Origin: Patiria pectinifera
Lineage: Eukaryota > Echinodermata > Asteroidea > Valvatida > Asterinidae
Assembly: GCA_029964075.1 (NCBI GenBank)
Contig: CM057148.1
Location: forward strand, 24,421,916-24,485,915
Direction: 5' to 3'
DNA: 64,000 bases
Shown here one piece after another: positions 1 to 64,000 of this stretch. The position numbers and the translations under genes are program-made. The first letter of the stretch is position 1, and each line of letters opens with the position of its first letter. The notes under the pieces are model-generated. The model did not search any database and was not told the origin of the DNA. It saw only the letters and a list, made by a program, of their open reading frames with translations.

Positions 1-262
1 ACCCAAATGTCGGGACCATTGTTCTAGTGAGGTTCTGCGTGTAGCACTTTTAAAATCGAGGATATGAAAGCCCACATGTACATGAAGTTCATTAGCCTTC
101 TTTTAGTACAAGAGTTATTCATGCTTAAATGTTAACATAACAATTTAATATTTCTAGTGACATAACAACGTTGAAATAAATGTTCAGCAATCAAATCAAA
201 ATCATGTACTTTTCAAGTTACAGAATTTTAAACACAACCACCGTTTTAAAGTTCTGCACAAA
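1..262. repeat. One arm of a fold-back repeat
   Basis: This resembles the left arm of the fold-back element at 23024-23485: the opening bases, the stretch around 'gatatgaaagccca' and the 'cacaaccaccgttttaaag' segment all recur there. Only one arm is in the window, with extra AT-rich sequence in its middle, so the copy is partial or cut by the window edge. Confidence 0.6.
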
Positions 263-452
263 AACCTACGTCATCTTTCTTGCTTTGGCGGTAGCACACC
301 ACGTACAGGAGTGACACTCTTCTGTTTTGCCTTTTATCATTTCAATTTTGACAGCATCATGAGTTCTCTTCTTTCTACTTGTGCTTACTCCAATACTCTC
401 TCTATACACGTAGATGCAAGTTGGAATGATTCTTTTATTACGGTACATGTGT

Positions 453-957
453 GTCTTAACCACTGATCTTTATATAAAGACTGGATAGCTAATAAAGAGC
501 CGCACAATGTACGAATTTGACGCCATATTGGTGAGACCGGCTGGTGATCTACAAAGGACAAGTTGCCGTCTTTATAGACAGCTTGTTTTCTTTTGTAACG
601 TCGCGGCTCACTTGAATTATATTTTGGCCACCACCACTGACTAACTGACCAAGGTTTACTACAATTTTTCTAACGTAGTGGTTACTTTTATAATGCCGCA
701 AATCACTTTTTCGGCGTTTTTGAAATAATAATCACTACGGAAATGTGTTCCTTTTAGAACATCATAATATGTGTACGTGACCAAAATGCGCGTCAACTGT
801 TGATACAACGCGCGCGTAGTTACGAGTAGAACGTTCGTATTATACGCGGCCATCTTCGTGAGACCGGGGGCGAATTGGTCAATATGCAAAGTCTTCTGTG
901 TGAATGTTGTATGCATATCCGCTATCCAGTCTTTATATAGAGATCAGTGGTCTTAAC
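453..957. mobile_element. Non-autonomous DNA transposon, 29 bp TIRs, 8 bp TSD
   Basis: The body is 461-949. Terminal inverted repeats start CACTGATCT and end near GGATAGC, differing at one position between the two ends. The flanks carry a perfect 8 bp direct duplication GTCTTAAC (453-460 and 950-957). An 8 bp duplication fits hAT- or P-type integration. No transposase remains. The small reading frames inside look accidental. Confidence 0.75.
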
Positions 958-984
958 CCTAACTCCCTAGGCCTTTTTGCTAGG

Positions 985-1370
985 ATGTAGCCTCAATCCT
1001 GCAAAATCCTCCAATTAGCCTCAGGGAAAAATAGCATATTATAGCCTCAATCCTGCAAATTCCTCCGCTATTTCTTGAATATGGTCCATGGAGGGGTGAC
1101 CACTGCCTGAATCCTGCAAAATCCTCCGGCTATGACTGTCAATAGGCTGAGGCAGAGGCAGTGACATCCTGGAGCAGTGCGGAGGATGTCAAGTACAATC
1201 AAGGGCTAAATTTATGCACGGCTGAGCATAAACAACACAAGGTCCAGCCCAAGACCTTGACACAGTGCGTACTCCGAAATCAGCAACCCACTTTTGCCAT
1301 GTAACCTCAATCCTGCAAATTCCTCCAATTTGAAAAAGGATATTGCAGGATTCAGGGCGGTTAGGGTTAA
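985..1370. repeat. Cluster of CAATCCTGCAAATTCCTCC motifs
   Basis: A ~19 bp motif appears four times (near 990, 1047, 1106 and 1307), and an inverted partial copy follows near 1343 ('attgcaggattcaggg'). The flanking text 'gtcttaaccc(t/c)aactccctag' recurs at 951 and 1538, so the interval may be an insertion bounded by a duplication. No protein signal was found. Confidence 0.45.
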
Positions 1371-1559
1371 TCATGACGAAATACATGTACCTCTTTTCAA
1401 ATGCATATTGACACTTCATTGGCAAACACAACGTCAAGGAAAAACCAGAGAAAATTTTTTAGAATGTTCTGTCAACTTGTGCCCCCAAACAGTCTGTGGT
1501 GGGTGTTGGCATCTTAAAACAAAAATCATAATAAATGTCTTAACCCCAACTCCCTAGCA

Positions 1560-2028
1560 TGATTTACAAGGAACCACCCCTGTATCCTGGCAAATTCCAA
1601 CACCATAATGGAAACTGCAAACACATATTTCTGACTTTGAATCTGGAGGTGTGCCAACCCAATGTAAAAGACTGTCAGTTTAGGGGTACTGTACCCATCC
1701 AGACAGATTCCAACAAAACATGCCATTGGGGTTTGAAGGGTTGAGTTCTGTCAGGGTAAACTCATACAAAATGTTTGTATAATATGCGTCTCAGTGGGGG
1801 TGTATAAACCTCTTTCTATAAACCCTCATTACGTATTAACACACCTGCCACATAGGCTACTAGCTCTCTATTTGTTCTTCGAATTCTTAAAAGGCAGTAA
1901 TTTCCCACTATATTACGAACTGCAGGAATTTTGATTCTAAAATAAAATTATGTTATTGACATTCTGTAAATAGAATCTCATCCTCCACCCTCCATGCTGT
2001 GTGACATGATATTCAGACATTGCCCATC
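1560..2028. other. No recognisable feature
   Basis: AT-rich sequence with only short accidental reading frames. I see no exon, repeat family or RNA gene here. Any 5' exon of the ACCS-like gene in this area would have to be short and was not recognised. Confidence 0.4.
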
Positions 2029-2029
2029 A

Positions 2030-2395
2030 GGCCAAAAAAAACCACAGTCTCCGGTTTCTGTAGCCATGCGCGTCGGCAAAATGAAAAAGGTTTTTTTTTT
2101 CAGTTTAAGATGATGTCTCAAAACTGCCAAACTCACTGGTTTGACTGGAATCCTGCTGCTCCACAATTTTAACGTGTTTTTAGATGGGGTTACGATCGAG
2201 TATAAGCTTTATGTGGCCTCTCTGGACTCCCATATATTTTGCACTAAATTTAGTTGGGCACCATTTGCAGTCATCAGCCGACATTTGAAGAAAAAAAAAA
2301 GGAAAAAAAAAATAAAAAAAGCTGTGTCGCCGCACCACTTTTTGGGCAAGCTCCAGAAAGCTCCATACCAGGAACCGGAGACTTTTTTGGGGGCC
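2030..2395. mobile_element. MITE family C, copy 1
   Basis: Ends are GGCC followed by an A-run and GTCTCCGGTTTCTG, mirrored at the right as ACCGGAGACTTTTTTGG with GGCC. Shared internal landmarks are 'gccatgcgcgtcggcaaaat', 'cactggtttgactggaatcc' and an A-rich tract followed by a 'cgccgcaccactttt' segment. Other copies are at 33242-33604 (opposite orientation) and 54229-54602. Confidence 0.75.
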
Positions 2396-2439
2396 TGTAG
2401 TTCCAGAACAAAAAGTCTTTCACTCCATAAAAACCATAT

Positions 2440-2815
2440 ACACCATTAAGCAAAGCCATCCTTCATCTTGCAATCTGCAGCAATACTACTCCACCACTGG
2501 CTACCTATCAATGACAGCATCACTTTCAAGATCCTCCTCCTTGTCTTCAAGACAATCCATGGAACCTCACACATGTCAGGTCTCACCCAACAATACACCC
2601 CATCACGCAGCCTTCAGTCAGCCTCGACACTACAGAGCTCTGATTGTCCCTTGGACACATGCGCTCATAATGGGGGATCGATCATTCTCACACGCCACTC
2701 CCAAAGTCTTGAACAATGTTTTACTTGAATTACGACAGTTTTCTTCATTGCAATCATTCAAATCATCTCTCAAGACAGATTTGTTCACCTCACGTTTTTC
2801 AGTTTGATATAATTA
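2440..2815 (+). pseudogene. LINE reverse-transcriptase C-terminal relic (CR1/L2-like)
   Basis: Conceptual translation across frames gives the usual end of a CR1/L2-class ORF2: HHWLPINDSITFKILLLVFK near 2485-2545, then in another frame GDRSFSHATPKVLNNVLLEL and a segment like SLQSFKSSLKTDLF near 2750-2790. The frame changes partway and stops interrupt it, so it is a dead fragment. The family match rests on the HWLP, GDR-F and F-K-LKT-LF pattern known for these elements. Confidence 0.75.
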
Positions 2816-2841
2816 GTGTAAATCATTCCGGTAGTTGTTTA

Positions 2842-3362
2842 TTAAAGGGAAAATACAACATTTGCAAACATCAAAAAACGAAATGATCAAATTATCACGA
2901 AATGCCATATGGATTGTTAGGAATGACAGTCTAAAGCATCCTTTAAAATCGTGGCTCCTGGTGTGCTGACATTTTCAAGAAAAACTGCATTTTTCCAACG
3001 CTGGTCGGCTGACCAGCGTTGGGAAAAAAAACTGCCTTTTTTCAAAACTGTTCTCAATTTTTCATATTTAGTTTTCTGAATTTTCGTTGCAATTGATTAC
3101 ACACCTCTGCAGGGTACAAGCCTGCTAGACTGATTCTCTGACCTTACAATTCCCCAAAGTGTATTAAGTGCTCTGTTTCATCTTATTCGGGTCAGGGAAC
3201 CAGACTACAAGAACATGATAGGTTTTCTTGGTTATTCCAGCATCTACAAGCCCAAAACGTGAAACATGTCAGTTCAACAATATTTTCTATAGCATACTGA
3301 TCCTCCAAATCCATTTATTTCTGAAAATTGAAGCAAAAGCAAATGTTGTACATTCCCTTTAA
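2842..3362. mobile_element. TTAA-flanked MITE family A, copy 1
   Basis: Body 2846-3358 (513 bp) between TTAA duplications at 2842-2845 and 3359-3362. TIRs begin AGGGAAAATACAACATTTGC and end with its complement. Inside is a palindromic segment around 'ctggtcggctgaccagcg' and the phrase 'gggaaccagactacaag', both diagnostic of the family. The TTAA target duplication is typical of piggyBac-like integration; the superfamily is inferred. A related copy forms the kinase intron at 59544-60079. Confidence 0.85.
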
Positions 3363-3574
3363 TGTAAAATGCGCCATAAGCGTCTTATTTGGCGGATACC
3401 GGCGTGTAAGTTTTCATTATTATTAGGCCTATACAGTGATAGTTATACCTTTGGGAGACGTGGAATTAGGGATATTTTTCAATGTATCCCTAAATGCCTC
3501 AGCCCCTATTTAGAGGCAAAATTTTACCGTCGCAAATAGGCCAGATTGATTGCTTGTGGTCCAATTAGTAAAAA

Positions 3575-4590
3575 TATCAAAATTCATGGGGGTATAGCTA
3601 GGATAAGGTAAAATTGGGTTTGGGGGTCAAAGACGTCAGAAAAAAATGACGGCACAATTCTATGGGAATGTCTCCCCTTGCCTAATGGTATATTTTGCTA
3701 TTAATTACAAGTCTATGGGAATGTCTCCCCATGCCTAATGGTATATTTTGCTATTAATTACAAGTCTATGGGAATGTCTCCCCATGCCTAATGGTATATT
3801 TTGCTATTAATTACAAGTCTATGGGAATGTCTCCCCATGCCTAATGGTATATTTTGCTATTAATTACAAGTCTATGGGTATGTCTCCTCATGCCTAATGG
3901 TATATTTTGCTATTAATTACAAGTCTATGGGAATGTCTCCCCATGCCTAATGGTATATTTTGCTATTAATTACAAGTCTATGGGAATGTCTCCTCATGCC
4001 TAATGGTATATTTTCTATTAATTACAAGTCTATGGGAATGTCTCCTCATGCCTAATGGTATATTTTGCTATTAATTACAAGTCTATGGGAATGTCTCCTC
4101 ATGCCTAATGGTATATTTTGCTATTAATTACAAGTCTATGGGAATGTCTCCCCATGCCTAATGGTATATTTTGCTATTAATTACAAGTCTATGGGAATGT
4201 CTCCCCATGGGATTTGGGATAGAAGAAGAAGATGAAAAACAAATCAGAACAAAAATTACCAGTGATCTGAGTCAATCCAAAATTCACAATACACCGGCAC
4301 AGCTGCATTCTGCACCACATCACACAGTATGCGCAATGCGCGCATCAAAATTCATGGGGGTAGTTAGGATAAGGTGAAATTGGGTTTGGGGGTCTGAGAC
4401 GTCAGAAAAAAATGTGTGCACAAGTCTATGGGAATGTCTCCCCATGCCTAACGGTATATTCTTCTATTAATACAAGTCTATGGGAATGTCTCCCCATGCC
4501 TAATGGTACCGGTATATTTTTCTATTAATTACAAGTCTATAGGAATGTCTCCCCATGCCTAATGGTATATTTTTCTATTAATTACATATA
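3575..4590. repeat. 53 bp minisatellite
   Basis: About ten head-to-tail 53 bp units run from 3661 to ~4205, each containing 'tatgggaatgtctcc' and 'taatggtatattttgct'. Three more units are at 4424-4590. The 85 bp segment at ~3575-3660 ('aaattcatgggggta') is repeated at ~4350-4425, so array and flank were duplicated together. Confidence 0.9.
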
Positions 4591-4796
4591 CACGTGTACC
4601 AGACACAATTTCAGTTGTCTGGTCGGTTAGCTGGTCTGTCAGTAGGCACTGCCAAACTCACAACAGTCAGTCCGTGAGTCATTGAGTCAGTGGGTAAATA
4701 AGTGTGGTGCAAAGAAGACTATATAGGCTGGTTAACTCTTGGACCAACAGAAAAAGTGGAGACACACATCAGTAACAGTATATTTCCAGTTCACAG

Positions 4797-5271
4797 TTAA
4801 AGGGAATGTACATCATTGGCTTTTGCATAAGAACAGATCAAATTTTTAGAAATCTTTAGAAACAGATCAAGTTTTGTGTTCGAAAATACTGGAAAAACAA
4901 AGAAAAACAAAAATTTCAGGTAGTCTGGTTCCCTGACTTCACTAAAGATAAAATGGATCATTTATAGATGCCGGATGCCATTTATAGATAATGGAACCAG
5001 TCTGTTCTGGCCTGCACCCGTTCATGAACATGTAACCAATAGCAAACAAAATTTGGACTGAAAAAGATTGGTAAATTTGGAGCAGTAGTTGTAAAATTGT
5101 TAGGTTTTTCCAACGGTGGTCGGCCGACCACCATTGGAAATTTGTACAAAATACCACTTTTCTTGAAAATGACTTCACACATGGTGCCATAATTTTACAG
5201 GATGCTTTAGACTGCCATTGACCAACATCCTAGTAAGGTATTTTGTAAAAAATGTTGTATATTCCCTTTAA
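4797..5271. mobile_element. TTAA-flanked MITE family A, copy 2
   Basis: Body 4801-5267 with TTAA on both sides. It starts AGGGAATGTACATCATTGGC and ends with the inverted AACAATATAAGGG-type terminus. The internal 'ggtcggccgacca' palindrome matches the other copies. It ends only 34 bp before the first recognised ACCS-like exon, so it forms the 3' part of the preceding intron up to the acceptor region. Confidence 0.85.
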
Positions 5272-5305
5272 AATCATTATCTGTTTTATTTCATTGTTTT
5301 TGTAG

Positions 5306-5365
5306 GGTGTCATCAACCTTGGCACATCAGAAAATCGACTCGTTTTTGATCTTCTCAGAGAAAGG
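5306..5365 (+). CDS. ACCS: ACCS-like exon 1 of those found
   Basis: Acceptor 'ttttgtag', donor 'gtgagt', 20 codons, phase 0 at both ends. It encodes GVINLGTSENRL and a DLLRER end, the family's N-terminal substrate-binding loop. Because it begins in mid-domain, at least one coding exon lies upstream, outside the window or too short to recognise. Confidence 0.85.
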
Positions 5366-8300
5366 GTGAGTAAACACCGCAGAAGAAGGAAGTCCACACT
5401 CATTGGAGGGGCCATAATTTTGAATCTAACCATCTTATGATACCGTCATTTATATGGACCTTCGGGGAATGTTGTTAGCTACTATAAGTTATCCCGCGAG
5501 CATGAGTGGAACACGGAATAATGTAGTGCGTCTGTGTTGAGTGGTATGTGGGACACGGACGCACTACATTTTCCGTGTTCCACGAGCGTGCGCGTGATAA
5601 CGAATTTATCTTCAAGCCAACTTGGCGCACAGTAAAGATGGAACACGCACGCTCTACACGATCTTTTCAGCGGTTATGCGGTTATAACCTATTACACGTG
5701 CATGTTGTACGAAATGGCGCGCGCATTTTAGAAAAGCGCAATACGCAGATTGTGGTATGGAGGGAGGCCGTGCTACATGGTTATATGTAGCACAGCTTTC
5801 TGCCATGGATCGACCAATCAGGATCGAGGATTCAAGTTTGCTTGAAGATAAATTTTGATACCCCGTTTGCTACCAAAGACTGTAAATCGTCCAAGACTGA
5901 CAACGGTTTATGAAAAATGAAGCAGTTTGAAAAGTTACAAATTTAAAGATTACGCGAGCAGAAATTGCTGAGCGTAACCACCCATGCCCGTAATTGACCC
6001 CAGTCGACTGCACAGTGGCCGAGGAAAGCGCTGGTAATTCAATTCATGTGCTCCCTTGCATGCAGGCACTGTGCGATCGGTATTCCCTGCCGTTCGCTTC
6101 GGGCAGTGTGACATTGTCAGGCAGCAATTTCCACATGCGTACTCTTTAAATTTGCAACTTTTCAAACTTCATCGTTTTGCATAAACCATTGTCAGTGTTG
6201 GACGATTTACAGTCTTTGGTAGCAAATGTGGTAGGCCTATCAAAATGTAGCTAACAACATTCCCCAAAGGTCTATATACATGTAAATGACGTCATCATAA
6301 GACGATCAGATTCATCCCCTACGAAATACTCTTATAAGAATCTTATAAGAATCTTATAAGAATCTTATAAGAATTTTGTAAGAATCTTATAAGAATCTGA
6401 GAACCTTCTTATAAGAATCTTATAAGAATCTTATAAGAATCTTATAAGATTCTTATAAGTATTTTATATGCAAATTAGTAAGATCTTATAAGATTCTTAT
6501 AAGATTCTTATAAGATTCTTATAAGATTCTTATAAGAATCCCTGCATGGCCTACAAAATACTCTTATAAGAATCTTATAAGAATCTTGTCAGAATCTTAT
6601 AACAATCTTATAAGAATAGTCACAGAATCTTATAAAAATCTTTTAAAATTTTTAAAATCTTACAAGATGATGTTAAACATCTGATAAAATTTTAAAAATA
6701 TTGTTATACTTTTCTTATAAACCTACATCATGAATAGACATGCTCGTTACTAAACATCTATGAAAACCCATGACTAACAAAAAAATCTTGTGTTTGCTGA
6801 TGAAATAAATATTTTAAAAAATGACACCTCAACAATTAATGGATGCCAGGACAGTAAAAGTAGGCTAAAAGAGTTAATTTAATACTTAAGTTTGTTTCAG
6901 GACAAAACAACACATGAAACTGATCATATAATTAACAGCTTTCAGAGGAAAAGTTGAAATACAATAATTCTTTTCATTTGGTTTTACCACACGTTAAATA
7001 AAGTGATCAGAACCAGTCATCTGATTTATAAAATACATGTACATGTATTCCAAAAAAGGTACTTAACATCTTCCAAAATACATGTACATGAGATCGTTTC
7101 TGCATTCAGTATGGTATGTTGAACAATAGAGGACAATAGGGTCCCCACCAATTCCCGAGAGGTCCCATATTTACAATCGTGTACAAAACATGTGGGAGAT
7201 AGGTCTCCCTGAAAAGTCAGAGTACAAACAAAAAAGAGACAATAGGCGTCCTCGATTGCAGGAGATTTAAAACTTTCAATATAGTGAAGGGTCTTTGTTC
7301 TCTGCGGCATGGACGTCTCCAACATAATACATCAGATCATATGTCCTGGTTTACAGCACGGTAGCAGTGGCCAGCAAAGCGAACTCGTCGTTGAGCAACA
7401 ATAGCAGAGATGTAGGTGGAATGTCTCCGTAAATCTGTTCTTTAGTCCTGTGCTCACACCATGAGATGTTCTCCACCCTCTTAGAAGCATGGTGCATGTG
7501 CCATCAAGGCAATCTTGAAGCTCCTTCTTCATGGTCCAGGTTTCAGCTCCATAGAGAAGAATGCTCCCCACACAGGCTCTGAAAAAGGCCAGCTTTGTTG
7601 ATTGTGCTATACTTGATTGCCGGATGTTATGAAGCTTGTTACAGGCACTCCAAGCTATTCCTTTGCGAGTGAAGAAGTCCTTCTTACTGTCGGCAACATT
7701 ATGACCCAAGGTACCTGAAATCACTGACCTCTCTAAGTTGGGTGCCGTCACTGGTGTATATTGGGTAGTGGCTCTCCTCATTGATGGTCATGTACTCGGT
7801 CCTCTTTGCATTAAGAAACAGGCCGACCTTGGCTGCAGCATTCTTGAGAGATGTTAACAGGTCTTGAGCATATCACACAGATGATCAGCCGTGAGGGCCA
7901 GATTGATCCACTTACGGTAGTCAAGATCAGTGAGATGCAGGCTTTGATCTTTGATGATGTCTTGATTTCTTCTGCTTGATGGTTAGACCTTTGTCGTGGA
8001 TGCAATCCAGACTTTGCCTAAGGATGTCGTCCACCACAATCATGTAATTGCAATTTTGCTCTATCTGAAATGAAAAACAGAATACTTGGAATTAATTAAT
8101 ATATACAAATGTAATGTAAAAACAAGGTTTCATTTTTTTTTTAGAGTATTAGCTTATGACCAGAAGTTGCTTAATAAACTGAGCGTTAAGCGTCAATTAA
8201 GTTGACTTATTTTTTTTCAATTCCTTTTCCATGCTTAAGTTTAAATTTGTCATTTGAAAGACACCTGATTCATGTAATGCAGTCAAAGCAGTACATTTTT

Positions 8301-11300
8301 ATTAACACATAAAGAATTAAATAATGTCCTAATTGTACACAATGTATTATACATGCCTTTACATGTACATGTACATGAAGACTTACCAGTTGCAGTGCAC
8401 AACATCATGTTTAATTGCAAACGGCTTGAGAGCGTTGACTCTTGACAATTCTTGACAGCAATCTTTCCAGAGACTTCCATGCAGACATCGGTCCAGCACA
8501 CATGTATTTTGGATGTCATGTACAGGTTAAGTGTGTACATGAACAAAAAATTATGTCCAAAGGCCATGTCAGGGAATAAATCCACAATTTTGACACAGTT
8601 TTATGCAGTTTTTGTCCTCAGTTGCAAGCCAGTATATGTGCACTCAACACTGCTGCACTTAATACTGACTGCAAATTTCAAATTTCCCACACTGACTGTT
8701 TATCTCTGGAATGCAAGGTCACTGTGTCATGTGACCTACTTGTGGCCCATTAGCAGCCAGCTTATGTTACATAATACTTCCTGACAAAATTTCTTATGGA
8801 GACCCCCTACCAAGTTCTTACTCAAGGGGTTTCTTATAAGAATTCTTTAACATTCTGACTGAAACTTTGGTCTCTTATAAGAATTCCTCAGGAACAATAA
8901 GAAGGATGATCAGAAAAAATTCTGACTTAAAAATATGTTATAAGAATCTTACCATATTCTTACTCACTTGTAAGAATCTTTAAGAATCTTATAAGATTCT
9001 TACTCATTTACAAGAATCTTATAAGATTCTTATAAGAATCTTATAAGATCTTATAAGTTAAAATCGTACGGGAAAATTATGACCCCTCTAATGAGTGTGG
9101 ACTTTGGTTTTTTTTGTGGTGTTTATTATAATCTTGTAGTGTTACATGCGCTGCATCACAGTGTGTTGTGTGTTTGTGAGTTTTTATTTCTTTTTATACA
9201 ACACCTGAATAAATTCCCGTCGTCTGATTGGTGGGGTGTTGATCACATGTCATCAAATTTATTCGTCCCAACCCACTGACAACCGCACTGCAAAAATAGA
9301 AGAACACGGTAAATAGAAGTCCATTGCATGGCCACACTACTGGTATTACCAATCAGATGACGAGGATTTATTCAGGTGTTGTGTAAAACAAGTAATGAAT
9401 GTTTCACATTTGTGCAATGGAAAGAATAATTTCATTTGGTGATAGATGCAACGTTCCATTCCACTCAGCTTCGCCTCGTGGAATGGATCATTCCATCTGT
9501 CACCTCATGAAATTATTCATGTTGCAATTATAGACATTCATTGTTTAATTGTAGAATGTTAAAATGTGTTGCTTGGTGCGGTAACTCCCATATGAGACCT
9601 GTTCTGCCAAAATCAGACTTTTCTAGGCATAAGGTCAAAAATGAGATTTTGCATATTAAAATATGTTCTTTTTCCTTATAATAGGTGGTTTAATTTTTGA
9701 AACTGGTCATTCCTGGGCAGAGTTATGCTATTTTGAAGTTAATTGTGTCGAAAAGTAGAAAACAGAGAAAATGGCCACGAACGTCACAAAATAGTAATTT
9801 CTTTAACTGATATCTTAACAAATCATCAAAAATACTATATTTAGAGTTCAAATTAGGGTTTGAAACTTTCACAGTATATTTTAGACATGTTCAGGATTAC
9901 AAATATGCAAAAATTTGAAAATTGAAAAAAAAATCAAAATTTAAAAAAAAATCTTATTTTCAACCTCTGCCCAGAAGCATTTGCTTTTGACAGAACAGGT
10001 CACATATCTTGTGTTGTTGTGTTTTGTGTTTAATGTTGTTGTGGTTTAATGTTTATGTGGTAGTGATGGTAAAGCTGTGTACATGTAAGTCGTAGTTTTG
10101 CAACTTTGAAGTTTTCATTCTGGGAATTCTCCGCTCTGATTGTTTCAGTTGAACGGATACAATGTGAAATGGGAGGACTACATGTTCACATACAACGACT
10201 TCCAAGGAATTCCAGAGTTACGGGAAGCAGTTGCTGGATTTTTGACTGATCGTGCGAAATCTCCGACTCCAATTGACCCCAAAAAGGTGCTTTTAAGAAT
10301 CGTTAAAGTTTACGAGGGCCGTGGCCTTGTTGTCTGGAGCATAGAACTCATGGTTTGCAGGACTTGGAACGTCGCTATTGCGAACACCGCTATACCAACA
10401 TTTGGCTATACCAAAAATCGTCCTTGGCTCCTGATTTTTGTGTAGAAAAACCAACCGAACATTGTTGTTGAAATATGTCAACAGAAGAGCGACAACTTAC
10501 AACAAGTGGCTATTATTTCCCCAAGGAATAGAAGGGGAATGCCACCCATCGATGTAGGTAGTAAGTGCAAAACTGTGTAATATTATATAGTTCAATAGCC
10601 GGCATGATATTCGCAGTCGTCTTTCAGTAACTACCAGGGCGTGCACGGTGAAGTTATGAAGGGCGCCATTTATTGAAAAGTGAGTACCGGAGCACCGGCA
10701 GCTTAAAATCGCTATACCGATCGGTCGCTTTTACGAACATTTTCTGTGGATCCCACGATTTTCGTTATAGCGGCGTTCCACTGTAATTCTGCAGAATGTG
10801 GGTTCGAGTCCAGAGACTAGGTTTAAAGTGCGTGTGTCATTGGGCTAGGCACTTTGTCACTCATTGCTTCTCTCCACCCAGGAGTAAATGGGTACCTGTG
10901 AGGGCAGAGATGGTTATTGTGGTTGATTTTTTTGAGCTGCTTTGTGCCGAAATGGTAGCATCGAGCTGTATACTCCCCAGAAAGCTGAGATTGTCTTCAG
11001 AATGTTTCATTGGCCCAATGAGCAGGGTAATAATGATGTAGCGCCTTGAGTACCAATAATGTACACGCTCTTTATAAATAAGCATTATTTTTTTGGTTCA
11101 CTAACCCTTTCAATTGTGGGGCTTAATAAGTCTCCCTGGCTTTTTACTGCTGTGCTAAGTTGTGTATTTTTGTGTTTGGTTTTTATCGGTAGATTGTGGT
11201 GATGAATGGAGGTGGAATGTGCATGGAGGCATTGTCGTTTGCAATCTGTGATCCAGGAGGTATGTGGGGATGGGATCAGATGGGATCGGGTGGGATCAGT

Positions 11301-14300
11301 GTGGGTTGGGGTAGGTTGGGTTGGGTTTGTTTCTGCATTTAATAGGGGACGTTGAACAATAGAGGACAATAGGGTCCCCGATTCCCTAAGGTCCCCCATT
11401 TGGCGATGTGTACAAAACATATGGGAGGTCTTGCTAAAAAGTTGGAGTACAAACAAAAGAGGGACAATAGGGGGTCCCCGATTGCAGGCAAATACACACT
11501 TGGGTTGGGTTGAGTTGGGTCTTGTTGGGCTGGTTGGACTGGTTGGGTTGGGTTGCATTGGGTTGGGTTGGGCTAGGTTGGGTTGGGTAGGTTGGGTCAG
11601 GTTGGGTCGGGATGGGTTGGGTCAGGATGGTTTGGGTCAGGATGGTTTGGGTTGGGTTGGTTCAGGTCGGGTTGGGTTGGGTCGGGATGGTGTGGGTTGG
11701 GTTGGGTCTGGTTTGGGGTGGGTTTGGTCGGGAGGTTTGGGTTGGGTTGGGTCTGGTTGGCTAGGTTGGGTCGGGATGGTTTGGGCTAGGTCATGTAGGT
11801 TGGGTCGGGATGGGTTGGGTTGGGTCTGGTTGGCTAGGTCTGGTCGGGATGGTTTGGGGTGGGTTGGGTCGGGATGGTTTGGGGTGGGTTGGGTCTGATT
11901 GGCTAGGTCGGGTCGGGATGGTTTGGGCTAGGTCATGTAGGTTGGGTCGGGATGGGTTGGGTTGGGTCTGGTCGGGATGGTTTGGGGTGGGTTGGGTCGG
12001 GATGGTTGGGTTGGGTTGGGTCGGGATGGTTTGGGCTAGGTCATGTAGGTTGGGTCGGGATGGGTTGGGTTGGGATGGTTTGGGGTGGGTTGGGTCGGGA
12101 TGGTTTGGGGTGGGTTGGGTCTGATTGGCTGGGTCGGGATGGTTTGGGCTAGGTCATGTAGGTTGGGTCAGGATGGTTTGGGTTGGGTTGGGTCTGGTTG
12201 GCTAGGTCGGGTCGGGATGGTTTGGGCAAGGTTGGGTCGGGATGGTCTGGGGTGGGTTGGGTTGGATAGGGTTGGGTTTGGTGTGTGGTTGAGGCTGGGT
12301 TGGGTTGAGTTGGGTTGGGCACTTGGGCTACATACATGTACATGTATGCTGGGTTTGAGTTGACTAGATGGGGTTGGATTGGGTTGGGTTAAGTTGGGTC
12401 GTGGTTGGATTGTGTAGGGTTGGGTTGGGTTGGGTAGGTTTGGGCTTGTTTTGGCACTGGTTGGGTTGGGTTGGAAATTGTTTGAGTTGTAGCTAGCATT
12501 CATCTAACATCTTTCCTACTAACACATGCCAGATGCAGTGATGGTTGCTTCTCCATATTACGGTGGAATTGAAACTGACAACGCCGTGCGGCCAGAAGCC
12601 AAGGTCATACGTGTCCACTTCTACAGCAAGGTACTCTGTCAATTACTGGTGTTCTGTTAGGTCATGGCTTGTGTTCTTGGGCAAGAAACTTTGCTGTGTT
12701 TCCATCCACAATCATTGAGAAAAAATTCCATGATGTGGGTTCGAACCTAACCAGAGGATCATGCTTCTTGTGTCCATGGGCCAGACACATTGCTGTACCG
12801 GTATCTCGATCCACTATCATTAAGAAAAGAGTGCCATGATGTGGATTCGAATCCAACCATATGATCGTGCTTCTTGTGTCCATGGGCAAGACATTTTGCT
12901 GTGTCTCCATCCACAATCATTAAGAAAATAGTGCCATGCTGTGGGTTCGAACCCAACCAGAGGATTATGTTTCTTGTGTCCATCAAGTGTGCAACGTCAT
13001 CATCTTTCATAAGATATTTTGTCTCATGATATTATTACAGTCTTTGTTCATAATTTTTGTATTCTTTATTTGTTTCTGCCGTAGCTTGAGCCGGGACAGA
13101 CAGAACCGTTTCAAATCACAATATCCAAGTTTGAATCGGTGTACCAGGAACAAACTCAAAAGGTAGGCAAAAATGCTATAAGCAAAAAAAAATCCCAATC
13201 ATTAATAAGGGATTTTTGGCAATTGTGTCTTTGTCATTGATGCACATGACGTACAATGCATCTCGGTATATGTATCATAATCACTAGGATGGCATGGGTG
13301 GCTTGTGTGTAAAGCGCTTGCCTCTCACCACTATGGCCCTGGTTCGATTCCCAGCTCGGACCATATATGTGAGTAGAGTTGTAGGTTGGTTCTCTTCTGT
13401 GCCACGAGGGTTTTTCTCCGAGCGCTCCGGTTTTCCCCCTCTGAAAAAAAGCAACACTTTCGATCTCTGGATGTGCTACGTGGTCATGTATGGGTCGTAT
13501 GGCGGCTGCCTAAGGCGCCTTTTACATGCCTTCGGCCCAACCACGTTGTAGCCACGTCCTTCGCAATTCAGCTGACCAGCTGCAAGTAAAGATGATTAGC
13601 GGAATTATTAAAATTGTTACTTTGTGCTTGGCCTTTAACTAAAATTCACGTTTCTTTTTGATTAAATTTTATTTTCAGGGAGTGAAAATCCGAGCCGTTT
13701 ACTTCATGAATCCCAATAATCCATTAGGAGACGTGTATCCTAAACAGTTTGTTCTGGACATGCTACAATTCTGCCACAGGTGAGAATTTCGCAGGAACCA
13801 GAAAAAATGTCCCCCCCCCCCATAAAAAAATTGTGTTTTGGATCCACCCTTATGGCCGTCAGGTACATTCAGGAGGGAAATTGCCGACAACTTTCCACTC
13901 TTTCGTTGTACTATTTGTATTTTATTGTCTTAAAGCCAGAGTCCATCATTTGCAGCTATCCAAAAAGTAACTGGCGTAATTGTTGTTGAAAAACATACTT
14001 GGTTGAACAGGCCTTGAATTTGGGAATTTTTAGGGCAAGGCCACTTTGGCCTTGAATGGAGCAAAATTATAGAGGGCACCACGGCCAGTCGGGAGGGCAC
14101 CAAGGCCAAACTTATATATCTGCAGAAGGGGCACAGAGGCCGGCTAAAAAAAATTCGAATTTATATTAGCGATCATGTAGTTTAGGGCCCCCCTTTAGTT
14201 TCGATCAAATTTGAGCCAAAGGTGTTTTTATCATTCAAAAAAGTACCTTTTCAACCTAAAGCAGACTTCTCTCAGCTTATATTGCACCTGTTTCGTAATT

Positions 14301-17300
14301 TTGAACACTTTTTGGGGATAGAAATTACGTTTTTTAAAGCAGTTTTATGGTTGGTGACGTGCGATCGCCATCTCTATTTTCGTGTTGCGTTTTTTCGTTG
14401 TCGTTTTCCCTCCAAATTCCCCTCAAAATTCGAAACCCTTCCCTCTATCTATAACCTACCTGCATGTTCTTAATGTGGATTAAAAGTTGATTTTGTTCTC
14501 TTAGGGAATCAGGCCCATAATTAATACACGATCGCCATTTACAATGTCCGCTTTTGACAATCGGAATTCGGAACGCCATGTGCACACGTGTTTTGACTAT
14601 GCCCCCAAGCTCGTTTGCCTCGTACACGAACATCAATGCGTTCTGTATACCGCGCATGCAAGCACTGGGAAAAAGAAAGTCGGTTGACTGCACGTAAGAT
14701 CTGCCGTACGTACTCCTGCTGGAATGTGTGTGTACGAATACTGACATATATTTTTGCGGCGGGGGTGTCGCTACTTGAAGTATCGGCACATACAGGAACT
14801 GGAGATTCAGTTGTCAGTGTACGTACCGTAAGTAAGTGCGTGTGTGTACCGTACATCGTACATGCAGTGGGGAATCGACGGCGTTTGGCCGGCCGGCCAC
14901 GGCCGGCCGGCCGTACTGCGCGCGTGTGATTGATTCAGCAAGATATTAAGACAACTGATTGGGCAGGCATGGCATCGAAATACATTGTCAATGTGTGGAA
15001 AAACAACTGGAATCAAGGATTGTAGTGGTTTTAATAGGCTGATGCATGTTTTTGCAAAAAGGGCACGACGGCCAAGGTAATTATGGGGCAAGGCAAAACT
15101 GGCCGTGAAGACAGGGATTTTTTGTGGGGCACCTCGGCCAGTAAGAAGGCAACGACGGCACTGGCCGTCGTGGCCGTCGTTCAATTCAAGCCCTGGTTGA
15201 AAGATAGTAAGGGGACTAAACTCTCTGTAAAATTATTCTTTCTGGCAAGCTGTCATTTTGAAGTAATCAGCGAAAGAAGGCCTTTCCAACGGTGCTTCTT
15301 AAGAAGCACCGTAGGAAATTCAAATTAGTAGTTCTTTTGTTATTCGGCGAAGCACGCGCAAGCAATGGCACGACGCACACATGCACGCGGTTGCTATAAT
15401 TCGTTGGATCAGTGCGCAACATCGCTGCAATTGGCTCAGTGAGAACGTGTCTCAGATGCTGAATTCTGGCCCAATTCAAAACATGATTCGAAAACTTTTG
15501 ATTTGAAATCGAGATCCTAGAATGTTGTTTTTCTCGAAATATACACTTAAAGCTGAGCTGAAACTTCATCAGGTTAGTTGTTCAGCACCCTTCTTTAGAT
15601 CTTGAGCACTCGAATAGAATGCACAAATTACAAATGATGGACTAGACCTTTAATCGAGTGCTTAAAGGGATCATGCGATGAAATTTTCTAAGGAACACAT
15701 TTTGTGCAACTTTCTACTCTTAAATGTATAAAAACCATTTGACATCCCTTTTTGGTTAATCTCATTGAAAAGTGCACTTTATTAAACATTTAAAATAATT
15801 CCATGCTTTGCTGACAAATGAGGGCGCTGTTGCTTGTGATGTCATTTCAGGAAGGCACCGTTGTGTTTAGGGGTTTTCTGTTCAAATTGTGAACCCGAAA
15901 TTTGCTCATTGAAAACATTGATGAGAAAACTTTGCTCATTGGCCTTCTGTCATGTACTGAAACAATTAACGATGAATCACCAACGAAAACAAAATATCCA
16001 AAATTTCTGGCAGATTTTGGTGCTGAAATAGCCGTAACACTGAGCTTTCTGCCTGAAATGACATCACACTTTTGATCATGAATAAGCAAATCTGCATTAG
16101 CATAAAAACCAAAAAGGCACCAAACTGCCCTTAAAAATGGCAACATGAAAATTGAGAACAAGGCAGTTAAAGATATAGTCCATCATTTGTAATTTGTGCA
16201 TTTTGTTCGTTTGAAGCAGCAAAAGTGCTCGAAATCTAATGAAGGATACTGAACAACTAACCTGATGAAGTTTCAGCTCAGCTTCAGCTGTATGTTCCGA
16301 GAAAAACAGCATTCGAGGATCTCAATTTCAAATCAAGTTGCTGAATCATGTTTTGAATTGTTTTGAATTGCAGCTATACGCGATGTCGCGCACTGATCCG
16401 ACGCATTATAGCAACGGCACGCGCGTGTGCGTTGTGCCAATGCTTGCGCGCGCTTCGCCGAATAACAAAACGAACTACTAATTTCAATTTCCTACGGTGC
16501 GTCTTAAGACGCACCGTTGGAAAGGCCTTCTTTCGTTGAAAACTTCAAAATGATAGCTTGCCAGAAAGAATAATTTCACAGGGAGTTTAGTCCACTTTCT
16601 ATCTTTCAACCAAGTATGTTTTTCAACAATAATTATGCCAGTTACTTTTCGGATGGCTGCAAATGATGGACTATAGCTTTAAATTGGACACAAAGGTTTA
16701 AGGATTGCATTAAAAAAACTTGCATTGCATGGGCCCTTCAAAGGTACGAAGGATCATTGTCTTTTGAGCAATTTTCTTTTTTCATCTGAAGCAGTAAAAT
16801 TGTTTAAAATCGTCAGTACATGCAGGATGCATATCAACTAACCTGTTGAAATTTCAGCTCAGTAGATAATCTACATTTTGATAAAGTAGAAAACACATGC
16901 ACAACTGTTTGGGTGTTGTAAAGTTTCCCTTTCATATTTTGAATTTCACGTTTCAGACATTCTCTGCATCTCATCATGAATGAAGTCTACATGAACACCA
17001 TCTTCAAGGAAGGAGCCAACTTCCAGAGTTTCCTCAGCTTCAAGCCGGAGGAGATCCCCGATCCGCAAAGGGTTCACTTTGTCTGGGCTGTTAGCAAGGT
17101 TAGGCGCGGGTTATTGTAACCTTCACATGCACCAGTGTTACCCTAAACCTAACCCTCAGAGAGATCACTTTGCCTGGGCAATTAGCAAGGATAGACGTGA
17201 GTTATTGCAACCCTAACATTCACCTGTGTTAACCCTAACCCTAACCTAACCCTAATCCTGTGAGAGTTCACTGTGTCTGGGCAGTGTTTAACCCCCTCAG

Positions 17301-20300
17301 ATCGCATGGCACCCTCAGGAGTTATAAATGGCATATCCCACACCACAGTAGTCCCCAATTGTTAACTGAAAAATGCAAGCACATGTGCATTAGTAATGGA
17401 ATCCATTTAAGAGACTCGCAAAATTGTGCATACATTTTCTCTGTTTCCACAATGTGTATTGAATGAGCTGAAATTCAACAGATTGGAGCAGGCTCGGGTG
17501 CTACCTTTTGACCTTTTGTCAATTTAGGGACCGTGACCATTCAGCCCCAGTATGAAAAGGGCCCCCCGGTAAGCTCGTCCCCTCCCAAGAAGTCCTTTCG
17601 TACCGTCCCAGCTACCGGCCCAGGAGCTGGTCCGGTTGCTAATCAGGAACTCCTCTATCCTGGGGTCTATTGTTTGCAAGTATTGACACATGTAATATAT
17701 CCCAGAAGAAACCTGCTTGTGGTTTTCATCTCTCAGCGCGAAACAATAGAACACTTTGTCGGCACAGATCAAAACCCCTGCCATGCAGTTTCGCTCACAA
17801 TGGGACCGTAAATTAAAAAGGCGTTTGGGAGGATTTTATCTTTAATCCGGTAAGTCTGCTATTGTTCTGCTCTGGACGTTCTCTGAAGGGCAATAAATTG
17901 ATGCGCCTGACTGACTTCAAAACTTCTGGTCAGAAAGGACCATGTACCGGACGAGACTGGGCTGAAGACCGGACTGGCTCTGGACTGGACGAGGTACCGG
18001 GGGGCCCTTTTCATACCAGGGCTGAATGGTCACGGTCCCTTACTAGGCCTGCTTGGATCTGTTTTTTCACTCCAACGCATGATGTCGATCGACTAGTCAG
18101 ATCTAGTGTGTAGCAAGAACAACAACAGGCCTTCACGTTGCTAACGGATCAAATGTTCGCATGTCATTTTCATTTGCTATTATTTTCTGTACTTAACTTT
18201 AGTCCAATAAAAAATGAATTATCTTATTGCAAACATAGAAAAAAAACCTATGAAAACTACTCAGTAATTGTTAATGTTAACTGTGATAGCAAAAGTTTGG
18301 TAGTTTACCTTTCCTCCATCGTGAAACTGTGACATAAATCATGACTTGACTGGGGAAACGGTGCTCCAGGGCTAGGTTGACCCAGTTGGACTAGCTATTC
18401 AAACCACGCAGTGTTGCAGCGACATCGATAGTTCGAATAGTCGACTTGAGTCACCCAACCGAACTTGCTCTAATTAGTTGTCATGCACTCTGCCGCAGAA
18501 TTTCAGCTATTCCGTTACTTCAAACAAAAAACTGCACACACACAAAATACTCCTACTAGCCTATCATTGTTTAAAGCTATAGTCCATCATTTGCAGCCAT
18601 CCAAAAAGTAACTGGCGGAATTATTGTTGAAAAACAAACTTGGTTGAAAGATAGTAAGGGAACTAAACTCCCTGTGAAATTTTTCTTTCTGGGAAGCTGT
18701 CATTTTGAAGTAATCAACGAAAGAAGGCATTTCCAACGGTGATTCTTAAGAAGCACCGTAGGAAAATTTAAATTAGTAGTTCGTTTTGTTACTCAGCGCA
18801 GCGCGCACAAGTATTGGAACGACGCACACGCGTGCGCGGTTGTTATAATTCGTCGGATCAGTGCGCGACGTCGCGTATAGCTGCAATTCAAAACAATTCA
18901 AAACATGATTCAGTAACTTTTGATTTGAAATTGAGATCTTAGAATGCTGTCTTTCTCGGAATGTACAGCTGAAGCTTAGCTGAAACTTCATCAGGTTAGT
19001 TGCTCAGTATCCTTCATTAGATTTTGAACTCTTTTGTTGCTTCAAACGAACAAAATGCACAAATTACAAATGATGGACTGTAGCTTAAAATCTTCTGTTG
19101 TGTATTTGACAGGATTTGTCCATGTCCGGAATGAGGTTTGGAGTTCTTCACACTCAGAACGAGTCCATCATCTCATGCATCAACAACTTCACCTACTTCC
19201 AGATGCTTTCCGTCTACATTCAGAAAGTCATGGCTTGTCTTCTGTCTGATCGAGGTAAATGCAGTCCATTTGCGTTGAGTATTTATAATAGATCATTGTT
19301 GCAGTGCTAATACTTGTACTCGTACTCATACTCAAGTGCTCTTTGGTTCTCATACTCAAGTACTTTTTGGTACTCATTATCATGAGAATGTACTCGTACT
19401 CACAAGAAAAAAATACCCATACTCATACTTGTACTCATAATAATGACCAAGTACTTGTACTGGTTCTCATGGTAAAGCACTCATACTCGTACTCATGACA
19501 AAGTACTTGTACTTGTAGTCATGACGAAGTAGTCGTACTCGCACAAAGTAAATGTACTCCCACTCATGACTTATACTCGTACTCATGACAAAGTACTCAG
19601 ACTCGTGCTCATGACAAAGTACTCGTACTCATGACAAAGTACTCAGACTGGTGCTCATGACAAAGTACTCGTACTCCCACTCATGACAAAGCACTCATAC
19701 TCGTACTCATTACAAAGTACTCGTACTCGTACTCATGTCAGAGTACTCATTCTCCCACTCATGACAAAGTACTCGTACTGGTACTCGTACTCATGTCAAA
19801 GAACTCGTACTCCCACTCATGTCAAAGCACTCATACTTGTACTCATGACAAAGTACTCGTAGGCCTACTCGTACTCATGACATAGTACTCGTACTCGTGA
19901 CAAAGTACTCGTACTCATGACAAAGTACTCATAGGCCTACTCGTACTCATGACATAGTACTCGTACTTGTGACAAAGTACACGTACTCGTGACAAAGTAC
20001 TCGTACTCATGACAAAGTACTCTTAGGCCTACTCGTACTCATGACATAGTACTCGTACTTGTGACAAAGTACTCGTACTCATGACAAAGTACTCGTACTC
20101 CTGACAAAGTACTGGTACTCATGACAAAGTACTCGTACTCATGACAAAGTACTCGTACTCATGATAAAGTACTCGTACTCATGACAAAGTATTCGTACTC
20201 ATGACAAAGTACGTACTCGCACTCCTACTCTTCATAAAGTACTCATACTCATGACAAAGTAGTCATACTTGTAATCATGACAAAGTACTTGTACTCTTAC

Positions 20301-23300
20301 TCATGACAGAGTACTCATACTCTTACTCATGACAAAGAACTCTTACTCATGACAAAGAACTCATACTCATGACAAAGAACTCCTACTCGTACACATGACA
20401 GAGTACTCATACTCTTACTCATGACAAAGAACTCTTACATCATTGTTGCAGTGCTAATACTTGTACTCGTACTCATACTCAAGTGCTCTTTGGTTCTCAT
20501 ACTCAAGTACTTTTGGTACTCATTATCATGAGAATGTACTCAGACTCACAAGAAAAAAATACCCATACTCATACTTGTACTCATAATAATGACCAAGTAC
20601 TTGTACTGGTTCTCATGGTAAAGCACTCATACTGTACTCATGACAAAGTACTTGTACTTGTAGTCATGACGAAGTAGTCGTACTCGCACAAAGTAAATGT
20701 ACTCCCACTCATGACTTATACTCGTACTCATGACAAAGTACTCAGACTCGTGCTCATGACAAAGTACTCGTACTCCCACTCATGACAAAGCACTCATACT
20801 CGTACTCATTACAAAGTACTCGTACTCGTACTCATGTCAGAGTACTCATTCTCCCACTCATGACAAAGTACTGCACTGGTACTCGTTATCATGTCAAAGA
20901 ACCGTACTCCCACTCATGTCAAAGCACTCATACTTGTACTCATGACAAAGTACTCGTAGGGCCTACTGCACCATGACATAGTACTCAGATCGTGACAAAG
21001 TACTCACTCATGACAAAGTACTCATAGGCCTACTCGTACTCATGACATAGTACTCGTACTTGTGACAAAGTACACGTCGTGACAAAGCACTGTACTCATG
21101 ACAAAGTACTCTTAGGCCTACTCGTACTCATGACATAGTACTCGTACTTGTGACAAAGTACTCGTACTCATGACAAAGTACTCGTACTCCTGACAAAGTA
21201 CTGGTACTCATGACAAAGTACTCGTACTCATGACAAAGTACTCGTACTCATGATAAAGTACTCGTACTCATGACAAAGTATTCGTACTCATGACAAAGTA
21301 CGTACTCGCACTCCTACTCTTCATAAAGTACTCATACTCATGACAAAGTAGTCATACTTGTAATCATGACAAAGTACTTGTACTCTTACTCATGACAGAG
21401 TACTCATACTCTTACTCATGACAAAGAACTCTTACTCATGACAAAGAACTCATACTCATGACAAAGAACTCCTACTCGTACACATGACAGAGTACTCATA
21501 CTCTTACTCATGACAAAGAACTCTTACATCATTGTTGCAGTGCTAATACTTGTACTCGTACTCATACTCAAGTGCTCTTTGGTTCTCATACTCAAGTACT
21601 TTTTGGTACTCATTATCATGAGAATGTACTAGTACTAACAAGAAAAAAATACCCATACTCATACTTGTACTCATAATAATGACCAAGTACTTGTACTGGT
21701 TCTCATGGTAAAGCACTCATACTCGTACTCATGACAAAGTACTTGTACTTGTAGTCATGACGAAGTAGTCGTACTCGCACAAAGTAAATGTACTCCCACT
21801 CATGACTTATACTCGTACTCATGACAAAGTACTCAGACTCGTGCTCATGACAAAGTACTCGTACTAATGACAAAGTACTCAGACTGGTGCTCATGACAAA
21901 GTACTCGTACTCCCACTCATGACAAAGCACTCATACTCGTACTCATTACAAAGTACTACTGCACTCATGTCAGAGTACTCATTCTCCCACTCATGACAAA
22001 GTACTCGTACTGGTACTCGTACTCATGTCAAAGAACTCAGACTCCCACTCATGTCAAAGCACTCATACTTGTACTCATGACAAAGTACTCGTAGGGCCTA
22101 CTCGCACTCATGACATAGTACTCGTACTCGTGACAAAGTACTCGTACTCATGACAAAGTACTCATAGGCCTACTCGTACTCATGACATAGTACTGCATAC
22201 TGTGACAAAGTACACGCACTCGTGACAAAGTACTCGTGACTCATGACAAAGTACTCTAGGCCTACTGCACTCATGACATAGTACTCGTACTTGTGACAAA
22301 GTACTCGTACTCATGACAAAGTACTCGTACTCCTGACAAAGTACTGGTACTCATGACAAAGTACTCGTACTCATGACAAAGTACTCGTACTCATGATAAA
22401 GTACTCGTACTCATGACAAAGTATTCGTACTCATGACAAAGTACGTACTCGCACTCCTACTCTTCATAAAGTACTCATACTCATGACAAAGTAGTCATAC
22501 TTGTAATCATGACAAAGTACTTGTACTCTTACTCATGACAGAGTACTCATACTCTTACTCATGACAAAGAACTCTTACTCATGACAAAGAACTCATACTC
22601 ATGACAAAGAACTCCTACTCGTACACATGACAAATTACTCATGCTCCTTCTCATGACAAAGCACTCATACTCATGAGAAATCCTTTTTTAATTTGTACGT
22701 TCAGATTGGTTGAACAATGTCTACTTTCCGACCAATCACAAGAGGTTGCGTGAGGCTCACAAGGTCACCACGGATACCTTAGATGAGATGGGAGTGCCGT
22801 ACCTCAACCGACCGTCGGGTCTCTACGTCTACGCTAACTTCAAAAAAGTAAGTGAAACTATTAAGACACTCAATTGACACATCTTTGTAGCAGTTCATTC
22901 AACTTCATCACTGAGCAATATTTCTCTGTACTATGGTTAATCGTACAGGATGAGTAAGAATGATCCGGACCCAAGTTTACCAATTTTTTTGGGCCAAATA
23001 GATTATACAGGGTGAATTAAAAACACACACCAAATGTTGGCAACATTGTTTTAGTGAAGTTCTGTATGTAGCTCTTTCAAAATCTAGGACATGAAAGCCC
23101 AATTCATAAGCTTTCTTTTAGTACAAGAATCATTCCAATCACTCATGTACTTTTCAAGTTACGGAATCTTAAACACAACCACCGTTTTAAAGTTCTGTCC
23201 ACGGATCACAAGAAGGTAAGTGTTCTTTTAACGCAAAATGAAAACAAATCACATAGGGATGTGTGTTGTTTTCGTTTCGCTGAAAGAACGCACACATTTT

Positions 23301-26300
23301 TTGTGATCATGGACAGAACTTTAAAACGGTGGTTGTGCTTCAAATTCCGTAACTTGAAAAGTAAATGAGTGATTTGAATGATTCTTGTACTAAAAGAAAG
23401 CTTATGAATTGGGCTTTCATATCCTAGATATTAAAAGCGCTCCAGCAGAATTCACTCAAACAATGGTCCCGACATTTGGGTTTCTTTTTTTTTGACTTGC
23501 CGCTGTATTGAGGAAAAAAATGGGTATTTCATATGAATGGTTATTACCTTGTCTTCCACAGGAATTTTGAATTTTTCAAATTAGTGGCTGTGGTGAGGAG
23601 TGAAGCCATTTTCATTGAAGTTTTCATTGAAGCCTATAACATCTCATTTGCAATAGTTTTGATAATTGCTACATACTTTTAATATTTTCTTTAATTTGGA
23701 TTCAGATCATTCTGACTCACCCCGCAGTCCATCACTAGACTATTAAACTGCACTTAAACACCGGAGAAGAGAACACCTTTTAAAATGTCAAGTTTGTCAA
23801 ATTACAGTTAACCCCATAGAGCTAAACTACTAGAGCGCTAACTCGATTTATAAAGTAATGCCTGATCATGGGCGCATCCATGTTTGGGCACAAACCTATG
23901 GAAAACTCGAAATTTTGTACGGCTGTTTGCATATCTGCGTTTGTATTCCATACCAGTGCGTCATCGAAGCCGATACGCCCAAATCCAAAACGCACGATCA
24001 GCAAATGAGCGTTTCATTTTGCTCTACGCAAACAGTGCAACGTGTGCGCGTCCCTCCACTGCAGATACTTTGCCGTGACGTTTTTTGAACCGTCATGACG
24101 CTTAAGTTGTTTGCGTATCTTCTACTTGGGCGTTGCATTTAGAGTACACTTTTAAAATCAATCCATCTATTTTGATTGTGTTCTACGAACACTCGCATAA
24201 ATTAAAAATGTCTGTGCCCAGAGCGGCTTCAAAGCGTCTCCGCATGCAAGAATGAGGAGTTAGCGCTCTAGTACTTTAATACAGCTCTATGGTTAACCTT
24301 AACCCTGCTATTAAAATGCAACAGAAAGCAACAAAGGTAAAAAGTTGTTGCATACTGTTGCATTCAGCAGGCAACTCATGTTCCCGTGCTTTGTTGCATC
24401 TAGCGGGGTAACTGCTCATAGTGCCAAGATGGTGCTGTGCAACAGAGTCCACTGCTGCACTTGGTAACATTGAGAAGGGTAACTGCTTGGTGCCGAGGCT
24501 GAGTCACTGTGCAATGCAACAGAATCCACTGTTGCAGTTTGTTGCATGTAGCAGGGTTCTTATTTCAGTTGTGTTGAATAGTGTTGCATTCAGCGTGGTA
24601 CCTGGATAATATCCGATGGGGGTTAAATCGCACAAAACACATCAGTAAACTCGCGATAACTCAAAGTCAGATAACTTGAATTTCTGGTTATCGAGAATTC
24701 ATAAATACCGCAGACAGTTTACCCATTCCTATTGGTTGAGAGCCCATCACGTGGCCGGTTGATAAGACCAGCTGACTGGTCTTAAACACTTTTCCAGTGT
24801 CACATAAAATTTGGACTCTATGAATTCCGGTGCCTTTTATCGTTTTATTGGTTAAACGTTCACAATCCTCACTTAGCTAGCATGCGCACAACACTACCAG
24901 TGAGGCAGTATTCATACACCTTAATTCACAATATACCAGCACAGCAGCATTCTGCGCCACATTGCGCAGTGCGCCACATTGCGCAGTGCGCACGACGCGC
25001 GTGCCAATCTCCATATAAGGAGTTGTTTAAGACCAGTCACGAGATGGACATTCCATAGGGGGTGTTTAGAAAAACATGAAGTAAAAGTGTTGACAAAATC
25101 TTTGAAATTTATCATTTTGGACTTGTTTTGACTTGCGGACCGAAAATCTTTGATTTTTTTACCGAAAGGTATTTATGAGTTCGAATAAATATGTGATAGT
25201 AGGCTGGTATTAAACACTAAGTTTAAGACCGGTTGGAGTTCTGGATGCTGATAATTACCTGTGGCCCGGGTAATTATCAGCATCCAGACTCCACCTGGTC
25301 TTGCATGGATCTCGCACGCTGGCTAAATTAAACATGCCAAATGAGACCAGTCATGTGACCGCTGATGGTGCAGCAAAGTAAGGGATATTCTCTTATCTCC
25401 AATTGATGTTTTGTTTTCAGTTCATGCCGTCCCTCACCAAGGAGGATGAGATGGCTCTCTTCTACCGTTTCATCGATGACGGCGTCTACATCGCTCCCTC
25501 CCTGGCGTTTTTCGCAGATGAGCGTGGATGGTTTCGCATAATTTTCTCCAGGCCATTTAACGAGGTCAAAATTGGTAAGAATGAAATAAAGGACTTCTGA
25601 ATTCGCCGAGAATCAAGTTGATAGTGACGGGCATTGAGTTGAGAAATGGACTGTTAAAGCCTAGCTTACAACTTAAGCATTATTTGTAGAATGCCGTGGT
25701 CCAGTGGTTACGTTGTTTCACTTACGTATGTACGATGGTGCATGGGTTCGAACCCTGGCAGGAGCATGGTGTTCGTGCCCTTGGGCAAGACACTTCACTA
25801 CAATTGCCTCTCTCCACCCAGGAGTATAAATGGGTACCTGTGAGGGTAGAGGACCAATGCGCACTGATATCGGCTGCTGAATTTGTTTACATGTACGCTT
25901 TCCTATGGGAGCGAAGTCGGGACGTCAGACAAATTGGGGACCGTCTACTACGTAGGAAAGTGCACATGTAAACAAAGCGTGACGTCATTACGTCTTAGGG
26001 CTATTGAACTGTTCAAGAATCATCACTGGCAGAACAATCAAGGGTAGTAATTTGATCAAGAATGTTCTCATTGATTGCACAAAATGGCTTCACATCAAGT
26101 TGTTTCTGCTGTGTTTGTGTTCTTGGCAAAACACTGAAAGGGAATATACATGATTTGCTTTTGCTGTAATTTTCAGAAATGGATGGATTTGGGGGGTTGG
26201 CAATTTGTAACAAATATTGTAACACTGACTTTTTTGACGTTTTGGGTTCGAGATGCTATAAAAACCAAGAAAAACAATCACTTTCCCTGCAGTCTGGTTC

Positions 26301-28547
26301 CCTGACTCCATTTAAGATGAAACGGAGCAATTTATATACGTTGGGGAATTGTAAGGTCAGGGAACCAGTCTAGCTGGCTTGTACCCGTTCATAGGTGTGT
26401 AATCGATTGTAAACAAATGCGGACTAACTAAATATGGTCAACTTGGGCCAGTATTTGAAAAAAAAGTTTTGTTCCCTGGTCGGCCGACCGACGCTAGTCG
26501 GTTGACCAGCATTGGAAATTGATACGAAAATACCACCTTTTTTTTTAAAATGACAGTATACCAGGTGCCATGATTTTACCTGATGCCTGAGACTGTCATT
26601 CACTAACAGTCCAGCAAGGTATTTCAAAACAATTTGGTAGGTTTTATTTTTTGATGTTTGCAAATGTTGTATTTTCCCTTTAACTACAATTGCCTCTCTC
26701 CACTTGGGAGTATGAATGGATATCTGTTGGAGTTGACTCATGAGACTATATTGCGCTGATCTCAGCTGCAGAGAAGTGGTCTCGTGGCCTGATGAACAGA
26801 GGTTATCCTGTGAAGTGCTTGGAGACCTAGCTTCAGTGGAAAGAACTGTACAACAGACACACGTTATTAACCTGGTTGTTGGCAGGTGAAGAGTCGGGCA
26901 GTGCTATTGTATAGGATCACACTGGATCACACATAAAATCTGGCCCATTGTGTACACCAGTTGCATAGCGAAGTGAATAGCCGTTGTGAGTCGTTGAGTA
27001 GATTATTTGGTGTACTGTGGGACCTGCTTTACTAGGCTCGCTTTGTCTTGTCTCCGTAGCCATGGGGAGGCTTGCGAAGAGCTGCAACGCGCTTCTAGAA
27101 GAAAACAAGAAACTGTCCTCTGCAACAGCTGTAAGTGATGAGAGCAAAGGCGCAGGCCCTTCAGACTCCGCACAAGGTACGTGTTTGTATAGTTGGCCAG
27201 GTACATTTAAAGGTATAGTCCATCATTTGCTGATATCCGAAAAGTAACTGGCGTAATTACTGTTGAAAAACATACTTGGTTGAAAGATAGTAAGGGGACT
27301 AAACTCCCTGTGAAATTATTGTTTCTGGCAAGCTGTCAGACGCACCATAGGAAATTTAAATTAGTAGTTCGTTTTATTATTCGGCGAAGCGCAAGCAAGC
27401 ATTGGCACGACGCACATGCACGCGCGGTTGCTATAATTTATCGGATCAGTGCACAACATTGCATAGCTGCAATCGGCTTAGTAAGAATGTGTTTCGGACG
27501 CCGAATTCAGGCCCAAATCAAAACATGATACAGCAACTTTTGATTTGAAATTGAGATCCTAGAATGCTGTTTTTCTCGGAATTTACAGCTGAAGCTGAGC
27601 TGAAACTTCATCAGGTTAGTTGTTCAGTATCCTTCTTTAGATTTTGAGCACTTGTGTTGCTTCAAACGAACAAATGCACAAACTACAAATGATGGACTGT
27701 ATCTTTAAAGGTAAAGTCCATCATTTGTAATTTTGTGCATTTTGAATTGGGCCTGAATCCAGCATCCGAGACACGTTCTCACCAATTTCAGCTACGCGAT
27801 GTCGCGCACTGATCCGACGAATTAAAGCAACTGCGTTTGCGTCGTGTGACCGAATAACAAAACGAGCTACTAATTTGAATTTCCTATGGAGCTTCTTAAG
27901 AAGCACCGTTGGAAAGGCCTTCATTCGTTGATTTCTTCAAAATGACAGCTTGCCAGAAAGAATATTTTTACAGGGAGATTAGTCCCTTTACTATCTTTCA
28001 ACCGAGTATGTTTTTCAACAATAATTATGCCAGTTACCTTTTGGATAGCTGCAAATGATGGACTCTGGCTTTAACTACTGTTGACTGCTGTGATGCAGGA
28101 TAGGGTGTCTTTAACACCCAAGGCGAAGCCTCTGTCCTCTGTTCCCCCCCCCCCTTGTCCCCCAACCCACCCCTTAGAGTTCGTAGAGCAAAAATTAACT
28201 TTTCTATTGTTACATTGGTTGCCCGCTACAGGAAACAAAGTACTGTGCAAATTGATCCTCATTTATGCCATTCCAATTGATATGTCAACTGGCTTTTTTT
28301 TCTACATCATTAGCTGTTTCGATGTACACACCGAAACAGCTCTTGCTTTTGTTAAGATTTTTTTTTTGAATTTTTTTTGGTGTATTCTCTCCATCATTCA
28401 TTTGTTTAAGGCACGTCACTGGAAGGTCTGCTCTCCCAGCTGAAGACTGAGATCTCCTCCTCTGATTGGCTGGAGAAGAACACGGCGGAGAAATGGAAAA
28501 CAGACAATCCTGAACTCTACAAAGAGTACAAAGCCAACATGAAGTAG
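5306..28547 (+). CDS. ACCS: ACCS-like PLP-dependent aminotransferase-fold enzyme (12 exons, 5' end missing)
   Basis: Twelve exons (5306-5365, 10149-10286, 11193-11259, 12533-12630, 13085-13162, 13679-13779, 16957-17098, 19113-19254, 22705-22847, 25421-25574, 27060-27176, 28411-28547) total 1377 nt and join without a frame break to 458 residues and TAG. All have AG/GT borders. The order of motifs is that of fold-type I PLP enzymes of the ACC-synthase/ACCS group: LGTSENRL (res 6-13), SPYYGG (95-100), NPNNPLGD (158-165), NEVY (189-192), SKDLSMSGMRFG (227-238, Lys228 as Schiff-base lysine) and GWFR (360-363, substrate-carboxylate Arg). The tyrosine used by plant ACC synthases in their D-Y-H-G motif is Phe38 here, and the PLP-nitrogen-contacting Asp is Asn189, so true ACC synthase activity is doubtful. 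Vertebrate ACCS homologues are likewise not established ACC synthases. The N-terminal residues before Gly1 were not found. The C-terminus adds a ~80-residue lysine-rich tail. Confidence 0.9.
5433..6303. mobile_element. Nested MITE with ~55 bp TIRs and an internal fold-back
   Basis: Arms 5433-5482 and 6246-6303 are inverted repeats (shared 'ggggaatgttgttagctac'). A second nested inverted pair lies at ~5866-5965 and ~6128-6228 ('taccaaagactgtaaatcgt'), and a third pairs 5525-5575 around 'gtagtgcgtc'. This is a Russian-doll arrangement of hairpins. It seems to be inserted into the left end of the larger element. Confidence 0.7.
6313..6720. repeat. CTTATAAGAAT 11 bp tandem array
   Basis: Tandem copies of an 11 bp unit that is nearly self-complementary, so both orientations (CTTATAAGAAT and ATTCTTATAAG) occur in one array. 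It decays to AT-rich sequence after ~6650. A matching array is at 8828-9060. Confidence 0.85.
7096..7266. repeat. Dispersed ~170 bp repeat R3, copy 1
   Basis: Runs from 'gtttctgcattcag' to 'gattgcagg' with 'gaacaatagaggacaatagg' near its start and 'gtacaaaacatgtgggag' in the middle. Further copies are at 11329-11500 (same orientation) and 57727-57905 (opposite). Function and class are unknown. Confidence 0.7.
7335..8040 (-). pseudogene. LINE reverse-transcriptase fragment, degenerate
   Basis: On the minus strand the frame at 7332-7781 contains ACNKLHNIRQSS, then SILLYGAETWTMKKELQDCL, the classic tail of a LINE reverse transcriptase (YG-E-W-T followed by a leucine-rich segment). Upstream (7780-8040) the RT core continues in other frames with D-L-ALTAD-like and Y-RKW-like pieces. 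Frameshifts and stops show it is a relic. Confidence 0.75.
8828..9062. repeat. Second CTTATAAGAAT array
   Basis: Shorter and more diverged than the array at 6313-6720, with the most regular units at 8945-9055. It sits just inside the right terminal repeat of the composite element, in mirror position to the first array. Confidence 0.8.
9190..9392. mobile_element. ~195 bp fold-back MITE
   Basis: The left arm 'acaacacctgaataaatt' followed by 'tctgattgg' is mirrored at 9347-9390 ('ccaatcagatgacgag' then 'tttattcaggtgttgtgt'). No coding capacity. Confidence 0.7.
9428..9527. repeat. ~100 bp hairpin repeat
   Basis: The segment starting 'aataatttcatttggtga' pairs with 'tcacctcatgaaattatt', with an inner pair around 'ccattcca' and the loop 'cagcttcgcctcgtgg'. 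The same 'ggcttcgcctcg' loop occurs in the hairpins near 44.4 and 45.3-45.5 kb, so they are relatives. Confidence 0.6.
9588..10008. mobile_element. MITE with 23 bp TIRs
   Basis: Ends read ATATGAGACCTGTTCTGCCA and, inverted, ATATGTGACCTGTTCTGTCA. The second inner pair is 'gggcagagttatg' and 'ctctgcccagaag'. AT-rich interior with no coding sequence. It ends ~140 bp before exon 2. Confidence 0.7.
10149..10286 (+). CDS. ACCS: ACCS-like exon 2
   Basis: Acceptor 'ttgtttcag', donor 'gtgctt', 46 codons, phase 0-0. It covers the NDFQGIPELREAVAGFL segment, where family members have D-(Y/W)-x-G followed by an L-R-E-x-(V/I) helix. Phe38 replaces the tyrosine of plant ACC synthases. Confidence 0.9.
10358..10783. 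mobile_element. Pogo/Tigger-like non-autonomous element
   Basis: The right end, read inverted, starts CAGTGGAACGCCGCTATAAC and is followed by TA on the plus strand. The left end is CAGGACTTGGAACGTCGCTA. Ends of the form CAGT-GAAC-CGCTATAACG are typical of pogo/Tigger elements. The left TA is mutated to TG. Confidence 0.65.
10790..11095 (+). repeat. tRNA-derived SINE
   Basis: Contains a B-box-like 'gggttcgagtcc', the conserved body 'ctctccacccaggagtaaat', 'gggtacctgtgagggcag', and a tail with 'gcgccttgagtac' and 'ataaataagcattatt'. The same SINE occurs at 25691-25985 and, split by a MITE, around 26.1 and 26.7 kb. Confidence 0.75.
11193..11259 (+). CDS. ACCS: ACCS-like exon 3
   Basis: Acceptor 'atcggtag', donor 'gtatgt', 67 nt ending in phase 1. 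It encodes IVVMNGGGMCMEALSFAICD, the glycine-rich segment that binds the PLP phosphate side in this family (N-G-x-x-x-x-x in homologues). Confidence 0.9.
11268..12480. repeat. G-rich GGGTTGGGTCGGGATGG minisatellite
   Basis: About 1.2 kb in which the plus (mRNA-like) strand is almost only G and T: GGGTT pentamers mixed with longer units such as GGGTCGGGATGGTTTGGG and 'gctaggtcatgtaggttggg'. It lies in intron 3 and is interrupted by repeat R3 at 11329-11500. Closely spaced G-runs predict G-quadruplex formation on the coding strand. Confidence 0.9.
11329..11500. repeat. Dispersed repeat R3, copy 2
   Basis: Same landmarks as the copy at 7096. It is embedded in the G-rich minisatellite, which resumes directly after 'caggcaaatacacac'. 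Confidence 0.7.
12533..12630 (+). CDS. ACCS: ACCS-like exon 4
   Basis: Acceptor 'acatgccag', donor 'gtactc', 98 nt, phase 1 to 0. It encodes DAVMVASPYYGGIETD, including the SPYYGG motif whose first tyrosine stacks near PLP in family members, and continues to the VIRVHFYSK strand. Confidence 0.9.
12660..12990. repeat. ~102 bp tandem repeat from a SINE fragment
   Basis: Three to four units, each with 'cttcttgtgtccatgggc', a 'ccatccacaatcattaag' stretch and a B-box-like 'gggttcgaaccc'. The tRNA-like box suggests the unit derives from a SINE head that was then amplified in tandem. Confidence 0.75.
13085..13162 (+). CDS. ACCS: ACCS-like exon 5
   Basis: Acceptor 'tgccgtag', donor 'gtaggc', 26 codons, phase 0-0. 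It encodes LEPGQTEPFQITISKFESVY, matching the family's 'R/E-P-F-Q-(L/I)-T' strand and helix before the NPNNPLG core. Confidence 0.9.
13288..13612 (+). repeat. ~320 bp tRNA-derived SINE (second type), copy 1
   Basis: tRNA-like head ('tggcttgtgtgtaaagcgct' and B box 'ggttcgattccc'), then 'gagggtttttctccg', 'ctccggttttcc', 'tttcgatctctgg' and the end 'gtccttcgcaattcagc'. A close copy is at 30585-30893. Reading frames inside are accidental. Confidence 0.8.
13679..13779 (+). CDS. ACCS: ACCS-like exon 6
   Basis: Acceptor 'ttattttcag', donor 'gtgaga', 101 nt ending in phase 2. It encodes RAVYFMNPNNPLGDVY; the second Asn of NPNNPLG (Asn161) corresponds to the invariant asparagine that contacts the PLP O3 in fold-type I aminotransferases. 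Confidence 0.95.
13930..15658. mobile_element. TTAA MITE family B, copy 1, split by an hAT-like element
   Basis: Starts at TTAA (13930-13933) with AGCCAGAGTCCATCATTTGC and ends near 15654 with the inverted terminus and TTAA. The homology to other copies stops at ~14005 ('acttggttgaa') and resumes at ~15193 ('ggttgaaagatag'), bracketing an insertion of ~1.18 kb. Confidence 0.8.
14009..15192. mobile_element. hAT-like non-autonomous element nested in MITE B
   Basis: Ends CAGGCCTTGAATT and (inverted) CAGGGCTTGAATTG. The host text 'GTTGAA' (6-8 bp) is duplicated across it. Subterminal 'ggccaaggcc' and 'gcacgacggcca' motifs are repeated near both ends. The CAGG terminus with a short duplication fits the hAT superfamily. 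There is a palindrome 'ggccggccggcc' near 14890. No transposase was seen. Confidence 0.65.
15662..16166. repeat. Old TTAA-associated repeat
   Basis: Starts TTAA-AGGGATCATGCGATGAAA. It contains 'gatgaatcaccaacgaaaac' and 'gacatcacacttttgatcat', which recur inverted around 51230-51370. The right terminus is not clearly mirrored, so the boundaries are uncertain. Confidence 0.4.
16167..16682. mobile_element. TTAA MITE family B, copy 2 (intact)
   Basis: Body 16171-16678 (508 bp) flanked by perfect TTAA. The left terminus is AGATATAGTCCATCATTTGT, the right is its complement with AGCTATAGTCC. Internal landmarks: 'tgaaacttcatcaggttagt' type text, 'gcgcactgatccgacg' and the palindrome around 'gtgcgtcttaagacgcac'. 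Confidence 0.85.
16957..17098 (+). CDS. ACCS: ACCS-like exon 7
   Basis: Acceptor 'cacgtttcag', donor 'gttagg', 142 nt, phase 2 to 0. It encodes HSLHLIMNEVYMNTIF and ends VHFVWAVSK, whose last lysine (Lys228) is the expected Schiff-base residue. The position that is Asp in D-E-(I/V)-Y of relatives is AAT, Asn189. The exon's last ~30 nt are partially duplicated twice downstream. Confidence 0.95.
17072..17285. repeat. Tandem partial duplication of exon 7 end with CCCTAA repeats
   Basis: The exon end 'ttcactttgtctgggc' plus 'ttagcaagg' recurs at 17164-17190 ('atcactttgcctgggca' then 'attagcaaggat') and as a shorter copy at 17267 ('ttcactgtgtctgggcag'), periods ~91 and ~103 bp. Between them lie telomere-like 'accctaaccctaac' runs. 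In the second copy the donor GT is GA, so it cannot serve as a donor. Confidence 0.8.
17524..18042. mobile_element. PIF/Harbinger-like MITE, long TIRs, TTA duplication
   Basis: Body 17527-18039. The arms read GGGACCGTGACCATTCAGCC on the left and its complement on the right, continuing inward through 'atgaaaagggccccccgg' for ~45 bp. TTA flanks both ends, as for PIF/Harbinger elements. No transposase. Confidence 0.75.
18043..18570. other. No recognisable feature
   Basis: AT-rich intron sequence with short open frames only. Nothing resembles an exon of the flanking gene. Confidence 0.4.
18571..19088. mobile_element. TTAA MITE family B, copy 3
   Basis: Starts TTAA-AGCTATAGTCCATCATTT and ends with GGACTGTAGC-TTAA, ~510 bp, 24 bp before exon 8. 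It keeps the family landmarks 'actggcggaattattgttg' and 'cagctgaagcttagctg'. The right end has lost one A. Confidence 0.85.
19113..19254 (+). CDS. ACCS: ACCS-like exon 8
   Basis: Acceptor 'tatttgacag', donor 'gtaaat', 142 nt, phase 0 to 1. It encodes DLSMSGMRFGVLHTQNESII directly after the Schiff-base lysine; Arg236 is the conserved PLP-phosphate arginine of the S-K-x(6)-G-x-R motif. Confidence 0.95.
19293..22680. repeat. Higher-order satellite of TACTCATGACAAAG units
   Basis: Basic units of ~14-20 bp (ACTCGTACTCATGACAAAGT and variants) are organised into three long blocks, each opening with 'cattgttgcagtgctaatac' at ~19294, 20441 and 21530, i.e. periods of ~1147 and ~1089 bp. Block order of variants ('taggcctactcgtactca', 'ttcataaagtactcatac') is kept between blocks, so blocks were copied whole. 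It fills intron 8. Confidence 0.95.
22705..22847 (+). CDS. ACCS: ACCS-like exon 9
   Basis: Acceptor 'tacgttcag', donor 'gtaagt', 143 nt, phase 1 to 0. It encodes DWLNNVYFPTNHKRLREAHK and MGVPYLNRPSGLYVYANFKK, the usual small-domain start (helix, then the G-(L/F)-(Y/F) strand). Confidence 0.95.
23024..23485. mobile_element. Fold-back element with ~200 bp arms
   Basis: The left arm (from 'caccaaatgttgg') and right arm (ending 'ccgacatttgggt') are complementary over almost the full length, e.g. 'aaaacggtggttgtg' against 'cacaaccaccgtttt'. The loop is centred near 23250. A one-arm relative is at 1-262 and a short remnant near 48085-48170. Confidence 0.85.
23808..24296. mobile_element. piggyBac-type MITE (TTAA-CCC ends)
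   Basis: Body 23812-24292 between TTAA duplications. The left end CCCCATAGAGCT pairs with the right end AGCTCTATGG, and 'ctagagcgctaactc' is mirrored further in. TTAA plus C-rich termini match piggyBac-like elements. No transposase. Confidence 0.8.
24297..24620. repeat. TGTTGCA-rich repeat cluster
   Basis: Repeated 'gttgcattcagcagg', 'gttgcatctagcggggtaac' and 'gttgcatgtagcagggtt' phrases with inverted 'gcaacagaatccactg'. It looks like a decayed tandem array. No coding signal. Confidence 0.4.
24695..25320. mobile_element. TIR element plus hairpin, copy 1
   Basis: 'ttcataaataccgcagacag' at ~24698 is mirrored by 'ggtatttatgagttcgaat' near 25168. After it comes a hairpin at 25236-25300 around 'gctgataattacc' and 'ggtaattatcagc'. 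A related set in reverse order is at 31845-32280. Confidence 0.55.
25421..25574 (+). CDS. ACCS: ACCS-like exon 10
   Basis: Acceptor 'ttgttttcag', donor 'gtaaga', 154 nt, phase 0 to 1. It encodes EDEMALFYRFIDDGVYIAPS and ERGWFRIIFSRPF; Arg of GWFR (Arg363 by count 362-363) is the substrate-carboxylate arginine of the fold. Confidence 0.95.
25691..25985 (+). repeat. tRNA-derived SINE, copy 2
   Basis: Head with A/B-box-like 'gtggtccagtggttacg' and 'gggttcgaaccctgg', then 'cttgggcaagacacttcact', 'caattgcctctctccaccca' and 'gggtacctgtgagggtagag'. Same family as 10790-11095. Confidence 0.8.
26135..26683. mobile_element. TTAA MITE family A, copy 3, inserted in a SINE
   Basis: Body ~26139-26679 starting AGGGAATATACATGATTTGC, right TTAA at 26680-26683. 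The text just outside ('cttggcaaaacact' left, 'ctacaattgcctctctcc' right) is the same SINE body that is unbroken at 25780-25815, so the MITE landed in the SINE. The left TTAA has become TGAA. Confidence 0.8.
27060..27176 (+). CDS. ACCS: ACCS-like exon 11
   Basis: Acceptor 'tctccgtag', donor 'gtacgt', 117 nt, phase 1 to 1. It encodes MGRLAKSCNALLEENKKLSS and a Ser/Ala/Gly-rich linker ending PSDSAQ. The first helix corresponds to the last helix of the aminotransferase fold; the linker is low complexity. Confidence 0.85.
27207..27708. mobile_element. TTAA MITE family B, copy 4
   Basis: Body 27211-27704, AGGTATAGTCCATCATTTGC at the left and the mirrored terminus before TTAA (27705-27708). The left junction reads TTTAAAG-GTATAG, which contains a potential splice donor like that used in the kinase intron. 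Confidence 0.85.
27705..28074. mobile_element. TTAA MITE family B, copy 5, sharing a TTAA with copy 4
   Basis: Body 27709-28070 in the opposite orientation, shortened internally (362 bp). It starts AGGTAAAGTCCATCATTTGT right after the TTAA that ends copy 4 and stops before TTAA at 28071-28074. One element apparently inserted into the target duplication of the other. Confidence 0.85.
28411..28547 (+). CDS. ACCS: ACCS-like exon 12 (terminal)
   Basis: Acceptor 'ttgtttaag', 44 residues plus TAG. It encodes a hydrophilic tail with EISSSDWLEKNTAEKWKTDN and ends KEYKANMK. This tail has no counterpart that I know in vertebrate ACCS. No canonical AATAAA was seen in the next few hundred bases, so the 3' UTR end is unknown. 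Confidence 0.85.
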
Positions 28548-29025
28548 ACAAGATAGAAGTATTCAAAATTCTCATCTTGGTTTTTCATTTATTTTAGATT
28601 TAGTCATATCTTTATTCCTATATGTCTGAATTCCCTAAAGTTAAGATTTTTCATTTCATACTTCCCCTTTCAATTTGTTTATGGGTTCTGTGCGCCAACA
28701 AAAGAGGGCGTGTTTTTATCACTTTCAAGGCTCCGCAGCAAGACACCCAGCGTGCGCGTGCTGTACTGCACTGGTTCGCCCGCTGAGTACGCACGACTTC
28801 CTGAATGTGCCAAAGCTAATAGCCACAGCGTCTTCGCGTGAGCGTCAGGCGTCGCTAGCGCGCGAATGCGTTCAAATTTAACTTGGGATGGTCTCCCAGA
28901 CTAATCCCCGCCCACAATAACTTTGGATCATTTGAAATACGCAGTTTTTTTTTCACATATTTTGGTTCCTTTTCTCATTTTATGATATATTGCTATGTAA
29001 ATAGGCTTGTTTCATTTAATACTCA
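28548..29025. other. 3' UTR / intergenic, nothing specific
   Basis: Follows the ACCS-like stop codon. A GC-richer patch at 28720-28870 carries no protein-like frame. No repeat family recognised. Confidence 0.4.
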
Positions 29026-29109
29026 ATTCTATTCAGTTGACCCAGGTGAAAATTCCGGTTGAAACCAGTTCAACTGATTCCGCTGGTTCAACTAGTGACA
29101 GGTTTTGAA

Positions 29110-29440
29110 CAGGTTACAAACTGGTCGTCGTCGTCGTTCGTGTAACTCGTTCCTGGAGGTGCAGTATCACACCAGAATGTCAGTTCTCAACCACTCTGAC
29201 TCCAATGTGGTGTCGTCAAGGTCGATCAGGCCGGCAGGTCCGTTGGGAGGGCTGAAGAGTGGACACTCTGGTAGGATGTGCGTGATGGTCGTCTGTGGAG
29301 ACCCACAGGGGCAGGTGTTGTCGGCTGTGGCACCGACTAGGTGGAGGAACGCGTTGGTTTTTCCCCCACCCCGTCCGTAGTCGGTTGAGCCTAACCCAGG
29401 GCTTGCGCTCGAGGTTGTGCCCTGCTGGCTACAAACTGGT
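29110..29440 (-). pseudogene. LINE ORF2 C-terminal zinc-knuckle relic
   Basis: The minus strand reads CPCGSPQTTITHILPECP near 29262-29318, the C-x-C-x(7)-H-x(4)-C knuckle at the end of many LINE-encoded proteins, followed by residues like LFSPPNGPAGLIDLDD. Upstream is a GGGKTNAFLHLVG-like segment. The frame is broken on both sides. Confidence 0.75.
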
Positions 29441-29815
29441 ATAACATGATTTGAATCAGTTCAAAACCAGTCAAACCAGTTCAGAACCAGTTTAAAATCG
29501 TTGTAAAACCAGTTAAGCCATTTCAAAACAAATGAGTAGGAGTTTTGCGGTAGCACCATGTGAATGAAAGACATCTCCAGCGAGTTAGGTGGTTCTGAGA
29601 AGAACCAGTTGGTTTAACTCGACGTTTCAAACAGTATGCTCTGTTCGTCATCAGTCTCCACATGCAAACCCTGAAGTCTTATTCATTTCAAAGCCAGTTT
29701 AAACCAGTTCAGACACAGTTCAATCAGTTCAAAACCAGTTGAGCCCGTTCAAAACCAGTTAAACCACTTCAGAACCAGCCAAAGCAGTTCAAAACCAGTT
29801 CAGAACCAGTTAAAT

Positions 29816-30072
29816 CAGGGCCCAATTTCTTGGCTCTGCTTACCGTTAGCGAAAAAAATCCCTGCTTACTGTAGCAGAAAATTCCATGCTTACGGCAAGC
29901 GTATTTCACGGGTGAGCAAGGAATTTGGGCTTCTGCGCATGCGTACATCCCGTAACTAAGGGCTCTGTGCTTACAGGTTAGTGCTTAATTTTTCTTCTTG
30001 TGCTAGTTAGCGCAGAATGGTGATTGTAAGTGCAGAATTCTGTGGTTAGCAGAGCCAAGAAATTGGGGCCAG
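29816..30072. mobile_element. ~250 bp MITE with GGGCCCAATTTCTTGGC ends
   Basis: The left end 'gggcccaatttcttggctct' is mirrored by 'agagccaagaaattggggcc' at 30050-30069. The interior includes 'gcttaccgttagc' and related inverted text. It sits inside the CCAGTT array. Confidence 0.75.
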
Positions 30073-30289
30073 TTCAAAACCAGTTAAACAAGTTAAACCA
30101 GTTCAGAACCAGTTAAATCAGCTCAAAACCAGTTAAACCACTTCAAACCAGTTAAACCACTTCAAAACCAGTCACCAATTTCCAGTGGAACTAGTTTTAA
30201 CTGGAATTTGCACATTGGGTATTGAATTCTTATGAATAGTTAATGCGGTACCGGCTGCTATGTATATCAGATTCGAACTAGCTAACAGA

Positions 30290-30372
30290 TGCCGTTAGCT
30301 CAGTGGTCGAGTGGTAAGACATCTGCATTAGAAAGCAGGAGGTTGTGGGTTCGAGTCCCACCTGAGTGATTT
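30290..30372 (+). repeat. tRNA-like sequence (SINE head, probably not a functional tRNA)
   Basis: Has a D-arm-like 'agctcagtgg' with duplicated 'gtcgagtggtaaga', an anticodon-stem-like 'ctgc...gcag' and a perfect T-arm 'gtgggttcgagtcccac'. The acceptor stem does not pair (atgccgt against ctgagtg) and the anticodon loop would be 8 nt, so I call it a SINE head or tRNA pseudogene. Confidence 0.5.
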
Positions 30373-30584
30373 GTGTCCAACTTTAACTTTTGGAGGTAAC
30401 ACACTGAGTTTACAGTGTTTATACGTCGGTAAAGGGCAAAAACCTAATTCGATTTACATCACTCCGACGCAAAATTCCATCTTATGAAATCCACTTTTGC
30501 CATTAGCCTGCACATGTATCATCTTTTGCTAGAGAGATGGTGGAGGATTATATTCAAAATGTTTGTCTTTTTGCTTATTGGGTG

Positions 30585-30893
30585 GCATGGGTGGCTTGTG
30601 CGTAAAGCGCTTGCCTCTCACCAAGGTGACCACGGTTCGAATCCTGGCCGCGGATCGCATGTGAGTAGAGTTGTGCCTTGGTTCTCTCCTGTGCCATGAG
30701 GGTTTTTCTCCGGGCCCTCCGGTTTTCCTCCCTCCGGAAAAATCAAACACTTTCGATCTCAGGCTGTGCTCCGTGGTCATATATGGGTCGATGTGGCCGG
30801 CAGCCATAGGCGCCTTTACGTGCCAGCGGCCCGACCATGTTGTAGCCGCGTCCTTCGCAATTCAGCATACCAGCTGCAAGTAAGGATGATTGG
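30585..30893 (+). repeat. ~310 bp SINE (second type), copy 2
   Basis: Matches 13288-13612: 'gtggcttgtgcgtaaagcgc', 'gagggtttttctccgg', 'tttcgatctcaggctgtgct' and the end 'gtccttcgcaattcagca'. Followed by an ATT microsatellite (30900-30930). Confidence 0.85.
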
Positions 30894-31010
30894 ACTCCCA
30901 AATTATTATTATTATATTATTATTATCTATCAGATTTGGAAAACTTTCTAATCTTTGGATTAGAAGAAATTCACAGAAAATAATGACTATTTAGTTTCAA
31001 TATAGCTAAA

Positions 31011-31470
31011 TACAGTCAAACCCTGATAAGAGTGCACTGTTAATACAAGATACTGCTTATATCAAGCAAATTTTAGGTCCCAAGTCTTTGTTTTTCTTTT
31101 GTTTTCCTTTGTTTTTGTTACTGTTACATTAAGGTACATGTTATAAGGCGAAATAAAAAAAAAACAAGTTTAGCGACTGGGCTATTTTTCAAGATGGTCG
31201 CCATTTGTTTGTGAAATGGCTGCCATTGGACTCAGGAAATGATGTACAAACAGCTTTATATGGGCTATATGCAACAGATCAAGAGACCAAAATGATGTCA
31301 CTGTTGAAAATTTATCCTTTTTTTCGGTTAATAAAAAAAAAAAAAGGAGGTGGCCTCCAAAAAGGAAGCGGGCGGGGACGCTAAACATGTTTTTTGTTTT
31401 TTTGGGTTTTTTTTGCCTTACAAGGTAATTCGTAAAGTCCCAAGGATCTTGTTATAAAGGTGTTTGACGG
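31011..31470. mobile_element. Pogo-like MITE, copy 1, with a nested MITE
   Basis: Starts TA-CAGTCAAACCCTGATAAG and ends 'gttataaaggtgtttgacgg' with CTG. It is interrupted at ~31141-31425 by a second element whose ends pair ('ggcgaaataaaaa', 'agtttagcg' against 'cgctaaac', 'ttttttttgccttac'). Same family as 49528-49711. Confidence 0.65.
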
Positions 31471-31639
31471 CTACTGTGGGGTTTTTTTTCTTAAGAATCC
31501 AATGCTAAACGACAAAAATAAACATTTATGCAATAATGATCATGATAATTATTAAAAAAACTATACATTTACATGTGTAATTATATTTTTGCTGATAATT
31601 ACATTAACATTTTTTTAGACAGTGTGCTGCATCACTTCT

Positions 31640-31800
31640 TAAAGGCATAGGATCATTTGTACTTATCCCAAAAGTAACCTACCGAATAATTATCAAACAA
31701 CTTACTTGGATTAAAGATTGTACTGGTTCTAAACACCCCGTGCAATTACTTCGTCTGGCTTGCTGTCATTCGGAAGAAATCAAGAAATGTTGTTGATTAA
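31640..31800. repeat. Truncated TTAA-type repeat
   Basis: Begins TTAA-AGGCATAGGATCATTTGT followed by 'acttatcccaaaagtaacct', a diverged relative of MITE family B ('ctatccaaaaagtaactgg'). It loses similarity after ~31800. Confidence 0.55.
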
Positions 31801-31844
31801 GGGAATAAATGTGTGCTCCGGAGGTTTTTATCACTCTGTATAAT

Positions 31845-32285
31845 ACCGCTTAGAGTCTGGATGCTGATAATTACCCGAGCCGGAGGCGAGGGTAATTATC
31901 AGCACCCAGACTCTAAGCGGTATTAAACAGAGTGATAAATACCGACCGAGCACATATTTATTCCCATTCATAAATACCTTATCCGTAAACAAATATCAAA
32001 TAATTCGTTCAAAAAATCCCGATTTTGTTCAACAAGTTCACTTCATGCTTTTTGAAACATCCCTCTAGTAGCAAAATAATGAAGTGTTCACCTGGCGAGT
32101 AAGATCAGTAAACAACCCTTTTATGGAGATTGACGCGCGCGTAGCATGTTCTGCGCGATGTCACGTGTTTTAGACCAGCTAGCCATGTCTTCATCATCCG
32201 TTTAAGACCGGCCACGTGACGGGCTCTCGACCAATAGGAATAGCTAAACTGTCTGAGGTATTTATGAATTCCAATTAACGATCAG
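31845..32285. mobile_element. Hairpin plus TIR element, copy 2
   Basis: The hairpin 31853-31922 pairs 'gagtctggatgctgataatt' with its complement. The TIR element from ~31964 ('cataaataccttatccg') to 32275 ('gaggtatttatgaattcc') contains 'gaccggccacgtgacgggct', also found inverted in the copy at 24695-25320. Confidence 0.55.
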
Positions 32286-32504
32286 TCAAGTGAGTGATTT
32301 CTGGAAATAAAGAGTGCTATTGATGAAATTGTGTTTCGTGATGAAAAGGTATCGGTACTGTACAGGAATTCTCACGGTTTTCTCAAAATTAGTGTAAAAT
32401 CCACTGATTCAAAATTTCAACAGGTTAAGTTTTGAAAATTTGAATACGTATCACTTACAGTCCTCTATCTGTGAGGATGCTTTTATTTTACAATTAAGTG
32501 TGAT

Positions 32505-32745
32505 CTAATGCCCATGCCCATTAGTGCCCTTAAGTAAGGCACTTAACCATTATTGCTTCGCCCTTCGGATGGGACGTAAAGTCGTAGGTCCCGTGTGTTG
32601 TGTAATGCACGTTAAAGAACCCAGTAACACTTATCGCTAAGAGGAGGGGTTTGCCCCTGTGTTTCTGGCCTCCAGTTAAAACTCCCGTGCGGAGTATTTA
32701 GGAGAAGAACCAACCAAATAGTTCCAATTACCTCCGAAAAAGTAA
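32505..32745. repeat. SINE fragment (third type)
   Basis: 'gcccttaagtaaggcactta', 'cgcccttcggatgggacgta' and 'gtcccgtgtgttgtgtaatg' form a body seen in SINEs of several marine invertebrates. The tRNA head is not recognisable here. Confidence 0.6.
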
Positions 32746-33241
32746 TCATAACGATTTTGAGTTTTATATTTTTTTTTATTCTCATTCACTACCTCAGAAT
32801 AATGAAGATGTAATCATAATTTCACAGGGTTTCAGAATCAAATACATTGATTGTATTGGTTACAATATTTGAAATCCAGATTGTTTTAAATGTATTGAAT
32901 CTTTAATTAAAATGTACGTATTAAAATTAATGCGCATTTTGAATTTGTTCTGGTATACTTGGGTGTTTATTTAATAAAAACAATGACAGGATTATGTATT
33001 GTGTCATTATATCTGGTTTTCGTTATGTGTTTTGTTTGGATGACTGGGTAGGGACAGCTAATTATTTTGTTTCGGTCGGTCCATTTGTTTTTGGATGGTT
33101 GTCTTTTAGGCCAAGTAAAAAAAAAGCTTACTTGGTCGTCCGGGTTTTTTTTTTCAAAAAGAGGAGGATGAGGGGCCTTTTATTTTTTTTATTGAACAAT
33201 AGGCTAAAATAGCCATAATCAGCTTACACGATGTGTGCCTT

Positions 33242-33604
33242 AGGCCAAAAAAAAGTCTCCGGTTTCTGGTATGGAGCTTGCCTAAAAAGTGGTGCGGCGA
33301 CGCGGCTTTTTTTTTTTTACCTGATTTTTTTTGCTTCAAATGTCGGCTGATGACTGCAAATGGTGCCCGACTAAACTTAGTGCAAATATATGGGAGTCCA
33401 GAGAGGCCACATAAAGCTTATTCTCGACCATAACCCAATCTAAAAACACGTGAAAATTGTGCAGCAGCTGGATTCCAGTCAAACCAGTGAGTTTGGCGGT
33501 TTTGAGACATCATCTTTCATTGAAAAAAAAACTTTTTCATTTTGCCGACGCGCATGGCTACGGCGACGCGCGTGCATACCAGAAACCGGAGACTTTTTTT
33601 TTGG
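33242..33604. mobile_element. MITE family C, copy 2 (inverted)
   Basis: GGCC plus A-run plus GTCTCCGGTTTCTGG at the left, ACCGGAGAC plus T-run plus GGCC at the right. The middle is the complement of copies 1 and 3. Confidence 0.8.
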
Positions 33605-33607
33605 CCT

Positions 33608-34131
33608 TGAAGCAGAATGTACAACATTTGCTTTTGCTGCAATTTTCAGAAATAAATGGATTAGGAGGATAAGTATGTTATAGCAAATATTGTTAAACTG
33701 ACTTGTTTCACGTTTTGGGGTTGTAGATGCTGAAAAAACCAAGAAAACCAATCATGTTCTTGTAGTCTGGTTCCCTGACTCCACTTAAGATGAAACGGAG
33801 CAATTTATAGACTTGGGGGAATTGTAAGTTCAGAGAATCAGTCTAGCTGGCTCATACCCCTTCACAGGTGTGTAATCAACTGCAAAGAAAATGCGGAATA
33901 ACTAAGTATAAAAAATTAGGAGCAGTTTTTTTTAAAAAGCCAGGTTTCTCCAACGCTGGTCGGCCGACCAGCGTTGGAAAAATACAGTTTTTCTTGAAAA
34001 TGTCAGCACACCAGGAGCCACAATTTTACAGGATGCTTCAGACTGTCATTCCTTAACAATTCAGTAAGACATTTCGTGATAATTTGATCATTTCATTTTT
34101 GATGTTTGCAAATGTTGTATCTTCCCTTTAA
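33608..34131. mobile_element. TTAA MITE family A, copy 4
   Basis: The body begins near 'gaatgtacaacatttgcttt' directly next to family C copy 2 and ends at 34127 before TTAA. Carries 'gctggtcggccgaccagc' and 'gtctggttccctgactcc'. The first bases of the left TIR are mutated. Confidence 0.8.
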
Positions 34132-35240
34132 AAAAAGAGGCCCTTTTTATTTTATAGTTCTTGGTGGTTGTCTTCTATAGTTGATGACCACAGAACCTTC
34201 TGAAGGTGCTTATTGAACTTTAGTAAATTTATTAGAAAGCATCTGAACTTGAACTTCGGAAACATCTTGAAAAAGATGTTTTGCCTGACATTAAAACAAA
34301 AATTTATGAAGTCTAAAAAAAAAATTTAAAAAAAGCGGGCGGGACGATCAACTGGTATTTTTGTTTTAATTGGCCCTATTAAAGTATTTTTTTTCCAGCT
34401 GATTCCAAGTTGTCAGTGATTATTTAATTTGTAAATATTAGCAACAACTGCAACCATTTGAAGCAAGAAAATGTGACGGACACCCCCCCCCCCTTCAAGA
34501 ACTGTTTCAAGTATACAGTATGGGGTATGGGCGGATCCAGAACACAATTTTTTGGGGGCCAAAAAAAATTAGGTCTCCAAAAAAAGTGGGCCCCATAAAA
34601 TACGGCGTGGGGTTCGGGGCCCGCTTAAGGGCCCCGAAAAAATTTTGGATTCTAGATGCTCTGTGGTGCGATCTGAGGCAACTTCTGACCACTTTAACCA
34701 ATGTTTTTTTGAGGAAAAGATGTTGGTGTACTCATTGCCAGCCTTTATTGCGATGTCACATAAAAAAATATAAAAAATTGGTTTCGTGTTTTTTTTTTTT
34801 TGGGGGGGGGGGCATGGCCCCCTTTGGCCCCCCCCCCCGAATCCGCCCTTGGATGGGGTACGTATGAGATGACCCAAACCATCATGCGTCCACGGTTAAC
34901 ACCAGTGGCGTAGCCACGTCGGAGGGGGGGGGGGGGCCGGGGCAGCCCCCCGAAACCTTGTCGCCCCCCCCCTCCCCACTGAGATTTTGAGTTTCTAAAA
35001 AAAATCATCATTGATCTACATGACCCCCCCCCCCCCATGAAATGAGCTCGGCGGATGGGTTTAGGCGGGGTTTTAGGGGGGGACAGCCCCCCATGAAACC
35101 TTGTGGCCCCCCCAGTCGCCTCCCCCAACTGTGATTTTGAGTTTCTAAAAATTATCATTGATCTACATGACCCCCATGAAATGTTCCAGCGCCCCCCCAT
35201 CCCAATGAAAAATTCCTGGCTACCCCACTGGTTAACACTA
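34132..35240. repeat. Overlapping G/C-homopolymer-rich TIR elements
   Basis: One element has 'gggcggatccagaacaca' (34531) and mirrored 'cgaatccgcccttgg' (34838). A second runs from 'ccagtggcgtagccacg' (34901) to 'ctggctaccccactgg' (35215). Long C- and G-runs sit at the inner ends. Internal 'gattttgagtttctaaaa' is repeated. A relative of the first is at 40086-40490. Confidence 0.55.
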
Positions 35241-35379
35241 ATTATTAAGAGCTGTTATAATTAAATTTGTAGTTCAGAAATTACTTGATAAATCATAACC
35301 ACTCATGACAATTGTCCCCCACCCCTTAATAAGTGTTTTCCCCAAAAAAGAAAGAAACGGTGTAGGTTCCTGTTCGCTC

Positions 35380-35640
35380 GAACCCCCCCCCCCCCCGGCA
35401 AACAGGGCGGGGTTACGAGCGAAAGGCTCAAGTGTTAATTTTTTTTTTGTTCCCCATGTTGTGCGCTTTCTTGAAAATCACGCATTCTTAAGAATGCGCA
35501 TGCACATTCTTATGATTGTGCAACTGGATCCTTGCGCGAGCTTCGCAAAAAATAACTCTTCCAGATTGAGCGCACATTCTTAAGAATGCGCGACAAGATA
35601 ACGGTCTTGTCAATGCCGAGCACCGGCTGCGCTTGGCAAG
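35380..35640. repeat. C-run and ATTCTTAAGAAT palindromes
   Basis: A poly-C tract with 'ggcaaacagggcggggtt' (compare the TIR at 51605) and two 'cattcttaagaatgcgc' palindromes at ~35480 and 35575 flanking 'gcgcgagcttcgc'. No gene seen. Confidence 0.4.
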
Positions 35641-35899
35641 TCTAGCTGCATCCTCTTTCACTGATTCAATAATTATACTGTTGCAACGCAAGGCGCTGAA
35701 AAGTAGAGTGGATATGAAAAGTATACGCGTATTGGGGGGGGGGGGTGACCGGGGAAAAAATAATAGACGTAATAATAATGTATTGGAAAGAATTCTGATT
35801 TTTGGGATAATAAAAGCGGGTGGGGGGGGGTGGATGTAAGAATGAAGAATGTGAAGAATGAGAATGAATACTGTGACATCCCATACTAGTGCTAATGCT

Positions 35900-36575
35900 A
35901 TTTCCCATTTCACCACGAAGTGACACTAACATCGAAAAATCGATATTTTGCGATTTTGATATTTTCCTAATTTGTGATTACTGACACATAATGTATCACC
36001 TTTTAAGAAGTTACTATACACAGAGTTAATTAGTTTTGTCAAAATAGTAATTGACATTAATTAACGTTTGTAACTTAACAGGTAAAAACCAGAAAATGCG
36101 TTTTTACGAAGTGTACTATAGTACCATTCTTTCGCGTGCAAACTGCCTGCACACTACGTGTCAAAAACGGGTTTTGCGTTTTCACGAAGTAACATAAATG
36201 CCACGCGATATGCCCAACCCAATTTGGGCTTTTTCACGAAGTAACGCTAAGCCCATAGAAAATACACATGCTTGGCGTCATTTCGCGAAAACTCCAATAC
36301 AGCGTGATCGATTTTGGAGTTTTCACGAAGAGTACTTATGGTTAATTGGTTTGATTACTCATTAATAACGTTTTGTTCAATAAAAATCACACATAAACGT
36401 GCCATTCAAGATGCAAGCTTTAATTCAGACAGTGCAACAAAATATGACTTTTGAGGCTAAAACGATATATTAAGATCACCGTTTCAAAACATCGTCAACT
36501 GAAATCAATAGTATCTCGAAAACCACATATTTTCCACTTTGCGGGGATTAAAGTCGCTTTGTGGTGACGGTTACG
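35900..36575. repeat. TTTCACGAAGTAAC-motif region
   Basis: 'ttcacgaagt(a/g)' recurs about every 60-70 bp between 35910 and 36330, and 'tttcaccacgaagtgac' at the left resembles the inverted 'gtcgctttgtggtgacgg' at the right. Possibly a TIR element with internal repeats; boundaries unclear. Confidence 0.4.
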
Positions 36576-36884
36576 TTGTTTACCCCACTGCTCCCCCACC
36601 AGGGACTGCCACACCCAACACGTGGGGACTGTCACTTTTGAAGTTACAAAATCAACACCCCTCGGGCAAAATGTATGTATCTCCGACCGTGCTCCGACAT
36701 ATTACGTAGGGAGCAGTAGTGACTGCCTTACCATGTAGTACGCCAATGGTAACAATGTATTTTGAGTGACCAAAATCCTCACCCTGGGTCTTGAAAAACG
36801 TGACCAAGTCCCAACATAGGACCGTGGGGCAGTGTGGGGGGGGGGGACATTTGACAGGCGCATTACGTCAAGCAGCGAGCAAGT

Positions 36885-37110
36885 ATGTATCATTTTCGTC
36901 AACACACCAAATGACATTTTTATCGTTCACTTCATCTTTCCAGATGAAGCAATAGGCTTATCATATATATTAAAAAAAAAAGATAAATGTAGACAGATAA
37001 TGTGCATGATATGATAAATAGGTCGTGCCGAATTATACGTGGCTGCGGCTGCAAATTACAACCATGGACAGGTGTAATTTCAAGCCTCAGCCCGGTAGTT
37101 CGGACACGCC
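36885..37110. repeat. Dispersed repeat shared with 45548-45740
   Basis: Shared phrases are 'cattttcgtcaacacac' and 'tggctgcggctgcaaattac' with 'acaaccat'. Class unknown. Confidence 0.4.
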
Positions 37111-37153
37111 CTTTTGTAAATCTAACAAAAACCGAATAATCGTGACACCACAC

Positions 37154-37510
37154 GTAGCCTTGACCAAGGCTGTCAAGCTTGTTCCCCGGACGAGCTTGTT
37201 CCCGCTACCGCACACCGTACCTGTACAGCTTTAGTCCAAGGCTCAACGCAGCGCACACTAGCCTCAACGGTCCCCTGAAATTCTTCTGCTTGTGCTTTGC
37301 CTGCACAAGTACATGTACGTGCAGAAGCACAACCAAGGGGATCGTAACGGTTAAGGCTGGCGCTAGTACCGGTAGTGTGCGTGGCGGTGTGCCAATAGTA
37401 CAACTACATGTACAGGGATACCGGACAAAATTAATCAGCCTAAGCTGTACAGTTTTGGGAACAAGTTACTTGGAGAACAAGCTTGACAGCCTTGGTGAAG
37501 GCTACACCAC
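37154..37510. mobile_element. TIR element with 30 bp ends
   Basis: The left 'gtagccttgaccaaggctgt' and right 'acagccttggtgaaggctac' are inverted over ~30 bp, and 'accacac' is duplicated on both outer flanks (7-8 bp). Interior without coding sequence. Confidence 0.75.
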
Positions 37511-37839
37511 ACTTGGTTTTCTCTGTAACTGAAAGGTAAGCTGATTTGTTTACAAAACAACACACGAAGGGTTTCATTAATACGATAATGAGAATAAAAT
37601 TAGAGCTGTCGCATCAACAAATCAACGCTTAAATAGATAAGTGCCTCTTTTGGTAGCACATAGGTGCATAACGTAAATATTGAAAATGACTGCAAAATTG
37701 AATTAAGGCTGACATGCAAGCTCTTTACACCGAACATATAAACGCTAATAGAAAGTTTCAAAGTGATAATCAGATATGCCATAAAGGGCGTCCGACTAGG
37801 TGCATAATAATTATAGCTATAAAGTGGGGCGAAAAGATT

Positions 37840-38620
37840 GACATGAGAGGGAGTTGAATCCGCAACCTCCACATTACCTAATACCGGTAATTCGGAGCAC
37901 TATTCCGGCGGTCACAGGTTCGATTCACGCTCCTATCAGCTTCTTCGTTCAATAATAACTATAATAATAACTAGGTTTATATAGTGTCCTTGTTGATATC
38001 GTTCTCTAAACTCTGTTGATAAAAGATTTTTAGCATTATTTTCTTGACTTTTAGTGCGCGTTACCATTTTAACTATATGACATTAATATATCACTGATTT
38101 CGACAAAAGGTGAGCTTAATGATTTCACACAAAGTGCATAAAGTGTTTTAATAATAATAAAGATTATGAAAAATTACAGCTGACACATTTCACACCGGTC
38201 AAATCAACGCTAGTTTTGCGGTCACAAATAAGTTTTGCGGTTTATAGGGCGACACATTATGTGTTGCCCTAATAAGGTGTGTCGCCCTATTAGAGCAAAA
38301 GGTGTGTCGCCCTAATCGAATAATAATAGCTATTATTAATACTAAGTTAGTGTCTTTGTTGCTATCGTTCCCTAAACTCTGTTGGTAAAAGATATTTAGC
38401 ATTGTTTTTCTAACTTTCAGTGCGCGTTATAATTTCAACAATTGTATGGTATTAATCTATCACTGATCTCGACAAATGGTGAGCTTAATTATTTCACACA
38501 AAGTGCATAAAGTGTTTAAATAATAATAAGATTATGAAATTTAAAAAAACAGCTGACACAATTTCACACCGGCCAAATCAACACTAATTTTGCGGTCTCA
38601 AAAAAGTGTACCAAAATCAA
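37840..38620. repeat. tRNA-like SINE head and ~360 bp direct duplication
   Basis: A tRNA-like 'cggtcacaggttcgattcac' segment at 37900, then a block at ~38010-38230 ('gctgacacatttcacaccgg') that is repeated at ~38370-38600 with ~85-90% identity by eye. No gene. Confidence 0.5.
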
Positions 38621-38861
38621 ACAATTAGGTTATTTATAATTTAAAAAGAAAAAAGAAAAAAAAGGACACTAACTAGGTGCGTAAATAAGTCATAATAGAG
38701 TAATTATAAAGCTGACCAAATACATTGACTGTAGCGGAATTAGAACTTGCGACCGGTCAATTAACTGGTAGAGGTTCAAATCCAACTCCCCGCTAAGTTT
38801 ATTTGTTCAACCTAATAAATATTGAACAAAGACATAAGACATAATGAGGAGCCGCATGGAT

Positions 38862-38940
38862 AGCATGGATAGTTCAGTTGGTAGAGCAACGGAACAGCAA
38901 TCCGGAGGTCGCAGGTTCAAACCCCGCTCCAGTAAATCTC
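38862..38940 (+). repeat. tRNA-Ala(AGC)-like SINE head
   Basis: Good D-arm ('gttcagttggtagagcaa'), anticodon arm with loop ACAGCAA, and T-arm 'caggttcaaaccccgc' with one mismatch. The acceptor stem pairs at only about four positions, so a functional tRNA is unlikely. Confidence 0.5.
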
Positions 38941-39835
38941 TTATTTAACAGTTAATTATAATATAAATTAATCTTAAATATTCTCACATTTGTCCGAACC
39001 CTTAGTGCTGAAATTCAGCATTTTTGTACGTTTCAGTACGCGATACAATTTCAACTATAACATTCATCCATCAGCGATTACTCCAACAAAATTAAAGATC
39101 TAAAAATATGGTACATTTGCTTTTGGTGGAATTTTTTGTTTCATTTGAAGCAACAAAACCTCTCAAAATCTTAAGACGGGTGCATTGCAACTAACTTGTT
39201 AGTGGATATACAAAACAATTTGAGAAATCAGAGAAAAAGTATTCACAATTATTTGGGGTATTGCAACTAAATTCCGCTGCAAATGCATGTAAAAAAAAAA
39301 ACGGTGCCCGCGAGCACATTTTCTTAAACCAGTTAAATAATTACACAGGGTATTTGGTACCAGCCCTATCTTCAATTGGAGCAAGTGCTTTTTCTCGTTA
39401 AGACGGTAGGTACGTTTCAGAGTAATACAAATGTACCTACGTGCCTTTAAAAGTAACGGCATATAAGGTTTATTTCTAACAATTGTGTTTCAGTCTATGA
39501 TATTATTGAATTTGAGATATACTACAATGGTGGATATTATCAATTATACACAACACATGACTTTTTAAACTCTTTATAAAAAAAAACAAATTTAATATTG
39601 TGCAAAATATAAGACAGAACGGCAACTCTATGCATTCGTTTGTGAAAGGTTATTGATAAATTGTCCTATTATATAGACATTGTGGAAATAACTTATTATC
39701 AAAAAAATCTGGGTGCCGCTAGAGGGCGTGTGGGGTGTCACCACCGCCAGCATTTCGTTTTTGGTCGGACAAGCCATGTATAACTACTCTTAATAAAATG
39801 GAATAGTATGTTTCATGACTTAAATAAGTCGTTTT
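38941..39835. other. No recognisable feature
   Basis: AT-rich sequence with only short open frames; nothing protein-like or repeated elsewhere in the window that I could see. Confidence 0.35.
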
Positions 39836-39837
39836 AA

Positions 39838-40490
39838 TGATTTTGTTTATTCATCAAAACAGCTACCCCATGCCAAAATGCACTCAAAGCACACCTTGGA
39901 CGTCTGCTGCCCATAAATTGGCGGCGACATTAGGCTGTCCTCACTCCAATTAATTAAACTACGCTCAGAAAATATAAATTTTGACATGGGACAGCTAATT
40001 TGTAACTCATGAACAAGAAATATTTGGAATGGTTTGATAGTTAGATTGATTTACTAATGATTTACTATGATGAACCATATCATACACCAAGGGCGGATCC
40101 AGGGGGAGGGGCAACGGGGGCATTCCGCTCCCCCCCCCAAAAAAAAGTTTAATTCATTGGAATGAGGACAACCTAATGTCGTCAATTTATGGGCAGCAGA
40201 CGTCCAAGGTGTGCTTTGAGTGCATTTTGGCATGGGGTTGCTGTTTCGATGAATAAACAAAATCTGTAAAACGATTTATTTAAAAACGAACCCATTTTTT
40301 GGTGACGTTGCAATGATTGTGTTCACCACAATCTTTTTCTCCAAAAACAATTGGTCAAAGTGGTCAGAAATTGCCTCAGAACGCACCACAGAGCGTCCAG
40401 AATAAAAAAAAAACCTAGGCGGGCCCCGAACCCCATGCCGTCATGTTGGGACCCACTTTTGGGGGACCAAAACTAGAAATTAATAGCCTG
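39838..40490. mobile_element. Inverted-repeat element with a GGGCGGATCCAGG end
   Basis: Arms 39838-39960 and 40143-40275 are complementary ('gtgctttgagtgcattttgg' against its inverse at ~39870). A GGGCGGATCCAGG segment at 40090 and 'gggccccgaaccccatgccg' at 40420 match the element near 34.5 kb. Probably two elements, one inside the other. Confidence 0.5.
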
Positions 40491-40869
40491 GGAAATACAT
40501 ATAAATGACCTTTGAATAAACACCACCATTTAAGATGAGATCACTTCGACAGGATTCCATTTCATAAATTTCGCATACAAACCAAATATTTTGGGATTAC
40601 TCTTTTTTTTCTTCGCTACACCCTGTTTACTTCAAAAATACTGAAATGCATATTTGATAATTTTTAGGAATGAAATAAGTTGTTCGTGCAGTGCGCATAT
40701 GACTGCAACGTGATTATGTACGAACAATGTGAACTATCTATCTTCGCCAAGTACTTTCGAGCATCAAAATGATCCAGTTGAAGAATTAATTACATAATTC
40801 GAAATGATTCAATAACTGATGCAGACTATAATAAATGGCGTATGGTTCGATTTCAATTTTGTTTTGCCT

Positions 40870-41898
40870 TTATGGATATTGACGAATTTTCATGCTTGCT
40901 TTTTTGAACAATTTTTCTGGCTCATTCTGGCCATTCCATGGGAGACCATTGAACCAAGCACGCTTAGCATACAACTTACCATTAAGATTTGACCCGTAGC
41001 AATAGTTATACCACCACGCCCCGTAGTTGTCGTGGGAACAGCTACCGGCTGGATAATTGTCATTGTCCTTATCCCAGGTTGAGAACAACATGCCATTGTG
41101 CTTGCTTGTCAGTGCGTCTCCTGCCGTGCTGCTGTCATTGTAAGAGCCGACCGTGAGCTGATAGTTGGTTCCAGAAACTCCAAACTCTCCATATTCCGCG
41201 TACACCATTACATTGTCCCAGTCCACCAGATCGACCCGAAGCTGCCACGTTCCCAAGGCCGTCAAATTGCGTAAGATGTCGTTTCCGATCCAGAACTCAC
41301 CAGCCAAGTTGCCAAAGCCTACCTGGTAGTCAGCCCAGCCGCGGTAGAAGTTAACGCTGCCATCTTGACGCCTCTGGATGACGATCCATCCTCCAGCGTC
41401 AGTCTCCATGTCACAGTAGACCTGTAAGCCATCATTGCGGACACTAGCCGGGAATATGGTGTAGATACCGCTCGCATCATGGCCCGCTTGCAGGAACTCC
41501 TGGCAGCTACAGTAACACCTCCACACAGAGAAGGAAGGTGTTAGTGCATCCGCATCGAAGTACACGCTGTCGCACGAGATGCCAAAGCTTCCTGGATGCT
41601 CCTCTCTAGAGCTGTTATTGAGGTGACAGATGTGACGGATTGGGAAATAGTTGACCGACAAGCAGCCAGAATCAGCATGGCAATCTCTCATCACACACAA
41701 CACGTCAGATTTTGCAAGAGTTTGTCGGTATGGAGCTACCTGCAGGCGTCTGTTAACCGCTGGTAGGAATTCTCTTTTCACCTGATGACAAGACAATGTC
41801 CCAATTGCAGATATGGTAGTGACCGCTACAGCAGCAAAGGCAAGAATCACACATTGAAGAAAGCAAGGGGCTTGCAGTTGTGGAGCAAACGTAGCCAT
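40870..41898 (-). CDS. Intronless apple-like plus fibrinogen-like domain protein
   Basis: 342 residues from a clean ATG with no intron signs. Residues ~12-34 are a hydrophobic helix (signal anchor or uncleaved signal peptide). Residues ~45-129 hold a cysteine pattern (C68, C73, C79, C91, C109) and text like a PAN/apple domain. Residues ~131-342 are a complete fibrinogen-related domain: YCDMETDAGGWIVIQRR, NFYRGWADYQVGFGNLAGEF, a calcium-site run WDKDND (275-280) and CSHDNYGAWWYNYCYGSNL. In ficolins the residue after the last cysteine is often His; here it is Tyr301. By analogy with ficolin-like and tachylectin-like proteins it probably binds acetylated sugars or other surface ligands outside the cell; that is inference. 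GC content and codon use are higher than in the AT-rich flanks. Paralogues are common in invertebrate deuterostomes. Confidence 0.9.
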   Translation of the reverse strand: MATFAPQLQAPCFLQCVILAFAAVAVTTISAIGTLSCHQVKREFLPAVNRRLQVAPYRQTLAKSDVLCVMRDCHADSGCLSVNYFPIRHICHLNNSSREEHPGSFGISCDSVYFDADALTPSFSVWRCYCSCQEFLQAGHDASGIYTIFPASVRNDGLQVYCDMETDAGGWIVIQRRQDGSVNFYRGWADYQVGFGNLAGEFWIGNDILRNLTALGTWQLRVDLVDWDNVMVYAEYGEFGVSGTNYQLTVGSYNDSSTAGDALTSKHNGMLFSTWDKDNDNYPAGSCSHDNYGAWWYNYCYGSNLNGKLYAKRAWFNGLPWNGQNEPEKLFKKASMKIRQYP

Positions 41899-43265
41899 TT
41901 TTGCTAGTAAGATGCTTTCTTCAAATTTCTGTATTGTGTGAAAACTGTGACAGTCTCAGCCAAACGTCAACCGAAGTGGTGATACTGATCAAATCGTAAA
42001 ACAGTGGAACAATCGCCTGCTCGCTATCGCTGGAGCTCCACTGAAGTGACAGTATGCCAGAATGAAATCTCATTTTGTTTTTGTCCACAAGCGACACATC
42101 TGGTAAATTATTATCGATTGCTCAGCCCTAGACCATATATACGGATCTTTTTCCTAAAGGAAGAATAAACTCGATGCACGTGATTGCAATTTCTCGTCAA
42201 GTACGCCTGATAAGCGAGGCTAAGGAGAATATAATTGCACCGACCGGCCTTCCTCTATGATGCAACTAGAACGCGTACCAAACGGGGTATACTTATTTTT
42301 TTTATTGCAAATCACGAGCAGGAGCAACCTCGTTCCCATGATGTCGAGCAGTGCACTCCCACCACTACCTGCTTTCACATTCAGTGGTATTGGATCATTT
42401 TGCATGTTCACGAATCTGGCACACGTGTGCAAATTGGGTTAGGTGCGGAATAGTCTGTGCCCGACTGTGCTTTAAATCGGTGTTACTTTGTTTTTGTATG
42501 CGGTGTCTGATGGGTATTCGTTGTGATGTCGATCCGGAAACACTATTTTCTTTTCATATTTAAACGTTACAATCTTGTATATCCATCCAATATGCAGTGT
42601 CACATTACATATGGAGAAGGGAGGGTTGTTGTTGTTTTGGGTGGAGTTGGCTTAAAGAACAGTGAACGTTAAAAATTGTGTAACTACACGTTGGAAATAA
42701 AAAAAATACCCAAGTACAGGCTACATTATATAAATTCATTACTTGCTATTGCTATATCGAATCAGGATGCAGGAAGCAAGTTTTTCACCCAGGGGTTGCC
42801 ATTGGAAACGAGGCTGAAAACATAGTAACTCATGGGGACGAGGTTGGAACAGGCGTTGTTTTGAAATCAGTCTGTACTAGCGAAGATGAGTTTTCTCATA
42901 TTATCGGTTGCTCCGCCCCAAACAATACTAAACTGCAGTGTTTTTCCTGAAGAAGTGGGATAAACGTGTTGCAATTTCTGTTCACAATACACGTAATATG
43001 TGAGGCCCGGCCGGTGAATATTATTGCTTCGAATAACCTTCCTCTCTATAGTTGGCCTAGCAACGCGTACCAAACGGGTAAATTAGTTTTTGATTGCAAA
43101 TTACGAGCAGGAGTTGTTTTGAAATCAGTACGCCTGGTTTTGTCTAATGCTGGCATCTGAGAAAGCCACATTATTAGACTGGGCTCCGGCTCCGGTGAAA
43201 ATCATTGCTTCGGACTGACATATAGCTTCCTCACATGATGCAACTGGACGAAAGAGCCACGGTGC
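41899..43265. repeat. Upstream region of the lectin gene with partial duplications
   Basis: A TATATA run at ~42134-42142 could serve as a TATA box for the minus-strand gene (about 240 bp from the ATG), low confidence. Segments at 42200-42340 ('cgcgtaccaaacgggg', 'gcaaatcacgagcaggag') recur at 42995-43115 and 43205-43250 in diverged form, so this is a local duplication or a repeat family. Confidence 0.4.
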
Positions 43266-44040
43266 ATATTCGGAAGGCTCAGATTTTCTGACGAGGGGCG
43301 TTGGTGGGATTTAAAGGGAATATATAATATGACAGTGAATCTGGCCTAGTAGGTTTTCATTTTTTTTTGCTCATAAAACGACACGATGAAATGTGACACT
43401 GCCCCAAAAGAGGACGGATGCCCAAAAAAATGCAACGTTTAAATTTAAGCCTAAACTCTTCTTGTTTTATTCATTGCAAAATGCCTGTAATATTTTACCG
43501 CTCCTACATTCATCTACACAACAACAAAAATTCCTCATGAAAGCACAGACGAATTAGAATCTAAATTAGTCCTGGTTTCGCGGAGTCGACCAAAACTATT
43601 TTTTATACCCAAATTGAAAGAAAAATTGCTAGAAAGGCTGACTGTTTTTCGGGCTTCACTTTTTATTCATACAAATCCGCAAATGGTGAGGATTTATAAG
43701 TCATTTATGTTCAAGACCTCTGTTTGTATATCCTCCAAGCCAAGATGGTAGCCTTTTCAATAATCCCTTTTAAAAAAGTGATACCTCGGTGTCAGATTTA
43801 ACGTTTGGTATACCGTGAGGTATATCTAGGTTGTGTAAACTTTAGGTTTACTCCGATCGTATTACGACAACCAAGTTAGCGATAACTAACAGTGTTTCCA
43901 TCAAGTCAAGTGACTTCAGTTTTTCGTAAATCTGATTCCGAAAAAGCCCTTAAAATTACATCAAACAATTACGACCAAGCACATTATGTATTATATAACT
44001 GACATACAGATCCTAGTCATTTGATTGGTGGAACTCACAT
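43266..44040. other. No recognisable feature
   Basis: AT-rich, no protein-like frame or obvious repeat. Confidence 0.35.
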
Positions 44041-45385
44041 CACTTGACATTCGTTATTGCTCCCATTCACGCCGCGGCTCAAAAAGTACTATCCGCCCAT
44101 GGGGGAATGGTAAATATTATAACACCTCACCCACAGATTCTGTGTCTTGATTGGCCGAGAGCGAGTCACATGTTACTTTCTAATTTTGCTATCTTTCTGT
44201 GCACGGCCACAAAAGTATATATGCGCATAGCAACCAAAGAACTATCCGGTTCGTTAGTGTGACGTCACCTCCATCACTTTCTGCACGATTGGAACCGGAA
44301 GATAACGCAGCTCGAGCGTTTGTAGCCAAAGGGCACTAGTATACAAATATTGAATGCTTCGAGTGGTGTAGTAAAACTAGCCTCCCAAGGTGATCCATGG
44401 ACCATTCTATTTTCCCGAGGCGAAGCCGAGGGAAAATAGAATGGTCCATGGATCACCGAGGGAGGCTAGTTTTACTCACCACGAGATAAAGCATTCAATA
44501 TTTGTTTTATAACACTTCACCCACAGATTCTGCTTGATTTTAATATTTTTAAATATTTAAATCCGAACGCAGTTGAAATAAACTTAAATTTCAATACAAA
44601 ATTGGTGGAAAATGTATTTCTCTCTTAAAAACTACCCCTTCACGAAATATTTGAAACCAAGTCTGCGGCGCGCTCTCTTTGGAATAATACGCACTACGCA
44701 TAACGCGCAACACGCACACCAGCACGCATTTGCACACAAATACCGCGCCGTGGAAATAGTACTTTGGTTGCTACTGGTATAGTACTTTGGTTGCTATGCG
44801 CATAGTACTGTTGGCCGTGCACACAAAGATAGCAAAATTAGAAAGTAACATGTGACTCGCTATCGGCCAATCAAGACACAGAACTTGGGTGAGGTGTTAT
44901 AATAATCAATGGTGGGCGCGCGTGAATGACGTTTTTACTGACGAACCGGATACCAAAGTACTATTTCCACGGCGCGGTATTTGTGTGCAAATGCATGCTG
45001 GTGTGTGCGTTGCGCGTTGTGCGTAGCGTGTATTATTCCAAAGAGAGCGCGCCGCAGACTTGGGTTCAAACATTTCGTGAAGGGGTAGTTTTTAAGAGAG
45101 AAATACATTTTCCACCAATTTTGTATTGAAATTGAAGTTTATTTCAGCTGTGTTCAGATTTAAATAATTTAAAATATTAAAATCAAGCAGAATCTGTGGG
45201 TGAAGTGTTATAAAACAAATATTGAATGCTTTATCTCGTGGTGTGGTAAAACTAGCCTCCCTCGGTGATCCATGGATCATTCTATTTTCCCTCGGCTTCG
45301 CCTCGGGAAAATAGAATGTCGATGGGATCACGTACCTCCGGAGGCTAGTTTTACTACACTTCTCGAAGCATTCGATATTTGTATA
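44041..45385. repeat. ~1 kb imperfect palindrome with nested hairpins
   Basis: The arm at ~44342-44770 is complementary to ~44950-45380 (e.g. 'gcggcgcgctctctttggaa' near 44665 against its inverse near 45040). Both outer ends carry a ~160 bp hairpin of their own ('ggctagttttac', 'atccatgga', 'ggcttcgcctcgg' loop). A further pair matches 44050-44262 with 44780-44945 ('gaaagtaacatgtgactcgc'). Confidence 0.85.
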
Positions 45386-45547
45386 ATATTGAGTGGCTTT
45401 AAATTGTGAAATGGGAGGAATGTTATCGCTCGGTAAAATCTGGACTTTTCCAGTTCACTCGGCTTCGCCTCGTGAAATGGAAAAGTCCAGATTTTACCTT
45501 GCGATAATATTCCTCCCATTCCACGCTGAGCCACTCAATATTTGTAT
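45386..45547. repeat. ~160 bp hairpin next to the palindrome
   Basis: 'attgagtggctttaa' pairs with 'gagccactcaat', and 'taaaatctggacttttcc' with its complement around a 'ggcttcgcctcg' loop. It abuts the end of the large palindrome and belongs to the same hairpin type. Confidence 0.8.
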
Positions 45548-45740
45548 ACCATTTTCGTCAACACACGAAATTGTTCACTTAAAATGTTCCAGTGCTGCAA
45601 AAAGCAAAAGTCATTATGCTATTCATGACTATATTCAGAAAGCCAATATGCATGATAGGATAATTAGGCCGTATCCTAACTACTTGGCTGCGGCTGCGAA
45701 TTACAACCATAGAGTGCCGCGGCAGCCCAGTAATAATTCG
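45548..45740. repeat. Second copy of the 36885 repeat
   Basis: Shares 'cattttcgtcaacacac' and 'ttggctgcggctgcgaatta' with 36885-37110. No coding role seen. Confidence 0.4.
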
Positions 45741-46199
45741 GGCGATTCACAAGGTCGATGTTATTTCTCAAACGCCACAGGTCGAACGCTGCATCAGCAG
45801 AAAGATCCGAAGGAAAATGGGTTTCGTACCACACGAGGGCGCCGTGCGAGGCTGGTTTAGACTTGATCAAGTCATTCAGTGGCTTAGCGTTGATAATTTA
45901 GCCTGGAAGTGTTTCGTTATAAAAAAATAATTGTGTGTTTTTCTTTATTATGTACAGGCTGATTACAATTTTGGAATGTTTTACGTGTCCTTTTTGCCAA
46001 ATTTATCGTGCTTTAATTTGTATTATTAGTTACGTCTGAATTAAGTGCATATTATCAATATTTCATGCAATATATGGAGGTATAAAAAAATTCCGGCAAA
46101 GTAGTGCTTACCAAAATAATTCTCAAGCGTTCGGACCGGGTCCTTCTTCAGTGGTTTATTTGTTCCTGAATCTTTTCATGTATTTGTGTGGAGTTATAA

Positions 46200-47640
46200 T
46201 GAATAAGTCGACCTGTGTTTGGCACAGGCCGCGGAATAAATCTGCATACGGAGTGCATCGACCTGTGGCGTTTGAGATGGTTTTTGTACATGGTTTACAT
46301 GCATGTATAGGCTAAATCGACCTGTGGCGTTTGAGATGGGCTAAATCGACCTGTGGCGTTTGAGATGCTTTTTGTACATGGTTTATATATGCATGTACAG
46401 GCAAAATCGACCTGTGGCGTTTGAGATGGTTTTTGCACATGGTTTATATGCATGTACAGGCTAAATCGACCTGTGGCGTTTGAGATGGTTTTTATACATG
46501 CTAAATCGACCTGTGGCGTTTGAGATGGTTTTTGTACATGTTTTAATGCATGTACAGGCAAAATCGACCTGTGGCGTTTGAGATGGTTTTTGTACATGGT
46601 TTACATGCATGTATAGGCTAAATCGACCTGTGGCGTTTGAGATGGGCTAAATCGACCTGTGGCGTTTGAGATGGTTTTTGTACATGGTTTATATATGCAT
46701 GTACAGGCAAAATCGACCTGTGGCGTTTGAGATGGTTTTTGTACATGGTTTATATGCATGTACAGGCTAAATCGACCTGTGGCGTTTGAGATGGTTTTTA
46801 TACATGCTAAATCGACCTGTGGCGTTTGAGATGGTTTTTGTACATGTTTTAATGCATGATGTACAGGCAAAATCGACCTGTGGCGTTTGAGATGGTTTTT
46901 GTACATAGTTTATATGCATATACAGGCTAAATCGACCTGTGGCGTTTGAGATGGGTTTTGTACATGGTTTATATATGCATGTACAGGCAAAATCGACCTG
47001 TGGCGTTTGAGATGGGCAAAATCGACCTGTGGCGTTTGAGATGGTTTTTGTACATAGTTAATAATATGCATGTACAGGCTAAATCGACCTGTGGCGTTTG
47101 AGATGGGTTTTGTTTATGGTTTATATATGCATGTACAGGCAAAATCAACCTGTTGCGTTTGAGATGGTTTTTGTACATAGTTTATAATATGCATGTACAG
47201 GCTAAATCGACCTGTGGCGTTTGAGATGGTTTTTATACATGCTAAATCTACCTGTGGCGTTTGAGAAGGTTATTTTGTACGTGGCTTATATGCATGTACA
47301 GGCTAAATCGACCTGTGGCGTTTGAGATGGTTTTTGTACATGGTTTATAATGCATGTATAGGCAAAATCGACCTGTGGCGTTTGAGATGGTTTTTGTACA
47401 TGGCTTATATGCATGTACAGGCTAAATCGACCTGTGGCGTTTGAGATGGTTTTTGTACATGGTTTATAATGCATGTATAGGCAAAATCGACCTGTGGCGT
47501 TTGAGATGGTTTTTGTACATGGTTTACATACATGTACAGGCTAAATCGACCTGTGGCGTTTGAGATGGTTTTTGTACATGGTTTATATGCATGTACAATG
47601 TACAGGCAAAATCGACCTGTGGTGTTATGAGATGTATACT
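46200..47640. repeat. ~58 bp minisatellite with TCGACCTGTGGCGTTTGAGA core
   Basis: About 25 units. The core TCGACCTGTGGCGTTTGAGA is nearly invariant while the linker ('tttttgtacatggtttatat', 'gcatgtacaggc') varies in length and is sometimes missing. A ~305 bp block of several units (46295-46600) is repeated at 46601-46906. Single cores stand outside the array at ~48379 and ~48637. Confidence 0.95.
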
Positions 47641-48960
47641 ACAACTCGAAAAAAGGACAGATACATATCACCAAGGTCAAATCGAGGGGGAAAAAATTAT
47701 TAAAAAACACCAAAAATAAAAAAAAACAAATTGACAACTTCCTCTCGGGGGGGGGGGGGGGGGGCTCAACCCCCCCGAACAAATTATTAAAAAAAACCTG
47801 AATGTTAGGCTGCTCGTTTGTGAACCGCCACAGACTACTTCAAATAGGTATATTACTTGGGTATTTAGGTAAATTCCGACGATAACATTGAATTGCATTA
47901 CAGTAGCAATATTATTTTTTTTTTACAAAAAGGAGTTTTTATTACTTCCAGACATTTTCATCGATTTCTTTGTCAATAAAAGTTCAGAAGTATAGACAAA
48001 GTACAATTACCATGTTGTTAATTTGCGGTTGTTACCATTGCGCAGACGATTAGAGATTTTGCCTATGAGTATAAAAATAAAAGCTGGAACAACAATTGTC
48101 GGGAACTTTTTTGAAAATGAAGGTCTGCATGGAACACTTTCAAAATCTAGGACGGAAAGCCCAATTCAAGGGCGAAAATCCTGGGGGTATTATACCCCAC
48201 ACTTTTTGACAAGGGGGGGCTATGGAATCCCCCCCCCCCCCGGCTCCGCTTTTTAGTGAGGAGGAGGAAAATGTTAATCATTCGAGGTTTTTTTTAACAT
48301 TCAAATAACACTGAAAAGTGGAGAAAAAGGTACAAAAGCTATTTTGATATAAGCGGGGGTATACACATAGATATATATCGACATGTGGCGTTTGAGATGG
48401 TTTGTGTAACACAAACCATATAGTCCGTGGGACAAGGCCTTTTTTCCGCTCGCCACGCGGTCTGGTTCCCCGAATTTTATAAAACTTCACAGACATGTAG
48501 ATTATGGTGTACCCTTTCAAAAAAAATTGGTTCCCCGACCCACAGTTTGTTTGGGAATGAGAAAATCTGGGAAAAAATGCCGAAAATCCTATATGAGGAA
48601 AAACATAAGAAACAGCGCCCTCTATTGCCTTAGATCGATCGACCTGTGGCGTTTGAGATGGTTCGGGCGGTCTTTTCTTGTTCTTGACGCGAGTATTTTA
48701 ATTGTTCTCTCGCTCGAACGGCGGGAACACGACCCACGATCGAACACTGCATGCACTCACAGGATCTCACACCACCTATCCGTCGGGGCATGGTCGGGGT
48801 TTGCAAGAATGATCTGTGTCAAAAACAAGACCCGCATCGACTCAGCCGCATTACTGGACCAAGCCCAGTCTAATGTGGCTTTCTTAGCTGTAGGTAGCTT
48901 TCCAGCACTTAACTGGCTCATCACTCGTCACTCAAATTCTGATGGGACAGGGCTGGTGGC
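47641..48960. other. Low-complexity region with isolated minisatellite cores
   Basis: Contains G- and C-homopolymers (47745-47780, 48228-48241), a fold-back remnant (48085-48170) and two isolated copies of the minisatellite core. The 590 bp open frame from ~48527 crosses repeats and simple sequence and is not protein-like. Confidence 0.5.
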
Positions 48961-48974
48961 TCCGGAGTCACCGG

Positions 48975-49065
48975 CAGGCGTACATTGTGTACTGCATGTA
49001 CAGTGTACTGTGTATGTACTGTACATGTACATGTACAGTACATGTACTGTACGTATGTACATATT
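48975..49065. repeat. TGTACATG palindromic simple repeat
   Basis: Runs of 'tgtacatgtacatgtacagt' and 'gtactgtacgtatgtac', self-complementary over most of its length. Confidence 0.8.
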
Positions 49066-49527
49066 GGGCGTGCGGGCAAGTCAGTGCACGTGTCCTTGCA
49101 AGCATGTGTATTCATGAACCAAAAGGTGCAGCGTGATTGGGCATTGACAAAGCAACGAGATCACGCAGGTTAAAAAGTACTGCGCTTGCGGCCGTATGTC
49201 TCTCCCATTTGCAAGAGAGGGGTGTGCAAAATAGTGAAAATAGAAATATCGCTTTTAAAGTGTAATATCCTGCAAACGAGATTCAAGCCCTTGTTCTAGA
49301 CGCTGTATTGTGTACTTGGGAAATGGATCCAGTCCAGGAAATCCGGTTTGGGCTATGTTTTATTGGCAAAGAATCATTTAAATATCAATTGCACCACTGC
49401 AACGAATTAGGTACATGGGAGGTTCTTTCCAGGATTGAAATAACCGTCTCTGTGACTATATATCAGCACACGCCGCTCACAACGGCACACACGTAGTTCT
49501 CTAGCTGTCACAGAAGGCTACGAATTT

Positions 49528-49713
49528 TACAGTCGAACCCTGATATGAAAGAAGAGAACAGTTAATACAACATCCTGCTTATATAACAAGCAAAAACTGA
49601 GGTCCCAAGTCCTTGTTTTCCAATACTGGTTAATACAAGATACCTGTTTTTGCTGTTACAATAAAGTAATTGGTAAAGTCCCAAGAACGTTGTTATAAAG
49701 GTACTCGACTGCA
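49528..49713. mobile_element. Pogo-like MITE, copy 2
   Basis: Starts TA-CAGTCGAACCCTGATAT and ends 'gttataaaggtactcgactg'. Internal 'aggtcccaagtcc' and 'aatacaagatac' match 31011-31470. It stops 25 bp before the ATG of the next gene and so may contribute its 5' UTR or promoter. Confidence 0.7.
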
Positions 49714-49736
49714 TATCTACCGTGACAAAAAGCAGT

Positions 49737-51014
49737 ATGTTTCACGAGGATGAGTCTGTGGATATCTTTGATGAAGAAACGGGTGTTTGGCGACCTGGAA
49801 CAATAAATTGTGCATATGAAAGTGAATACTCCGTGCATTACACTGGATGGTCAAAGAAAAACGACCACAACATCAACCGAGTGCACGTGCGTCGTGCCAT
49901 GACACCACTTCCAAATACTCGGAGAAACCGCAAACCTAAAAATCGGTTCAAGGTTCCAAGTTATGCATCGCTAAATTTCGATCCAAGCAAGTTGATAAAG
50001 GATGATAAGGTGTTCATTCCACATGATGACTCGAACACTAGGGGTACAGTTGTCACAAACGACCCAATGATAAAACAAATAACAGCAGAAACTATTGGAG
50101 GGATGGTGACTGTGTCATATGAGGATGTGGTTCCATATGATAATCAACAGGAGCGCCCCTGTACCTTCAATACACCAAAGAGATCAAGATCCGCCCCATC
50201 AACGGCGAAGAGCCAACCAAGAAAAAAAAAGTGCAACATTGGGGAAAACCGTGCAAGGAGTACATGTACATCTCCTGCTGTACCGAAGGAACACCCAGGC
50301 GCAGAAGTCACGCAGGCTGTCCTGGGGCCCACCATTGTCTATTGTGGTTGTTTCATAAAAACAGAAATCCCTGGAGTCTATGACTTTGTCGTGAGGATTT
50401 GGCTCGAGACAGAGAACAAGATTGCTGTTTCTGGATACAACGTCAGGGTACTTGGGGAAAATACCATGTTGCAAACTGGTGTTTTTGATCACAAAGTATT
50501 GGACAATGCCGACGTTGTCCCCCTCAAGCTCACAGCGGCCTGGCAGGGGAGAGTTCGCTCAACTCAGATTGCTGCCGAGGAGCGACAACGCACAGCAACT
50601 CTCACCAATCCGAACAGAGACGTGGCTCGAGAGCAACGCAGAGTCACTTTACGACGGGCCATTTTGACGCAAGTGAATAAGTCGCTGTCTAGCAAAGCGA
50701 GGCAAGTTAAATTTGAAGTCCCGTATCTGCCGATTGACTCAGTGTTACTCGGATTGTCTGCCACAAATGGATTCGCCGAGGAGTATTCTCCGGAGTCGTT
50801 CCCTTTCTTAGATGAACTGCTTGGGACAAACTGGGACTATAAAATTCTCAAAGGAAGCCAACGATACTCGTTTGTCACTCGTTTCAAAGCTGAACTTAAG
50901 CTATATATGCAACAACTAAAGTTTATGATCAGTATTCGTGGGTCGGCTGCACATGACTGGAATCCATGTTATCGCAAGGACATTCTACAGGAAATAATGA
51001 GTGCCCATGCATGA
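49737..51014 (+). CDS. Intronless 425-residue protein with Tudor/chromo-barrel-like repeats
   Basis: The first ATG of the open frame is at 49737 (the frame is open a few codons further, starting with GTG). I do not recognise the family. Residues ~5-50 (VDIFDEETGVWRPGTINC then VHYTGWSKKNDHNI) look like a chromo-barrel or Tudor fold of the V-x-(5-9)-W-x-(P/A)-(A/G)-x-(I/V) type. Residues ~84-135 (KVFIPHDD, GTVVTND, VTVSYEDVVPYD) look like a second one. A basic linker (~145-165, QPRKKKC) could be a nuclear localisation signal. A third beta-rich part (PTIVYCGCFI, YDFVVRIWLE) and a helical C-terminus follow. Reading or binding of modified chromatin is an inference from the fold only. The lack of introns and the adjoining MITE allow for a retrocopy or a transposon-associated gene. 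A possible polyadenylation signal AATAAA is at 51547-51552. Confidence 0.75.
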   Translation: MFHEDESVDIFDEETGVWRPGTINCAYESEYSVHYTGWSKKNDHNINRVHVRRAMTPLPNTRRNRKPKNRFKVPSYASLNFDPSKLIKDDKVFIPHDDSNTRGTVVTNDPMIKQITAETIGGMVTVSYEDVVPYDNQQERPCTFNTPKRSRSAPSTAKSQPRKKKCNIGENRARSTCTSPAVPKEHPGAEVTQAVLGPTIVYCGCFIKTEIPGVYDFVVRIWLETENKIAVSGYNVRVLGENTMLQTGVFDHKVLDNADVVPLKLTAAWQGRVRSTQIAAEERQRTATLTNPNRDVAREQRRVTLRRAILTQVNKSLSSKARQVKFEVPYLPIDSVLLGLSATNGFAEEYSPESFPFLDELLGTNWDYKILKGSQRYSFVTRFKAELKLYMQQLKFMISIRGSAAHDWNPCYRKDILQEIMSAHA

Positions 51015-51602
51015 TTGATCCTTGCTCTGTGATTTTAAACCTGGTTAGCATCCTCACAAAATCTGCCACAAGTGTCACCTAATTCCACATTCGCAATTCT
51101 ATATAATTTAAATGTAATTCTTGAAAATGCACCTTTGTGTCCCATTTAACCTTATATTCAATTTTCATTTTGCCGTTTTCAAGGGTATTTTAATGTTTTG
51201 TTTTGTTTTTATGCTTATGTACATTTCCATATTCATGAGCAAAAGCGTGATGTCATATCAGGCAGACACCTCAATGCATGTAATTGGTTTGTGAAGAAAA
51301 AGTTGACAGAATTTTGGATATTTCGTTGTTGAAAATTTTCTTTTCTTTGGTGATTCATTGTTGTGTTAATACATGGCAGTATTAATTTCTTGAACCCTTT
51401 AATGTAACTCAAATCATCATTTTCATTTCATCTGTACGTGCGTGACTTACAAATGGGGCACTTTTGCTCTCTAATTATTTGCCATGTTTGCTGCATCCAC
51501 ATTATTTTGTCGTAGGGACAAAAAAAACACAAACGATCACTATATAAATAAACGTCAACAGGGTTCCTTTATGCAGTTGTAATATTCATAACTTCGCTTG
51601 TA
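51015..51602. other. 3' flank of the intronless gene
   Basis: AT-rich, with AATAAA at 51547. The segment 51230-51370 is an inverted relative of the repeat around 15930-16110. Confidence 0.4.
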
Positions 51603-52128
51603 CCCCCCCCCCCACCGCCCAGCAAACAGGACGCTGGGATACTCTGATGAGCTTCACAGATTCTTGTGAAGGAAATGGCCTATGACCTATGTATAAAGCA
51701 TCTGGCTGCAGCTGTTCAAGACCACTCATTAGACAATGTGCGCAAATACTATCCGAAAACTTCTAACAGAATTGCGCGCATTCCCTACCGGACGGTGATT
51801 TCTGTTTCATTGCAGACCATGTGGACACAATTTTGAGCGTGGCACAATGCAATCCGACCGTTCGTGATTCGAAACGGAGCCTGAGCGGGTGACGGGAATT
51901 GTAAATTTACAACACAGATAAGGTTTACAGAATTTCCTACATTATTACGCTTTTCAACATCTCCAAACTGGAATAAAAAAGTAATGAATCAGTCTTAACG
52001 GCCGTTTCAAACCTGGCAGAGTCATGACCTTGATGACGCACAGGTCATTGGTCACGCAAAATCCAACCAATCAGAGCGTGAAATCATCAGAGTATCCCAG
52101 CGTCCTGTTTGCAGGGGGGGGGACGAGC
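51603..52128. mobile_element. ~520 bp TIR element
   Basis: The left 'cagcaaacaggacgctggga' with 'tactctgatga' is mirrored at 52085-52115. C- and G-runs mark the outer ends. The 'ggcaaacagggc' text near 35397 may be a remnant of the same family. Confidence 0.7.
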
Positions 52129-54020
52129 GAATATTCATAACATGGTGATGTTTAGTTCTTAATTTGATAGAAAATGTAAATGTCTTTTTTTGTAAAGAAA
52201 TGTCTTCCTTAATAAACTTAACAGGACACATTGTAACTTAACTATGACCGCTGACGGCATCACTCATGAAAATACACCATTTCACAGGGTTGAGTCTCAA
52301 GATAGTGGAAGTATGCCGTTGCGGTTGTTTCTGGGCCACCTTGCCTGTACATCTGTATAATATATTTAAGGATGCAATTCTATTTTAAACTTATACTGTT
52401 TATTGACATAACTGTATTCATCAGTACCATAATACATCATATGACACGAAGCTGTCGATATTGTATTGAGTAAGCCTAGACCCTATGTGATGTAGCGCAA
52501 CATACACGTGAATCTGCGCTGCGACAACATCTGAAAGGAACTGTTGGTGTTCATTCTTTTTAAATTGTTTGATCAATGACATTGTAAACATAACGCTGAT
52601 AAAATCCCTGCCTTGTTGATCACAACTGTAGTGAATAACGCACAGTAGCATTGTTATTGGACGAATACTTCCTGCTGAACTTGCAAACGAAGTCCATTAT
52701 GTTCACATCATGAGGGAATTAAATCAATATTGAAAGTGAAATTTAGGGGAGCTATATGCCTTATACTATAGTAGGCCACTATGTACATACCCGGTACATA
52801 TGTACACCAATATGTACGTACATATGTGGGTGACACAGCCATGTGTAAGGGTGCCTGCGGGGGCGTGCTAAATTGCTAAGTACATGTGCATGTGCGTGTC
52901 TATTGCGTAACTTTACCACTCTCTCACTTCTGCCATGGCACGCGCGCACTGATCTCTATTATCAGTGGGCACCCGCCGCATGCACCATGCCTCATTAATT
53001 TAACAATCACAGACTGACAAATGCGGTTAAGTGCCTATAATTTGGGTCAGTCCTGCGGCTCTGTGGTGTAACTGACACCTACTTTATCTAGGATTAGACA
53101 TGTAAACAAACAAAGGCGCTAATAAATAACCCAAAAACTGGACTTCGTGTGTTTTTATAGCAACCACACGCCCGAATCTGGTACATGATAATTCACAGCA
53201 TAATGTCAGCAAAAGTATGAAGGAATTCCTGAGTGGAAAAAGCAACAATGAAGACAAAGACTTTCGAAGTTGCCTTTCAGTCCTTAGTTTATTATTAATT
53301 TTCATTTAAAAGTGTCGTTTATTTTTGTCAGCATCCATTCTTTTATCATTGCTCTATATTCCCTCTGAAGTAGGCCTCTGTACAAACCTTTAAAATTATT
53401 ACAAATAAAAAAACATATAACGTTATCTATCTATTGGGTATATATGTCGTCTTTAAACTATACATGTTGATATACTTTCGATTTCTTGTGATTGTTCTCC
53501 GCATAAATGGTGTACTTATTGGCGTGTTTATAATTCCAATGCAAAATGTCAAATGTTTGCCCACTGATGTCAGTGATGAATTTATTTCACCAAACGTTCT
53601 TACCTCAATGCTGGGCAAATTGGAATGATCTTCGCTGGTAATTGCAATCTGAATGAGCGTCACTTGAACATTTGTTTGCCGTATATTAACCATCGCGTTG
53701 TCAAAAAAGTAAATCGAATGTTCTCTTCGATTAATTGAAAGATGATCTTATAATGCATTGAAATTCGCGCTTAAATGAACAACTCTCGCTATTTGGGTGA
53801 TAATTTGGGGAACCTACTTATGAGGAGAAATTACTGTGCTCAGTTGTCGGGACCGGGGTATGGTTGACGATTCACATTATATTCATCGATTCTCCCGCCC
53901 CGCACGGATCATATTTTATAATGCTTGTGTAGTAAAGTGACCGCCTGTAACATATTCATAACGTATACAAGGGCAATTCCATGCCATAGTGAAGTTTTGT
54001 CACGTTCCGTTATCAGCCTA
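52129..54020. other. No gene recognised
   Basis: AT-rich. A short 'gtacatatgtac' palindromic patch lies at 52780-52830. Open frames up to ~88 codons show no domain or codon-like composition. Confidence 0.35.
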
Positions 54021-54705
54021 ATTCAGTGGCGTAGCTAGTGGGGGAGGGGGCATCGGAATATCATGGGGGCACATATCGCAAACGTCCTATTGCACTTTTT
54101 CCAAGTTGGGCCCCATTATGCTTTGGTATATCCATTGACATAATAAAATTGTTAACAGTAAGCCTTTGACTAACTTAAGTAACAAACCTACTAAAATATT
54201 TGGTATAGCGGGAAGGAAATGGGGCATTTGGCCAAAAAAAAAAAAGTTTCCGGTTTCTGGTATGCGCGCGCGTCGCCGTAGCCATGCGCGTCGGCAAAAT
54301 TAAAAAGTTTTTGATTCAATGTAGGCCTAAGATAACGTCTCAAAACCGCCAAACTCACTGGTTTGACTGGAATCCTGCTGCTGCACAATTTTAACGTGTT
54401 TTTGATGGGGTTACGATAGAGTGAAAGCTTTATGCGGCCACTCTGGGTTCCCATACATTTTGCACTAAAATTTGTCGGCAATCATTTGCAGTCATAAGAA
54501 CGGGGACAAAAGTGATAAAAAAAGAAAGAAAAAAAAAAGCCGCGTCGCCGCACTACTTTTGGGGCAGGCTCCATGCCAGAAACCGGAGACTTTTTTTGGC
54601 CTAATCAGTATTTGGGTGGAGGCGGGGGCACGAAAAAGTGTGTGTGTGGGGAGGTCAGCGGCGTATCTGGGGGATCGTGCCCCCAGATACGCCGCTGACC
54701 TCATT
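54021..54705. mobile_element. MITE family C, copy 3, inside a GTGGCGTAGC-type element
   Basis: Family C body at 54229-54602. Around it are 'cagtggcgtagctag' (54023) and, at 54651-54703, a near-perfect 50 bp hairpin 'gaggtcagcggcgtatct' against its complement with a short loop. Confidence 0.7.
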
Positions 54706-56120
54706 GCTATCCTAATTCATAGGGGGAAATGGAACTTCAACTAAAAGGTAGTATCAGTAACATGATATGACCTCCTTTTATGAAGAATAATATACGAAAA
54801 ATAATGCAGTCGGTAACCAAGTAATAAAAACTCACTTTGGCGTGAAATTGTCGAGAAGTTTTGCATTGAATGCATGCGCAGTTTTGTCTTGGGCTTTTTG
54901 TTCCTGGACTCTGCGTATTGACGGCCAATGTACTGAGTTAATGTTATTAACTAACCGACTTGACATCTCAAGTTACTCTCAAACAAAGATGCTTTTTGTA
55001 TCATAAATACATGTATAATGTACAGTCCAATATCTTTTAAACACAGAAAACGAGCAAAATTTATTTCTTTTGTTCATCATCAATACATGTACATGTATAA
55101 TGTACAGTCAAATAGGCTTTTTAAACACAGAAAACGAGCAAAATTTAATGTGAAATTCAAAGTGAACAGTGTTTAATGGACCAGTATTCCCGTGTAGGCT
55201 ATCTATAGGCAAACAAATATGAATTATTTTCCAGTGTTGCTAGTCAATTATAATCAAGTCCCTTATCAAACAAACTTAAACAAATTTAAAAATCAGCATT
55301 TCCTCAGTAAGTACATTTTTATCTGCATCAGAAAAAAATGGGCTTTAAATTGACTTCAGCATCAATCTCGAGATTAGAATAAGGCTTCTCTTAAAAAATC
55401 CCCTACTTCTAAAACAATATCCTCACTTCGAGTCAAAATACAATTGTCATCTTTAACAATACGACTAATCGATTTGTTAACAAAACCATGCTCCATTCAG
55501 TGAGTCTTAGACCTAATTAAAACACCTTCCATTTTATTCTGACACATTAATAAGATCAACCTGTTTACCATTGAGAGCTTCGACAGGTTCAAAATCTCCT
55601 TCACATTTTGTTATGCAAAAAAGAAATTTGGCACTCCAGATTACGCTCGGATTTATCAGCGTCTTGCTCTAAACGACTCTAACAGCTTTATCAAAGAATC
55701 AGCATGTAAATTAGTAAAATAATGTGTACAAAAGTATAATTAAAGCCATTTTGACAATTAATGATGCATTTTACTATCAACCGAAAATTAACGTATATAT
55801 CTACAAATGCTTCTTTAAAGACAACTTACTGAAGCCAAACAATTCTAATGGCAATGCTGGGGGCAAATAAGCTGCCAACATTATTAATTAGGGAAGAGAA
55901 ATGATGTGCAATCGTTCTTCCTGGGTACCTGCTCATACAATGTAAATTAGTGGCAACCATTATTGGAAATAAGTATGATATTTCTATCAAAAGTATCATT
56001 TTTTTTCTCAGGCTGCTCAAACAGTGCAATTATATCCCGCGATCATCCAATTCACAGTTTCTGTCCTGAATTACAAGTCAATTTTTCCTCTCTTGTGTCA
56101 AACAGGAACTAAATTAACAG
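54706..56120. other. No gene recognised
   Basis: AT-rich. A 60-70 bp direct repeat ('aaacacagaaaacgagcaaa') occurs at ~55038 and ~55122. Nothing else seen. Confidence 0.35.
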
Positions 56121-57465
56121 AACCCGCCTCCATCCAAGGAGGTAGGGGGGCGAGTCCGGAACGCGCGTCCCCCTAACGGCGGCATGTACTGCGCATGCTT
56201 CACATTACAACCACCGCATGCTAGTCTTTACAGTTAAGCCTAACTAACGCGCCTCCATCTAATAGGGGCGAGTCTGGTACATGTACACGCATCCATCTAA
56301 CGGGGGCATGTACAACGGACGCTTCCACATTACAGCCACCACAGGCACTTTACTGTAGTAGTGAACGCGCCTCCATCTAATGGGGGCGAGTCTGGTACTC
56401 GCATCCATCTAACGGGGGCATGTACAACGCACGCTTCCACATTACAGCCACCACATGCACTTTACTGTAGTAGTGAACGCGCCTCCATCTAATGGGGGCG
56501 AGTCTGGTACTCGCATCCATCTAACGGGGGCATGTACAACGCAAGCTTCCACATTACAGCCACCACAGGCACTTTACTGTAGTAGTGAACACGCCTCCAT
56601 CTGATGGGGGCGAGTCTGGTACTCGCATCCATCTAACGGGGGCATGTACAACGCACGCTTCCACATTACAGCCACCACAGGCACTTTACTGTAGTAGTGA
56701 ACGCGCCTCCATCTAATGGGGGCGAGTCTGGTACTCGCATCCATCTAACGGGGGCATGTACAACACACGCTTCCACATTACAGCCACCACAGGCACTTTA
56801 CTGTAGTAGCAACGCGCCTCCGGCATCTGATGGGGGCGAGTCTGGTACTCGCATCCATCTAACGGGGGCATGTACAACGCACGCTTCCACATTACAGCCA
56901 CCACAGGCACTTTACTGTAGTAGCAACGCGCCTCCATCTAATGGGGCGAGTCTGGTACTCGCATCCATCTAACGGGGGCATGTACAACACACGCTTCCAC
57001 ATTACAGCCACCACAGGCACTTTACTGTAGTAGCAACGCGCCTCCATCTGATGGGGGCGAGTCTGGTATTCGCATCCATCTAACGGGGGCATGTTCAATC
57101 CACGCTTCCACATTACAGCCAACATTTTGCTACAGTCAAGTGCCGGTGGCTGTAATGTGGAAGCGTGTGTTGTACATGCCCCCGTCAGATGGATGCGAGC
57201 ACCAGACTCGCCCCCATCAGATGGAGGCGCGTTGTTACTACAGTAAAGTGCCTGTGGTGGCTGTAATGTGGAAGCGTGGATTGAACATGCCCCCGTTAGA
57301 TGGATGCGAGTACCAGACTCGCCCCCATCAGATGGAGGCGCGTTGCTACTACAGTAAAGTGCCTGTGGTGGCTGTAATGTGGAAGCGTGCGTTGTACATG
57401 CCCTCGTCAGATGGATGGGGGTATCGGACTCGCCCCCATTAGATGGAGAGGCGCGGGAATGAACG
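56120..57465. repeat. ~113 bp tandem array switching to inverted copies
   Basis: About eight units from 56240 to 57125 in one orientation, each with 'cgcctccatctaatgggggc', 'tggtactcgcatccatct' and 'acattacagccaccaca'. From ~57135 to 57450 come about three units in the opposite orientation ('gtggctgtaatgtggaagcg'). The unit itself is partly self-complementary (ATCTAA-GGGGGC). Open frames over it are repeat translations. Confidence 0.95.
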
Positions 57466-57726
57466 TACCATGCCTCTATCTTATAGGGGTGAGTCCGGTA
57501 CTCGCCTCCATGTTTTCGTTTAGTTAAGAAAAAAAGTTATTTTACTCACACAGTGAAAACTCTTTTAAACCATTTTTTTGTTATGATTTCCTTGAGTGGT
57601 TCTCTACATTTGGCGACACATAAACTTTACCCCAAAATGCCTCTAAACACGTTTTTCAGAGAGAGGACAACGTATTTGAAAACTGTCCATGAATGGTTAT
57701 TTGGACATCTTGCGAGCGGTCACACA

Positions 57727-57906
57727 GTGTGTATTTGCCTGCAATAACGTGGACCCCCTATTTCCCCCCTTTTGTTTGTATACTAACTTTTTAGGAAGAC
57801 CTCCCATATGTTTTGTACACAAATCCAAATTGGCGACCTCTCTGGATTTATGGGGACCCTATTGTACTTTACTGTTCAACATACCCTATAGTGAATGCAG
57901 AAACAA
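57727..57906. repeat. Dispersed repeat R3, copy 3 (inverted)
   Basis: Reads 'gtgtgtatttgcctgcaat' to 'gaatgcagaaac', the complement of copies at 7096 and 11329. Confidence 0.7.
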
Positions 57907-58510
57907 ACTCACAAGAACTCACACATGTTTACGTTACATACCTAGTGTGGACATTCCCTTGCTTTCGTGTAGTAAAGAAAATCCTCTAAAAAAAACCGCA
58001 TTTTACTCTCACTGTGAAAACAATTTCAACCCAATGTTTTTTTCTATGATTCCCTTTCATGTTTCTCTTCATTTTGCCACAATTAAACTTAACCCAAAAA
58101 ATTCTCTAAAGCTGGGGAAACACTGTTCTATCTGGTTTATGGGGACCTCTTTTGTTCGGAAGTCCACACAGTGAATGTAATGCCTACCCACCCGGCACAC
58201 CCAGAACTCCCGTTTTAAACGTATACGTAAGATCGAGGATTTGCGACAAACTTTGAATGATCAAACTGTTATCAAAGTTTTAAACATTATGATTATCTAG
58301 CCGACTACATGTAGCCTACAAGCTGTTTATTTTGCATTGCTGTAATTGTGAAGAATTATCAAAGATTTGCATGGAATTTTGAAAGCTATATATAGACTTT
58401 ATGACATCACATGTTGGCTCAAGTGTGATAAATGTATATTTGGCCAAAAACAAGTTTAAAAATGGGCAAAAAGTACCCTACAAAAATTGCGGAGAAAACC
58501 CAATATGCAG
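57907..58510. other. No recognisable feature
   Basis: AT-rich, no protein-like frame. The 3' flank of the minus-strand exon at 58514. Confidence 0.35.
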
Positions 58511-58513
58511 TGC

Positions 58514-58657
58514 TCAGTTTGGGGGGTCATCTTGATTCTCTCGTGCTTGATCTCCCCACTGCCGTTTCTGGAATCGGTTTAGCCCTCTCCACATGTCGTG
58601 TATAATTCTGTTGCGACGGACGAGGTCCCTGGCGTGTATCCCATGTTCTCGCATAAC
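58514..58657 (-). CDS. Putative orphan terminal exon
   Basis: A strong acceptor ('gttttctcctcag') is followed by a phase-0 frame of 47 residues and TGA: VMREHGIHARDLVRRNRIIH, then DMWRGLNRFQKRQWGD and an acidic end QDDPPN. The composition (many Arg, His, Trp) looks like real protein, unlike the other two frames. I do not recognise it. Its upstream exon was not found; it could be an alternative last exon of the kinase gene or a remnant of another gene. Confidence 0.45.
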   Translation of the reverse strand, partial: VMREHGIHARDLVRRNRIIHDMWRGLNRFQKRQWGDQARENQDDPPN

Positions 58658-59219
58658 CTGAGGAGAAAACATAAGCCCAAGCTAATATATAAATATGTTG
58701 AACAAAACAGTTCTGAATAGGTTTGGAAAAAAAGAGCTGCAGTTGGAGCAACGTTTCTTTTGTGTCCTTATATTTGAACGTATTAAATGTAGTAATTGAG
58801 TAACTAGCAAGGGGACGGTCAAAATTTTTATGATCCCCCCTTCACTCAGTCGATAAACTCTTTGTAGTTCCTGGAACGATCTATTGGTGAAGACACGAGA
58901 GATAATTTTTTTAAATTGTCATCAGTGCTGTAGGTTTTATCTTTTGAATGCAATATTTCAAATTGAAGGCAAAAGTAAAATCGGAGGCTATTACGCACTA
59001 TATTTTCAATTATCATTAGCAATGACTTTCAGAAACCACGTTTTGTCTTGATTTCTTTATGAAAGCCAGCGAATCAAAGTAAGTGTTTGTTTGATAATAT
59101 GAGACCCACATCATCCATTTTCTTACTTGTTGATAACTGTCAATTTTCCTCAATGAAATAAAATTTTGTTTCTAATTAATTAACTATGAGTATTATATAT
59201 TTCGACTCAGTTGAGACCT

Positions 59220-61024
59220 TCATTCAGCTTTCAGGGCCCTTAGTCGCTCCAGGATGTATGCCAAACTTGCACGCTTTGTCGGGTTGATCTGATAGGTAAC
59301 ATGGCAGATAGTTTGTAGATCGGACATGGATGCTTGCCGGCACACACTGGTGATTATGAACCCAAACGAGTACACGTCCGTATCGGGTGCTGTGACACCC
59401 TTACTTTCAAAGAGTTCAGGCGCGATCCACCTGTACTTTTTAGCCCATATTTCATGTTGTTGGGGGAGTAGCCGGTACTTGGTGACTGGACCTCCGATCC
59501 TCCGTGCTTTTCCAAAGTCCACGATAACTGGTGTGTAGTCTTCCTTTAAAGGTAATATACAACATTTGCAAACATCGAAAAACAAAATGATCGAATTATT
59601 ATGAAGTAACTTGCTTGACTGTAAGTGTGTTATAGTTTCAAGCTTCCTGTGAAATCACAGCGCCTGCTCTCATTTTCAAGTAAAATGGATTTTTATAATC
59701 AAATTTTAGCGTTGGTCGGCCGATCATCATTTGAGAAGACCTGACTAGGCCTATGTGTTGAAATACTGCCCCAAATTAAAAAACAAAAATCGTCAGTTCA
59801 TATTCTGTTTGCAATCGGTTACAAATTCGTGAACAGGTGCAAGCCAGCTTGACTGGTTTCCGATTTGAAAATTCCCTGACATTTATAAGTTGCTTTTTTT
59901 TAATCGAAAGTAGGATAAGGGAACTAGACTGGTGCAAAAAAAACTTCATTTTACCCTCGGTTTTCCAGCATATACAAATACAAACTGTTAACAGCCCAGT
60001 GTAACAATATTCGCTATAAAATTCCCCCAAATCTGTCAAATTTCTGAAAATTACAGCAAGTTCAAATGTTGTATATTACCTTTAAAACCACATTACTGTC
60101 GTGAAGATCGCCGTGGACGAATCCCGAGCGATGGATTGCTGCCAACGCATCACCTATTTGCTCGAGTACCGAAACCCATGGTACATTAAGTTTCTGGCGT
60201 AGGGCCTGGTACACAGTTAATGCCTTGTCTTCAGTGATTCCATAAAACTGAGTAATCAAAGAAAACGGCTTCGAGTCTAAACAGATTCCAAATAGCATTG
60301 GCAGGCTAGGATGAGCCTCAAGCGCGATGATGACCTCGGCTTCCGTCTGAACACTCTGTTTGAGTTTGTCATCAGAGAGATTTTCGAAGTTGTTGAAACA
60401 CTTAACCACTGCGGGCAAACCTCTGAATGTTGCCAACTCACAGGTGCCGAAAGATCCTTTTGCCAACTGTCCTTTTAATTCAACCATATTTTTTCGCAAC
60501 ATCATCGACGGTGGAAAAGTTGATGTAGTCGTTCCTCTGACAACTCTGTGATGAGCAGCCTTTACACCCTTTTTCAACAAATTGGCCTCCGATTCAAGAG
60601 TTTTAATGCGGTTTCCCATTTGTTGTTCCTTTTTCCGCATCACTTCGAGTTGCTCTTGATGATCCTTTTCAAGTTGTTCCTTTTCGTGTCTGATGTTGGT
60701 CACCTCAGGCGGTGTGTCCAACTGGCGGATAATCTCCGGGAGGTTTGGTAAGAGAACCTCTTCGCTGGCATTGTGTGGGAATGATTCAAACACAGCTTCC
60801 TCCAAACCATAGTAATAATATACCGGCTTCGGGCAAGTTTTGGAACGTCCTGGTCGGTTGCGTGAGAATGATTCTCCGAATGCCCAACGGAGAAGGCTAC
60901 CTGCTCGCCTACTAGAAACACCGGGAAATTCTCTGGATATCACATCGTGGGCCACATCACATGGTATTTTGCTATGCTTATTCAGCTTAAATAACTTTCG
61001 AACGCAATCAACGGGAAGCGCCAT
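59220..61024 (-). CDS. RFX-like winged-helix plus coiled-coil plus protein kinase (two exons)
   Basis: Exon 1 61024-60080 (315 codons) and exon 2 59543-59220 (107 codons and TGA) join in phase 0 to 422 residues. Residues ~20-74 (DVISREFPGVSSRRAGSLL then KPVYYYYGLE) resemble the end of an RFX DNA-binding domain (F-P-x-x-x-x-R-R-x-G ... Y-x-Y-Y-G). Residues ~110-155 form a charged coiled coil. The kinase domain runs from ~183: glycine loop LAKGSFG (first Gly is Ala187-188 region), AVVK (Lys208), helix-C Glu near 228-230, FVHGDLHDSN (catalytic Asp306, Asn311), VDFGKA (Asp324) and IAPELF. All catalytic residues are present, so activity is expected; HGDLHDSN instead of HRDLKxxN is unusual. The only intron (59544-60079) is a MITE. 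A DNA-binding role is inference. Confidence 0.85.
59546..60085 (-). mobile_element. MITE family A, copy 5: forms the kinase intron (introner)
   Basis: Body 59550-60081 (532 bp) between TTAA duplications (59546-59549, 60082-60085). Both TIRs read AGGTAATATACAACATTTG. The internal 'ggtcggccgatca' palindrome and 'actagactgg' text tie it to copies 1-4. On the minus strand the donor is TTAAAG/GTAATA, inside the TIR, and the acceptor is TTAAAG/GAAGAC, where AG is host sequence after the second TTAA. Removal of 59544-60079 gives NVVLK-EDYTPV, identical to the sequence without the insertion. Confidence 0.85.
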
Positions 61025-61505
61025 AATGTTGCAAAAGAAAAAAGTGAAAACATCAAGACATAGCAGATGTCACCAAAAACAAAATAAAAATCAAATACAG
61101 GGACGAAAGTTTGCATGTGCTGTCTACATTAAATCAAAAAAAAATATTCATGACAAAAAATGTTGAGAGGAAAAACGACGCTGAAATGCACTAGTCGGAG
61201 GCAACTCAGTGACTGGCTAGACAACGACACAACATGCAACTTAATTCACGTGAATAAGCTATGGTCCAACCTGAAAACTGCGTTTAAAGACCAAATTTTT
61301 CATCCAGTGTCCCTGAGTGTCCTGACACTCATCACTCCCAGAACAGGTGCTGCACATCATCCAAGGTTTTTTTTGCCATAATATAGTCCTTTCACATCCG
61401 AGCACCCATCAACATACCAAGATGAAGATTTGACCTTGTGACTTCGGGGATTCTCCCTCACCATGCATGCCCTCACTGACCATTACGCCAGATCACAGGT
61501 AGACC
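61025..61505. promoter_or_regulatory. 5' flank of the kinase gene
   Basis: The likely promoter and 5' UTR of the minus-strand kinase must lie here, because the ATG at 61024 is not preceded by a convincing acceptor. No TATA box or other element was identified. Confidence 0.3.
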
Positions 61506-62186
61506 TACAGGGGGAGTCCAAAAGAAATGGAACCCAAAACCCCCAAAATATATTTCATTTTCAAAAAAATATGTAGCACCAACAATAATAATGACTGGAA
61601 AGCCAATTTTATAAGCTACTTTTTGATGAAAACAATTACTAAAATTGCTCAATCCGTTCAAAGAATATCACCATTTCAACGTAATGATCCTAAAACATTG
61701 ATTTCAAGAATCGTCGTCACAACTGTCTTCTAACATCACTAACGATAAAACCTCAGTTTAAAAGTTAAAGAACATCCAATAAAGTTCTTTTGAAGTCCCG
61801 TCTTTTGATAATAAAACAGTTGATTTTATAAATCATAATGTTTGCATGCCTAAGCAGTATTGTATAAAGATATTGTGTTCTACAGTTGTTGATAGTTGTT
61901 GAAACAGGTATTCCGTGTCTTTTTCTTTGTTAAGTTGTTCCAATCAGTCAAAACACACAATATATTTCTGTTTTTGGACGAAACAGGTTTTTGGGTCATT
62001 GCGTTTAAATTGTGATATTCTTGGAACGGATTGAGCAATTTCAGTAATTGTTTTCAACTAAAAGTCGTTTATGAAATTGGCTTTCCAGTCATTATTAGTT
62101 TTGGTGCTATATATTTGTTTAAATATGAAATATATTTTGGGGAATTATACGGTTCCGTTTTTTCCTTCTTTTTGACTCACCCTGTA
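61506..62186. mobile_element. Tc1/mariner-like MITE with ~200 bp arms
   Basis: Body 61508-62184 flanked by TA. Ends CAGGGGGAGTCCAAAAGAA and (inverted) CAGGGTGAGTCAAAAAGAA, a terminus typical of mariner-type elements. The arms stay complementary inward ('ccaataataatgactggaaa'-type text near 61585 against 62085) for ~200 bp. No transposase. It separates the kinase gene from the BRCT gene. Confidence 0.8.
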
Positions 62187-62299
62187 CTTATATACATGTA
62201 TCACATAAAGTCCCTTTGCTTGTGTTCCTTCCTCCATGATAATTATGACATTATTTTTTCCCCCGAAATAGCCCTCCTACACTTTATTTTCCTGAAGTT

Positions 62300-62518
62300 T
62301 CAGTAGACCTTTTGTTCCACTCTTCTACCCAGACATACCCAAATGCTCACTGAGCCGTACTTTCCGTGGTATGATACGTAAAGCTTTATGAAAAGTACCC
62401 GGTATTGATTGAGTTCATCAGAATAACAGAGCTTACTACCTGATGTATCATTTTCGCCGAGTACGCCATACCCGCTAATGATATCTATTTTTCTGACTGA
62501 TTTAAGCAACTTTCCCTC
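62300..62518 (-). CDS. BRCT-gene exon 3 (terminal, tentative)
   Basis: Acceptor 'gcttacaaaag', 72 residues plus TGA, phase 0, matching the phase of the preceding donor. Chosen because the joined frame stays open and a poly(A) signal follows within 20 nt. No known domain. Confidence 0.55.
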   Translation of the reverse strand, partial: EGKLLKSVRKIDIISGYGVLGENDTSGSKLCYSDELNQYRVLFIKLYVSYHGKYGSVSIWVCLGRRVEQKVY

Positions 62519-64000
62519 CTTTTGTAAGCATACGATATTGTTGCGTTTACTGCTTCCTTAATCAAAAATGTTTCTCAGCCGAGAGAGGCTCATTGCTTTG
62601 GGACAGTTTTCTAGTCAGGTGGCATATGGTCAGAATCGTGACCTACTGGTCCAATGCACCAAACTTGCCAGAAAGATTCGTATATCCCTTAAGCTTCATG
62701 ACCAAAGTAACTGAATAAGTTTGTTTTTTCTTTAGTCATAACCATTTGTGTCTACGTGCAAAATAAACACTTAAATTCGTGCGTGGCATCTCGCCAGTTA
62801 TACACCTTTTACGACCGTGAAATGCTTACACAATTCGCCCTTTAAAGGTATAGCTTCGTATTTCATCGGTAATTAGGCCTATCTTCTGAAATTCATTAAC
62901 ATCATTATTTTTTTAATGAAACTTTTTAATTTGGAATGACGGACAATAGAGTTTTCTTTAACATGCACTTACCAAAGGGGAATGGTGTTGCAAGAAAGCT
63001 ACGTATCCAGTCTTGGGACGTTTAGCTGGCCTTCTCTGAATCCGCCGATGTCTTCTGACACGTCCATTTACATCTCGAAGCGGGACAGGGACATGTCGGT
63101 CTAGCCTTTCCTTTCGCTTGAGCATTGTGTATGGACTGGGATCTTTGCTGTATACGAAAGCCATATAACTCAAATTTTATCTACGATTTATGCAAAAGTT
63201 TGTTTGGTTCATTTGATAAATACAGATTCAATTTATTGTTATTCTAAATGATAATTCTCACCTCCTGTACGCTTCAATTGTGTTGTCGTCCCGTAAAGAC
63301 TGGATGGAACACGGTGGTGCAGCACTCAGCCTTGACGTATCCAGCATGTAGTCATTGACATCACCGATTGATCCTGCCTCTTCGATGTCATTCAGCAATG
63401 ACTCGCTGACAATGCGCAGGTTCCTCCGGAAGGCATCTGCGAGACAGGACGATACCCTGCGGTAATCTTTGTCGCATTCTGCCTGCGACGTCACGATCAG
63501 GAAATGGGGAATGGGGACGTGTTGTCGAGGTAGGTCTTTCTCCCACACTCGCCCCCCATGTTCGGTGATGATGCGATGGAGATGTTCGTGGTTCTTTTTT
63601 AGTCGGCCAACGAGAACCACTGTTACATCCTTCAAAGGTTGAGTCGCAGTCGGCAAATCGTCCTCGTTAACAGGGGCATCGATTTGTTCGAGATTACGGA
63701 CCTGATTGACGTGACCGCTGACAAACCTTTCAAAGCGCTCCCTCACTTCGACGGGAGCATCCCTCACGCGATGGCGCACCATGCGCCACTGCCACTTGAA
63801 AAGATCCATCATCTGATCTTGTTTTTCTTTTCCACCCCCTCGCATGCTATGCTGGTAGAACCGACACATATCGACGTAATGTGTCCTCTCTCCCTGTTCT
63901 GTAGAAAGTCGCATTTGCGAATGAAATGGTTGACATTTCAGAAGATGAGGAATTACGTCGATCAGCCGCATTTCATAGCTGGTCAATACATTGCCATGTT
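62300..64000 (-). CDS. 3' part of a gene with a PARP1-like BRCT domain (three exons seen)
   Basis: Exons 64000(edge)-63262, 63147-62973 and 62518-62300 join in one frame (phases 2 and 0; introns 114 and 454 bp) to TGA. The open frame runs to the right edge, so the 5' end is missing. The first part has RLSTEQGERTHYVDMCRFYQ and YQHSMRGGGKEKQDQ, a segment I cannot assign (an S-x-E-Q-G-E motif is also seen near the end of some large DNA-transposase families). Then a BRCT domain: KDVTVVLVGRLKKNHEHLH, HGGRVWEKD and RIVSESLLNDIEE, closest in style to PARP1's (VSE-F-L-D). Exon 2 is very basic (NGRVRRHRRIQRRPAKRPKT, a likely nuclear signal). Exon 3 (YGVLGENDTSGSKLCY, VLFIKLYVSYHGKYGSVSIW) is less certain. 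AATAAA on this strand at 62288-62283. A nuclear, possibly DNA-damage-related or transposon-related role is inference. Confidence 0.7.
62973..63147 (-). CDS. BRCT-gene exon 2
   Basis: Acceptor 'cgtatacag', donor 'gtaagt', 175 nt. Encodes KDPSPYTMLKRKERLDRHVP and an Arg/Lys-rich stretch ending FLQHHSPL. The short upstream intron (63148-63261) has a consensus 'gtgaga' donor. Confidence 0.75.
63262..64000 (-). CDS. BRCT-gene exon 1 of those visible (5' partial)
   Basis: Open from the window edge to a 'gtgaga' donor. Contains the RGGGKEKQDQ segment and the BRCT domain. The first in-window methionine (MRLIDV) is internal; the frame continues past it as HGNVLTSYE to the edge. Confidence 0.8.

Follow-up and report, generated by a model that had tools for sequence, protein, structure and literature searches.

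A TTAA-flanked MITE as the probable sole intron of a kinase gene

The introners of the algae Micromonas and Aureococcus, attributed to Huff et al. 2016, are reportedly short, non-autonomous DNA transposons that are removed exactly, with one splice site coming from the element and the other from the target. Their numbers in algal genomes are said to range from hundreds to thousands, whereas the element described here provides one case, probably in an animal. The sequence TTAA is targeted by DNA transposons such as piggyBac and Sola3, and the same four bases are duplicated at the borders of the present element. The TIRs of piggyBac start with CCC, whereas those of the MITE family examined here open with AGGT or AGGG instead, next to a TTAA target site duplication (TSD). 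According to the excerpted text of Gozashti et al. 2022 (PMC9860276), some introners carry a donor and co-opt an acceptor and others use sites in the neighbouring exon; the same excerpts place the introners found among 835 animal and land-plant genomes in two groups only, both of them animals.

The kinase gene considered here lies at C20:24481135-24482939, on the minus strand of the window, the whole stretch of 64,000 nucleotides that was analysed, and it is a single exon apart from its interruption by a MITE. Exon 1 (60080..61024, minus strand) begins with an ATG at 61024, comprises 315 codons and includes the catalytic loop HGDLHDSN, and exon 2 (59220..59543, minus strand) extends from the DFG segment to the stop codon (107 codons plus stop). 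This model is based on the open frame and on the Pfam kinase domain of the joined product. Joining the exons yields an intact kinase of 422 residues in which PF07714 spans the junction (E=1.4e-21), and the junction is free of gaps in an alignment with IRAK1 (6bfn). Retention of the MITE in the mRNA would stop the protein after VIYNI, at 320 residues. Elsewhere, the window contains Fibrinogen_C/PAN and BRCT genes, which together with the genome size suggest an animal host, as well as a region of strong GC skew with G-rich tandem repeats (10001-14000), visible as low-complexity reading frames. A search of Rfam at gathering scores returned two tRNAs only. The TIR has no match in IMG/VR, where no relative of the kinase was confirmed either, and phage records gave chance-level matches only (best E 0.6).

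Structurally, the MITE is 532 nt long with perfect TIRs. On the donor side, the TIR AGGTAATATACAACATTTG (60063..60081, minus strand) adjoins a TTAA at 60082..60085. On the acceptor side, a second, identical TIR (59550..59568, plus strand) adjoins the other TTAA at 59546..59549 and reads on the gene strand as ...GTATATTACCT upstream of the acceptor. Including TTAA, the inverted arms are complementary at 24 of 24 positions (59545-59568 and 60063-60086). The element is short and multi-copy and carries no transposase-sized frame, the longest stop-to-stop frame fully within it being 99 residues, as is typical of MITEs with TIRs and a TTAA TSD. A longer duplication, TTAAAG, was ruled out, because the two bases past the right-hand TTAA in four other copies in the window are TG, AA, CT and AA. 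The predicted intron (59544..60079, minus strand; 536 nt, GT-AG, phase 0) consists of the MITE, one TTAA and a host AG. At the level of sequence, its borders are those of the element and its removal restores the frame, which is what a transposon-derived intron should exhibit.

The donor, AAAG/GTAATA, is located two bases within the TIR, with the cut in AG/GTAATA falling between 60080 and 60079. The acceptor, TTTAAAG/GA (TTTAAAG/GAAG when read further), ends in an AG (59544..59545, minus strand) that is supplied by the host just beyond the TTAA. The TIR opens with an AG that takes the place of the host AG lost with the intron, and the predicted spliced mRNA is thus identical to the inferred empty-site sequence, with V-V-L-K-E-D-Y encoded in both. 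These features had been proposed in a first-pass annotation, and all are borne out: the TTAA duplications are exact to the base, the two splice sites can be read in the sequence as described, spliced and uninserted codons are the same, and retention leads to the stop after VIYNI. Upstream of the acceptor is a U-rich stretch, CATTTTGTTTTTC (59577..59589, minus strand), from which no AG occurs until the acceptor itself. It is accompanied by a branch-point-like TTCAT (59600..59604, minus strand; a consensus match only), whose A at 59602 is 59 nt from the acceptor.

Splice sites were compared by using approximate, vertebrate-like matrices, such that the ranks alone are usable. In the region 59000-61100, the donor ranks 6th of 115 GTs and the acceptor, which is mediocre with an A at -3, ranks 8th of 120 AGs. 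On score alone, ignoring frame, the same approximate matrices place the proposed pair 44th of 5552 donor/acceptor pairs. The reading frame is preserved for both the catalytic loop and the DFG segment by only 12 of these 5552 pairs, among which the proposed pair has the best score. A competing cryptic acceptor inside the MITE, TTTCACAG/GAA (59646..59663, minus strand; first exon base 59646), outscores the proposed acceptor; it is out of frame and would cause a frameshift, and its CACAG core is also present in the family consensus. Pairing between the TIRs is predicted to cover the whole donor (probability 1.0) and to reach the acceptor AG, which is mostly open in the same prediction (0.27 and 0.06). 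Such a stem over the donor could hinder U1, or it could help by bringing the splice sites together.

A non-autonomous, TTAA-targeting MITE has entered the coding exon of the kinase gene, where a TTAA precedes AGG; the insertion, its TSDs and TIRs and the intact frames on either side can be read in the sequence. The spliceosome would then take the GT of the TIR as donor, with U1 pairing to AAG/GUAA, and the last ~60 nt of the MITE would supply the branch point and the U-rich stretch. The acceptor would be the first AG downstream of these elements, namely the host AG after the duplicated TTAA. With the TIR-opening AG standing in for the host AG, the mRNA would be unchanged, and for this reason the insertion would have been near-neutral and could then have been carried through an apparent segmental duplication that left copies on C20 and C22. 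We assign a probability of roughly 0.74 to the reading that the kinase gene carries a genuine transposon-derived intron.

The MITE belongs to a larger family. A pattern search of the window with the TIR, allowing up to three mismatches, located eight TIR-like sites, two of which are the ends of the kinase MITE, against 0.01 expected. Related MITEs with AGGG-type TIRs are present at 2842..3362, 4797..5271 and 26135..26683, and another at 33616..34131 has an AGGG-type TIR at one end and damage at the other. When the same genome (613.5 Mb, 1020 contigs) was searched, 40 of 4860 MITE candidates were scored and all 40 matched. Among the 30 best copies fetched, AGGTA opens 36 of 60 TIR ends (32 of 56 without the kinase gene and its duplicate), and most flanks carry a TTAA TSD, some of them decayed. 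The exact 23-nt ends TTAAAGGTAATATACAACATTTG occur 305 times in the genome, compared to 0 for the reversed control. In a FastTree analysis of 62 copies, including four from the window, the kinase MITE appears to group with the AGGT copies.

The TIRs of this AGGT subfamily start with AGGTAATATAC at either end. The donor GT is a subfamily trait that is found on both TIRs, and it is therefore available whichever strand the element occupies. A private mutation to GT was considered in view of the AGGG at the readable ends of the four other copies in the window, and is ruled out by AGGT being the subfamily state genome-wide. The window also contains a second TTAA-flanked family with a related TIR (TTAAAGGTATAGTCCATCATTTG and variants) at 27207-27706, 27705-28074, 15653, 16502-16683 and 18570-18751. 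Some ends of this second family are likewise AG/GTA, and two of them adjoin at 27686-27727 with one TTAA in common. Dense matches to GTATATTACCTTTAA were observed at C1:0-3.1 Mb, many of them a few kb apart, which is possibly an array containing the TIR end.

Other insertions were examined for signs of the same habit. Exact matches number 598 for the 15 bases that comprise TIR end and TTAA, part of which make up the array at the beginning of C1 and are perhaps not MITE copies, and 85 for the 17 bases that include a following AG, part of which take this AG from an abutting second element. Beyond the kinase gene there are 83 AG-followed ends, of which 45 loci were read (both element ends recognised in 26) and 38 were left out. 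Together with copies chosen by similarity, these loci yielded 61 end pairs that represent 60 non-overlapping elements at 52 of 75 loci, with none at 23 loci. A long frame on both sides is present only in the two copies (C20 and C22) of the kinase insertion, where it spans 409 residues within the flanks used. No comparable frame was found at the 58 other recognised elements, a count that covers all but 38 of the 85 AG-followed ends. Next among the 60 elements comes a joined frame of 185 residues, of which 13 lie on one side, against a median of 41. This 185-residue frame is from the L020 copy, which seems to reside in an ordinary intron, shortly before an exon. None of the eight next-best joined frames, some of which were cut at 120 residues, reached the Pfam cut-off.

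A kinase search of the same genome produced 24 matches, and 19 kinase genes or fragments, excluding the kinase gene and its duplicate, were used for comparison. These are paralogues and not orthologues. At codon 315/316, the alignments of 14 of the 19 run through the site, with no insertion longer than 10 residues, and these 14 lack an intron there; the other five gave no row at this position. The nearest relative (L035/L037, C19:4650163-4652210) has a canonical GT-AG intron ~20 nt upstream of the corresponding position, with other borders and a different phase than the kinase MITE. That intron neither matches the TIR nor resembles the MITE significantly (best E 0.09). The first-pass annotation had pointed to orthologues as the place to look for a site without the intron or for an unrelated intron at the same position; among paralogues, the former is found in 14, and the C19 intron is unrelated and does not occupy the same position.

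A second copy of the kinase gene with the same MITE insertion is found on C22 (3.5 kb, 99.3% identical). It differs from the C20 copy by one amino acid, a Lys in place of the Glu of the APE motif, and all 422 codons are open and the MITE is kept in both. Positions 49677-51011 of the window are also present on C22 at 100% (rounded), whereas for positions 30532-31532 the 40 best-scored matches included nothing on C22 but a repeat. The latter segment contains a repeat of ~350 bp in high copy number, with 3918 candidates in the same genome, 40 of them scored, and repeat matches that are 94-97% identical. On a larger scale, C22:17234901-17251241 is near-identical to window positions 49677-61024, with ~5 kb extra on C22 between two matched pieces. 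The arrangement looks like a segmental duplication, with an assembly effect as an alternative. Between the two copies, there are 2 differences in 1270 positions of coding sequence and 5 in 1650 positions of the flanks (p=0.71), and thus constraint on the coding sequence is not demonstrated by this comparison. The intron differs at 8 of 533 positions versus the same 5 of 1650 in the flanks (p=0.005). However, seven of the eight intron changes are clustered in 43 bp and could stem from a single event, and for this reason the difference is not used as evidence.

The age of the insertion was assessed relative to a consensus of 36 AGGT-clade copies. The interior of the kinase MITE is 21% diverged from this consensus, compared to a clade mean of 8.5%. 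Its ends differ at 0 of 46 positions, where the clade mean is 7.1% and 8.3 differences would be expected (P about 1e-4, assuming independent sites). Two further copies also have 0 of 46 differences at their ends, with ordinary interiors (8-9%). Selection for splicing could explain frozen ends and a drifting interior. A recent arrival of the MITE out of a divergent lineage outside the sample accounts for the frozen ends equally well, because all 46 bases are frozen and this is more than splicing requires.

Several features of the locus would also suit a MITE that simply broke the gene, leaving it unspliced or cryptically spliced, either as a young pseudogene or as the source of a truncated protein of ~320 residues without the DFG segment. 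The cryptic acceptor at 59646 is stronger and the proposed acceptor is weak, a TIR stem is predicted over the donor, the Glu-to-Lys change within the APE motif of the C22 copy hints at relaxed constraint, and the divergence of coding sequence versus flanks reveals no demonstrated constraint. This outcome is nonetheless unlikely, given that all 422 codons remain open in both duplicates with a single amino-acid difference, despite a MITE interior that has diverged to such an extent. Moreover, random insertion would rarely create an exact splice product, as an AG follows 69 of the 840 TTAA sites in the window (both strands) and 1 of the 7 in the kinase coding sequence. It is far less plausible that the MITE entered or replaced an older intron. 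The C19 relative does have an intron ~20 nt upstream, but its borders and phase differ and it has no TIR match, and the kinase coding sequence is continuous through the position of the C19 intron and up to the TSD on either side, with no remnant of an older intron.

A broader proposal is that the AGGT subfamily constitutes an animal introner family, with the kinase intron as one of many. Two findings are in keeping with this proposal, namely that both TIRs of the subfamily carry the donor and that 85 of the 598 exact TIR-end matches are followed by AG. We nevertheless consider it improbable because only the two copies of the kinase insertion have a long two-sided frame among the 60 elements, the eight next-best joined frames fall below the Pfam cut-off, and part of the AGs come from a second, abutting element. 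Introns at many loci are not observed: there is one insertion event, with two duplicates, among 60 elements. One intron is seen, and an introner family is not supported. The first-pass annotation had described the MITE as an introner, and this description can be kept in part. Insertion into an exon and a probable intron are consistent with the anatomy, the intron-less relatives and the subfamily TIR, whereas a family responsible for many introns does not emerge.

Returning to the single transposon-derived intron as the preferred reading, an extension can be tentatively suggested in which copies of the AGGT subfamily are latent makers of introns in an animal genome, irrespective of their orientation. 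The kinase insertion would be one survivor, with its ends under splicing selection and its interior drifting. We regard this extension as rather doubtful. If true, a single TIR base, AGGT instead of AGGG, equipped both ends with a donor, and any copy in a coding TTAA followed by AG would be seamlessly removable on either strand.

Open-licence PMC papers were searched for TTAA introners, for TTAA inverted-repeat transposons in intron gain and for amphioxus TTAA MITEs, and none were found; for intron gain by a MITE via a splice site and TSD, the same literature returned a grass LTR element only. A clean DNA-transposon intron in a probable animal, with its donor already present in the TIR of its subfamily, would document intron birth by insertion among organisms in which such events are rarely caught. 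The donor-carrying introner family in the excerpts of PMC9860276 is alike in its 4-bp duplication, its element-borne donor and an acceptor recruited at the insertion site. However, these excerpts report no TIRs for that family and describe many introns, whereas the kinase MITE has perfect TIRs and one intron insertion. The introners of Symbiodinium microadriaticum, as excerpted from the same source (PMC9860276), are also MITE-like, with TIRs, a 4-bp TSD and one splice site each from element and target. There the element provides the 3ˊ site and the TSD the 5ˊ site, whereas these roles are reversed in the kinase MITE and the AG is just outside the TSD. The introner elements of the dinoflagellate Amoebophrya, in the excerpted account (PMC7789003), share direct repeats at their borders and inverted repeats that are able to pair the intron ends. 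They comprise many introns, a large part with non-canonical sites (PMC7789003), in contrast to the one GT-AG case presented here. The first-pass annotation had considered a TTAA-family introner that depends on a host AG not to be a standard described case. The mode in which the donor comes from the element and the acceptor from the host is in fact present in the excerpts of PMC9860276, and thus the mechanism is already known in kind; the new details are the TTAA family, the donor in both TIRs and the probable animal host.
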